Below, piece after piece: positions 1-42,007 of a stretch of DNA of 42,007 bases. The translations under genes and the position numbers were made by a program. The DNA lies in NCBI GenBank assembly GCA_900018345.1, contig FCNA01000121.1, positions 1 to 42,007 on the forward strand. The letters are read 5' to 3'. The stretch comes from Clostridiales bacterium CHKCI006. GTDB lineage: Bacteria; Bacillota_I; Bacilli_A; Erysipelotrichales; Coprobacillaceae. The number at the start of each line of letters is the position of its first letter. Position 1 is the stretch's first letter. Under the pieces are notes generated by a model. The model did no database searches. It had not been told where the DNA came from and was given only the letters and a program-made list of their open reading frames with translations.

Positions 1-18
1 GCTGTCTGTTTTTAACAT
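1..18 (-). CDS. Start of a gene running off the left edge (first six codons)
   Basis: Only the start is visible: an ATG at 18 followed by five sense codons (M-L-K-T-D-S) to the window edge. It is supported by an AAAGGA ribosome binding site eight bases upstream and a TATAAT box at 47-52 preceded by TGA (extended -10), just behind the terminator of the neighbouring gene. Nothing can be said about its product. Confidence 0.5.
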
Positions 19-46
19 TTACATCATCCTTTTTCTGTTATGTATA

Positions 47-52
47 ATTATA
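47..52 (-). promoter_or_regulatory. Extended -10 promoter for the left-edge gene
   Basis: On the minus strand this reads TGATATAAT, an extended -10 about 30 bases before the ATG at 18. The -35 region would fall in the U-tract of the terminator at 54-92 and has no clear TTGACA match. Confidence 0.45.
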
Positions 53-53
53 T

Positions 54-92
54 CAAAAAAAGATTACCATATAAATCATTTTACAGTAATCT
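54..92 (-). terminator. Intrinsic terminator after the 78-residue gene
   Basis: Arms AGATTAC (61-67) and GTAATCT (86-92) form a 7-bp stem with an AT-rich loop. On the minus strand they are followed by seven T. It lies 14 bases after the stop of the 78-codon gene. Confidence 0.7.
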
Positions 93-105
93 CTTTATAC
101 TCTCT

Positions 106-342
106 TTATACTTTTTCAGCAGTCTCGGAACCATCAGATTTATTATAGATCTGTTCTTCAACAACATTATTATTCCAGATAAAGACATTACCAAAGCGTT
201 CCTGACTTTCGAAATAAATGACATAACGCCATTGTTCTTCCTGATAAAGTACGGAAACACCGTCGACATCATAAGAGGGGGCATTCAGTGTGATCCACAG
301 GTAAAAAATCTCACCTGTTAATGCTACGTAAAAATCATTCAT
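106..342 (-). CDS. Small protein of unknown function (78 aa)
   Basis: I do not recognise this 78-residue protein. It starts MNDFYVALTG, is rich in aromatic and acidic residues (for example YDVDGV, YQEEQW, IYFESQ), has no signal peptide, no membrane segment and no cysteine, and is probably cytosolic. The reading frame opens three codons earlier with a GTG at 351, but that GTG lies inside the ribosome binding site (GGAGGTG, 349-355), so the ATG at 342, seven bases downstream, is the better start. It has its own extended -10 promoter (366-371) and its own terminator (54-92), so it is a monocistronic unit. That complete transcription context is the main reason to believe it is a gene. Confidence 0.75.
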   Translation of the reverse strand: MNDFYVALTGEIFYLWITLNAPSYDVDGVSVLYQEEQWRYVIYFESQERFGNVFIWNNNVVEEQIYNKSDGSETAEKV

Positions 343-348
343 TTCTTT

Positions 349-371
349 CACCTCCGGTCAACTATATTATA
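349..371 (-). promoter_or_regulatory. Promoter -10 and ribosome binding site of the 78-aa gene
   Basis: Minus strand: TGGTATAAT is an extended -10 (hexamer 366-371), with GGAGGTG at 349-355 as ribosome binding site. The implied 5' untranslated region is only about 20 bases. No good -35 hexamer is seen, as is usual for extended -10 promoters. Confidence 0.6.
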
Positions 372-423
372 CCATTTTTAAGGCTTATGCGTTTTTCTAT
401 TTAAGTAAATGCTTTGCAGAAAA

Positions 424-450
424 TGAAAAAGAAGTGGATAAACCACTTCT
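424..450 (-). terminator. Intrinsic terminator after peptide-binding protein copy 1
   Basis: AGAAGTGG (430-437) pairs with CCACTTCT (443-450) around a 5-base loop. The minus strand continues with TTTTTCATTT. It lies directly after the stop at 454. Confidence 0.85.
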
Positions 451-453
451 TAG

Positions 454-2316
454 CTAGCTGTTGTATTGTGCTGCTGCCTCAGCCGCTGCCTCTCGACCAG
501 CCTCGTATTCCGCCCGGAACTGTTCATGTTCTTCAGCTGTCACGGCATGATCGGTACCTTCAATACGTTTCCACTTGAAACTACATACACCAGTTGGGGC
601 ATAGATACGCGTAAATTCATTCAGAGAGGTAACAATGTAGGTTCCTCCGGACTGATAAAGCGGGATATAATAGGCATTTTCATTCAACCAGGATTCGATG
701 TTCGCAAAAGCGGTATATCTTTCCTGCAGATCCACAATGGCATCTGCCGCATTGACCATTTCATCGAATTCAGTATAATTCCAATGGCTCCAGCCAAGCG
801 ATGTTGTCTGTCCATTATTCATCGTCCCATCAGTCATAATGCTGGCTAAATTATTGAAAGGATCCGCATAATCTGGAATCCAACCCGAAATCGCTAAAGC
901 AAATTCGCCATCCTGGCGTTGTTGGGTCAATGTCGCTGAAGAGTACTCGACTAAGGTCACTGTCACATAGTCTGTTCCCAATGCTTGGATCGCCTCTTGC
1001 ATCAATCGTGCACCCTGGGCTTGCGTCTCATTGCCGGCAGCGACTGCCAGCGTCAATTCGATTGGGAACGACACCCCTTGGGCACTGAGTTCTTCAATCG
1101 CTAACTGCTTATATTGCTCTGCGGTATCCATATCGAACTGCGAGCTCTGCCATTGTTTAGAATCACCCAGATCCAGATAGTCCGAACCATCCGGCGCCGT
1201 AATAAAACCACGTCCTGAATAACTATAGGCTTCGATTGAAGACGGATCTACTGGGTTATTGATCTCATTATACAATGTTCGATCAATGCCATAGAATAAA
1301 GAGCGTCTGAAGTTGACATTACTTAAAGCGGCATTCGTATCGTCGCTGTAAGAAACCTGATTGTTCATAAACAGCACACGGGCATTGCCTTCAAGTTCCT
1401 CCTGGATCAAGTATTCACTGCCTTCATCATATAAACTTTGTGCCTGCGTTGACAGCAGTGGCGCATAGCTGGCTTCACCGCGTGTAAATGCCTCATAAAT
1501 GGACTCCTGATCACGATAATACAGCACATTGACCGTATCGAAGTGAACATTATCCACATCCCAATAGCTCTCATTCTTAGAGAAACGTCTAATTGATCCC
1601 GGTGTCAGTTCATCTAGAATGAAGGCTCCACAATATAAGAAATTGTCTTTATTGTTTCCAAAGCTGCTTGTTCCATCATCCTGAGCAGACAGAGATTCCA
1701 CAAAAGAACGATTCGCCGGATAATAAGCCCCATATAAGGCCACCGAAGTGAAATATGGAACGGACTTGCTCATGGTATACTGGACCGTATGCTCATCTAA
1801 GGCTTTGACTCCCACACCTTCAAAGCTTGGCTTGTCACCGACACTGCCATTGTCACGCCACTCGCTCATGGCATCATAATATTCCTGTGCACCTTCAATC
1901 ATGGTCGTGTAACTTTGAATGTTATTGGATGTTTCTGCAGGATCCAGCACAAACTCGGCAGCATAAACAAAATCATCAGCTATTACTTCACCATAAACTT
2001 CTCGACTCGAAGTCAACCATTGCACCCCTTCTCTTAAATGAAAGGTCCAAACGGTATAATCTTCATTGTGTTCCCAGCTTTCAGCCAAAGCAGGAATAAT
2101 ATTTCCATAATTGTCCTGCTCGACTAAACCATCAATCAAATTCGCAATGATGGCATAGTCTGCTGAAGAGAAACTGTATAGATAATTCAAAGTGGAATAG
2201 TCACTGGAAGAAATCGCATATTCATTCAATACATTAGGATCATAGCTGACTTCTTCCTTACTACACCCCGCTAACATTAAGCTCGCCGCGATGACGGCGC
2301 TGATAGCCTTTTTCAT
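454..2316 (-). CDS. Oligopeptide-binding lipoprotein, OppA family, copy 1
   Basis: A 620-residue extracytoplasmic solute-binding protein of the SBP_bac_5 (OppA/DppA) family, which captures peptides outside the membrane for an ABC importer. The N-terminus is a lipoprotein signal (MKKAISAVIAASLML) with lipobox LAGC and lipidated Cys18. The family signature near residues 80-100 is present (AESWEHNEDYTVWTFHLREG). The C-terminus is an Ala/Glu-rich tail (EAGREAAAEAAAQYNS). It is the most diverged of four tandem paralogues: copies 2-4 have a Cys-Cys pair before their YPANR motif, whereas this one reads ALYGAYYPANR. It has its own promoter (2346-2374) and terminator. No permease or ATPase gene is in the window, so it must use a transporter encoded elsewhere. 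Peptide preference cannot be read from sequence. Confidence 0.93.
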   Translation of the reverse strand: MKKAISAVIAASLMLAGCSKEEVSYDPNVLNEYAISSSDYSTLNYLYSFSSADYAIIANLIDGLVEQDNYGNIIPALAESWEHNEDYTVWTFHLREGVQWLTSSREVYGEVIADDFVYAAEFVLDPAETSNNIQSYTTMIEGAQEYYDAMSEWRDNGSVGDKPSFEGVGVKALDEHTVQYTMSKSVPYFTSVALYGAYYPANRSFVESLSAQDDGTSSFGNNKDNFLYCGAFILDELTPGSIRRFSKNESYWDVDNVHFDTVNVLYYRDQESIYEAFTRGEASYAPLLSTQAQSLYDEGSEYLIQEELEGNARVLFMNNQVSYSDDTNAALSNVNFRRSLFYGIDRTLYNEINNPVDPSSIEAYSYSGRGFITAPDGSDYLDLGDSKQWQSSQFDMDTAEQYKQLAIEELSAQGVSFPIELTLAVAAGNETQAQGARLMQEAIQALGTDYVTVTLVEYSSATLTQQRQDGEFALAISGWIPDYADPFNNLASIMTDGTMNNGQTTSLGWSHWNYTEFDEMVNAADAIVDLQERYTAFANIESWLNENAYYIPLYQSGGTYIVTSLNEFTRIYAPTGVCSFKWKRIEGTDHAVTAEEHEQFRAEYEAGREAAAEAAAQYNS

Positions 2317-2335
2317 CTCATCTACCTTGTTCTTA

Positions 2336-2374
2336 GCTTGTTTTCAGTTTATGCTTGTTTAAAGTAAAAGCCAA
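2336..2374 (-). promoter_or_regulatory. Promoter of peptide-binding copy 1 with direct repeat
   Basis: -35 TTGGCT (2369-2374), 17-base spacer, -10 TAAACT (2346-2351). An 8-base direct repeat (plus strand GCTTGTTT at 2336-2343 and 2353-2360, period 17) brackets the -10, a plausible binding site for a regulator. Confidence 0.6.
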
Positions 2375-2497
2375 CATATTTTTAGTTTATTTTAATATAT
2401 TTTAATAAGAATTATTATTTATCTAATATTATGCGATACTATTTGATTAGTACTTTTTTTGAAGTATTTTTCCTGATTTATGTGATTGAAAAAATAT

Positions 2498-2525
2498 AAA
2501 AAAAGAGATGGATTTGCTCCATCTC
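2498..2525 (-). terminator. Intrinsic terminator after peptide-binding copy 2
   Basis: GAGATGGA (2505-2512) pairs with TCCATCTC (2518-2525), loop of five, followed on the minus strand by seven T. It begins eight bases after the stop at 2533. Confidence 0.9.
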
Positions 2526-2532
2526 CATGCTA

Positions 2533-4395
2533 CTAGCTGTTATATTGTTGTGCAGCTTCTCTGGCTGCTTCACGTCCCGCTTCATATTCAGCGCGGAACT
2601 GTTCATGTTCCTCAGCCGTCACCGCATGATCCGTACCCACAATGCCTTTCCATTTATATGTATCAATACCGGTTGGGGCATATGGACGGGTGAACTCATT
2701 AATAGAAGTTACAATGTAAGTTCCGCCAGCTGTATAAAGCGGAATATAATAGGCATTTTCATTCAGCCAGGATTCAATATTCGCGAATGCAGTATATCTT
2801 TCCTGCAGATCAGTAATGGCATCGGCAGCAGTCACCATTTCATCAAATTCTGTATAATTCCAGTGGCTATTCCCTAAAGACATCGTCGTGCCATTATTCA
2901 TCGTACCATTAGTCATGATACTAGCCAAGTTATTGAAAGGATCCGCATAGTCTGGTGCCCATCCACTGACAGCTAAAGCGAATTCGCCATCCTGTCTTTG
3001 CGAAGAGAAAGTGGCAGAAGAATACTCCGTCAAAGTGACCGTCACATAGTCAGTCCCTAAAGCCTGAATCGCTTCCTGCAATAAACGAGCTGATTGCGCA
3101 CGGGTCTCGTTGCCGGCTGGTACTGCTAAAGTTAAATTAATTGGGAAGGATACTCCCTGTGCCGTCAATTCTTCAATCGCCTGCTGTTTGTACTGCTCAG
3201 CTGTTTCTAAATTAAACTGGCTAGTCTGCCATTGGGCGGAGTTACCCAGATCCAGATAATCCGTTCCATCCGGTGCCGTGACAAAACCACGTCCTGTATA
3301 GCTGAAAGCTTCAATCGATTCCGGATTGATTGGATTGGATACTTCATTGTACATATCGCGATCGATTCCATAGAATAAAGATCTTCTGAAGTTCACGTTG
3401 CTTAAAGCAGCGTTCGTATCTTCACTGTAATTCGTACGGTTATTCATGAAGATCACGTACGTACTGTTCTCCAATTCCTGCTGAATCAGATATTCACTAC
3501 CCTCTTCATACAAACGCTGTGCCTGTGTCGTCAATAATGGTGCATAGCTGGCTTCGCCGCGTGTGAAGGCTTCATAAATGGATTCCTGGTCACGATAGTA
3601 AAGCACATTGACCTCGTCAAAATGTACATCCTCCACATCCCAGTAATTTTCGTTCTTAGAAAAACGTCTGATCGAACCCGGTGTTAATTCATCTAAGATA
3701 AAGGCACCACAGTATAAGAAGTTGTCCTTGTTGTTACCAAAGCTGCTTGTGCCATCATCCTGAGCGGACATCGATTCTACAAATTGACGATTCGCTGGAT
3801 AGTAAGCTGCATAACAGCAGACAGATGTAAAATAAGGTACCGGCTTGCTCATCGTGTATTGAACGGTATATTGATCTAAGGCTTTGACACCTACGCCCTC
3901 AAAGCTTGGCTGTTCGCCAACGCTGCCGCCATCGCGCCAGGCGGCCATCGCATCATAGTATTCCTGTGCGCCTTCGATCATGGTCGTGTAGCTTTGCAGG
4001 TTATTGGAAGTTTCGGCTGGATCCAAAATAAACTCCGCAGAATAAACAAAGTCATCGGCTGTCACTTCGGCATAGACTTCCTTACTGGAAGTCATCCACT
4101 GGACGCCTTCTCTTAGATGGAAGGTCCAAACCGTATAATCCTCATTATGTTCCCAGCTTTCGGCTAAAGATGGGACAATATTGCCATAGTTATCCTGCTC
4201 TACCAGACCATCGACCAGATTGGCTGTAATCTGGAAATCGGCTGCCGCATAACTATAGAGATAATTCAGTGTTGAATAATCACTGGATGAAATGGCATAG
4301 TCGTTAAACACATTTGGATCATAGGATGCTTCTTCATTTGAACAACCCGCTAGAAGCATGCTTGAAACCAGTAAAGCACTTATGGCTTTTTTCAT
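2533..4395 (-). CDS. Oligopeptide-binding lipoprotein, OppA family, copy 2
   Basis: A 620-residue lipoprotein with signal peptide MKKAISALLVSSMLLAGC (lipidated Cys18) and the full SBP_bac_5 fold, the same length as copies 1 and 3. Its role is peptide capture at the outer face of the membrane. It is closest to copy 3. Several long stretches are identical at the DNA level, including third codon positions, for example 3310-3450 against 5340-5480 and 3880-3985 against 5925-6030, while the intervening stretches differ. That mosaic points to gene conversion. The ribosome binding site is a GGGGGA run before the ATG. It has its own promoter (4423-4451) and terminator. As with its siblings, no transporter partner is nearby. 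Confidence 0.93.
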   Translation of the reverse strand: MKKAISALLVSSMLLAGCSNEEASYDPNVFNDYAISSSDYSTLNYLYSYAAADFQITANLVDGLVEQDNYGNIVPSLAESWEHNEDYTVWTFHLREGVQWMTSSKEVYAEVTADDFVYSAEFILDPAETSNNLQSYTTMIEGAQEYYDAMAAWRDGGSVGEQPSFEGVGVKALDQYTVQYTMSKPVPYFTSVCCYAAYYPANRQFVESMSAQDDGTSSFGNNKDNFLYCGAFILDELTPGSIRRFSKNENYWDVEDVHFDEVNVLYYRDQESIYEAFTRGEASYAPLLTTQAQRLYEEGSEYLIQQELENSTYVIFMNNRTNYSEDTNAALSNVNFRRSLFYGIDRDMYNEVSNPINPESIEAFSYTGRGFVTAPDGTDYLDLGNSAQWQTSQFNLETAEQYKQQAIEELTAQGVSFPINLTLAVPAGNETRAQSARLLQEAIQALGTDYVTVTLTEYSSATFSSQRQDGEFALAVSGWAPDYADPFNNLASIMTNGTMNNGTTMSLGNSHWNYTEFDEMVTAADAITDLQERYTAFANIESWLNENAYYIPLYTAGGTYIVTSINEFTRPYAPTGIDTYKWKGIVGTDHAVTAEEHEQFRAEYEAGREAAREAAQQYNS

Positions 4396-4416
4396 TTAAT
4401 TCTCCCCCTTTTCTAC

Positions 4417-4451
4417 TTAGAAAGTCTAATTCTAAATGTGATTTATGTCAA
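4417..4451 (-). promoter_or_regulatory. Promoter of peptide-binding copy 2 with inverted repeat
   Basis: -35 TTGACA (4446-4451), 17-base spacer, -10 TAGACT (4423-4428). A 6-7-6 inverted repeat, TTAGAA-N7-TTCTAA (4417-4435), sits over the -10, where a repressor would block RNA polymerase. Confidence 0.7.
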
Positions 4452-4531
4452 TGGTGTGATAAGATTTTCCTAATTTTTACGAATTTGTATATGATTATCC
4501 TAATTCTTAGGTCGCTATGTGTCTTTTTTTA

Positions 4532-4562
4532 ACAAAACGAGAGGGATGACACGCCATCCCTC
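4532..4562 (-). terminator. Intrinsic terminator after peptide-binding copy 3
   Basis: GAGGGATG (4541-4548) pairs with CATCCCTC (4555-4562), loop of six. The minus-strand continuation CGTTTTGTT is T-rich but interrupted. Confidence 0.75.
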
Positions 4563-4570
4563 CCTCAGAC

Positions 4571-6433
4571 TTAACTATTGTATTGCTGCGCTGCCTCTCT
4601 GGCTGCTTCACGTCCTGCTTCATATTCAGCGCGGAACTGTTCATGTTCCTCAGCCGTCACGGCATGATCCATACCCACAATACCTTTCCATTTATAGTCA
4701 TCGATACCAGTTGGTGCATATGGGCGCGTGAATTCGTTGATCGAAGTCACAATATAAGTGCCGCCACCCTGATAAAGTGGAATATAGTAGGCATTCTCAT
4801 TTAACCAGGCTTCGATATTCGCGAAAGCGGTATATCTTTCCTGCAGATCAGTAATCTGGTCAGCGGCATTGACCATTTCGTCGAACTCCGTGTAATCCCA
4901 GTGACTGGAACCTAAGGCCATCGTTGTACCATTGTTCATCGTACCATCCGTCATAATGCTGGCAAGGTTGTTGAAAGGATCGGCATAGTCTGGTCCCCAT
5001 CCACCGGTTGTCAAAGCAAATTCACCATCACGTCTTTGTTGAGTGCTTGTGGCAGAGGTATATTCTACAAAGCTGACTGTCACATAATCGGTGCCTAAAG
5101 CCTGAATCGCTTCCTGAAGCAGTCTTGCCTGCTGTGCTCGTGTCTCATTTCCGGCTGGAACACCTAAGGTCAGATTAATTGGGAAGGATACTCCCTGTGC
5201 TGTCAATTCTTCAATCGCCTGCTGTTTGTACTGTTCAGCCTTGGTCATATCAAACTGACTGGTCTGCCATTGTTTGGAGTTACCCAGATCTAGATAATCC
5301 GTTCCATCCGGTGCCGTGACAAAACCACGTCCTGAATAGCTGAAAGCTTCAATCGATTCCGGATTGATTGGATTGGATACTTCATTGTACATATCGCGAT
5401 CGATTCCATAGAATAAAGATCTTCTGAAGTTCACGTTGCTTAAAGCAGCGTTCGTATCTTCACTGTAATTCGTACGGTTATTCATGAAGATCACGTAAGA
5501 TCCGCTGTCGAGTTCTTTTTGAATCAGATACTCACTCTCTTCATCATAGAGACGCTGTGCCTGTGTCGTCAATAATGGTGCGTAACTGGCTTCGCCGCGT
5601 GTGAAGGCTTCATAAATGGATTCCTGGTCACGATAGTAAAGCACATTGACCTGATCAAAATGTACATCCTCCACATCCCAGTAATTTTCGTTCTTAGAAA
5701 AACGTCTGATCGAACCCGGTGTTAATTCATCTAAGATAAAGGCACCACAGTATAAGAAGTTGTCCTTGTTGTTACCAAAGCTGCTCGTACCATCGTCCTG
5801 AGCGGACATCGACTCAACGAACTGACGATTCGCTGGGTAAAAAGCTGCATAGCAGCATACCGAAGTAAAGTATGGTACCGGTTTGCTCATCGTGTATTGA
5901 ACGGTATATTGATCGAGGGCTTTGACACCTACGCCCTCAAAGCTTGGCTGTTCGCCAACGCTGCCGCCATCGCGCCAGGCGGCCATCGCATCATAGTATT
6001 CCTGTGCGCCTTCGATCATGGTCGTATAGCTTTGTAGGTTATTGGAAGTTTCGGCTGGATCCAGGATGAACTCAGCAGAATAAACAAAGTCATCGGCAGT
6101 CACTTCGGCATAGACTTCCTTACTTGAAGTCATCCACTGAACCCCTTCTCTTAGATGGAAGGTCCATTGGGTATAGTCTTCATTGTGTTCCCAGCTTTCG
6201 GCTAAAGATGGGACAATGTTACCGTAATTGTCCTGTTCCACTAAACCATCGACCAAATTGGCTGTGATCTGAAAATCGACTGCAGCAAAACTGTAGAGAT
6301 AATTCAGTGTCGAATAGTCTGTTGATGAGATTGCATAGTCATTAAAAACTTTTGGATCATAAGACGTGTCACTACTCGAGCAGCCCGCTAGAAGCATGCT
6401 GGAGATAAGCAGAGCATTCATCGCTTTCTTCAT
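4571..6433 (-). CDS. Oligopeptide-binding lipoprotein, OppA family, copy 3
   Basis: A 620-residue SBP_bac_5 lipoprotein. The frame is open to 6493, but the ATG at 6433 is the start: it follows a GAGGGGGAA ribosome binding site, gives a clean lipoprotein signal (MKKAMNALLISSMLLAGC, Cys18) and matches the 620-residue length of copies 1 and 2. The upstream extension would read through the promoter. It is the closest relative of copy 2, with long identical DNA blocks. Differences cluster in short stretches, for example DEESEYLIQKELDSGSY here against EEGSEYLIQQELENSTY in copy 2, possibly sites that shape peptide specificity. Monocistronic, with promoter at 6465-6493 and terminator at 4532-4562. 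Confidence 0.93.
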   Translation of the reverse strand: MKKAMNALLISSMLLAGCSSSDTSYDPKVFNDYAISSTDYSTLNYLYSFAAVDFQITANLVDGLVEQDNYGNIVPSLAESWEHNEDYTQWTFHLREGVQWMTSSKEVYAEVTADDFVYSAEFILDPAETSNNLQSYTTMIEGAQEYYDAMAAWRDGGSVGEQPSFEGVGVKALDQYTVQYTMSKPVPYFTSVCCYAAFYPANRQFVESMSAQDDGTSSFGNNKDNFLYCGAFILDELTPGSIRRFSKNENYWDVEDVHFDQVNVLYYRDQESIYEAFTRGEASYAPLLTTQAQRLYDEESEYLIQKELDSGSYVIFMNNRTNYSEDTNAALSNVNFRRSLFYGIDRDMYNEVSNPINPESIEAFSYSGRGFVTAPDGTDYLDLGNSKQWQTSQFDMTKAEQYKQQAIEELTAQGVSFPINLTLGVPAGNETRAQQARLLQEAIQALGTDYVTVSFVEYTSATSTQQRRDGEFALTTGGWGPDYADPFNNLASIMTDGTMNNGTTMALGSSHWDYTEFDEMVNAADQITDLQERYTAFANIEAWLNENAYYIPLYQGGGTYIVTSINEFTRPYAPTGIDDYKWKGIVGMDHAVTAEEHEQFRAEYEAGREAAREAAQQYNS

Positions 6434-6458
6434 ATGGTTTCCCCCTCTTTGTTTTGAT

Positions 6459-6493
6459 GGTTTCAGTGTACACCGGAAACCACTTAATGTCAA
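6459..6493 (-). promoter_or_regulatory. Promoter of peptide-binding copy 3 with 23-nt palindrome
   Basis: -35 TTGACA (6488-6493), 17-base spacer, -10 TACACT (6465-6470). An inverted repeat GGTTTC-N11-GAAACC (6459-6481) covers the -10 and part of the spacer, a good candidate operator. Its sequence differs from the repeats at copies 1 and 2. Confidence 0.7.
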
Positions 6494-6783
6494 TACATAT
6501 TTGTTATTTATTTAATTATTTTATTTATATTTTGGATTTACACAAATATCCAAGCTATCTTTTTATTCATTTCATATTCTTCCGGAATAGCCTAATTAAT
6601 ATTTATTTATTGTCTAAATAATTTTTTATCGTTTCTTGCTTTCATTCAAACAAATCACCTCAGGACGATACCTGACATGTCTCCCGAATATTTCTGCAAA
6701 CGATAAAACGTCATTCCTGAGTGAGATGATTTTGCTTTATTCAACCTATAGCTTATTCTATGCTATGCACAATGATTTAGCAC
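6494..6783. other. Gene-free stretch with a long-range inverted repeat
   Basis: No convincing open frame in about 290 AT-rich bases between the copy 3 promoter and the copy 4 terminator. The only structure seen is an inverted repeat: AAATCA-C-CTCAGGA (6652-6665) against TCCTGAG-N5-TGATTT (6715-6732), about 49 bases apart, with a small hairpin CAGG-N6-CCTG inside. No U-tract follows either side, so it is not a simple terminator. Confidence 0.35.
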
Positions 6784-6814
6784 AAAAAAAGGTCAAACCT
6801 TGATTTGACCTTTT
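6784..6814 (-). terminator. Intrinsic terminator after pseudogene copy 4
   Basis: GGTCAAA (6791-6797) pairs with TTTGACC (6804-6810), loop of six, flanked by A7 and T4 so the stem can extend and work in both directions. The minus side has seven T. Confidence 0.85.
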
Positions 6815-6826
6815 AAAGCGATTTTG

Positions 6827-8690
6827 TTAACTGTTATATTGCTGTGCTTCTTCATAGGCTGCTTGTCTGCCTGCTTCATACTCTTCTCTAAACTGTTCAT
6901 GTTCTTCTGCCGTCACCGCATGATCCAAACCGACAATGCCTTTCCACTTATACTCATCAATGCCGGTTGGGGCATATGGTCGCGTGAATTCATTGATGGA
7001 AGTCACAATGTATGTACCACCCGACTGATACAATGGAATATAATAAGCATTCTCATTCAACCAGGCTTCGATATTGGCAAAGGCGGTATATCTTTCCTGT
7101 AGATCTGTCATTTGATCTGCAGCTTCGACCATTTCATCGAACTTTGCATAATCCCAATGGCTTGATCCTACCGACATAGAATTCGCACTGTTCATCGTAC
7201 CATCCGTCATGATGCTTGCTAGGTTATTGAATGGATCCGCATAGTCTGGACCCCATCCACCAACAACCAAAGCAAACTCACCATCCTGGCGTTGCTGGGA
7301 GTAGGATGACGAAGTATACTCTACAAAGCTTACCGTCACATAATCGGTTCCTAAAGCTTGGATTGCTTCCTGCAAAAGTCTCGCCTGCTGAGCACGCGTT
7401 TCATTTCCGGTCGGAACTGCCAATGTTCATTCAATCGGGAATGATACCCCCTGAGCTGTCAATTCCTCAATGGCAAGTTGGTTATACTTTTCGGCAGTCT
7501 CTAAATCAAACTGACTGGTCTGCCATTGAGCGGAATCGCCCAGATCCAGATCATCCGTTCCATCTGGCGCCGTGACAAAACCACGTCCTGAATAGCTGAA
7601 GGCTTCAATCGATTCCGGATTGATCGGGTTAGATACTTCATTGTACATATCGCGATCGATTCCATAGAATAAGGATCTTTTGAAGTTCACATTACTTAAA
7701 GCCGCATTTGTGTCCTCACTATAACCAGTTTGATTATTCATAAAGATGACATAGGAACTGCTATCCAATTCTTCTTGAATCAAATACTCACTGTCTTCAT
7801 CATATAAGGATTGCGCCTGTGTCGTCAATAATGGCGCGTAACTGGCTTCGCCGCGTGAAGGCTTCATAAATGGATTCCTGGTCACGATAGTAAAGCACAT
7901 TGACCTGATCAAAATGTACATCCTCCACATCCCAGTAACTTTCATTCTTAGAAAAACGTCTGATCGAATCCGGTGTTAATTCATCTAAGATAAGGGCACC
8001 ACAGTATAAGAAGTTGTCCTTGTTGTTACCAAAGCTGCTGGTGCCATCATCCTGAGCGGACATCGATTCTACGAATTGACGATTGGCTGGATAGAAAGCC
8101 GCATAACAACATACTGAAGTGAAATATGGAACGGATTTGCTCATTGTATATTGCACGGTATACTCATCTAAGGCTTTGACACCAACACCCTCAAAGCTTG
8201 GCTGCTCACCGACGCTGCCGCCATCACGCCATTCAGTCATCGCATCATAGTATTCCTGTGCGCCTTCGATCATGGTCGTGTAGCTTTGCAGGTTATTCGA
8301 AGTTTCAGCCGGGTCGAGAATAAACTCTGCTGAATAAACGAAGTCATCTGCGGTGACTTCACCGTAAACTTCACGATCCGAAGTTAACCATTGAACCCCT
8401 TCTCTTAGATGGAAGGTCCAAACCGTATAATCTTCGTTATGTTCTCAACTGGTCGCCAATGAAGGAACGATATTTCCATAGTTATCCTGCTCCACTAAAC
8501 CATCGACCAGATTGGCTGTGATCTGGAAGTCGGCAGCAGAAAAACTATACAAATAGTTCAATGTCGAATAATCACTCGATGAGATCGCATAGTCATTAAA
8601 GACCGTGGGATCATAGCTCGCTTCCTGATTGGAACAACCCGTCGTAACTAGCATACTAGCCATAAGCAAAGCGCTCACTGTACTTTTCAT
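6827..8690 (-). pseudogene. Disrupted oligopeptide-binding lipoprotein, OppA family, copy 4
   Basis: This covers the full length of the family (equivalent to 621 residues) but carries three lesions against the intact copies. (1) A TGA at 8445-8447 replaces the Trp codon of the conserved AESWEHN motif. (2) Two bases are missing in the GTGTG tract near 7855, shifting the frame after YEAFTR. (3) A TGA at 7427-7429 follows FPIE, where the other copies have Leu. Frames before, between and after are otherwise intact and well conserved. The signal peptide survives (MKSTVSALLMASMLVTTGC, Cys19), as do a -35/-10 pair (8718-8747) and a terminator, so inactivation looks recent. A sequencing error could explain one lesion but hardly all three. 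Confidence 0.9.
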
Positions 8691-8717
8691 ATCGCCCCCT
8701 TTTTCTTTTATACCTAA

Positions 8718-8747
8718 AGTTTAATCGTAAAATTCTAATATTTTCAA
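8718..8747 (-). promoter_or_regulatory. Promoter of the disrupted copy 4
   Basis: -35 TTGAAA (8742-8747), 18-base spacer, -10 TAAACT (8718-8723). It is of the same TTG/TANACT type as the promoters of copies 1-3. A GGGGG ribosome binding site follows before the ATG at 8690. Confidence 0.5.
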
Positions 8748-8874
8748 TAGATATTTAGTATTTTAGATAATTCTATACGGTATGCTATATTTAGTATCAT
8801 GATTTCACATATAAGTTGAAAGGTGATGGAGAAATACGGTACGACATGACCCTTAATTGACCATGATTCATCTA

Positions 8875-8899
8875 AAGAAAAAAGCAGTCCAATGACTGC
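8875..8899 (-). terminator. Intrinsic terminator after the XpaC-partner gene
   Basis: GCAGTC (8884-8889) and GACTGC (8894-8899) form a 6-bp stem with a 4-base loop, followed on the minus strand by TTTTTTCTTT. It abuts the stop codon at 8901. Confidence 0.8.
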
Positions 8900-8900
8900 C

Positions 8901-9449
8901 TTAAGACGTCTGATGATGCAATTCATCTCGAACCTTGCTCATCATATAGATATCTGAATTATTAATGATCTCAATCAGATCCTTTAAAGCTTGTTTATAA
9001 CCCTCCTGATAACGATCGCGGCGATGTGAACGATTTTTCTCCTGTCTTTGTATTTCTCCATGCAGGATATGGCGCAAATAATGTGTATCCAGATTGCTTT
9101 CCAATAGCTGACTGGCATATTGGTGCAGCGCAGTGAGATGACCGTCCCGAAAAGCCCCCCGATGACGCATATCATAACGAATTTTAGCCAGTTCGCCTTG
9201 AATAAATGTCGAACGATCGACAATGGCTTTCGGTGCATTAAAATCCGTTTGGCCACTCAATGGGGACACCTGGCGAGTCAACGAGTCGAGGCCTTTTTCA
9301 AACATCTCTGACCAGCTCGCATAGCCGCTCTTTTGCAGGGAATCATCCAGTTTCTGTTTGATGTTTTGACTGAAGTCAGCTAACGATTCAAGATTATCAT
9401 CGATACTTTTGAAAAAATCATCCAGTTGTTCATCATTGGGTTTACTCAT
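8901..9449 (-). CDS. Unknown protein encoded with the XpaC-like gene (182 aa)
   Basis: Not recognised. It is a hydrophilic, probably helical protein of 182 residues without signal peptide or membrane segment. The first half is acidic with heptad-like spacing (DDFFKSIDDNLESLADFSQNI). The second half is basic and rich in His/Arg/Tyr (for example RQEKNRSHRRDRYQEGYKQ). Its ATG (9449) overlaps the last eight bases of the XpaC-like gene (ATGAGTAA), so translation is probably coupled. An in-frame GTG at 9458 lies within the AGGTGAG ribosome binding site and is less likely. In many Bacillota xpaC is followed by telA; this protein is much shorter than TelA and shows no recognisable TelA motif. Co-translation suggests it works with the membrane protein upstream. 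Confidence 0.8.
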   Translation of the reverse strand: MSKPNDEQLDDFFKSIDDNLESLADFSQNIKQKLDDSLQKSGYASWSEMFEKGLDSLTRQVSPLSGQTDFNAPKAIVDRSTFIQGELAKIRYDMRHRGAFRDGHLTALHQYASQLLESNLDTHYLRHILHGEIQRQEKNRSHRRDRYQEGYKQALKDLIEIINNSDIYMMSKVRDELHHQTS

Positions 9450-10314
9450 GTCGCTCACCTACACTTTCCAGGGTCCCTTCTTTAACCAGACCATCTCTTT
9501 TTAAGATAGCTTCCAGCACACTCATATCGCTCTTGATATTCAATACATCATCCTGCACCAGTGATGCGATCATGGTCTTTAACGCCTCTTCTACCAAGAC
9601 CAGTGTCTTGGAGAGTTTCATCTCCATCTGCGCTAATTCTGCCGCACTGGCTCCTTTGGCTTCTAAGGTATGATACTGCTCTAAAATGGAGAGCATCATG
9701 GGCAGATAATGCTGATAAAGCTTGCGCAAACGTGCGCTGACGCCCTCATAACGCGTTTCCAGCTCGTGGATCTGTCCCAGACGCGCACTGATTGAACGCA
9801 GGCTGGCCTGAATTTCCGGCTGCTCGAAACGATGCATCTCCTGCTCAAGCATCTGACGATAGTAAGGAGCTCGTTTCTCTTCCTGACGGTCATCGATTCC
9901 ATTGTGGTTTTCATCTACAAAATCGCCATCTAAACAATAGGCCATCAGTTTTTCTTCGAGGGTGTAATAAGTCGCTTCAAAAGAGGGTGTCGAAGCAAAA
10001 GCGCTTAAAGGACTCACGTATTGTCCATCATAATAAACCACAAGATCGCGGAAATCCTGGTAATCTTTACCCGGTCGCTGGATAGAGACGTGTTCGCTAA
10101 TTTGCAGGGAGGGATGTGAAGTAAAATAACGATCCATCCCTTCCGTTAATTCTCTGATGCGGCGCGCTTCCTGTTTTTTCGTCTGCCAATGACGCAAAGC
10201 ATAAAAGCCGCTCGCCAGACATAGGATCCCGCCTGCCACCAGCAGGATCAGATTCATATTCACCAGTCCAATAACAGCCAACAGGATCCCGATAACGAGT
10301 AAGACCATCGTCAT
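9442..10314 (-). CDS. XpaC-like membrane-anchored protein (PF10112-type)
   Basis: 290 residues. The N-terminus has two closely spaced hydrophobic segments (about residues 1-18 and 20-40), then a cytosolic region. The C-terminal third matches the XpaC family, historically named for 5-bromo-4-chloroindolyl phosphate hydrolysis, in its pattern: LYQHYLPMMLSILEQYHTLE, a helical stretch, then DDVLNIKSDMSVLEAIL. True function is unknown for the family. A loop DENHNGIDDRQ near residue 135 looks like an EF-hand or dockerin-type calcium loop, which is unusual here. Start: a GTG at 10323 is in frame but too close to the AAAGGA site; the ATG at 10314 (MTMVLL) is ten bases from it and preferred. It has its own strong promoter inside the end of addA and overlaps the next gene by eight bases. 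Confidence 0.8.
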   Translation of the reverse strand: MTMVLLVIGILLAVIGLVNMNLILLVAGGILCLASGFYALRHWQTKKQEARRIRELTEGMDRYFTSHPSLQISEHVSIQRPGKDYQDFRDLVVYYDGQYVSPLSAFASTPSFEATYYTLEEKLMAYCLDGDFVDENHNGIDDRQEEKRAPYYRQMLEQEMHRFEQPEIQASLRSISARLGQIHELETRYEGVSARLRKLYQHYLPMMLSILEQYHTLEAKGASAAELAQMEMKLSKTLVLVEEALKTMIASLVQDDVLNIKSDMSVLEAILKRDGLVKEGTLESVGERHE

Positions 10315-10339
10315 GACATTCACATCCTTTCTTGTATCA

Positions 10340-10368
10340 AGTATAGCACTTTTAGCATTTCATGACAA
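10340..10368 (-). promoter_or_regulatory. Promoter for the XpaC-like operon, inside the addA 3' end
   Basis: -35 TTGTCA (10363-10368), 17-base spacer, -10 TATACT (10340-10345) with extended TG. The -35 lies within the last addA codons and the addA stop is in the spacer. The two-gene unit can therefore be expressed apart from addAB, although read-through from addA is also possible because no terminator separates them. Confidence 0.75.
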
Positions 10369-13300
10369 CTTGCACCGCACGATCGATATGCAGATAATAT
10401 AACCAGGCTTCGATACGATGCTGCGGATAGATTTTTTGGAGGACCTCGGCATACAGTCCCAGCTGTGTTGCATGACGGCTGGCCAATTCCTCGTCGCTGG
10501 TTTTAGCACTGACACGGTCCGTCTTATAATCAATGATCCGAATCACATCCGCCTGGATACAAAAAGCATCCAGGGTGCCATGAAGCAATTGTTCACCTTG
10601 CTTCATCACAAAAGGCTGTTCAACATAATAGCTGTCCGCTTCCTTCAGCCAGCGATAGCAAGGGCTCTGCCTGAAGGCTTCTAAATGAGGCAGATAATCC
10701 TTCAGGACCGCGATTTCTTCCTCATGATAGAGTCCTTCCTTTGCCAGGGTATCGATATGATCCGCTAAGGAAAGTGTCTCATCGAGTGGGTAGTATTCCA
10801 TAAAGGCATGTACCAGGGTTCCTTTCGCACTGGCGGTGAGCCCACTCTGATGCGAAGGCGTCTCATTGCTGGCCTGATAAGAGATGGGCGACTCCTCCAG
10901 CGCCGTCACACGGATGCTTTCCTCCGTCTCGCTAAGTTTGGCATAGGGATAAACGGGATCTTCGGGCAGCTTTTCGAGATAGACCGCTGTTTCTGTCGCT
11001 ACGCTCCTGGCTTCCGGCAACGTGTCGAGTGCCTGATGGGCATAGAGTCTTAGATCAAAATGGCTGTCTGCCAGATTCTCCTGAGTCATCGGCAATTTTG
11101 TCAGCAGACCGGCATAACGGCTGACCTGCGTCACAAAAGCAGGATCTGCATCAAAGCTGAGATAACGTCCGCTCTTCAGGCTCGCAATCACATCAGGATG
11201 GCGCATGATGGCGGGCAGGAGCCAGTCCAAATAATTTCTGGCCAAACGAACATGACGATTATAAATGATATGCTGGTTATCAGCGGTTTCCGGCATATCC
11301 GGCTCCATCTGACTCACTGCCTGGGACATCGCTTCCAGCCATTTCTTTTCAGTGACAGTTCCGGTAAGGATCAGCTTTTCCCCGGCTCTGGTCAAGGCAA
11401 CATAGTAAATACGCATTTCCTCACTGATCGCCTCTAACGTCTGTACCTGGCTTGTCAAACGATGATAAGGATTGGCATATTCCACCTGGACATCATGTAA
11501 ATGGGCCGGCTGATCAAAAATCGTTGTGGATAGATCCACTAACTTCTTCGGCTTTAAGGACATCCCCAGATTTTTATCAAGAATGATCTTGGAACGACTG
11601 TCCATCAGATTAAAGTCTTTTTGATGCATCGAAACGAAGACGACCGGGAATTCCAGACCCTTGGATTTATGGATGGTCATAAACTGCACGCTCTGACCAT
11701 TTTGAATGGTTACGGCCGGACTATCCGATTGGCCGCTCATCGTTTCAAAATAAGCCAGCCAATCTTCAACCGTCTGCATCTTCAGATCCGCTTCTCTGAT
11801 CTTATCCAGCCACAACAGTAAATTGGCTTTTTTCGAAGCTCCATTGCGCTGACTGGAAACAAGATGCAAATAACCGCTCTCTTCTAAAAAGCGCTGATTC
11901 CAGGCTAAAAATGTCATTTTTTTCAAATCTTCCCGACTTTGCTGATACCAGGCCGTAAAACGGTGTGAAGCCGCATCTTCACTTTGTCTTACCAGATCAT
12001 AAAACTTGGCTTCCGGATCTTTCAAATGCCAGCGGGCCAGTGTCTCTTCACGCAAACCACTGAATAGAAACGGTGCCTTTAAAACCGACACCATGGCAAT
12101 GTCGTCATACGGATCAGCCATGATGCGATAGACCATCAGCAGCTGATTGATCTCATTACTGGATAATAAACCACTCGAAAGCACGATCGAAGAAGGGATC
12201 CCATAGGCATCAAAGACTTTCTTATAGGTCAAAAACTGCGTGGTCGTACGCATCAGGACCGCCATATCCCCATAGCCAAAGGACAAACGCTCATCCGCGC
12301 ATAATTCCAGGATTCTCTTTGCGACAAGCCTGGCCTCATATTCCGCTTCATCCTTTTCTTCAAGACGTTCACTGTCTTCATCCACTAAAAGTACCTCTGT
12401 ACAAAGGGGAGACGCCTGAAGTGCCAGGCGCTCTTTGGCCTGACGGGTCTTCGTCTCTAATTCAGCCGTATCCCGACAGCCCTCTTTTCGTAAAAAATCA
12501 TAGTTCAGCTGCGCGCTTGGATCACGCCAGTATTCTAACGAACCGACATGCTGATCCATGATCTGATCGAAAATAAAATTAATACTGTCCAGCACGATCT
12601 TATTGGAACGATAATTGAAGACAAGATCAATTCGCCTGGTCAATGCATCCTCTCCAAACTGATCGAATTTCGCTTTGAAGATCTCCGGATCGGCCTGACG
12701 AAAACGGTAGATGGACTGCTTCATGTCACCTACCATGAACATTCTGACAGGGTCGGACCCGGCCTGGGAAATCAGTTGGACCAGATTTTCCTGAATCATG
12801 TTGGTATCCTGGTATTCATCGACCATGATCTCATACAGCTGGTCATGTAAAGCAGCCCCAACCGGATATTCCGGCTGTAAAAGCGTGGTCGCATAGCGTT
12901 CCAGATCATTGAAGTCCAGCACATTCTGGGCTTTTTTCATCTCACGATAGCGCGTTTCTAGTTTTTCCAGCCAACCATCTTGGCCTAAAAACATATTGAC
13001 CACCCGATGGGTCGCCTGAAAGACGAGCTGTAAATTGGGAGCATCGGTGTCGATCAGTTCTGCGTAACGATCCTTAAAACAGGCCATCGCATCGCTTTTC
13101 AGCTTACCGAACATTTCTTTTTGACTGTCTGCCTGATCGTCCAGATCTTTCCAGCCAATCAGATAGCTGGAGGCTGGCTTCAGTGTCGCCAGTTCATTGA
13201 TCCCACCACTGCCCATCAGGGTCTTTGCCTGATTCAGGCGTTCCAGCAAGATCAGATAATATTCACGACAGGCCTCATACGGAACCGCCTTTTTAGCCGG

Positions 13301-14062
13301 ACCGGCACCTTGACTAGGCGGGCGCTGATAAAATGGATCGATCCCATGGATGGCACAAAAAGATTTGAGCTCAGCGAGCTTCGCTAATCCCACATAGCAA
13401 CTTTCCTTAAGCAGGGCACGCACCAGTGGAAAATGGATCCACTCGGCCTGGTCCTGATCCTGACGTGCCATGAAGCCGTAAACTTCCTGGTCGAGCGTCT
13501 GCAGCCATGCTTCACGATCGGCCATGGCCTGCATCATTTCATAAAGCTGTTTGAAAAAAGCGTGGAGTTCCTCACGATCTTTGAAGTAAAGGTAACGCAG
13601 CTCCTTAAAGATGGGATCGGTGCTCGCTTCATCGATGGTAACTGAGATAGCCTGATCCAGTAAAAAAGCATTATCACTCAAGATCTGATATCCCTGATCC
13701 ACCCCGACTAGATAACCATACATCCCCACCAGCTGATTACAAAAGCCATGGAAGTTGGTAATATAGGCAAAAGGCAGACGCTCTTTCTGACGCATCAGAT
13801 GTGCCTTCAGTTCGCCATCGCATCGACTGATCTCTTCCTCCAGCATGCCGACCAGACGTTGTTTCATTTCCTGGGCAGCCGCCTGGGTAAAGGTCAGTAC
13901 TAAGAACTGATCGATATGCACGCCTTCTTTAAGCAGCTCTAGGATCCGGCTGACAAGAATGCGTGTCTTCCCTGATCCTGCCGGTGCCGATACCAGCACA
14001 TGCTTATTGCGAATGTAGACGGCTTCTTCCTGTTGCGCATTAAAACCAGAGACACGACTCAT
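10352..14062 (-). CDS. addA: ATP-dependent helicase/nuclease subunit A (AddA)
   Basis: 1236 residues, the usual AddA size. It is the UvrD-like motor and one nuclease of AddAB, the Bacillota counterpart of RecBCD, which resects double-strand ends for recombination in the cytosol. Visible motifs: Q-motif FNAQQEEA (7-14), Walker A APAGSGKT (26-33), Walker B-type VDEYQDTN near residue 415, FNYRSN and MTIHKSKGLEFPVVF helicase motifs, and the C-terminal RecB-type nuclease core HGTLDAFCIQ...IIDYKTD near residue 1178. Its ATG overlaps the addB stop (ATGA, 14059-14062), with GAGGAGG as ribosome binding site, so the two subunits are translationally coupled. No terminator follows; the next gene starts about 40 bases on with its own promoter. 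Confidence 0.97.
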   Translation of the reverse strand: MSRVSGFNAQQEEAVYIRNKHVLVSAPAGSGKTRILVSRILELLKEGVHIDQFLVLTFTQAAAQEMKQRLVGMLEEEISRCDGELKAHLMRQKERLPFAYITNFHGFCNQLVGMYGYLVGVDQGYQILSDNAFLLDQAISVTIDEASTDPIFKELRYLYFKDREELHAFFKQLYEMMQAMADREAWLQTLDQEVYGFMARQDQDQAEWIHFPLVRALLKESCYVGLAKLAELKSFCAIHGIDPFYQRPPSQGAGPAKKAVPYEACREYYLILLERLNQAKTLMGSGGINELATLKPASSYLIGWKDLDDQADSQKEMFGKLKSDAMACFKDRYAELIDTDAPNLQLVFQATHRVVNMFLGQDGWLEKLETRYREMKKAQNVLDFNDLERYATTLLQPEYPVGAALHDQLYEIMVDEYQDTNMIQENLVQLISQAGSDPVRMFMVGDMKQSIYRFRQADPEIFKAKFDQFGEDALTRRIDLVFNYRSNKIVLDSINFIFDQIMDQHVGSLEYWRDPSAQLNYDFLRKEGCRDTAELETKTRQAKERLALQASPLCTEVLLVDEDSERLEEKDEAEYEARLVAKRILELCADERLSFGYGDMAVLMRTTTQFLTYKKVFDAYGIPSSIVLSSGLLSSNEINQLLMVYRIMADPYDDIAMVSVLKAPFLFSGLREETLARWHLKDPEAKFYDLVRQSEDAASHRFTAWYQQSREDLKKMTFLAWNQRFLEESGYLHLVSSQRNGASKKANLLLWLDKIREADLKMQTVEDWLAYFETMSGQSDSPAVTIQNGQSVQFMTIHKSKGLEFPVVFVSMHQKDFNLMDSRSKIILDKNLGMSLKPKKLVDLSTTIFDQPAHLHDVQVEYANPYHRLTSQVQTLEAISEEMRIYYVALTRAGEKLILTGTVTEKKWLEAMSQAVSQMEPDMPETADNQHIIYNRHVRLARNYLDWLLPAIMRHPDVIASLKSGRYLSFDADPAFVTQVSRYAGLLTKLPMTQENLADSHFDLRLYAHQALDTLPEARSVATETAVYLEKLPEDPVYPYAKLSETEESIRVTALEESPISYQASNETPSHQSGLTASAKGTLVHAFMEYYPLDETLSLADHIDTLAKEGLYHEEEIAVLKDYLPHLEAFRQSPCYRWLKEADSYYVEQPFVMKQGEQLLHGTLDAFCIQADVIRIIDYKTDRVSAKTSDEELASRHATQLGLYAEVLQKIYPQHRIEAWLYYLHIDRAVQVVMKC

Positions 14063-16860
14063 GACTCTTCCTCCTCTCCTAAATAAGCTGCTACCTGATC
14101 CTTGGTCAAGGCCTGAATCTCACGTTCTTCATGATAGAATGGGTCACGCATGCAGATATAGCGATAAGCGCAGTACGCACAGGGACTCACCTTCATTTTC
14201 AAACTGGATTCCACACTGCCGGCCGGATAGATCCGAATATCGCCTTTTTCAAAACAGGTCTCAACAATGGCTTCCATGCGTTCATGCACCAAAGCAAGCA
14301 AGCGCTCAAACTGCGCCGGACTGAGTAAATTTCCCGTATAATCATCCCGACTCTTGACATACCGCATGTTGCAGATTCGACTGTCCATATAGTTTTGATC
14401 TAATCCGCTCATGACCTGATGTCGCTCATCTTTGACCAACCAGCCCTGCATGCGATAGTTACGTTCAAAATCCTGCAGGAGCTTATCATTGACATCCAGA
14501 TGCATCTTGTCATCGCTGCTGATCTTACGCAAGGCCGTATTGAAATAGAGAACGGCCCCTTTCTTCAGCTCTTGCGCTTTGCAGAGCATATCCAGATAGA
14601 CCAGCATCTGTATCTGGAAGCCCTGAATCGCCAGACCCAGATCCAACGTTTTGCCCGAAGACTTGTAATCCAGAACCTTGAGATAACCTTCATAGACATC
14701 CCCGCGATCAATGCGTCCGACAAGCGCAACTGGTCCGAGCCTGTCTTTGAGTGCCGTCTCATGGTATGCCAATTGAAACTGACCGGCGGCGGCCTGACTG
14801 AGCAGCATCTTCAATGTCTGTAAAAACTGCATTGGGAATATTTCCCACAGATACTGCATTTCGGCATCCATGACTGCAGGGCGACGCTTTTCCATCATGG
14901 CCTCACAGAGACTTGCCAGCGTGGTATCCAGATCCGCGACGGCTAAATGGTAATGCGTACAAAGCTGTTGGAGCCGATCTTCAAAATCACCTTTGAAAAG
15001 GAGCGCACATTCATCTAAAAGATCATGCATCAAGATTCCCACGAGACGCCGATGTTCATCCTTGCCAGGGCTCGCCAGGCCTAACCCATAGCGTAAGAAA
15101 TGCTGGTAAGGACACCCGTTGAAGCATTCGAGCTGACTTGGTGAAACGTGTCCGGCATAAAGCGCAAATGTCAGATCCGAAGGTAAGGGTTCAGGCTGAT
15201 ACAGACTGGCGGCATAACGCTCCTGCAGGGCCTTTTGATCCGAAGGCAAATAATAGCCATGGTAACGCGCACTGGCCTGGGTCGTGATGAGGGTTTCAGG
15301 TGCACGCAAAGGCGCTTTGGCTAATTGTCTTAAAAATGAGAATAATAGACTAGGCAGGTAGGTGGTGCCATCGAGAGCTCCACGATAACATAAAAATGTA
15401 CTTTTCTGACTTAAGAGGATGAGCCATAACAGTTGCTCTTTTTCCAGCTGTGCTTGTTTAGCGCGAGGTGTTCCCTCCGGATAGAGACTAGCCAGTTCCG
15501 CTTCTAAAAGCAAGCCGCCATCTTTGACACGGCTCGGATAAATATCCTCATTCAGTCCCGTAAAATAAGTCTGTTTAAAAAAGCTGGCCAGGTAAGGCTT
15601 AGCATACGTCGTAACATAGACCCGATCCTGCTTTTTGGCATTGTCAGATGTCGAAACAAAAGAAGCCATTTCCCGATAAAACATGAGGACCTGAGCACTC
15701 GACAAATGGACATCCCAACCCTCGAAAAGCTTCTTGAACGGGACACTTGCCAGTGGCTGCCAGCGTGCCAAAAGAATATTCTCGATGTCTTTGACATGCT
15801 CACACTGGGTCAGCAGCCGGCGATCCTGTGCCAGCAACAAACCATACTGCACTTCATCCACGTCCAGCATCATACACTGCCGGGCGATATGATACAGTTT
15901 CGTGACATCCGCATCTGTCAAGCTGAGAATATGCTCACAATAATAATGGACATAGCTTAGTGCATATGGCCGTCGGATTGCCGGATCCACTTTTAATGGT
16001 ACCTGGCACATATCCGCATAAGTTTGAAGATCTTCTATATCCTGTGTGCTTTCTAAATAGATACAGAAATCCTGATAGCGGCCCTTTTGAGCCATGACCT
16101 GACTGGCAATGGATTCAATCACATACGTCAGCTCATCCTGTTTTGAAGAGAGCTGATAAAATGCGAATGGCAGATCATCTGACCCATCAGGTTTCAACCG
16201 ATGAAACTGGCTGAGCAAACGACTTTGCCAGTTGGATGGTGCCTCATCCGACCTGAGTTCAAGATAAGCACCCGGTACCTTTTGGATAAATGCCTGTTGA
16301 GCCAAAGAAGTCGCGCGTGGCAGACAGAAAAGCACGTAGCTATCCTGCAGAAGATCAATCAGTTCCCAATAGATCTCACTGCCAAACAAGGCCTCTTTTT
16401 TGAGCTCGACAAAGTGCGCATACATTTTCTCAAGGTCCGCCAGTTTCGCCCTGGATAACGTAGACAGTTGATTGGACCAGCTGCGCCTAGGACAGTCGCT
16501 GAGAGTTTCAAAACATTGAATGAGCTCTTCCAGAAAAGAAACCGTCACATCGGTCTTGTCGAAGACTGTCAAGCCCTCTAATTCCAGACAGGACATGCCG
16601 GCCACCAGCGCTTCAAGATGACTCATGATGCGCTTTTTAAACAGACGATGACGGGCAAAGGTTTCTAAAGCCAGGCGTGATAAACTCATGACCTGAATAT
16701 GCATAAATGCCCCCGATGCGAAGCGCTTAATTAATTCATTCTCAATACGAATCTGTTCCTTTGCATCCGCTAAAATAATCACCGGGCCACGGTAGTTCAA
16801 CGCTTTTTGCCAGAGCTGCTCAAGCCCACTGTGAAGATCACTTGCATAGATTGCTTCCAT
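14059..16860 (-). CDS. addB: ATP-dependent nuclease subunit B (AddB/RexB type)
   Basis: 933 residues, shorter than Bacillus subtilis AddB (about 1166). It is the second nuclease subunit of the AddAB end-resection enzyme. The C-terminal nuclease core is intact: GRIDRGD and VLDYKSSGK near residues 717-735. The four cysteines of the [4Fe-4S] cluster are present, one in FNGCPYQHFLRYGLGL near residue 582 and three in PCAYCAYRYIC near 890-898. The N-terminus has no Walker A (no GxxGxGKT), as in streptococcal RexB, so ATP hydrolysis should rest on AddA alone. The ATG at 16860 sits seven bases after GGAAGGTG; the GTG one codon earlier is less likely. The gene follows an intrinsic terminator so closely that there is no room for a promoter between them. 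Confidence 0.95.
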   Translation of the reverse strand: MEAIYASDLHSGLEQLWQKALNYRGPVIILADAKEQIRIENELIKRFASGAFMHIQVMSLSRLALETFARHRLFKKRIMSHLEALVAGMSCLELEGLTVFDKTDVTVSFLEELIQCFETLSDCPRRSWSNQLSTLSRAKLADLEKMYAHFVELKKEALFGSEIYWELIDLLQDSYVLFCLPRATSLAQQAFIQKVPGAYLELRSDEAPSNWQSRLLSQFHRLKPDGSDDLPFAFYQLSSKQDELTYVIESIASQVMAQKGRYQDFCIYLESTQDIEDLQTYADMCQVPLKVDPAIRRPYALSYVHYYCEHILSLTDADVTKLYHIARQCMMLDVDEVQYGLLLAQDRRLLTQCEHVKDIENILLARWQPLASVPFKKLFEGWDVHLSSAQVLMFYREMASFVSTSDNAKKQDRVYVTTYAKPYLASFFKQTYFTGLNEDIYPSRVKDGGLLLEAELASLYPEGTPRAKQAQLEKEQLLWLILLSQKSTFLCYRGALDGTTYLPSLLFSFLRQLAKAPLRAPETLITTQASARYHGYYLPSDQKALQERYAASLYQPEPLPSDLTFALYAGHVSPSQLECFNGCPYQHFLRYGLGLASPGKDEHRRLVGILMHDLLDECALLFKGDFEDRLQQLCTHYHLAVADLDTTLASLCEAMMEKRRPAVMDAEMQYLWEIFPMQFLQTLKMLLSQAAAGQFQLAYHETALKDRLGPVALVGRIDRGDVYEGYLKVLDYKSSGKTLDLGLAIQGFQIQMLVYLDMLCKAQELKKGAVLYFNTALRKISSDDKMHLDVNDKLLQDFERNYRMQGWLVKDERHQVMSGLDQNYMDSRICNMRYVKSRDDYTGNLLSPAQFERLLALVHERMEAIVETCFEKGDIRIYPAGSVESSLKMKVSPCAYCAYRYICMRDPFYHEEREIQALTKDQVAAYLGEEEES

Positions 16861-16878
16861 CACTGCTCACCTTCCTTC

Positions 16879-16908
16879 TAAAAAACACCAATAATGACTT
16901 ATTGGTGT
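16879..16908 (-). terminator. Strong intrinsic terminator between the NdpA-like gene and addB
   Basis: Perfect 10-bp stem ACACCAATAA (16885-16894) / TTATTGGTGT (16899-16908), loop TGAC, followed by TTTTTT on the minus strand. The addB ribosome binding site begins within a few bases of the U-tract. Confidence 0.92.
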
Positions 16909-16913
16909 CTGCT

Positions 16914-17924
16914 TTACTTAACCACAATTTCATGAATGGCATCAAAGACTAACGAGATCGAGCCATCCTCATTGACCACTTTGCGCACATGATTTTGGCT
17001 GAGATAATCATCAACAGATAAAATGACTTCAATATCCGTATCCGTGACGAGTTTGCACCTGGCCATTTTTTCTACTGAATCCGTCAACTCAACGACATCT
17101 TCCTCACCGACTCCTAAATCAGCCATCATCTCCAGGCATTCCTCCTGCGCACCATAATCCCGCTCAAAGATCTTTGCGGCAATCTCGGCTGGTTTCACTT
17201 CTTTATTTTCCACCACGCAGTCGGTCAGGGCCTGTTTGATCAATACACTCGGTTCAAATTCATTGATGCGGTACTGACGATCGACCTTCTGAATTGATTT
17301 TTCCATGATACGGATCTTTTCTTTATCCGTCATTTTCGGTTCGCCTTTCAAATACTGTGCATTTAAATAATAATCCATCTTGCCGTCGATCATAAACTTC
17401 TTTTCAATAATGAAGACCTGATTGGTCTCTGTGTTGACACAGATGGCCTCTTCTACGTTTTGAGACTTGGAAGGAACGCTTTGACGCTGCGAAATACGCA
17501 TGACCTCATGCCCTTCTTCATCCACTTCCTGCACCATGCAAGGCGCAATCTTATAATTCAGTTTCAGGATGACCATATAGTCCTCACCATTGACCCGCGT
17601 GTCCATAAACAGCAGATTGGCATTGGGCATATCCTGAATCAGCGCCGCAATCTCAAACCATTCTCGGGTAATGATCTTGGAATGTTCAAAATATTTTTCC
17701 TCATCCTCAAGCATTTGCTTAGAACGCAGGATGATTGAGGCAAAATTGCCCAGTTCGATCTCCTTAAGCTGCGGATGATAGAAGATCTTCTCTAATTTCT
17801 TATCATAATATTCCAATGATGTCGGATTCAGATCCACAAAGCCATCGGAAAACAGCACCTGATGATGCTCTATATCCATCATGTGCATCAGCACACGATT
17901 TAAAACAATTGTTTTATCCACCAC
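16914..17924 (-). CDS. Nucleoid-associated protein, NdpA-like
   Basis: 336 residues resembling the 37-kDa nucleoid-associated protein family (NdpA/YejK, PF04245). Features that fit are the N-terminal VLNRVLMHMMDIEHHQ segment, a region of mixed charge, and FIIEKKFMIDGKMDYYLN in the middle. Family members bind or associate with the nucleoid; their exact role is unclear. The protein is cytosolic and acidic. Both candidate start codons are GTG (17924 and 17921), five and eight bases after GGAGG. It follows the membrane-protein gene by 11 bases, so the two form one operon that ends at the strong terminator at 16885-16908. The family match rests on overall pattern, not on a decisive motif. Confidence 0.75.
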   Translation of the reverse strand: MVDKTIVLNRVLMHMMDIEHHQVLFSDGFVDLNPTSLEYYDKKLEKIFYHPQLKEIELGNFASIILRSKQMLEDEEKYFEHSKIITREWFEIAALIQDMPNANLLFMDTRVNGEDYMVILKLNYKIAPCMVQEVDEEGHEVMRISQRQSVPSKSQNVEEAICVNTETNQVFIIEKKFMIDGKMDYYLNAQYLKGEPKMTDKEKIRIMEKSIQKVDRQYRINEFEPSVLIKQALTDCVVENKEVKPAEIAAKIFERDYGAQEECLEMMADLGVGEEDVVELTDSVEKMARCKLVTDTDIEVILSVDDYLSQNHVRKVVNEDGSISLVFDAIHEIVVK

Positions 17925-17935
17925 TTATTCCTCCA

Positions 17936-18745
17936 CTAGCGATACTGTTTTTTCATATAACGATCCAAAAGCCAGGAAATGAGTACCATGACTAGACCGC
18001 TGATGATCATATAAAAAGCAATGCCATCGAAATAGCTCAGCGCCAGCATCACCATGCCATCGATATTCCCCATCTGATAAGCATCCAATACAGCGCTCGC
18101 CTGAACCAGCCAGGGTGCAGCCAGACAAATAAGACCCGCTGCCAGGAAGGTCAGTCCTGTTGGTCTCAGCCAATGATAGACATGCCGCTTGACTAGACCC
18201 AGGGCAATGATCGAAGCCAGCATCAAAGCCACCAGACCATAAAGTAATGTGCTTGAATTAAAGACTCTTAAGATCGTCACATATTCCGAAGGAATCTGCG
18301 TCATGACCTCAGCATAACTTGGCAGCAGGGTATTGAGATCCAGATTTTGTAAAATAAAATCCACGATACGATCGGCTGGAATCAAATTAGCCCCCGGGAT
18401 CGCAGCTAAGATTGCATCCTGATGCGCTTCCACTAAAGCAATCTCCTGTTCCTTACTGACCGAAACCTCTGTTTGTCCTTCCACAACATATTCCAGTAAA
18501 CCATAGCCATATGTTGTCAATATATCTTTTAGTTCTGGGCTATCAATGAAATTCGCGACGATCTGATTCAGTTCATCGCTGGTCCCCGGCTCAATAAAAT
18601 CCTTCAATGACAGGGAAGCCGCCAGCTTTTCCAAACGCTGCTGCGTCAGGCTCGACCGAACAAAGACCGTTCCCGCCAGAGCCAGGCTTGAAACAAAGAG
18701 GACTGCCACAAAAACGACTTCCAGCATTCGATTCAACGTCTTCAT
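17936..18745 (-). CDS. Membrane protein of unknown function (269 aa)
   Basis: One hydrophobic N-terminal segment (about residues 8-30, uncleaved anchor or signal), a soluble region of about 130 residues presumably outside the membrane, then three membrane segments (about 165-185, 195-215 and 235-260) and a basic tail (RYMKKQYR). The outer region is rich in Leu/Ile and acidic residues, with no motif I recognise. It is the first gene of a two-gene operon with the NdpA-like protein, from an extended -10 promoter at 18777-18805. Pairing with a nucleoid protein gives no clear functional clue. The start is the ATG at 18745 after a GGAAAGGAAG site. Confidence 0.85.
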   Translation of the reverse strand: MKTLNRMLEVVFVAVLFVSSLALAGTVFVRSSLTQQRLEKLAASLSLKDFIEPGTSDELNQIVANFIDSPELKDILTTYGYGLLEYVVEGQTEVSVSKEQEIALVEAHQDAILAAIPGANLIPADRIVDFILQNLDLNTLLPSYAEVMTQIPSEYVTILRVFNSSTLLYGLVALMLASIIALGLVKRHVYHWLRPTGLTFLAAGLICLAAPWLVQASAVLDAYQMGNIDGMVMLALSYFDGIAFYMIISGLVMVLISWLLDRYMKKQYR

Positions 18746-18776
18746 AACCCACTTCCTTTCCTATCAACGTGCCCTT

Positions 18777-18805
18777 ATTATAGCATTTTTCTTCCCGTTT
18801 TGGAA
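18777..18805 (-). promoter_or_regulatory. Promoter of the membrane protein / NdpA-like operon
   Basis: -10 TATAAT (18777-18782) with extended TGC before it; weak -35 TTCCAA (18800-18805) at 17 bases. The 5' untranslated region is about 25 bases. Confidence 0.65.
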
Positions 18806-18913
18806 CTATCTTCATACGATTCCTTTGCGTTCACATTGTGAGCCATCACCAATAGCCAAAGATGATCTGGCAGTCATAACGCGTGGCGCCGCTGCCTTCA
18901 TCGCTTCCTGTTA

Positions 18914-18949
18914 AATATAAAAAGGATAGCGCTCAAGACGTTATCCTTT
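18914..18949 (-). terminator. Intrinsic terminator after the EIIC gene
   Basis: AAAGGATA (18921-18928) pairs with TATCCTTT (18942-18949), with an inner CG/CG extension across one mismatch. The minus strand then reads TTTTTATATTT. It starts about seven bases after the stop at 18956. Confidence 0.8.
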
Positions 18950-18955
18950 CAATGA

Positions 18956-20293
18956 CTATTGTTCCTGACCGGACATACGGTCAGACATCATGACAAATGG
19001 TGCCCACATCACCGTTAATAAAACGATTTCCACCACATTCCAGATGGCTGCACGAATATCTCCGCCTGTAATCAGGAAGGCACCTAAAACCGGAGGAGTT
19101 ACCCATGGCGCGATGATACATGTCTTACCGACAATACCAGCAGCTACCAGGAAATAAGAGACAACTCCTAAGACCACTGGTCCAACCACAAACGGAATGG
19201 CAAAAACTGGATTCATCACGATCGGCAGACCGAAAGTCAATGGCTCATTGATCTCAAAGATCGCTGGTGCCGCTGCCAGACTGGCCACTGTCCGATTCGC
19301 TTTTGACTTCGAGAATAAGAAGATCGCTAAAACTAAACCAATTGTTGCACCTGAACCACCTAAATTAACATAAGCAATCCCGAATTCTTCAGTATAGATA
19401 TGTGGCGGTGTCTGACCTGTGGCATAAGTCGCTACGTTTTCTAAGCTCAATGGTTTTAAGATAGGCGAAGTCACTGCCCCCACAATGTTTGCCCCGTGTA
19501 GACCAAAGATCCACAAGAATCCAACCATGAAGTTGACTAACGCAACGGTTCCCACTGAATCCGCAATATGTGTTAGCGGTGCAGAAACGAACTGATTGAT
19601 CAAGGTCCAGATATTCTGATGCGTAAAGATCAAGATATAGGATCCTGCAGCCCCAATCAGAAGCATCGTTAAGATAGCCGGAATCAGTGAAGAGAAAGCC
19701 TTGGATACGGCTGGTGGAACACCATCCGGCATGGAGATTACTAAATGCTTATTTTTGGCTAAGAAACTGAAAACCTCAGCCGTGATCAATGCCACGACCA
19801 TGCCGACAAACAGGCCGGTACTCGCTAAATAAGCTGTTCCCACTGCTTCTGCACCTAAAGTCGCATCGGCGGCGACACTGGCCAGGTCGCTGACCCCTTC
19901 AGGCAGTGTCGTCATGGCTGGTGTCAGTCCCAGGTAAGTCGCTAAAGCGACGATCGCCCCCGCAGGTGCATCTGCTTCTCTTTGCTGCGTCATCGTATAC
20001 CCCAAAGCGACAACCAGCAAAACAGCGATCATATTCAGTGAGCCACGGTTGATCACATTCAGGACCTGCTTTAACCCACTGACTTCTAAGAACTGGGTAT
20101 AACCCTGTTCGATTGCCGGAACGTTCAAACCATTTTCAGCGAAGATTCCCTGAATGTTTAAAAACAAAACGGCTAATGCCCCCGCAATCGTAATTGGCAT
20201 GATCAGCACAAAGGCATCACGAATGGCGACCAGATGGCGCTCATTACCAATTCTCGCTGCAATCGGGACAAACTTTTCTTCAAGAAATTTCAT
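18956..20293 (-). CDS. PTS cellobiose/lichenan-type permease, EIIC component
   Basis: 445 residues, about ten membrane segments. It is the membrane channel of a lactose/cellobiose-class phosphotransferase system, which moves a sugar while EIIB phosphorylates it. The N-terminus is typical of the CelB group: FLEEKFVPIAARIGNERHL and RDAFVLIMPITIAGALAVLF. The substrate-region motifs GANIVGAVTSPILKPL and FEINEPLTFGLPIVMNP are present. The frame extends 26 codons upstream, but the ATG at 20293, six bases after GGGGGAT, gives the family N-terminus. No EIIA or EIIB gene is adjacent; two EIIB genes lie 18.6 kb away in the window. It is controlled at a palindrome just upstream (20321-20344), and the RpiR-type regulator is the neighbouring gene. 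The sugar is unproven; a beta-glucoside or chitobiose-like disaccharide is likely. Confidence 0.93.
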   Translation of the reverse strand: MKFLEEKFVPIAARIGNERHLVAIRDAFVLIMPITIAGALAVLFLNIQGIFAENGLNVPAIEQGYTQFLEVSGLKQVLNVINRGSLNMIAVLLVVALGYTMTQQREADAPAGAIVALATYLGLTPAMTTLPEGVSDLASVAADATLGAEAVGTAYLASTGLFVGMVVALITAEVFSFLAKNKHLVISMPDGVPPAVSKAFSSLIPAILTMLLIGAAGSYILIFTHQNIWTLINQFVSAPLTHIADSVGTVALVNFMVGFLWIFGLHGANIVGAVTSPILKPLSLENVATYATGQTPPHIYTEEFGIAYVNLGGSGATIGLVLAIFLFSKSKANRTVASLAAAPAIFEINEPLTFGLPIVMNPVFAIPFVVGPVVLGVVSYFLVAAGIVGKTCIIAPWVTPPVLGAFLITGGDIRAAIWNVVEIVLLTVMWAPFVMMSDRMSGQEQ

Positions 20294-20320
20294 ATTGATA
20301 TCCCCCATATTTGATTTTAC

Positions 20321-20359
20321 GGAAAGTGACGTGAAACACTTTCCGCCTTGGATATCATA
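20321..20359 (-). promoter_or_regulatory. EIIC promoter with 24-nt palindromic operator
   Basis: -10 TATGAT (20354-20359) with extended TGT; the -35 is weak. Directly downstream, at about +3 to +26, is a perfect 8-bp inverted repeat GGAAAGTG-N8-CACTTTCC (20321-20344). A repressor there would block initiation. The adjacent RpiR-type gene is the obvious candidate. Confidence 0.7.
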
Positions 20360-20418
20360 ACACAGGTTCAATCAGAACAACTCTTCAGATTCTGACGAGC
20401 TTGCCACCATCATGGCGA

Positions 20419-21186
20419 TTATGATTGACAAAAGCGCATATGATAACGCCAGGCCAGATAATCATAGAGACGGATCACGCCATACTTGGCTTCCTGTAAG
20501 GTCCCCTGTCTGCCACAGCAGAGCACCTCATCCGCCAAAGCTGCCAGAGGATGTTCAAGCGTCTGGGTCAAAACAACCAATTGACAGCCACTTTCCTTTA
20601 GCGTTTGGACAATGTCTTCATTAAAATGATCGCGATACTCCCCATTGATCGTTGTCAGCAAGGCTGTATGACCATGCCGCAGATGATGCATGGCTTCAAA
20701 CTGCGCCGATAAACTAATAGGAACCTCGATATAGAGTCCGCTTTGCACGAGCTGAGCCTGCAAGCTCATCGCATAAAGCTGGAACATTTCAAAACCTAAA
20801 CAGACAACACGCTCACTATGATGCATGCAATCCAACACTCGATCCACCTGTTCTGGCACATTAAACTGATCCACATCCGTGAGATTGGCCATGGTTGTGG
20901 CCAGAAAAGCCTGTTGCTCTTCCGAGGTAAATCGTGGTCTATCCAGCTGGTCTGCCGTATTGTCCAGACAGGCTTCCCGCAAGGTTGAGTAATTACGATA
21001 GCCGATCAGTTTACAAAAGCGATGTAGGGTAGCCTGGGAAACAAAACAGTTGCCGGCCATCTCTACTAAAGACAGATCTTGTATCTCGGGCAAATGCTTC
21101 AATAAAGCCAAAGCCAAATGATAATTCGTATCATGGATCATACTGCCATTGATATAACTCAAAAGATTCATGATCACTCCCTGCAT
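20419..21186 (-). CDS. RpiR/MurR-family transcriptional regulator
   Basis: 255 residues. It has an N-terminal RpiR-type helix-turn-helix (about residues 30-75, including LSLVEMAGNCFVSQATLHRF and KLIGYRNYSTLRE) and a C-terminal SIS sugar-phosphate-binding domain (about 110-240: ERVVCLGFEMFQLYAMSLQ ... TALLTTINGEYRD ... QLVVLTQTLEHPLAALADEV). Members sense sugar phosphates and control nearby sugar genes. The ATG at 21186 follows AAAGGAGAGG; another ATG five codons on is also possible. It is transcribed in the same direction as, and just upstream of, the EIIC gene. No terminator lies between them, so EIIC can be read from both promoters. The palindrome at the EIIC start is its likely target, by inference. 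Confidence 0.9.
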   Translation of the reverse strand: MQGVIMNLLSYINGSMIHDTNYHLALALLKHLPEIQDLSLVEMAGNCFVSQATLHRFCKLIGYRNYSTLREACLDNTADQLDRPRFTSEEQQAFLATTMANLTDVDQFNVPEQVDRVLDCMHHSERVVCLGFEMFQLYAMSLQAQLVQSGLYIEVPISLSAQFEAMHHLRHGHTALLTTINGEYRDHFNEDIVQTLKESGCQLVVLTQTLEHPLAALADEVLCCGRQGTLQEAKYGVIRLYDYLAWRYHMRFCQS

Positions 21187-21215
21187 GCTGTTCCTCTCCT
21201 TTCGTTCTGTCAAAT

Positions 21216-21244
21216 ATTATATAGAAAGAGGATACGTCAAGCAA
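21216..21244 (-). promoter_or_regulatory. Promoter of the RpiR-type regulator
   Basis: -35 TTGCTT (21239-21244), 17-base spacer, -10 TATAAT (21216-21221). The -35 touches the U-tract of the rubrerythrin terminator. Confidence 0.65.
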
Positions 21245-21245
21245 T

Positions 21246-21270
21246 CAAAAAGCCGTGAAAAATCACGACT
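21246..21270 (-). terminator. Intrinsic terminator overlapping the end of the rubrerythrin gene
   Basis: Minus-strand AGTCGTGA (21263-21270) pairs with TCACGGCT (21251-21258) with one G-U pair, loop of four, then TTTTTGATT. The last codons and the TGA stop are part of the stem. Confidence 0.8.
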
Positions 21271-21871
21271 CAAGCATGTGATGACAAGTATAGGGGGCGA
21301 GCTCCAAACGAATAAAGTATCCTTGTGGATGCAAACAGACCGGGCAAGCCTTAGGCGCCTGGAATCCCTCTACAACGTGACCACAATTTAAACACATCCA
21401 CCCCGTCTGAACGTCCGAGACAAAGAGCTGATCATTTTCCATCAGATCTGCCAGGCGCAAAAAACGCTTGTGATGGATCTTTTCAATGCGTGCAATCTGT
21501 AGAAAATCGTTAGCGATCTGCACAAAACCTTCCTCTCGCGCTATCTTTCCAAACGCCGGATAGATCGATTCATACTCCTCATTTTCGTTATGACTGGCCA
21601 CCTTCAGTAAATCCAGGACACTTTCATAGGTATCGACCGGATAGCTGCCATCCACCAGCAAATGCGCGCCGGTCAAAGGCTTTAAATGCTGATAAAAGAC
21701 CCAGGCATGCGCTCTTTCCTGATCCGCTGTCATCGTAAAGATGGCTTCAAGGACATGTAGATTCTGCGAACGGGCAATCCCGGCCGCCTGGGTATAACGG
21801 TTACGCGCCTGGCTTTCACCCGCAAAGGCACGCATCAGATTCAATGCAGTTTGACTGTCTTTCAATTCCAT
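21263..21871 (-). CDS. Rubrerythrin-like non-haem iron protein
   Basis: 202 residues. The N-terminal ferritin-like four-helix domain has the di-iron ligand pattern: FAGESQARNRY (about 16-26), TADQERAHAWVF (ExxH, about 48-59), ENEEYESIYPAF and RIEKIHHKRFL (ExxH). The C-terminal rubredoxin-like domain has two CxxC pairs (WMCLNCGH and KACPVCLH). Rubrerythrins reduce hydrogen peroxide in anaerobes, with the rubredoxin centre passing electrons to the di-iron site. The frame is open to 21937, but the ATG at 21871 follows AAAGGAAGTG at good distance and starts the family N-terminus (MELKDSQTALNL). It points to an anaerobic or microaerophilic host. The ABC transporter next door is divergent and shares the 130-base intergenic region. 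Confidence 0.92.
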   Translation of the reverse strand: MELKDSQTALNLMRAFAGESQARNRYTQAAGIARSQNLHVLEAIFTMTADQERAHAWVFYQHLKPLTGAHLLVDGSYPVDTYESVLDLLKVASHNENEEYESIYPAFGKIAREEGFVQIANDFLQIARIEKIHHKRFLRLADLMENDQLFVSDVQTGWMCLNCGHVVEGFQAPKACPVCLHPQGYFIRLELAPYTCHHMLES

Positions 21872-21923
21872 ACATTCACTTCCTTTCATATGTGTTATGA
21901 CCCAAAATATCTGGAAATAAACA

Positions 21924-21951
21924 TTGACTTTAACCATGAAGGCGCTATAAT
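21924..21951 (+). promoter_or_regulatory. Promoter of the ABC transporter pair
   Basis: -35 TTGACT (21924-21929), 16-base spacer, -10 TATAAT (21946-21951), one of the best matches in the window. Confidence 0.8.
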
Positions 21952-21963
21952 GTAGATAGATAT

Positions 21964-21987
21964 TTAGATGATTGTCTAATTATCTAA
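21964..21987 (+). promoter_or_regulatory. Inverted repeat in the ABC transporter leader, possible operator
   Basis: TTAGAT (21964-21969) and ATCTAA (21982-21987) are 12 bases apart in the 5' untranslated region, just before the AAAGGA site. An inner TTAG/CTAA pair overlaps. It could bind a dimeric repressor; none is encoded next to it. Confidence 0.35.
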
Positions 21988-22002
21988 GAAAGGAAGATGA
22001 CG

Positions 22003-22713
22003 ATGCTATCCATCCAACATTTAGAAAAAACGTATCCAAATCAAAAAGGTGTTCATGATCTCAGTCTGACCTTACAACCCGGTGATCTGACTGCTTTCAT
22101 TGGACCTAACGGAGCCGGCAAAACAACGACCTTAAAATGCCTGGCCAACATCCATGCCTTTACGCAGGGCGAGATCCTTCTCAATGGAATCTCATTGAAA
22201 GAAGAACCCTTACAATTTAAGCAACACATTGCTTATATCCCGGATAACCCAGATCTCTACACGTTTCTAAGCGGAAGACAGTACATGAATTTCATTGCTG
22301 ATGTATTCAGACTCACGGCTAGTCAGCGTCAAAAACGCATCCAGGAACTTTGCGAACGCTTTGAATTAAGCGAAGCCCTGAACCAGCCGATTTCGGCTTA
22401 TTCGCACGGAATGAAACAAAAGCTGGCACTCATTGCTGCCCTCATTCATGATCCGGATCTGTTGATTTTAGATGAACCCTTTGTGGGCCTCGATCCCAAA
22501 GCCAGCCTGACTCTGAAGACCATCATGCAGGAAATGTGCAACCAGCAAAAAATGATCCTCTTTTCCACACATGTGCTCGATGTCGCTGAAAAACTGGCCA
22601 ATCGTGTAGCCATTATTCTTGAGGGAAGGCTCGTCGCAGACGGAAAGATGCAGGAAATCCGAGGCAATGAAAGCCTGGAAAAGATCTTTATGGAGCTCGC
22701 CAGCCATGCGTAA
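22003..22713 (+). CDS. ABC transporter ATP-binding protein
   Basis: 236 residues, a single nucleotide-binding domain. Walker A GPNGAGKTTTLKCL (about 34-47), signature YSHGMKQKLALIAAL (a variant of LSGGQ) and Walker B LLILDEPFVGLDPK are all present, with the switch His in FSTHVLD. It drives the permease encoded by the next gene, which starts eight bases before its stop (ATGCGTAA). An ATG at 21997 is also in frame, but it is only two bases from the AAAGGA site, so 22003 is preferred. The organisation (short ATPase plus ABC-2-type permease with no binding protein) fits an exporter or a stress/antimicrobial system. The substrate is unknown. Confidence 0.95.
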   Translation: MLSIQHLEKTYPNQKGVHDLSLTLQPGDLTAFIGPNGAGKTTTLKCLANIHAFTQGEILLNGISLKEEPLQFKQHIAYIPDNPDLYTFLSGRQYMNFIADVFRLTASQRQKRIQELCERFELSEALNQPISAYSHGMKQKLALIAALIHDPDLLILDEPFVGLDPKASLTLKTIMQEMCNQQKMILFSTHVLDVAEKLANRVAIILEGRLVADGKMQEIRGNESLEKIFMELASHA

Positions 22714-24256
22714 TCTCGGTTTATTATTAGGCATTCAGTGGCGTGAGATCATCCGCTTCCAATCCCTCGAAAGCGATCGCCGCTGGTTGCAAAGAATCCT
22801 GATCATCCTTCTGCTTTGCCTCGGTCTATTTTACTTAGGCGGATACAGTTATCTTATGGCAACCATTCTTGTTCCACTCAAGCTGACGATGATGCTGCCC
22901 GGTGCGATCCTCGCCGCCCTCAGTTTTCTTTTTCTCATCATGAACATGTTTAAGGCCGACGCCATCCTGATTCATCCAAAGGATGATGCCATCCTCTGTC
23001 CCTTACCTCTTTCACGCTCTGTCATTCTGGCTTCGCGCTTACTGGTCCTCTATCTATTTGAACTCATCACGAGCCTGGCAGTGATGGGCATCTGTCTAAC
23101 TGGTATCGCGCTTGTCGATCCACTGCCTATTACAACCACTCTCACGATCCTTGTCAGTACACCTCTGATCCCACTTTTGCCTTTCACTTTAGGTTTAGCG
23201 TTAGGCATGTTGATGCAATGGGTCAGCGGCTATTTCCAGCATACACACTTCATCAAACTGTGTCTCATGTTCGCTCTGATTGCCGGCCTTTTCTTCTTAT
23301 CGACCCAACTATCCAATGAACAGGAGCTGACACATCTTGTTTCTGCCATGACCGCCTTACTGAATCAGATCTATCCTCTTTGCGGTGCATGGCTGGCATT
23401 TTGGACACAGCTGGATGGAAGAAGTCTGCTGCTTATCACCGTCTTCTCTCTTGCCAGTGTATGTATGACGATGATCCTTGCCGTTTATCTGGCACCGCTC
23501 ATCAAAGCCCAAGAACCTCAAAGAAAAACAAATGCCAATGCAGCCAATCACAACCGCTCATTACTATCCAGTCTCTATGATGTAGAACTCAAACGTTATT
23601 GGAACAGCCAGATCTACGTCATCAATACAGCCATCGGTCCCCTTCTGATGTTAGGGGGTGTCATTTATCTTTGCTTTCAGGATCTAACTCCTCTCTTGTC
23701 GCTACTTACCAAAGAACAGCTGACAGGCCTTGCCTGGGTCATCTTAAGTCTGATTATCGGTCTTTCGACCACGACCCATGTAGCGATCTCACTGGAAGGA
23801 GAATGGTTCTGGATCAAAAAAAGTCTCCCCATTCCTGCGACGACTCTCTTTCTTGGTAAGCTCTTGGTCAACTGGACATTGACGGTACCAACAACCCTCC
23901 TCTGTTTGATCCTGCTATCCATTCCCCTGGATCTCAACCTGATGCAATGGAGTTTATTGGCACTTGGAAGCTGCATTAGCTGTTTTTGTTTCCCGCTATT
24001 AGGGATCTATGTCAACCTGACCTTTCCAAAATGCCAGTATACCAGTGAGATGATCGTCGTCAAGCAGAGTCTCGCCAGTTTGATCATGGTAGGTATCGAC
24101 TTCGCTTTAAGTCTTTTGCCTTTAGGACTCATGTATCTCTTTTCTGACGATACGCTTGCCTTCATGCTTGGCATCGGTCTGCAGCTATTATTAGGTATCA
24201 TGACTGGCATTTATCTTCAAAAACGAGGGGAACAACGTTTATTAACCATTCATTAA
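22706..24256 (+). CDS. ABC transporter permease (ABC-2 type, polytopic)
   Basis: 516 residues with about ten to twelve hydrophobic segments, in two halves separated by a charged cytosolic stretch (QEPQRKTNANAANHNR, about residue 280). It has no ATPase domain and no signal peptide. The N-terminal half has an ILIHPKDDAILCPLPLSR loop of a kind common in ABC exporter permeases. The ATG at 22706 overlaps the ATPase gene by eight bases, which sets the start; an open frame further upstream merely reads through the ATPase gene. A perfect hairpin terminator follows immediately. With the ATPase it forms a complete two-gene exporter-like unit, transcribed against the general direction of the window. Confidence 0.9.
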   Translation: MRNLGLLLGIQWREIIRFQSLESDRRWLQRILIILLLCLGLFYLGGYSYLMATILVPLKLTMMLPGAILAALSFLFLIMNMFKADAILIHPKDDAILCPLPLSRSVILASRLLVLYLFELITSLAVMGICLTGIALVDPLPITTTLTILVSTPLIPLLPFTLGLALGMLMQWVSGYFQHTHFIKLCLMFALIAGLFFLSTQLSNEQELTHLVSAMTALLNQIYPLCGAWLAFWTQLDGRSLLLITVFSLASVCMTMILAVYLAPLIKAQEPQRKTNANAANHNRSLLSSLYDVELKRYWNSQIYVINTAIGPLLMLGGVIYLCFQDLTPLLSLLTKEQLTGLAWVILSLIIGLSTTTHVAISLEGEWFWIKKSLPIPATTLFLGKLLVNWTLTVPTTLLCLILLSIPLDLNLMQWSLLALGSCISCFCFPLLGIYVNLTFPKCQYTSEMIVVKQSLASLIMVGIDFALSLLPLGLMYLFSDDTLAFMLGIGLQLLLGIMTGIYLQKRGEQRLLTIH

Positions 24257-24257
24257 A

Positions 24258-24284
24258 GGGAATTCGCGTGCGAATTCCCTTTTT
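24258..24284 (+). terminator. Intrinsic terminator after the ABC permease
   Basis: GGGAATTCGC (24258-24267) and GCGAATTCCC (24270-24279) form a near-perfect stem followed by TTTTT. It begins two bases after the stop codon and may also stop minus-strand transcription (TTTAATG on the other side). Confidence 0.9.
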
Positions 24285-24404
24285 ACATCAAACCTATCAA
24301 TAACACATGTGATCATCCATCCTCTTACTGATGACGCTAAAACACATCTTTTCTGCAATCAATGATGGATACTTCAGGATCATTTTTCAAATATTCCAAA
24401 CACC

Positions 24405-25640
24405 CTAAATCACAAAGTTGCCATCTTTAAACAGAACGACTTCGCTGTCATCCTCCTGAACACCGATGACCGACAGATCGCTTGTACCAAACATAAAATC
24501 ACAATGGATCATTGAGAAATTAGCGCCCCTATCCGCCATCTCTTTTTCGCTCATCTGATTGCCGCCCGGAATATTCATTGGGTAGCAATTCCCTAAAGCC
24601 ATATGACAGGAAGCATTTTCATCAATTAAACCATTATAATAAATGAGATTCGATTGGGAGATCGGTGAATCATAGGAAATCAGTGCGACTTCCCCAAGAT
24701 GCTTCGCCCCTTCGTCCATCTCCAATAGATTCTTCAAAGAAGTGAGGTTCTCACTGGCGCCATAATCCACGACCTTGCCTTCTTCAAAGCGGAACCAGAA
24801 ATCTTTGACCAGCTTCCCCTGAATGTTCAAAGGCCGACTGGCATAAACGGTTCCGTTGACCCCGTCTTTACGTGGGATACAGAAAATTTCTTCAGTAGGC
24901 AGATTCGGTACGAAAGCCACCCCTTCAGGCGTCACTTCCAGACCGCCGCCCCAACGATGTGGTCTGACCAGCTCGACTTCGATATCTGTCCCCAGCTGAT
25001 TTTTAAAGCAGAGCTTTTTAAACTGATAGGCATTCAATTTTTCCCCACGGGACACAATCGTTGCCGTATGTTTTTCCCAGGCTTCGATCGGGTCATGTTC
25101 ATCATCGATGCGACAACATTTGAATATTGCTTCAAACAAGGCATCGTACGCTTCCTGATCTGAGAGTTCCGGAAAAACCATCTTCGCCCAGGTTACATTT
25201 GGCAGCAGTTCACAGGACCATTGTCCGATACTGGCCGATGTATAATAACGAAACGGCTTCATCGCCAGGCTGGCAGCCTTCTGTCTGCGTTGGATCCTGG
25301 AACTATCCACATCCTGCAACAACGCCGGATTCGGTGATCCGATGCTAAGGAAAGCACAATGACGATCGATCCACTCCTTGCGTTGATTCACGCGCCACTG
25401 GGGATAAGCACTCAAGATGGCATCATCGGCATATTCATAGGTCAGTTTATCGATCTGACTATCGTTCCAGTTGACGACCACCTCTCCAGCGCCACTGCGA
25501 TAGGCTTCTTCGACCAGGATACGGACATACCAGGCACAATCTACATCGGCTGTAATGACCAATAACTGGCCTGGCTGGATCTTTACGCCAGCCGCGATCG
25601 CTAAACGGGCATATTTTTTGATTTTCGTTTCAAAAGACAT
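24405..25640 (-). CDS. M29-family metalloaminopeptidase (AmpS/PepS type)
   Basis: 411 residues, the usual size for clan MQ family M29, cytosolic dinuclear metal aminopeptidases that remove N-terminal residues from peptides. Candidate metal ligands fall where the family has them: Glu250/251 (LPTEEIF), Glu317 (HLGEVAL), His346 (SCHMALG), His379 and Asp381 (MIHCDFMFGTSDL). The Tyr before the His346 segment (IYYNGLIDENASCH) is also typical. The ATG at 25640 follows AGGAGGA. It is the last of four genes in a compact operon (gap 12 bases) behind two ATP-grasp proteins and an esterase, so it may process or recycle a peptide-like product of those enzymes rather than act only in general peptide turnover. 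No clear terminator follows. Confidence 0.95.
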   Translation of the reverse strand: MSFETKIKKYARLAIAAGVKIQPGQLLVITADVDCAWYVRILVEEAYRSGAGEVVVNWNDSQIDKLTYEYADDAILSAYPQWRVNQRKEWIDRHCAFLSIGSPNPALLQDVDSSRIQRRQKAASLAMKPFRYYTSASIGQWSCELLPNVTWAKMVFPELSDQEAYDALFEAIFKCCRIDDEHDPIEAWEKHTATIVSRGEKLNAYQFKKLCFKNQLGTDIEVELVRPHRWGGGLEVTPEGVAFVPNLPTEEIFCIPRKDGVNGTVYASRPLNIQGKLVKDFWFRFEEGKVVDYGASENLTSLKNLLEMDEGAKHLGEVALISYDSPISQSNLIYYNGLIDENASCHMALGNCYPMNIPGGNQMSEKEMADRGANFSMIHCDFMFGTSDLSVIGVQEDDSEVVLFKDGNFVI

Positions 25641-25652
25641 GGGACATTCCTC

Positions 25653-26837
25653 CTATTTGGCAAGGACATCACTGATGATCTGTTTCAAATAATCCAGTGA
25701 TGTCGTACGGAATAAATAAACATGGTTACCCATGGCAGCAGCCAGCGCCTCAGGTACTTCCACATCCAGCAACATGGCATCATGATGCATCGCATAGATC
25801 TCATCATGATGATAACGATAGGACCAGCCATTGCGTCTTGAAGCATAGCCGACCACATATTTACGCTCAACCGGATAATCAATGCGATCATGAATCAGCA
25901 TATCTGCCCATAAGGCATAGACATCTACATCACAGGCATAGTTGATCATATCAGGCATATATGCCCCAGGTGCTCGCATATTGACTTCCAGGCCTAAAAT
26001 ATCACCCTTTTTGCCCAGACCCTCTTTATCCTGGTCTAAGCGGAAAAATTCAAAATGATAGAACCGGCTGCGGGTATCAAAAGCCTGAACAGCCTTTTTG
26101 CCGACTTCGTATAGATCCATGCCTTCGATCCACTGTGAATGGAAGGCCGTATCCGTGTTATCGTTGACCGTATCCATGATGGAGTTCAGCATCACATGGC
26201 TGGAACAGATCAATATATTTTTATGCGAATCAGTCACCCCATCAAAGGTCTCAACATGACCGGGCACAAATTCTTCCATGATGAATTGAATATCCTTTTT
26301 CGTGGCAAAGAAATAATCCAGATCTTCATCACTTTTCAACTTATAGGTCTCACTGGCCCCAACCCCATTATCGGGCTTGACAACAACCGGATAACCGACG
26401 CGCGCAATAAAAGCCTTAGCATTTTCATAAGTGCTCACAAGCGCATAGCGTGCAGTGGGAATGCCTGCTTTGGCATAGACGGCCTTCATCTTGCTTTTAT
26501 ATTTCATATCAGCCATCTCTTCGTATTTTGTCCCGGTGGTGACATTAAAATCCGTTCGCAAGCGTCCTTCGGTCTCCAGCCAGTATTCATTTTCAGATTC
26601 GATCCAGTCGATCTTACCATACTGATGCGTAAAATAACCACAGGCGCGATAAACTTCCTCATAGTTTTCCAGGCTGCCCACCTGATAATACGCCGTCAGC
26701 GACTGTTTGCACTCTGGAGCAAGGCTCTCATAACTGGCATCTCCGATACCTAATACATTGACTCCTTTTTCCTTTAAACGATCACAGAAATTCCAAAAAT
26801 ACAAAGGAAAATTAGGAGATAAAAAGACTACGTTCAT
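25653..26837 (-). CDS. ATP-grasp protein, carbamoyl-phosphate-synthase-like (B)
   Basis: 394 residues, an ATP-grasp ligase-like enzyme with a pre-ATP-grasp N-terminal domain (about 1-110) and a central ATP-grasp fold. ATP/Mg sites visible: Lys154 (PVVVKPDNGVGAS), Glu188-Glu189 (FIMEEF) and Glu284/Asn286 (GLEVNMRAPG). Such enzymes activate a carboxylate as acyl phosphate and join it to an amine or similar nucleophile; the substrates here are unknown. It aligns without gaps through these motifs to the paralogue at 27623-28807. The ATG at 26837 is chosen over one three codons upstream because it matches the paralogue's start and lies nine bases from AAAGGA. It is the third gene of the operon, 15 bases after the esterase. 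Confidence 0.9.
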   Translation of the reverse strand: MNVVFLSPNFPLYFWNFCDRLKEKGVNVLGIGDASYESLAPECKQSLTAYYQVGSLENYEEVYRACGYFTHQYGKIDWIESENEYWLETEGRLRTDFNVTTGTKYEEMADMKYKSKMKAVYAKAGIPTARYALVSTYENAKAFIARVGYPVVVKPDNGVGASETYKLKSDEDLDYFFATKKDIQFIMEEFVPGHVETFDGVTDSHKNILICSSHVMLNSIMDTVNDNTDTAFHSQWIEGMDLYEVGKKAVQAFDTRSRFYHFEFFRLDQDKEGLGKKGDILGLEVNMRAPGAYMPDMINYACDVDVYALWADMLIHDRIDYPVERKYVVGYASRRNGWSYRYHHDEIYAMHHDAMLLDVEVPEALAAAMGNHVYLFRTTSLDYLKQIISDVLAK

Positions 26838-26852
26838 CCTTTCCATTCCTTT

Positions 26853-27608
26853 CTATAATAAATGACCTAAAAAATAAGGGAACTGCACGCGCCACCATGG
26901 CCAATCATGATTGACATCATATCCCCAGAAATCAATCCAGGCCGGCACATCCTTATAATCCAATAATTCTTTTAAACGTGAAGTTGAACGGATCATATCG
27001 TCCTCCCAGGCTCCCTGACCCGTACAAATGATGATGGAATGGTGACGATACTGCTCCACATAAGGATGATCATAGCTCATTCCGTTAATGAAATCAATTG
27101 GCGAGTTCTGATAGACCAAATCATCCATATAACCATGGAAGAACATATCGGCACTATAATAACCGCTGAGCGCAATCACAGCATCGAAAATATCCGGTCT
27201 GCGGAAGAAGAAGTTCGCGGCATGCGTCGCTCCCATGGAACATCCGGTCGTCAAAAGCCCGCTGGCATACTGACCCCCATTCCCACTGGCATTTTTCGCA
27301 TAAATATAAGGAACCAGCTCTTCGCAGATATAACGATACCAGGCTTCATGCCGCTCGATCCGCCATCTTGGGTCCCCGGCTTCATTGGACCAGGTCTCCC
27401 CATCGATGCTGTCTACGCAGAAAAGCTGCAGCTTGCCCTCTTCAATAAAAGAGGCGCAGGCATCCACCATACCAAAGTTTTCAAAATCAAAGAAACGTCC
27501 ATTCTGTGCCGGGAAAACCAAACATGGCTTACCGGCATGCCCATAGATATTCACCTCCATCTCTCTGCCTAATTGATGACTATATGCTTTATAGTATTCT
27601 TTATTCAT
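26853..27608 (-). CDS. Esterase, alpha/beta-hydrolase fold (PF00756-like)
   Basis: 251 residues, no signal peptide, so cytosolic. The nucleophile elbow is GCSMGATHA with Ser124. The catalytic His is probably His234 (DVNHDWPWW), and the acid is Asp203/204 or Glu202 (QGAWEDDM). The spacing fits the putative esterase family that includes esterase D and mycolyltransferase-like folds. It lies between two paralogous ATP-grasp genes (gaps of 14 and 15 bases), so it may hydrolyse or transfer an ester or thioester made or used by them. The start ATG at 27608 lies nine bases after AAGGGGA. Substrate unknown. Confidence 0.9.
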   Translation of the reverse strand: MNKEYYKAYSHQLGREMEVNIYGHAGKPCLVFPAQNGRFFDFENFGMVDACASFIEEGKLQLFCVDSIDGETWSNEAGDPRWRIERHEAWYRYICEELVPYIYAKNASGNGGQYASGLLTTGCSMGATHAANFFFRRPDIFDAVIALSGYYSADMFFHGYMDDLVYQNSPIDFINGMSYDHPYVEQYRHHSIIICTGQGAWEDDMIRSTSRLKELLDYKDVPAWIDFWGYDVNHDWPWWRVQFPYFLGHLL

Positions 27609-27622
27609 TGTTTCAAATCCCC

Positions 27623-28807
27623 TTATCCCTGTACAAATTCAATAAATGGCTGCACCTCACCTGGATCGGTAAAACGTGCGGTATAGAAAGTATTGCCCAT
27701 CGCATCAGCGAGGATCTCCGGCATCCTTTCCTGCATCACCATATTTGTCCCATAACGTGCCATGATTTCTTCATGTGTATGCGTATAATGATGCCCATCG
27801 CGTCTTGAAGCATAGACGCAAGTATATTTTCTTTCAAAAGGCGGTTGATGATTCTTACCATATGTCACCATATCGGCATACATCTGATAGATATCACAAT
27901 CATTCGCGTAGTTCATCATGTCCGGCGTATAGCCTCCCGGTGTACGCATATTCACTTCCAGACCAACGATCTCGCCCTTTTTACCTAACCCTTCCTTATC
28001 CTCATTGAGGCGGAAGAACTCAAAATGGAAGCAGCGTCCGCGCACATCGAAAGCTTTGAGGGTGCGCCGTCCGGCATCCAAAAGATCAGCGGGAATGTCT
28101 TTTTGTGAATAATAAGCCAGATCATCCGAATCATTGACGATATTCATGATCGGTTCAGGAAACAGATGTGATGTTTCAAAAACCACTTCGTTATCCAGAT
28201 CGACGATCCCATCATAGGATTCGATCGTCCCGTTCACAAATTCCTCCATGATATAAATCGTGCCATCTCTATGACTTAAAAAGAAAGCCAATTCCTCATC
28301 GCTGTTTAAACGATAAGTCGCACTGGCGCCTACCCCGATATCCGGTTTGACAATGACCGGATAACCCACACGATGCGCAAAATCGTAAGCGCCGCCATCA
28401 TTTTCAATCACATAATAACGTGCCGTAGGTACTCCGGCTTTTTCATAAAAAGCCTTCATTGCCGATTTTGCCTTGAAATCACGAATATGGGCATTCTGCA
28501 TGCCGGTCGTGATATTAAAATCCGTTCGCAGCGCCGCATCGGATTCCAACCAGTACTCGTTATTCGACTCGAGCCAATCGATCTTACCATATTTAAAAAT
28601 AAAGTAACCCATTGCTCTGACTTTTTCATCGTAGTTTTCAAGACTGTTGACCTTATAATATTCTGTCAGACTGCCTCTTAGTTCTGGTGAGAGCGCATCA
28701 TAGGGTGTATCTCCAATTCCTAAGACATTCACGCCGTTTTTCTTCAAGCGATCACAAAAGTTCCAATACGATTTAGGAAACTGTGGTGATATAAAAACAA
28801 AATTCAT
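27623..28807 (-). CDS. ATP-grasp protein, carbamoyl-phosphate-synthase-like (A)
   Basis: 394 residues, paralogous to the product of 25653-26837 with the same length and motif positions: Lys154 (PVIVKPDIGVGAS), Glu188-Glu189 (YIMEEF), Glu284/Asn286 (GLEVNMRTPG). Both also share NFCDRLK near residue 20 and YASRR near 335. It is the first gene of the four-gene operon, with a GGGAGGG ribosome binding site and an extended -10 promoter at 28840-28845. Two copies kept side by side suggest they form a heterodimer or carry out two successive ligations. They differ from each other most around residues 200-250 and at the C-terminus. They lack the features of D-Ala-D-Ala ligases, and the small-molecule substrates cannot be named. 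Confidence 0.9.
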   Translation of the reverse strand: MNFVFISPQFPKSYWNFCDRLKKNGVNVLGIGDTPYDALSPELRGSLTEYYKVNSLENYDEKVRAMGYFIFKYGKIDWLESNNEYWLESDAALRTDFNITTGMQNAHIRDFKAKSAMKAFYEKAGVPTARYYVIENDGGAYDFAHRVGYPVIVKPDIGVGASATYRLNSDEELAFFLSHRDGTIYIMEEFVNGTIESYDGIVDLDNEVVFETSHLFPEPIMNIVNDSDDLAYYSQKDIPADLLDAGRRTLKAFDVRGRCFHFEFFRLNEDKEGLGKKGEIVGLEVNMRTPGGYTPDMMNYANDCDIYQMYADMVTYGKNHQPPFERKYTCVYASRRDGHHYTHTHEEIMARYGTNMVMQERMPEILADAMGNTFYTARFTDPGEVQPFIEFVQG

Positions 28808-28839
28808 ATAGATCCCTCCCTAACAACTCTGTTTATCTT

Positions 28840-28845
28840 ATCATA
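28840..28845 (-). promoter_or_regulatory. Extended -10 promoter of the ATP-grasp operon
   Basis: Minus strand TGGTATGAT (hexamer 28840-28845), about 30 bases before the ATG at 28807. No good -35. Confidence 0.5.
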
Positions 28846-28887
28846 CCAAACTTTAAACAAATAGAATAGATTTTTTTGTATTATCTT

Positions 28888-28931
28888 AAAAAAAAGAAGA
28901 CCATTTCTTCGCATTATCGAAAAATATGGTC
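28888..28931 (-). terminator. Terminator-like hairpin upstream of the ATP-grasp operon
   Basis: GACCAT (28899-28904) pairs with ATGGTC (28926-28931), and the inner sequence continues the stem (TTCTTCG against CGAAAAA with small mismatches). On the minus strand it is followed by TTCTTTTTTTT. No minus-strand gene ends nearby, so it may insulate the operon or act as an attenuator on a longer leader transcript. Confidence 0.5.
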
Positions 28932-28976
28932 ACTTTATTTGATTCAATGCCTCTACTTACAGAAACCTGTGATAAC

Positions 28977-29022
28977 ACAAATGCTCACATTTGTTTACAA
29001 TTTCACAATTATTCGCTAGAAT
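28977..29022 (+). promoter_or_regulatory. GNAT promoter with adjoining palindrome
   Basis: -35 TTTACA (28994-28999), 17-base spacer, -10 TAGAAT (29017-29022). A perfect 7-4-7 inverted repeat, ACAAATG-CTCA-CATTTGT (28977-28994), ends on the first base of the -35, a typical place for a regulator site. Because the region is divergent, the same site could affect the ATP-grasp operon. Confidence 0.65.
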
Positions 29023-29080
29023 AGAATTAGCTTAGACGCGAAACAAAGCGCGCTATCAAACTAAAGAAAGGATGAATCAT

Positions 29081-29605
29081 ATGGCTTTATTAGAATTGCA
29101 ACCTAGTCGAGATGTTCAAGCGATCTCACAATTCCTACACAAATGCTTTCCCGAAAACGAACTGCGTTCCCAAAAGGATCTGGAAAGACTATTGAATCAG
29201 CCCACATTTCATACCTGGTGTTATATCGAAAACGATCAAATACAGGCAGTTCTTTGTGGCTTTGTTTTCGAGGAATATGTTTTCTTCGAGTTTCTGGCCG
29301 TCGATGAAGCTTTACGTGGACAGGGCATGGGTAGAAACATATTGATGCAGGTCATCGAAGAACTCGCCAAACCGGTCATCTTAGAAGTCGAACCTATGCA
29401 TGATACCAATAGTCAGCGACGCATCCGCTTTTATGAACGCTTAGGATTTCACCTTTGTGATACCCCTTACCGCATGCCTAAACTCGATGAAACCCATGGG
29501 GATCTCGAACTCAAGCTGATGAGCTATCCCGATCCTCTCACGCCTGAACAATTTCAACAACGCGTCCAACACATTTATCGCTATGTTTATGAGAAGACCA
29601 TTTAG
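29081..29605 (+). CDS. GNAT-family N-acetyltransferase
   Basis: 174 residues with one GNAT domain. The acetyl-CoA pyrophosphate loop is RGQGMGRNIL (about 88-97), preceded by the beta-4 strand EFLAVDEALRG and followed by ILEVEPMHD and RRIRFYERLGFH, the usual C-terminal half of the fold. It transfers an acetyl group from acetyl-CoA to an amine; the substrate is not predictable. An ATG at 29072 lies inside the AAAGGATG site, so 29081 is preferred. It converges with the Cof-type phosphatase gene, the two stops overlapping by three bases within a shared terminator. It has its own promoter and palindrome. Confidence 0.9.
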   Translation: MALLELQPSRDVQAISQFLHKCFPENELRSQKDLERLLNQPTFHTWCYIENDQIQAVLCGFVFEEYVFFEFLAVDEALRGQGMGRNILMQVIEELAKPVILEVEPMHDTNSQRRIRFYERLGFHLCDTPYRMPKLDETHGDLELKLMSYPDPLTPEQFQQRVQHIYRYVYEKTI

Positions 29606-29614
29606 TGGTCTTCT
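29592..29614. terminator. Bidirectional terminator over two overlapping stop codons
   Basis: AGAAGACCA (29592-29600) pairs with TGGTCTTCT (29606-29614), loop TTTAG. The loop holds the GNAT stop (TAG, 29603-29605) and the phosphatase stop (complement of TTA, 29602-29604). Plus side: TTCTTTAAA; minus side: TTCTCAT. Confidence 0.65.
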
Positions 29615-30459
29615 TTAAACATCCAATCGATGGCTTCTGCAACCCCATCCTCTTCACAATTGGCAACTACCCGATAAGCCATCTCCTTGATGGCCTTTTC
29701 AGCGTTTCCCATGGCAAAAGAATACGGGAAGCGTTCAAACATGGTCACATCATTAAAGGCATCTCCCAGTACCATGACCTCTTCTTTAACCAGCCCCAAC
29801 AACTGAATAGCCTCTTCCAGGATCAGCCCTTTTTGCGCATGGGCGTCGGTCACTTCCACATTGTCTGAGTAGCTGGAAAGATAGGCGATCCCGGTTAATT
29901 GGCTCAGCTGCTTTTTGGCCTTGACGATCAATTCTTCATTGATTGAGAAGGCTTCGACCTTGATGATGTCATGCGCTTCCTGTAAGAAAGCATCCACATC
30001 ATGGATCTTGATTAGCTGCATACAGGGCATCGGTCCACGGGAGAGCGTCTGTTCACGACTGCGTCCAAAACGGTGCATACAGCGTTGAATAAAAGCCTCG
30101 CACACATCGGCTGGATCATGAGTAGCATAGAATCCATCCGCAGCAAAGATCATATAGTGAATGCCCAAATCGTCAAAGATCTTGGTGACAGGCTTAAATA
30201 ATGACGGATCAAGATAAGCTGTCTTTAAAAGTCGATCGTTTTCATCCACAAATTGTGCGCCATTGCCTAAGATGGCCAAGGCGGATAATTGACACTGATT
30301 CAAAATTTCTCTGACACTCGACAGTTCACGTCCGGTCGCTACAACCAGTTTGGCTCCCTTGGCGATAGCCCGCTGTAAAGCCGCCCGATTTCCTGGAGAA
30401 ATCGTTCCTTGTGCATTTAATAATGTGCCATCCATATCTGACACGATCCATTTGATCAT
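29602..30459 (-). CDS. HAD-superfamily hydrolase, Cof/YidA subfamily
   Basis: 285 residues, cytosolic. HAD motif I is SDMDGTLLN with nucleophile Asp8 and acid/base Asp10. Motif II is in VVATGRELS, and motif IV is LGDAFNDVTMFE. The central C2-type cap (about residues 85-190) places it in the Cof subfamily, sugar-phosphate or nucleotide phosphatases with broad activity. The frame is open six codons further, but the ATG at 30459 lies eight bases from AAAGGGG and puts motif I at the usual position. Upstream is a TATAAT box (30489-30494). The real substrate is not predictable; neighbouring sugar genes would fit a hexose-phosphate. Confidence 0.93.
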   Translation of the reverse strand: MIKWIVSDMDGTLLNAQGTISPGNRAALQRAIAKGAKLVVATGRELSSVREILNQCQLSALAILGNGAQFVDENDRLLKTAYLDPSLFKPVTKIFDDLGIHYMIFAADGFYATHDPADVCEAFIQRCMHRFGRSREQTLSRGPMPCMQLIKIHDVDAFLQEAHDIIKVEAFSINEELIVKAKKQLSQLTGIAYLSSYSDNVEVTDAHAQKGLILEEAIQLLGLVKEEVMVLGDAFNDVTMFERFPYSFAMGNAEKAIKEMAYRVVANCEEDGVAEAIDWMFKEDH

Positions 30460-30477
30460 ATTGAAGACCCCTTTCAT

Positions 30478-30735
30478 TCGTTATCTCTATTATAGCGCAT
30501 TTCGAATCTGAAAAGCGGCCATTTCTCATTTAGTAAAAAAAGTAAGATTTCCGGTAAAATGAAACTGATCAGCTCATAACGTCAACTTCCGGCATATCTT
30601 ACCCGCTTATCATACGCGATTTTTCTAGACTACACTTTTGTTTTCAATATGAAGTCGAAATTTGTCGAAAACAGATATTTTATATTGTATAACATCTATT
30701 TTTTCTTTCTTACATAGTGTTTTATAGTATAATAA
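30478..30735. other. AT-rich stretch with a -10 box, otherwise featureless
   Basis: It contains the TATAAT box of the phosphatase gene (30489-30494, minus strand). No open frame with a ribosome binding site and no stable hairpin is seen in the rest, up to the terminator at 30736. Confidence 0.4.
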
Positions 30736-30758
30736 AAGGTTTCGCCAGGCGAAACCTT
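30736..30758 (-). terminator. Perfect intrinsic terminator of the small peptide unit
   Basis: AAGGTTTCGCC (30736-30746) and GGCGAAACCTT (30748-30758) form an 11-bp perfect inverted repeat around one base. The minus strand continues TTATTATAC after the stem's terminal Ts. It lies 43 bases after the 38-codon ORF and ends no larger gene. Confidence 0.85.
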
Positions 30759-30801
30759 AACCCATATCGATCCACACATTTCAGCTAACCAAACCTACCT
30801 G

Positions 30802-30918
30802 CTAAGCCCATCCTTCATCAGGAGCGATAAAATGCGTTGGGAAAATGGGGGCTTGTTCATCGAGATCCTTGACCATTTCAAGTGCAACCCCCTCTTCTAT
30901 CTGCTCATTCTCATCCAT
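30802..30918 (-). CDS. Small acidic peptide, 38 aa, unknown; possible signal or precursor peptide
   Basis: An ORF of 38 codons, starting MDENEQIEEG and ending FIAPDEGWA. Its first 22 residues are strongly acidic; the last 16 are hydrophobic and proline-containing (APIFPTHFIAPDEGWA), the layout of a leader plus core. The ATG at 30918 is five bases after AGAGGGA; an ATG two codons upstream sits too close to that site. There is no signal peptide and no cysteine. It lies in a self-contained unit: promoter (31048), a 15-codon ORF, this ORF, then a perfect terminator. The unit directly follows a gene for an HTH/helical-repeat regulator that resembles peptide receptors. Function is not known; a signalling or modified peptide is inference. 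Confidence 0.6.
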   Translation of the reverse strand: MDENEQIEEGVALEMVKDLDEQAPIFPTHFIAPDEGWA

Positions 30919-30971
30919 GCTCATCCCTCTTTTCCATTCCCATTTCTCTTTAAGTCATCACACGTAGGCAC

Positions 30972-31019
30972 TCAGTGAACCATACGCATCTTTTTCCATG
31001 TTTTTGGTTTTAAAGACAT
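30972..31019 (-). CDS. Very short cationic ORF, 15 aa, upstream of the 38-aa peptide
   Basis: An ORF of 15 codons (MSLKPKTWKKMRMVH) with a good ribosome binding site, GAGGGA five bases before the ATG at 31019. It is strongly basic. It lies about 22 bases downstream of the inferred transcription start and 53 bases before the next small ORF, so it could be a leader peptide, part of a two-peptide system, or chance. Its conservation is unknown. Confidence 0.35.
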   Translation of the reverse strand: MSLKPKTWKKMRMVH

Positions 31020-31047
31020 CTCGTTCCCTCAACAGGATACGAATCTC

Positions 31048-31053
31048 ATTATA
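31048..31053 (-). promoter_or_regulatory. -10 box of the small peptide unit
   Basis: TATAAT on the minus strand (31048-31053), with only a weak -35 (TTTATT at 17 bases). The transcript would start near 31041 and run about 300 bases to the terminator at 30736. Confidence 0.55.
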
Positions 31054-31111
31054 GAACAATCCTTAGCGAAAATAAATGCTTAAAGACCAAATCAGGCTCA
31101 CTAAAACGAAA

Positions 31112-32413
31112 CTAAAGCATTTGATGTTGGCGTAATAACTCACTTCTCTTACTGATCGGGGCCAATTCGATCAGCTCATGATAGAAAATGCTATAAAAGA
31201 AGGGGTCGGAATCTAATTTCTGCAGAATATGTTCTACCAGGATATCCTCCAGATACCTGGCATCTGCGCGGGCAATGGCAATCAGATTCCATTTGTATTG
31301 CAGATAGCGCACAAAGGCCTGTATAATACCCTCAGGCAAAGGCATTTCTAAAGCAGAGAGCAGTTCCTGAAAAGGACGTCTAGGCAAATGACATTTTTCG
31401 ATACAGTAAGCCATTAGCGGGAGCGGCCAGTAAGTGCGTTCTGGCTGAGCCTGACAAAAAGATTCATAAGCCTGAAGATAAGACTGTTCATATAAATGAA
31501 ACATCCCTTGAATAAAAGCCAGACGCACCTGGTAGTAGGGTTGTCTGAGAAGCACGTAACGGTTAAGCAAAAAACGGCATCGCGCCAGACAGTTGGCTGC
31601 TTTGGACTGGGCATGGCTCTGAACCAGCGCTAAAGCGAGATAACTATAATAATCAAATTGTAAGCTACATTGTCTAGGATAATCCGGATGCAAGCGCAGC
31701 CACTTCAACGCATCGATGGCATGATCAAGCTGCATACGTTTTAAATAAAACAAATACCGCGATCGAATGACCAGGATTCGATTCGAAGCCAGATAAGGTA
31801 AACGATTGAGGGGCAACTGCTTTGTTTGGATAGCATAGATCGTTAAAATAAAGCTTAATAATTCATTGAAATACCCCAGCTCAGAAACATCAACCTCTGC
31901 CAGCGCCTGAAAAAGCAAGGCTTCCTCAAGCGTTGGCAGACGGAAATAACGGAAATAAAGCAAACAGGCTCTAAGCAGCCATAAGACTTCCTGATAAACC
32001 AGATAGTCTTTGTAACGATCCAGATCTAAATCGATCTGTTTAAGCAGCTGATCCAATGTCGCTTCATCCGGATAGACAAGTGCGGCATAGACGCTCGCTA
32101 TCTCTTTTTCAAGTTGGATTCCAAATTGCTGCTTATAAAGAAAACGTTTGGAAAAAATAGTACTGATGCATTCATATACAAAATCATTGTGATCCACCTC
32201 ACCCTTCTCAATCGCAGTCAGCTTGGCTGGTGAACAGATGAATGGCTTATTCAGCTTACGCTGATAGATGGCTTTCAGCTCTTGAATCTCAGTTGTATTG
32301 GTCCTGACAATTTCTTTAAGCGTCAGCCGCTTATAGGAAGGCGGAAAGTGAAGATGTGTCCGATAATATTTTAAAAGACACCCGGCTAGACGTTTGAATG
32401 TCGTTTCATCCAT
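31112..32413 (-). CDS. HTH regulator with helical-repeat C-terminus, RRNPP-like (paralogue 1)
   Basis: 433 residues. The N-terminal region (about 1-80) resembles an XRE-type DNA-binding domain: LTLKEIVRTN and CSPAKLTAIEKGEVDHNDF, the latter like the recognition helix and ErG turn of that family. The remaining 350 residues are all-helical with repeated YF/LxxA patterns, as in TPR-like sensor domains. This domain order is that of Rgg/PlcR/ComR-type receptors that bind imported peptides in the cytosol. It is paralogous to 33603-34910, with the same length and matching ends. The start at 32413 fits that paralogue, but the ribosome binding site is poor, which suggests weak or coupled translation. 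No clear promoter lies between it and the galE terminator. Downstream is the small peptide unit. Peptide sensing is inferred from architecture. Confidence 0.75.
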   Translation of the reverse strand: MDETTFKRLAGCLLKYYRTHLHFPPSYKRLTLKEIVRTNTTEIQELKAIYQRKLNKPFICSPAKLTAIEKGEVDHNDFVYECISTIFSKRFLYKQQFGIQLEKEIASVYAALVYPDEATLDQLLKQIDLDLDRYKDYLVYQEVLWLLRACLLYFRYFRLPTLEEALLFQALAEVDVSELGYFNELLSFILTIYAIQTKQLPLNRLPYLASNRILVIRSRYLFYLKRMQLDHAIDALKWLRLHPDYPRQCSLQFDYYSYLALALVQSHAQSKAANCLARCRFLLNRYVLLRQPYYQVRLAFIQGMFHLYEQSYLQAYESFCQAQPERTYWPLPLMAYCIEKCHLPRRPFQELLSALEMPLPEGIIQAFVRYLQYKWNLIAIARADARYLEDILVEHILQKLDSDPFFYSIFYHELIELAPISKRSELLRQHQML

Positions 32414-32480
32414 AACGTTTACCGGGATCGTAAGGGATCAGGTTCAACAATGGCATATCAAGATGTGGGGGTTGTACGCC

Positions 32481-32513
32481 AAAAAGTCCTTTCTACTATC
32501 GCATAGAAAGGAC
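32481..32513 (-). terminator. Strong intrinsic terminator after galE
   Basis: GTCCTTTCTA (32486-32495) and TAGAAAGGAC (32504-32513) form a perfect 10-bp stem, loop of eight, then TTTTT on the minus strand. Confidence 0.92.
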
Positions 32514-32526
32514 GGCTGTCACCTGT

Positions 32527-33531
32527 TTATTGACCGCTGGTCTGAATATAGTTCCAGGCATCGCGACACATGTCTTCGATTCCGTATTTGGCTTCCCAGC
32601 CTAATTCCTGTTTGGCTTTGGTGGTATCCGCATAGCAGGCAGGGATATCACCTGGACGTCTTGGTGCAATACGATAATTCACTTTAACGCCATTCACCTT
32701 TTCAAAATTCTGTACGATTTCCAAAACGCTATAACCATGTCCTGTACCTAAATTATAGATATGAACACCTTTGGTACTCGTCGCTTTTTCAACTGCTTTG
32801 ATATGACCCAAAGCCAAATCTACAACATGGATATAATCTCGAACACCTGTCCCATCAGGCGTAGGATAATCATTTCCAAACACATTCAGACATTCCAGTT
32901 CACCACTGGCAACCTTGACGATATAAGGCATCAGGTTATTAGGAATGCCATTGGGGTTTTCCCCGATCAATCCGCTCGGATGCGCACCGATCGGATTGAA
33001 ATAACGCAGTAATACGACTGACCATTCCGGATCAGAAATAACAATGTCCTGGAGGATCCGCTCAATAAAGAGCTTGGTCGTACCATATGGATTCGTTGTC
33101 CCGCCAACTTCACTGTCCTCCGTGATAGGTACCTTCTTAGGGTCACCATAGACCGTTGCACTGCTTGAGAAAATCATTCTCTTGCAATCATATTTTTTCA
33201 TTAATTCACATAGGACCAACGTTGAAAGAAGGTTATTGTGATAGTATTCCATAGGTTTAGAAACAGATTCACCGACGGCCTTAAATCCCGCAAAATGAAT
33301 CACCGCGTCAATCTGGTTTTCTTTAAAAATCGTTTCTGTCGCTTCCTTATTCTGTAAGTCCACTTCATAAAAGCGGAAATCTTTGCCGGTAATCTTTCTG
33401 ATCTTATCCAGCACTTCTGGCTTAGAATTAGAGAAATTGTCAGCAATGACAACATCATAGCCCGCTTCCAGCAATTCTACAGCGGTATGACTACCAATAA
33501 AGCCTGCTCCGCCTGCAACTAGTACATTCAT
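32527..33531 (-). CDS. galE: UDP-glucose 4-epimerase
   Basis: 334 residues, the normal size. It interconverts UDP-glucose and UDP-galactose (and, in some members, the GlcNAc/GalNAc forms) with bound NAD. It is an extended SDR with Rossmann motif GGAGFIGSH (Gly7, 10, 13), catalytic Ser124 (SSSATVYG) and Tyr149-x3-Lys153 (PYGTTK), plus the family stretches RYFNPIGAHPSG and DGTGVRDYIHV. The ATG at 33531 follows GAGGTG; the thirteen-codon upstream extension would run through the promoter. Monocistronic, with promoter at 33559-33586 and terminator at 32486-32513. It supplies UDP-sugars for surface polysaccharide, in keeping with glmM and the ligase-like gene nearby. Confidence 0.97.
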   Translation of the reverse strand: MNVLVAGGAGFIGSHTAVELLEAGYDVVIADNFSNSKPEVLDKIRKITGKDFRFYEVDLQNKEATETIFKENQIDAVIHFAGFKAVGESVSKPMEYYHNNLLSTLVLCELMKKYDCKRMIFSSSATVYGDPKKVPITEDSEVGGTTNPYGTTKLFIERILQDIVISDPEWSVVLLRYFNPIGAHPSGLIGENPNGIPNNLMPYIVKVASGELECLNVFGNDYPTPDGTGVRDYIHVVDLALGHIKAVEKATSTKGVHIYNLGTGHGYSVLEIVQNFEKVNGVKVNYRIAPRRPGDIPACYADTTKAKQELGWEAKYGIEDMCRDAWNYIQTSGQ

Positions 33532-33558
33532 CTTTCGCACCTCTCTTTTATCATTTAA

Positions 33559-33586
33559 AGTATAACACATTCACCTTGAAATACAA
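33559..33586 (-). promoter_or_regulatory. galE promoter
   Basis: -35 TTGTAT (33581-33586), 16-base spacer, -10 TATACT (33559-33564) with extended TGT. Confidence 0.7.
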
Positions 33587-33602
33587 CTATTGTCTACTTT
33601 TT

Positions 33603-34910
33603 TTACATTTCATGGAACTGCAGGACATATTGCATGTGACGTGTGAGCGGACTTAAGATCAGCAATTGCCGGTAAAAGAGAGCATAAGTCAAAAGTCCAC
33701 TATCCAAAAAAGGCAGGATATTCTCCACCAGAAATTTTTCAAGCAGCAGCGCCTCTTTACGACCAATGGTATCATAGCTGTATTTGAGCCGAAAGTATTT
33801 GGCATACTCCAGTTTAAAACCGGACATGTGAACAAAGTCCACCCATTCCAATAACTGGCGGCATTGCGCTAACGGTAATTCCAGCCGCTCGGCACAATCC
33901 ATAACATAAGGAAAAGCTTGCAAAACAAGATCAGGACTCCATTTCAATGCCTTTTGCAGCATGGAGAGCGCATTGGCATACTGATGGTGTGCATAAAAAT
34001 GCATGCCTAGATTATGATAATAGCGTCCCTGGACATGCAGACACCCATTGAGGCGTCCACTTTCCAAAAGTTTTCTACAAGCCTGCAGCTCACCGACCGC
34101 CTGCGTGGAACAGCTATTTTCATATATCAATGCCTGATGATTGTGATAGATAAACTGGAGATAAGGAGAGCTCGCATAGGTGGCAAGCTCGCGGATCATC
34201 TGCAGTGTCTTCTTGGCAAGATCCACCTGATAATGATCCATATAGGCTTTAAAACGCAGCTCTAAACTTAAAAAATCGCGCTGATTGCCTAAAGCACATT
34301 CGATTTCTGCCAGGGTAACTCCCGGCTGGCCCATTTTGCGATGATATTCCGATTTCATATATAAGAGTAAACTGTCCAGCTCTAGCATACCTGTTGGTAA
34401 AAGGGCCTCCATTTTTCTTTGCAGTTCAGCCTTAGGCAAGACCCGTTCGTTTAGATAAGTCAGTACGGCAGACAGGATCTCCAACATTTCGCCATAGACA
34501 AGATAATGCGAAAGTTTCTGATACTGAGATCTCAACTGGCGGTTTAATCTTGCCAGGCCTTCTTTTTCCATGCGCGTCATCTCATCCACGATGGCCTGGA
34601 TATCCTTTTTCAGATTGAGCCAGTAGATCTCCTTATAGAGATATTTGCGCGCATACACACTGGCCAGACATTCAATCACATAATCTTCCATCGAATCCTG
34701 ACCGTTTTCGATGTCACTGATGCGAGAGGTAGAACAGATACTTTTCTGATTGAGCCGCACCCCATTTTCTGCCCGAATTTCCTGAATACGTGCAGAATTC
34801 AACCGTGATAGCTCACGAATCGACAGTCCAACCTTCCCATTAGGATGACGATAGTTCTCACGGTAATAGCGTAACAAACGACCGGTAATGATCTGAAAAG
34901 CACGTTCCAT
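33603..34910 (-). CDS. HTH regulator with helical-repeat C-terminus, RRNPP-like (paralogue 2)
   Basis: 435 residues, same architecture as 31112-32413. The N-terminal XRE-like HTH has LSIRELSRLNSARIQEI and CSTSRISDIENGQDSMEDY; an all-helical sensor-like region of about 350 residues follows, with TPR-like units such as GRYYHNLGMHFYAHHQYANA and LQKALKW. It ends LYRQL-type like its paralogue (ALFYRQLLILSPLTRHMQ). The ribosome binding site (AAGGAGG) is strong, unlike paralogue 1. The gene begins 57 bases after glmM and directly behind its terminator, so expression may depend on read-through. No small peptide ORF with a ribosome binding site was found next to it. Likely a cytosolic regulator; ligand and targets are unknown. 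Confidence 0.75.
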   Translation of the reverse strand: MERAFQIITGRLLRYYRENYRHPNGKVGLSIRELSRLNSARIQEIRAENGVRLNQKSICSTSRISDIENGQDSMEDYVIECLASVYARKYLYKEIYWLNLKKDIQAIVDEMTRMEKEGLARLNRQLRSQYQKLSHYLVYGEMLEILSAVLTYLNERVLPKAELQRKMEALLPTGMLELDSLLLYMKSEYHRKMGQPGVTLAEIECALGNQRDFLSLELRFKAYMDHYQVDLAKKTLQMIRELATYASSPYLQFIYHNHQALIYENSCSTQAVGELQACRKLLESGRLNGCLHVQGRYYHNLGMHFYAHHQYANALSMLQKALKWSPDLVLQAFPYVMDCAERLELPLAQCRQLLEWVDFVHMSGFKLEYAKYFRLKYSYDTIGRKEALLLEKFLVENILPFLDSGLLTYALFYRQLLILSPLTRHMQYVLQFHEM

Positions 34911-34931
34911 TGGTCCACCCCTCCTTTTGAT

Positions 34932-34959
34932 AAGAAAAGTCAGCCACCAATGGGCTGAC
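34932..34959 (-). terminator. Intrinsic terminator after glmM
   Basis: GTCAGCC (34939-34945) pairs with GGCTGAC (34953-34959), loop of seven, then TTTTCTT on the minus strand. The ribosome binding site of the next gene starts immediately after. Confidence 0.85.
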
Positions 34960-34967
34960 CAAAAATT

Positions 34968-36317
34968 TTATTCGATAACTAAATCTTTATTTTCCATCAC
35001 TGCCACCACTTCATCGATATACTGATGACAGATTGCGTCACTGCCAGCTTCAACCATGACACGTACCACTGGTTCTGTACCACTTGGACGTAATAAGATG
35101 CGCCCTTCACTGCCTAAAGCTTCAGTCACTTTAGCTACCGCTGCTTTCACCTCTGGATCTTCCTGAGCAGCCTGTTTATCCTTAACGCGAACATTCTTTA
35201 AGACCTGAGGATAGATCTTGACTTCTTTCACTAAATCATGCAGCGTCGTCTTTTTCTCAAGGACGGCCTCCATGATCTTCAAGGAAGTCAAAATACCGTC
35301 ACCGGTTGTCGCATGTTTAGAGAAAATGATATGTCCGGATTGTTCACCACCGATACAATGCCCATTCTGAACCATATTTTCATAAACATATTTATCCCCA
35401 ACAGCGGTCTTTTCATAAGCGATGCCTTGTTTATCTAAGGCTTTATACAAGCCGATATTGGACATGATCGTTGTGACAATCGTATTATTCGCCAGTTCGC
35501 CATGTTCTTTCATATAACAGCCGCAAGCATATAAGATCAAATCGCCGTCGACAACCATGCCTGTATGATCGACCGCAATACAGCGGTCAGCATCCCCGTC
35601 ATAAGCAAAACCAACATCCAGACCTTTTTCTTTTACGAAGGCTACTAAAGCATCAATGTGGGTAGAACCACAATTCGTATTGATGTTGGTACCATCCGGT
35701 GTATTATTGATGACATACGTTTTTGCGCCTAAAGCATCAAAGACACTCTTGGCAATCGCTGAAGCACTGCCGTTCGCCAAATCCAAACCAATGCGTTTGT
35801 CTTTAAAAGAACGCGTCGCAATCGAGATCAGATAACCGATATAACGATTACGTCCCTGTGCATAGTCCACCGTACGGCCGATCTGTTCTCTTGTCGCAAA
35901 TGGAACTTCCTCAGGATAAATGCCATCGATATACTGCTCGATCAGCTCTTCTGTGCTAGCCTCCAGCTTATGGCCCATGCCATTGATCACTTTAATACCA
36001 TTATCATAGAAAGGATTATGGCTGGCAGAGATCATAATCCCGCAGTCAAATTCCTCTGTGCGAACAACATAAGATACACTTGGCGTCGTCGTGACATGCA
36101 ATAAGTAAGCATCTGCACCGCTGGCGGTCAGTCCGGATACTAACGCATACTCAAACATATAACTGCTACGGCGGGTATCTTTACCAATCACGATACGTGC
36201 CTTATGATCGCGACCATAATACCAGCCTAAGAAACGGCCAACTTTATAAGCATGTTCAACAGTCAGATCCACATTTGCTTCTCCACGGAAACCGTCTGTG
36301 CCAAAATATTTACCCAT
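34968..36317 (-). CDS. glmM: Phosphoglucosamine mutase
   Basis: 449 residues, the family norm. It converts glucosamine-6-phosphate to glucosamine-1-phosphate, the step feeding UDP-GlcNAc and hence peptidoglycan. Motifs: KYFGTDGFRG at the N-terminus, phosphoserine loop ISASHNPFYDNGIK with Ser99, metal loop DGDADR (240-245), substrate loop GGEQSGHI and phosphate loop RPSGTEPVVRVMVEA near the C-terminus. All key residues are intact. The ATG at 36317 follows AAGGAGAG. It has its own promoter (36397-36424) and an intrinsic terminator. In many Bacillota glmM follows cdaA-cdaR; here no such genes are upstream, so that linkage is broken. Confidence 0.98.
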   Translation of the reverse strand: MGKYFGTDGFRGEANVDLTVEHAYKVGRFLGWYYGRDHKARIVIGKDTRRSSYMFEYALVSGLTASGADAYLLHVTTTPSVSYVVRTEEFDCGIMISASHNPFYDNGIKVINGMGHKLEASTEELIEQYIDGIYPEEVPFATREQIGRTVDYAQGRNRYIGYLISIATRSFKDKRIGLDLANGSASAIAKSVFDALGAKTYVINNTPDGTNINTNCGSTHIDALVAFVKEKGLDVGFAYDGDADRCIAVDHTGMVVDGDLILYACGCYMKEHGELANNTIVTTIMSNIGLYKALDKQGIAYEKTAVGDKYVYENMVQNGHCIGGEQSGHIIFSKHATTGDGILTSLKIMEAVLEKKTTLHDLVKEVKIYPQVLKNVRVKDKQAAQEDPEVKAAVAKVTEALGSEGRILLRPSGTEPVVRVMVEAGSDAICHQYIDEVVAVMENKDLVIE

Positions 36318-36396
36318 AGTTTACTCTCCTTTATCTCTTGTTGATGAATGTCAGATCTTTGGTCCACTAGACTACAAAAAGCCTAGTGATGATTTC

Positions 36397-36424
36397 ATTA
36401 TAACACATTTTTGAATTTCCTCAA
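36397..36424 (-). promoter_or_regulatory. glmM promoter
   Basis: -35 TTGAGG (36419-36424), 16-base spacer, -10 TATAAT (36397-36402) with extended TGT. The roughly 70-base leader contains a CACTAG/CTAGTG stem-loop but none of the glmS-ribozyme consensus. Confidence 0.75.
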
Positions 36425-36532
36425 TTTTTTAGAGAATTTTCAAGCCATTTTCAAAATTTGTAAATTGTATCGTTCTCAGGCACCTGAAAATGGCCCCCTA
36501 TAAATCATTATTATAGCATATTTATGGTAAAC

Positions 36533-36600
36533 TTGCTTAAAAAACTATGCAAATTGGAAATTTTGTCCTATTTCGCCGTAATTTAAGCAAATGCCTTTCT
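36533..36600. repeat. Inverted repeat, 9-bp perfect arms, 50-base loop
   Basis: TTGCTTAAA (36533-36541) and TTTAAGCAA (36592-36600) are exact reverse complements. The second arm ends four bases before the -35 of the first RNA promoter, so it could be a regulatory site or part of a looped structure. Confidence 0.4.
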
Positions 36601-36604
36601 TTTT

Positions 36605-36633
36605 TTGCAGCTGTATCTGAAAGATTTTATAAT
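36605..36633 (+). promoter_or_regulatory. Promoter of structured RNA 1
   Basis: -35 TTGCAG (36605-36610), 17-base spacer, -10 TATAAT (36628-36633), a strong plus-strand match in a region where all flanking genes are on the minus strand. Confidence 0.75.
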
Positions 36634-36639
36634 GAATTT

Positions 36640-36822
36640 GTCAAAGACACGCTCAGCCACTTGAAGGAATGGTTCAATCGATGCACGCAATAACCTTCCT
36701 GACTGTCATTTCTTTAAAACTGGGACACCCGGAGCTGTCTTGATTGCCGTCCACTCCCTACGGGACGGTTGATTCCATAGACCCATCTATGGAGAGGTCA
36801 TGTGACATACATGACCTTTTTG
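36640..36822 (+). ncRNA. Candidate structured non-coding RNA 1 (about 180 nt)
   Basis: Bounded by a promoter (36605-36633) and an intrinsic terminator (AGGTCATGT 36795-36803 / ACATGACCT 36809-36817, then TTTTT). The 5' end, 36640-36654, pairs with 36732-36744 (GTCAA-GACA-GCTC with GAGC-TGTC-TTGAT, two single-base bulges, 13 pairs), closing a domain of about 105 bases. Two further hairpins follow: CCGTCC (36747-36752) / GGACGG (36763-36768) and CCATAGA (36775-36781) / TCTATGG (36786-36792) with a CCCA loop. There is no credible ORF and no plus-strand gene downstream, so it is not a leader. I do not recognise it; it lacks the tmRNA, RNase P and SRP consensus sequences. A 6S-like or entirely new class is possible. 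Confidence 0.7.
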
Positions 36823-36990
36823 GATATCAAAGTAGATAGCTTCTCTTTTTTTTGAAACAGCTTAATTCAAAATTTTATCATAATCATGTGAAACTTTCAA
36901 ATTACAGTTGTCATTAACGCAATATTTTCTCTTTTTAGCATTATTTTCAGTTTTGGTAACAATTCGACACATTTTTCAAACTAAATTCGC

Positions 36991-36996
36991 TATACT
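36991..36996 (+). promoter_or_regulatory. -10 box of structured RNA 2
   Basis: TATACT at 36991-36996 with no good -35 at the normal distance (TCGACA lies 21 bases upstream). The transcript would start near 37003. Confidence 0.4.
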
Positions 36997-37002
36997 AATG
37001 GT

Positions 37003-37312
37003 TGTCCGATTGCAAACGGATGAGAACCTGTTTTAGTCTTGATAATAAAAATAAACATCTGCAAACCCTAACCCAAAACATCAGACAAACTGGCATCTCA
37101 TCCATACAGCATCATTGCAATAGGCAAAAAATGATTGCCTCGCTTGCTTAGCCACAAGACATTTAGACGACAACGTAAGCAAAACGGGACCAGTCATGCA
37201 GGTGAGTCAAACAGGCGACACAATTGTCATTTAAACTGCTTACCCAACCCAAATACAATTGTCTGCCTGTTTAGCTCGTCTTGAACGGTGTGCATCATGC
37301 ACACCGTTTTTT
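37003..37312 (+). ncRNA. Candidate structured non-coding RNA 2 (about 310 nt)
   Basis: It ends in the best terminator of the window: ACGGTGTGCA (37285-37294) / TGCACACCGT (37298-37307), then TTTTTT. Inside are nested or successive helices: GGATGAGA (37018-37025) / TCTCATCC (37096-37103); within it GTCTTGAT (37036-37043) / ATCAGAC (37080-37086); hairpin AGGCAA (37122-37127) / TTGCCT (37135-37140); TTGCTTA (37144-37150) / TAAGCAA (37176-37182); AAACAGGC (37209-37216) / GCCTGTTT (37265-37272), continued by GAC/GTC and GAG/CTC. The helices do not cross, as expected of a real fold. A 43-codon ORF from 37020 lacks a ribosome binding site. No known RNA family was recognised. The 5' end is uncertain because the -35 is weak. 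Confidence 0.65.
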
Positions 37313-37384
37313 CATAAACTCCTCTCTATAACATGACCAGTCCCCTTTTTACGAATACCGCTTACCTACCGCGAAGAAAAAAGA

Positions 37385-38782
37385 TCAATCGATTGCCTCC
37401 ATATCTCTGCAGGTCAGATCCTCTGCTAAATGATCATTCAACCAGTAGACATAACCTAAAAACTGCCAGGCTAAGGTCGCCGATAAAGAATAAACATAGA
37501 AGATGCCATAATCAAACAGACTGCCAATAAATTCCGCAACCACAATCAATAAGCAGAGCATAACGACCGCATAAAAAGAGGTCTTCGACGTCTTTTTGAG
37601 AGCTTCCCAAAAAGTCAAAATAGACTGTACAAAGAACAGCAGAAAACTCACAAAACCGACGATGCCCGCTGTGACCAACGCTTCTAGAAAGACATGATGA
37701 GAATGGACGACCTGCGCGCCTTGCAGCACCGTGGAAGATGGATCCACATCTAACCCAACCGCCCTAAAATTATTCGCGCCAACACCTAGAAGCGGAGCCG
37801 TCTTCCAGATCTTGAGACTGTCATCCAATAGTTCAATGCGTCCACTGCTCACCTCATCGGCTATCGCGGCAGCTTCTTCAAAATGCCCCAGCGGATCTTC
37901 ACGCAGCATGACCATTATTTCTTCCAGACGAGCAAACTGAAAACGATTTTCTACTTCCACCTTTGCCCCTTGCAGCTGTGGAATGATAAACAAGGTCTTT
38001 TGGACCAGATTGGCCCCAAAAACAATGGTCACGACCGTCAGGACACTCAAGACAACTTGCTTTAAGTGCGAAAATCCATATCTTCTAAATACCTTAACGT
38101 AAAGCAGGCAGATACTATAGAAAGCCAAGATCAAAAGCACACTGCGGCAGCCAGTTAAGATGATATAGAGGAGCTGTACGACACTATTCAGAACATAGAA
38201 ATAACGAAACATGAAACGCTGACGAAAGGCCCAGATCGATAGTACCATGGAAATACAGGCTAAAAAGGCAGCCGGATTACAGTTAAAATAGATTCCAAAC
38301 AGACGTTCTCCGACCAGTCCGATCGTCATGCCATGACGCGTCAAAGAGATGTTCAAAAAAAACATGAGCAAGGAAATGCTGCTTGCCACAAAGGTCAACA
38401 GACTGACCCAGGGGATGACTAAACGCATTTCCTGTCTGATAGAGAGAAGACTTCGATTCGGCGGGTTCAGGAAGACCAGAAAAAAAATGATCAACTGTAA
38501 AACCGCAATCAAATAGGAATCCAGTGTTGAATAGGCAGTATTCGCCAGAGTGGCCAGCAACAGTGTCACCCCATATACCAACAAAGGACCAAAGTATGCC
38601 CTTCGCCAAGATGCATACCAGAAATCATGTCCAATGATCAGCAGCGCCCAGATAAAGACGATCGGATAAAGCGGATTGCGTTCAATTCCCCAGAAACGTA
38701 AACTCAAAGTATTTAAAAAGACAACAAAAATGAAGAAGAGCCTAAAATAACTTCTTTCAAAAATCATGTTCCATTTTTGCAT
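37385..38782 (-). CDS. O-antigen ligase / Wzy_C-type polytopic membrane protein
   Basis: 465 residues with about 11-12 membrane segments. Family marks are TGCRSVLLILAFY (the GSRxxLL-type motif, about 210-220) and, after a large extracytoplasmic loop, PLLGVGANNF and VHSHHVFLEALVTAGIVG, where the His pair is typical of the catalytic region of Wzy_C/RfaL-like enzymes. These transfer or polymerise polyprenyl-linked glycans outside the membrane; in Gram-positives they usually make capsule or wall polysaccharide. The ATG at 38782 follows GGGAGGT. It stands alone, without glycosyltransferases or a flippase nearby, under its own strong promoter (38813-38841). No clear terminator follows. Polymerase and ligase roles cannot be told apart. 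Confidence 0.85.
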   Translation of the reverse strand: MQKWNMIFERSYFRLFFIFVVFLNTLSLRFWGIERNPLYPIVFIWALLIIGHDFWYASWRRAYFGPLLVYGVTLLLATLANTAYSTLDSYLIAVLQLIIFFLVFLNPPNRSLLSIRQEMRLVIPWVSLLTFVASSISLLMFFLNISLTRHGMTIGLVGERLFGIYFNCNPAAFLACISMVLSIWAFRQRFMFRYFYVLNSVVQLLYIILTGCRSVLLILAFYSICLLYVKVFRRYGFSHLKQVVLSVLTVVTIVFGANLVQKTLFIIPQLQGAKVEVENRFQFARLEEIMVMLREDPLGHFEEAAAIADEVSSGRIELLDDSLKIWKTAPLLGVGANNFRAVGLDVDPSSTVLQGAQVVHSHHVFLEALVTAGIVGFVSFLLFFVQSILTFWEALKKTSKTSFYAVVMLCLLIVVAEFIGSLFDYGIFYVYSLSATLAWQFLGYVYWLNDHLAEDLTCRDMEAID

Positions 38783-38808
38783 GTGATACCTCCCTTCTTG
38801 ACGGGCAT

Positions 38809-38841
38809 TTCAATTATATTGAATCTCATCGCCACATTCAA
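38809..38841 (-). promoter_or_regulatory. Promoter of the ligase-like gene with palindromic -10
   Basis: -35 TTGAAT (38836-38841), 17-base spacer, -10 TATAAT (38813-38818). A perfect 6-3-6 palindrome TTCAAT-TAT-ATTGAA (38809-38823) covers the -10. Confidence 0.75.
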
Positions 38842-38872
38842 GCAATCATCCCATTCTTTAGAGAATCTTAAG

Positions 38873-38909
38873 AAAAGAAAAAGGGCCGATCAGCTTCTAC
38901 TGATCAGCC
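38873..38909 (-). terminator. Intrinsic terminator of the amino-sugar operon
   Basis: Minus strand GGCTGATCAG / CTGATCGGCC forms a 10-bp stem (38900-38909 and 38884-38893, one G-U pair), loop of six, then CTTTTTCTTTT. The stop codon of the last gene (38897-38899) lies in the loop. Confidence 0.85.
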
Positions 38910-39331
38910 TCACTACTCGATGATTTCGCATGATAATGTCGATAAGCCTTACTGCGTTTGACACGCAAGATGTCTTCTTCTCCCGGAAAATAGAAAGGAT
39001 TCAGATGGGTCTGCAAAAACGCAGTCAGAATATCCTTTGCATCCGTATATAATTCCTCCACTTCCATGGTACCGTACATCTTTGGTGGTAAAAGATACAC
39101 CGGCTTTTTATCCTGAATATAATCAGCAACGTATTGTTTGATTCGATATTTCTGATGTGGACAGACCATGATCACATCCGCTTCATCCAGATGGTCACGC
39201 GAGAATTCAAAAGGACAAAAATCCACCGCGACTTCATCCTGCAATCCTTTGGCTTCAATTTCTTTTTTCACTTTCACTGATAATGCACTGCTGGAAAAAC
39301 CACCACCACAGCAGATCAGTATTCTCAACAT
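38897..39331 (-). CDS. PTS EIIB component, lactose/cellobiose class (paralogue 1)
   Basis: 144 residues. The phosphocysteine loop is at the N-terminus (ILICCGGGFSSSALS; Cys8 in the C-x-x-G-x-S arrangement), followed by an alpha/beta fold with MVCPHQKYRIKQY. EIIB takes phosphate from EIIA and gives it to the sugar during uptake. At 144 residues it is longer than the usual 100-105 because of a C-terminal extension of about 35 residues (NPFYFPGEEDILRVKRSKAYRH) shared with its neighbour. It is the last gene of the anmK-kinase-EIIB-EIIB operon, 18 bases after its paralogue, with a weak ribosome binding site (AAAGAGATG). No EIIA or EIIC is in the operon; the EIIC at 18956-20293 is a possible partner. 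Confidence 0.88.
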   Translation of the reverse strand: MLRILICCGGGFSSSALSVKVKKEIEAKGLQDEVAVDFCPFEFSRDHLDEADVIMVCPHQKYRIKQYVADYIQDKKPVYLLPPKMYGTMEVEELYTDAKDILTAFLQTHLNPFYFPGEEDILRVKRSKAYRHYHAKSSSSEADQ

Positions 39332-39349
39332 CTGAACAACATCTCTTTC

Positions 39350-39757
39350 TTAATGTTTTGTATGTCGATAAGCCTTACTGCGTTTCACGCGCATGATATC
39401 CTCTTCTCCTGGAAAGTAGAAGGGATTCAGATGGGTTTTCTGGAAAGCATCGAGAATGTCTTTAGCATCCGCATACAATTCTTCGACTTCCATCGTACCA
39501 TACATCTTTGGCGGTAAAAGATAAACCGGTTTTTTATCCTGAACATAATCTGCAACATATTGCTTTACACGGTATTTTTGATGTGGACACACCATGACCA
39601 CATCAACATCATCTAAAAGGTCACTGGAAGTTCCAAATGGGCAAAAATCTACCTGCAGTTCATCCTGCAACCCTTTCTCTTCAATTTCTTTTTTCACCTT
39701 CACTGACATTGCACTGCTGGAAAAACCTCCAGCACAGCAAATTAAGATCCTGATCAT
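39350..39757 (-). CDS. PTS EIIB component, lactose/cellobiose class (paralogue 2)
   Basis: 135 residues, closely similar to the following gene. Phosphocysteine Cys8 is in ILICCAGGFSSSAMS, then MVCPHQKYRVKQY, and it has the same C-terminal extension (NPFYFPGEEDIMRVKRSKAYRH). The main differences are around residues 40-50 (FGTSSDLLDD here, FEFSRDHLDE in the other) and in the last few residues. Its ATG overlaps the stop of the kinase gene (ATGA, 39754-39757), so it is translationally coupled to the kinase. Two near-identical EIIBs suggest a recent duplication, perhaps serving two EIIC or EIIA partners. An anhydro-amino-sugar or disaccharide substrate is inferred only from the operon. Confidence 0.88.
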   Translation of the reverse strand: MIRILICCAGGFSSSAMSVKVKKEIEEKGLQDELQVDFCPFGTSSDLLDDVDVVMVCPHQKYRVKQYVADYVQDKKPVYLLPPKMYGTMEVEELYADAKDILDAFQKTHLNPFYFPGEEDIMRVKRSKAYRHTKH

Positions 39758-40653
39758 TTTTGATTCGCTCCTTCTATTTTCTTTTTAATCAATAAATATG
39801 CCCCATATGCCGGTCCATCCAGCGGATCGATCAGCTGGATACGACAATTGAGAGATTTCTTTAAAGGTTCCATGATATAAGCCCCCGCCTGAAAAACACC
39901 TCCTGCATACGAAGCTCTGATGACTTCGCCGGACAAATGCTGACTTAACGTATTCAGTCCATTCGCCAAGAATTTCCCGGCTTTCTCATACAAAGCTAAA
40001 CAATAGGGATCTGCTTTCTTGGCGCCTGCATATACATAACGAGCAAAGCCGGCAATCCTTTCCCGCTCACCCGTTTTCAGGCGTGTAATCAGTGCGCTAT
40101 CCTGATCTAAGCCTTCACCATGATGAATGAGTTCATAGAGCGGCGTTCTGGCCAGACGGCCATCCGCCTGCTGGGTAAATAAAGAAAGCACCCGCCTGGC
40201 TAGCCAATAAGCACTTCCCTCATCGCCAAGCAATGCGCCCCAACCGCCAACCCGATAATCTTTCTTGCCATCCGTGGCCAACATGATCGATCCCGTTCCG
40301 GCAATCACCAGCATGCCAGGGGCATCATGCAGTGCCCCACTTAACGCAATTCGGGCATCACTTGTCACCACATAAGGATGCTCTTTCAATGTAAGCATCA
40401 GAACCTCATTGATTTTTTGAACCAGCTCCTGATTTTGTCCATAACCGGCCAGTCCTAACCCAATCGCAACAGGTTCACATGTTTGTTTTTTTAACGCATC
40501 AATTCCGCACTCTAAAATCGCCTTCATCTTTTCCGGCCCGACCTGTAAATAATGACAGGAAGGTAAGCACAATTGCGCCAGGCAGGTACCCGTGGCATCA
40601 TACAATGCAAACAATGTTTTGGTCCCACCGCCATCGATTCCGATATAATGCAT
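39754..40653 (-). CDS. BadF/BadG-type sugar kinase, probable N-acetylglucosamine or N-acetylmuramic acid kinase
   Basis: 299 residues of the BadF/BadG/BcrA/BcrD ATPase family (ASKHA fold). The phosphate-1 motif is DGGGTKT (7-13), the second phosphate loop is VIAGTGSIML (about 117-126), then GGWGALLGDEGSAYWLAR, the stretch typical of GlcNAc/MurNAc kinases of this family. The adenosine region is SYAGGVFQAGAYI. It phosphorylates an amino sugar with ATP in the cytosol. It lies between anmK (four bases apart) and two EIIB genes (overlap of four bases), so all four products should handle cell-wall-derived sugars. GlcNAc, MurNAc and glucosamine cannot be distinguished from sequence. The ATG at 40653 follows AAAGGATGAG. 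Confidence 0.9.
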   Translation of the reverse strand: MHYIGIDGGGTKTLFALYDATGTCLAQLCLPSCHYLQVGPEKMKAILECGIDALKKQTCEPVAIGLGLAGYGQNQELVQKINEVLMLTLKEHPYVVTSDARIALSGALHDAPGMLVIAGTGSIMLATDGKKDYRVGGWGALLGDEGSAYWLARRVLSLFTQQADGRLARTPLYELIHHGEGLDQDSALITRLKTGERERIAGFARYVYAGAKKADPYCLALYEKAGKFLANGLNTLSQHLSGEVIRASYAGGVFQAGAYIMEPLKKSLNCRIQLIDPLDGPAYGAYLLIKKKIEGANQK

Positions 40654-40657
40654 GCTC

Positions 40658-41800
40658 TCATCCTTTCTGAAAAGGGTTAGGGGTTATATCTCCCAGGATC
40701 AAAGGATATTGGGCTCCTGTCGCACTGGGGACATTAGAGGGATAGCCTGCCAAGGTCTCATGACCCATAATGACAAAGGCCATCGCTTCCTTCGCATCTG
40801 AATTGAGCCCTTTTTCCTCCCAGCTCACAACGCTAGTGGGTGCCAGACGCCTTTTCAAAGCGGCCATCAATGTGCGATTATGCACACCGCCGCCACCTAC
40901 GATCAGTTCATCTAAAGGCCTCTGCGCACTTAAAAAACGCGAGATCGCATCCTCTACACAAAAAGCGGTAAACTCGGTCAATGTCCTGATAATGTCCTCC
41001 GGTCTTTGATCGGCATAGCGTTGAATCAGCCTAGTCACCAGGTCTTCTCCAAACATCTCACGCCCAGTACTTTTCGGTGGCTGCATGGAAAGATAAGGAT
41101 GCTGGCATAAAGATTCAAATAAAGCTGGAATCACTTTCCCTTTGGCGGCCACTCTTCCTTCATCATCATAAGGCAAAGAAAACAGTTGTGTCATCGCCGC
41201 ATTGATCATCATGTTCCCAGGTCCAGTATCAAAGGCCAGGACATGATGCCTATCCATTGAGCCATCCAGCCAGGTCAGATTACCAATACCACCCAGGTTC
41301 AAAAGACCAATGGATCGCTGCGGACGACTGTAGAGAATCAATTCACTATAAGGAACCAGGGGCGCCCCCTGCCCTCCGCCTGCCATATCCATCACCCGGA
41401 AATGACTCACCACCGGACAATGATGGTCATACGCTAAAACTGCGGCTTCTCCAATCTGCAGAGTTGAAGGAACATGCGTCTTGTCACGGAAAGGCTGATG
41501 ATAGATCGTCTGTCCATGACTGGCAATAAAATCCAGTTTGATATCATGATCCTTCATCAGCATCGACACACCTTCGCTCATCCATTGTCCGATTTCAAAA
41601 TTCAGCGAACAAATCAAGTCAACCGACGAAGTTGACGGAAAACAAGCTTCTCTGATCCGCTGGCGTAACACATCAGGCATCGGATAAGTGATAAAATCCA
41701 ATAATGTGATCCTGGTATCAAAGCCATGTCCCTCAATTTCGCATAGCGCTGCGTCTAGTCCATCAAGAGATGTTCCTGACATTAATCCAACCGCGTACAT
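40658..41800 (-). CDS. anmK: Anhydro-N-acetylmuramic acid kinase
   Basis: 380 residues, the family size. AnmK opens the 1,6-anhydro ring of anhMurNAc and phosphorylates it, giving MurNAc-6-phosphate for wall recycling. Motifs: ATP phosphate loop MSGTSLDGLDAALCE (Gly9-Thr10-Ser11, Asp13), substrate region ASHGQTIYHQP, LNLGGIGNLTWL, and AFDTGPGNMMINA with the presumed catalytic base Asp191. The frame opens five codons earlier, but the ATG at 41800, seven bases after GGGAGGG, gives the standard N-terminus. It is the first gene of a four-gene operon under a promoter at 41823-41850. Gram-positives make little anhMurNAc themselves, so uptake from other bacteria's wall debris is a reasonable reading; no murQ is visible. 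Confidence 0.97.
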   Translation of the reverse strand: MYAVGLMSGTSLDGLDAALCEIEGHGFDTRITLLDFITYPMPDVLRQRIREACFPSTSSVDLICSLNFEIGQWMSEGVSMLMKDHDIKLDFIASHGQTIYHQPFRDKTHVPSTLQIGEAAVLAYDHHCPVVSHFRVMDMAGGGQGAPLVPYSELILYSRPQRSIGLLNLGGIGNLTWLDGSMDRHHVLAFDTGPGNMMINAAMTQLFSLPYDDEGRVAAKGKVIPALFESLCQHPYLSMQPPKSTGREMFGEDLVTRLIQRYADQRPEDIIRTLTEFTAFCVEDAISRFLSAQRPLDELIVGGGGVHNRTLMAALKRRLAPTSVVSWEEKGLNSDAKEAMAFVIMGHETLAGYPSNVPSATGAQYPLILGDITPNPFQKG

Positions 41801-41822
41801 TGTAATCCCTCCCAATAGTTTT

Positions 41823-41850
41823 ATTATACTATTTTCTTCTCAAAACACAA
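41823..41850 (-). promoter_or_regulatory. Promoter of the anmK operon
   Basis: -35 TTGTGT (41845-41850), 16-base spacer, -10 TATAAT (41823-41828). An imperfect palindrome AACC-ATATCA-GGTT (41856-41869) lies just upstream of the -35 and could bind an activator or repressor. Confidence 0.65.
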
Positions 41851-41934
41851 AGGAAAACCATATCAGGTTAAAAAGAAAAGGTTACTATTCACCGATAAAG
41901 AAGGTAAATAACCTTAGATAAAAAAGAGTACAGA

Positions 41935-41990
41935 AAAGAGAACGCTTAGTTAGCAAGGATTTCGGCTAACCTGTTCAAAGCGCTCTCTTT
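41935..41990 (-). terminator. Long hairpin at the end of the right-edge gene
   Basis: AAAGAGA-A-CGCTT (41935-41947) pairs with AAGCG-C-TCTCTTT (41978-41990), and inside it GTTAGC (41949-41954) pairs with GCTAAC (41965-41970). The minus-strand continuation is TTTCTGTACTCTTTTTT, an imperfect U-tract. It overlaps the last codons of the partial gene. Confidence 0.45.
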
Positions 41991-42007
41991 ATTCTGTAAT
42001 GATGTTC
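41946..42007 (-). CDS. Last codons of a gene entering from the right edge
   Basis: An open frame from the window edge gives 19 residues (TSLQNKESALNRLAEILAN) and a TAA at 41946-41948. The sequence is amphipathic and plausible as a helical C-terminus, and the stop lies within a terminator-like hairpin. Too short to identify. It may precede anmK in transcription order, but the hairpin and the anmK promoter separate them. Confidence 0.35.
   Translation of the reverse strand, partial: TSLQNKESALNRLAEILAN

Follow-up and report, generated by a model that had tools for sequence, protein, structure and literature searches.

The 433-aa regulator R1, encoded on the minus strand of the window (the whole analysed stretch of 42,007 nucleotides from Clostridiales bacterium CHKCI006), is very likely a peptide receptor of the RRNPP type, judging by its modelled fold, and it belongs to an unnamed family of HTH-TPR receptors within one bacterial order. 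The relatives of R1 and the peptide genes next to them form a consistent receptor-plus-propeptide family. Downstream of R1 itself lies a 38-codon ORF that is probably translated into a peptide, and it is plausible, albeit unproven, that this peptide is the cognate signal of R1, a reading that we hold tentatively. The R1 family is of more interest and value than its copy in the window. The features of the locus are the following:

33603-34910, minus strand: R2, a paralogue of R1 (27-29% identity) located between glmM and galE with no room for a peptide gene (sequence comparison, tree)
31112-32413, minus strand: R1, 433-aa regulator with N-terminal HTH-like helices and a TPR superhelix, RRNPP-type receptor fold (AlphaFold2 model, structural matches, family profile)
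31053-31048, minus strand: TATAAT box, candidate -10 element of the peptide unit (sequence)
31019-30972, minus strand: 15-codon ORF MSLKPKTWKKMRMVH with a GAGGG RBS ahead
30918-30802, minus strand: 38-codon ORF MDENEQIEEGVALEMVKDLDEQAPIFPTHFIAPDEGWA (MDENEQ...FIAPDEGWA), candidate leaderless signalling peptide or propeptide (GAGGG RBS, codon usage)
30758-30736, minus strand: intrinsic terminator stem-loop with a 10-11 bp stem (terminator scan)

A first AlphaFold2 model of R1, for which 3 sequences were aligned, proved too weak, with a pLDDT of 79 and top PDB matches at E 0.01, and was superseded by a model from an alignment of 26 sequences, which reached a pLDDT of 90.2 and a pTM of 0.88. The best structural match of the latter was peptide-bound RapF (Z 21.3 over 325 residues, 5.0 Å). 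Phage Rap proteins were also among the best matches and NprR followed at Z 18.3, so that the Rap and NprR matches span about 310-330 residues at Z 21.3-18.3. The best eight structural matches were all RRNPP receptors, and unrelated TPR proteins started at Z 16.6. The description of the regulator as peptide-receptor-like in the initial annotation thus agrees with the AlphaFold2 model, which matches Rap and NprR best. Foldseek alone was no more than suggestive (best E 0.0027). For the HTH region, the model contains helices between residues 3 and 86; its structural matches extend only over residues 90-433, and an alignment with PlcR that began at residue 7 used the weaker first model (pLDDT 79). 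R2 matches HTH_31 below the cut-off. Pfam TPR models did not match R1 and matched R2 below the cut-off, and R1 had no match in Pfam, NCBIfam or PHROGs. PMC10075063 places receptors at 250-500 aa and expects an RRNPP-type TPR superhelix; R1 is 433 aa long and has such a superhelix by fold.

The nearest relative of R1 is R2 in the same window, and the two form a clade with 100/100 support in the tree; all relatives found, R2 included, are distant. Neither single-protein queries nor queries with the R1/R2 alignment identified close relatives for a conservation test in the genome contigs, none were present in IMG/VR or plasmids, and no relatives of useful strength were found in other genomes of the same taxonomic family. 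A profile grown from R1 and its paralogues detected homologues, typically about 420 residues long, in 81 of the 316 genomes of the order, several of which carry more than one copy, and a few weaker ones in the wider class. Two more relatives are encoded in the same genome, R3 (L044:7479-8747) and R4 (L043:2092-3333), the latter flanked by two large genes that look, by eye, like ABC exporter genes. No secreted peptide gene was found adjoining R3 or R4. Erysipelotrichia are absent from the main text of two surveys of RRNPP systems (PMC10075063, PMC9765709), and none of the papers searched links an Erysipelotrich- lineage with RRNPP systems.

Next to the regulators of this family, we searched the intergenic DNA for small ORFs that follow an RBS and start with a signal-like segment, the signal being called by a simple hydrophobicity rule, not by SignalP. 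The sample comprised 74 regulators, some of them fragments or sharing a locus. An intergenic, RBS-preceded small ORF of the Sec type was present within 1 kb of 38 of them, mostly 88-200 nt downstream of the regulator on the same strand, and the precursors are 34-79 aa long. A signal combined with a C-terminal Cys-x(2-5)-Cys motif was found for 27 of the 74 regulators (46.9 kb of intergenic DNA), compared with none of 19 control loci (18.3 kb). Sec-type small peptides whose end shows a C-x2-P-x-C pattern, often followed by W, adjoin R1 homologues in many genomes of the order, such as CSSPDCMWQ (L013), CSPECWGV (L016) and CTPDCWL (L009), and a peptide of this kind is also encoded at L012. Further ends of this kind are CSSPGCWVIA (L073), CSFPECGFGG (L059) and CDSPECLDID (L027). 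The peptide at L010 has no cysteines in its tail, so cysteine-free tails exist in the family. The receptor-plus-peptide layout of the PlcR-PapR type, which the initial annotation had proposed for the window, is right for the family, because about half of the 74 regulators adjoin a secreted small ORF and 27 have one with the Cys motif. The order, in which 81 of 316 genomes carry the receptor family, would contain a variant of RRNPP-type signalling on which the main text of the surveys is silent. If the peptides with the Cys motif are signals, they represent a pheromone type with a possible disulfide, which would be unusual for ligands that act in the cytosol.

In the window, the 38-codon ORF lies 193 nt downstream of R1 on the same strand, within the ranges of 10-100 aa and -60 to 400 bp that PMC10075063 uses for small ORFs next to receptors. 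The Sec signal demanded at the strict level of the same scheme is absent from this ORF. An alternative ATG two codons upstream would extend it to 40 codons and lacks RBS spacing. All pieces on which the idea of a self-contained transcription unit had been built (TATAAT box, 15-codon ORF, 38-codon ORF, their ribosome binding sites and the terminator) are indeed present on the minus strand, but a scan upstream of the TATAAT box gave no match to a consensus -35 box, and the T tract of the terminator is broken (TTATTATACT). That the unit is self-contained we can only infer, because no terminator was found between R1 and the unit. The RNA folding of the unit is unremarkable (z -0.74), no Rfam family matches it and nothing indicates a structured RNA. 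A second copy of its intergenic DNA was not found in the genome.

Codon usage argues for translation of the 38-codon ORF, which scored 0.303 bits per codon, compared with 0.27 ± 0.14 for the genes of the window and -0.28 ± 0.18 for off-frames. No off-frame control out of 245 scored as high, and among 1000 shuffled ORFs with a length of 36 codons or more, 5 did; an RBS followed by ATG and 38 codons arises on the minus strand in 4.9% of shuffles. The 15-codon ORF scored -0.25, in the range of non-coding sequence. A 33-codon frame at 31059-30958 (minus strand), which overlaps the 15-codon ORF and has a TTG start and no spaced RBS, has a gene-like score of 0.33. Protein-level conservation of the small ORF, which had been named as a check, was not detected: the 40-aa form has no significant homologue among 315 genomes of the order (best E 0.19), none in phages and none elsewhere in its own genome, and the 38-codon ORF matches no Pfam or NCBIfam family. 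The small ORF could not pass such a test because it has neither a significant homologue nor a sound likeness to the family peptides.

The 38-codon ORF differs from the other peptides of the family in lacking both a signal sequence and cysteines, whereas peptides of the Cys-motif type combine a signal with C-x(2-5)-C near the end; no hydrophobic N-terminal stretch was found in it or in any upstream frame. Its tail, IAPDEGWA, has PDxxWx in common with SSPDCMWQ, the end of a peptide beside the nearest relatives of R1. Among 2862 small ORFs, 5 end in PDxx[WF]x, and each of these adjoins a family regulator (L010, L012, L013, L017 and the window); the motif was picked out once the data had been inspected. 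L012, L013 and L017 are the nearest relatives of R1 by tree path, with joining branches that are unsupported. A profile of the family peptides does not recognise the window ORF (E 20, rank 32 of 2862), its best local alignment to them is equalled by 18% of shuffles, and in the end-anchored comparison 2.6-5.5% of background ORFs and 13-16% of shuffled tails score as high; tests that do not use the motif were weak (p about 0.03-0.16). A likeness over the whole length to the L016 peptide, seen by eye (EEG-LE-V...P-W), failed shuffling. Kinship with the family peptides is suggested by the sequence but not established, because the tests are weak, the motif is post hoc and no homologue was detected in the 315 genomes. 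A Cys-type peptide encoded elsewhere in the genome was considered as a partner of R1 and rejected, as the sole significant match adjoins a different TPR protein. As a second TPR-peptide pair in the genome, unrelated to R1, L128 (G000:C106, minus strand) encodes a secreted Cys/His-rich peptide (MKKILSFLLVSILALTCTVGHCTHVHDENCGYNPETGEGCTHVCEYIDPKHEKNPHD) and a 475-aa TPR protein (1486-1674 and 53-1480, respectively).

Taken as a new signalling pair, as the initial annotation had suggested, R1 and the small ORF have the receptor fold, the family-wide layout and a coding-like ORF with RBS and terminator on their side, whereas homologues of the ORF and a sound likeness to the family peptides are missing. 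What we infer for the window peptide concerns its translation, processing, binding and regulatory outcome. R1 would act as a cytosolic HTH-TPR receptor, with the small peptide from the 38-codon ORF as the likeliest cognate signal. If PapR and NprX are a guide, the active part may be the C-terminal 7-9 residues (about FIAPDEGWA), which would bind in the TPR groove of R1, alter its DNA binding and autoregulate the unit. An SHP-like export route has no support, as the genome yielded no homologue of EcsB/PptB (PF05975), for which two control genomes gave matches. Because the window ORF lacks a signal sequence and the peptides of its relatives have one, the peptide would have to be exported by some other route or act inside the producing cell. 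Import is plausible with at least ten OppA-type oligopeptide-binding proteins in the genome, several of them in the window. It is possible, if rather doubtful, that the family is an undescribed RRNPP subfamily with secreted Cys-pair propeptides, and that the window pair forms a derived branch of it after losing the cysteines and the export signal. Such a branch would signal by another route or within the cell and, provided that the Cys-motif peptides are signals, would illustrate how signalling of this type can move on to a peptide without a signal sequence. The minus strand of the window also carries, at 454-8474, four OppA-type oligopeptide-binding lipoprotein genes in tandem, with an in-frame TGA in the fourth, and, at 38897-39331 and 39350-39757, two very similar tandem genes for proteins of 144 and 135 aa that look by eye like a sugar PTS IIB component.

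The absence of a statistically sound likeness to the family peptides, together with the lack of a terminator between R1 and the unit, would also fit an ORF in the 3' part of the R1 transcript that either encodes a genuine small protein or arose by chance and is in both cases unrelated to R1. We regard this as rather unlikely in view of the coding score of the 38-codon ORF and its position downstream of a receptor whose relatives have a peptide there. The locus could alternatively contain a split or decaying propeptide gene, whose hydrophobic part and cysteines were lost through a deletion or frameshift. The ancestral precursor would have begun about 92 nt after R1, in the lysine-rich stretch occupied today by the 15-codon ORF, and run to the present stop. 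Some appeal comes from the start at 92 nt, within the usual 88-200 nt, from the distance of about 72 codons between that ATG and the last stop, similar to the precursors of the relatives, and from the different frames of the two ORFs, with nothing hydrophobic remaining. However, the 38-codon ORF has retained gene-like codon usage, its own RBS and a terminator, no remnant of a signal sequence is present in any frame and R1 itself is intact, which makes decay unlikely.

The short ORFs and the terminator ahead of the downstream HAD phosphatase gene (29602-30477) are also what an RNA leader or attenuator acting on that gene would look like. We consider this highly improbable, since the HAD gene has a TATAAT directly upstream, about 250 nt past the terminator, the folding score and the Rfam search gave no indication of such an element and the HAD orthologues in genomes of the family have differing upstream genes. 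The acidic first half of the 38-codon ORF and two ATP-grasp genes 2-5 kb away could be cited for a RiPP precursor in which an acidic leader precedes a short core. We consider this very unlikely: the ATP-grasp genes match general models only and belong, together with an esterase and an M29 peptidase, to a separate cluster, and no recognised RiPP enzyme was found by Pfam among the neighbours examined. Nothing among these neighbours points to the RiPP-like product that had been offered as an alternative. The two ATP-grasp paralogues (25653-28807, minus strand) are 53% identical and flank the esterase gene, and in another genome a 54% identical ATP-grasp gene (L014:1482-2711) lies divergently beside an R1 homologue.

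HTH-TPR receptors that respond to peptide signals are well known from Bacillus and streptococci, and in PlcR-PapR and NprR-NprX of the Bacillus cereus group the C-terminus of the peptide serves as the ligand. In these two systems, a small same-strand ORF follows the receptor gene (PMC10075063), and R1 and the 38-codon ORF are similarly arranged, with the small ORF within about 200 nt. The likeness of R1 to PlcR and NprR is confined to the fold, with no detectable likeness in sequence, and PapR and NprX have a Sec signal, which the window ORF lacks. The peptides of Rgg-SHP and ComR-ComS resemble the window ORF in having no classical signal and are exported by PptAB in the known cases (PMC10075063, PMC9765709), but the genome is without an EcsB/PptB protein and the window ORF is acidic rather than strongly hydrophobic. 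RopB-LCP likewise combines a receptor with an adjoining leaderless peptide; LCPs are mostly hydrophobic peptides of 8-10 residues (PMC10518010), unlike the 38 residues with an acidic first half encoded in the window. Compared with Rap-Phr of Bacillus and phages, R1 and the window ORF differ in that Rap proteins have no DNA-binding domain and Phr peptides are exported by Sec, yet it is on peptide-bound RapF and phage Rap that the TPR part of the R1 model superposes best.
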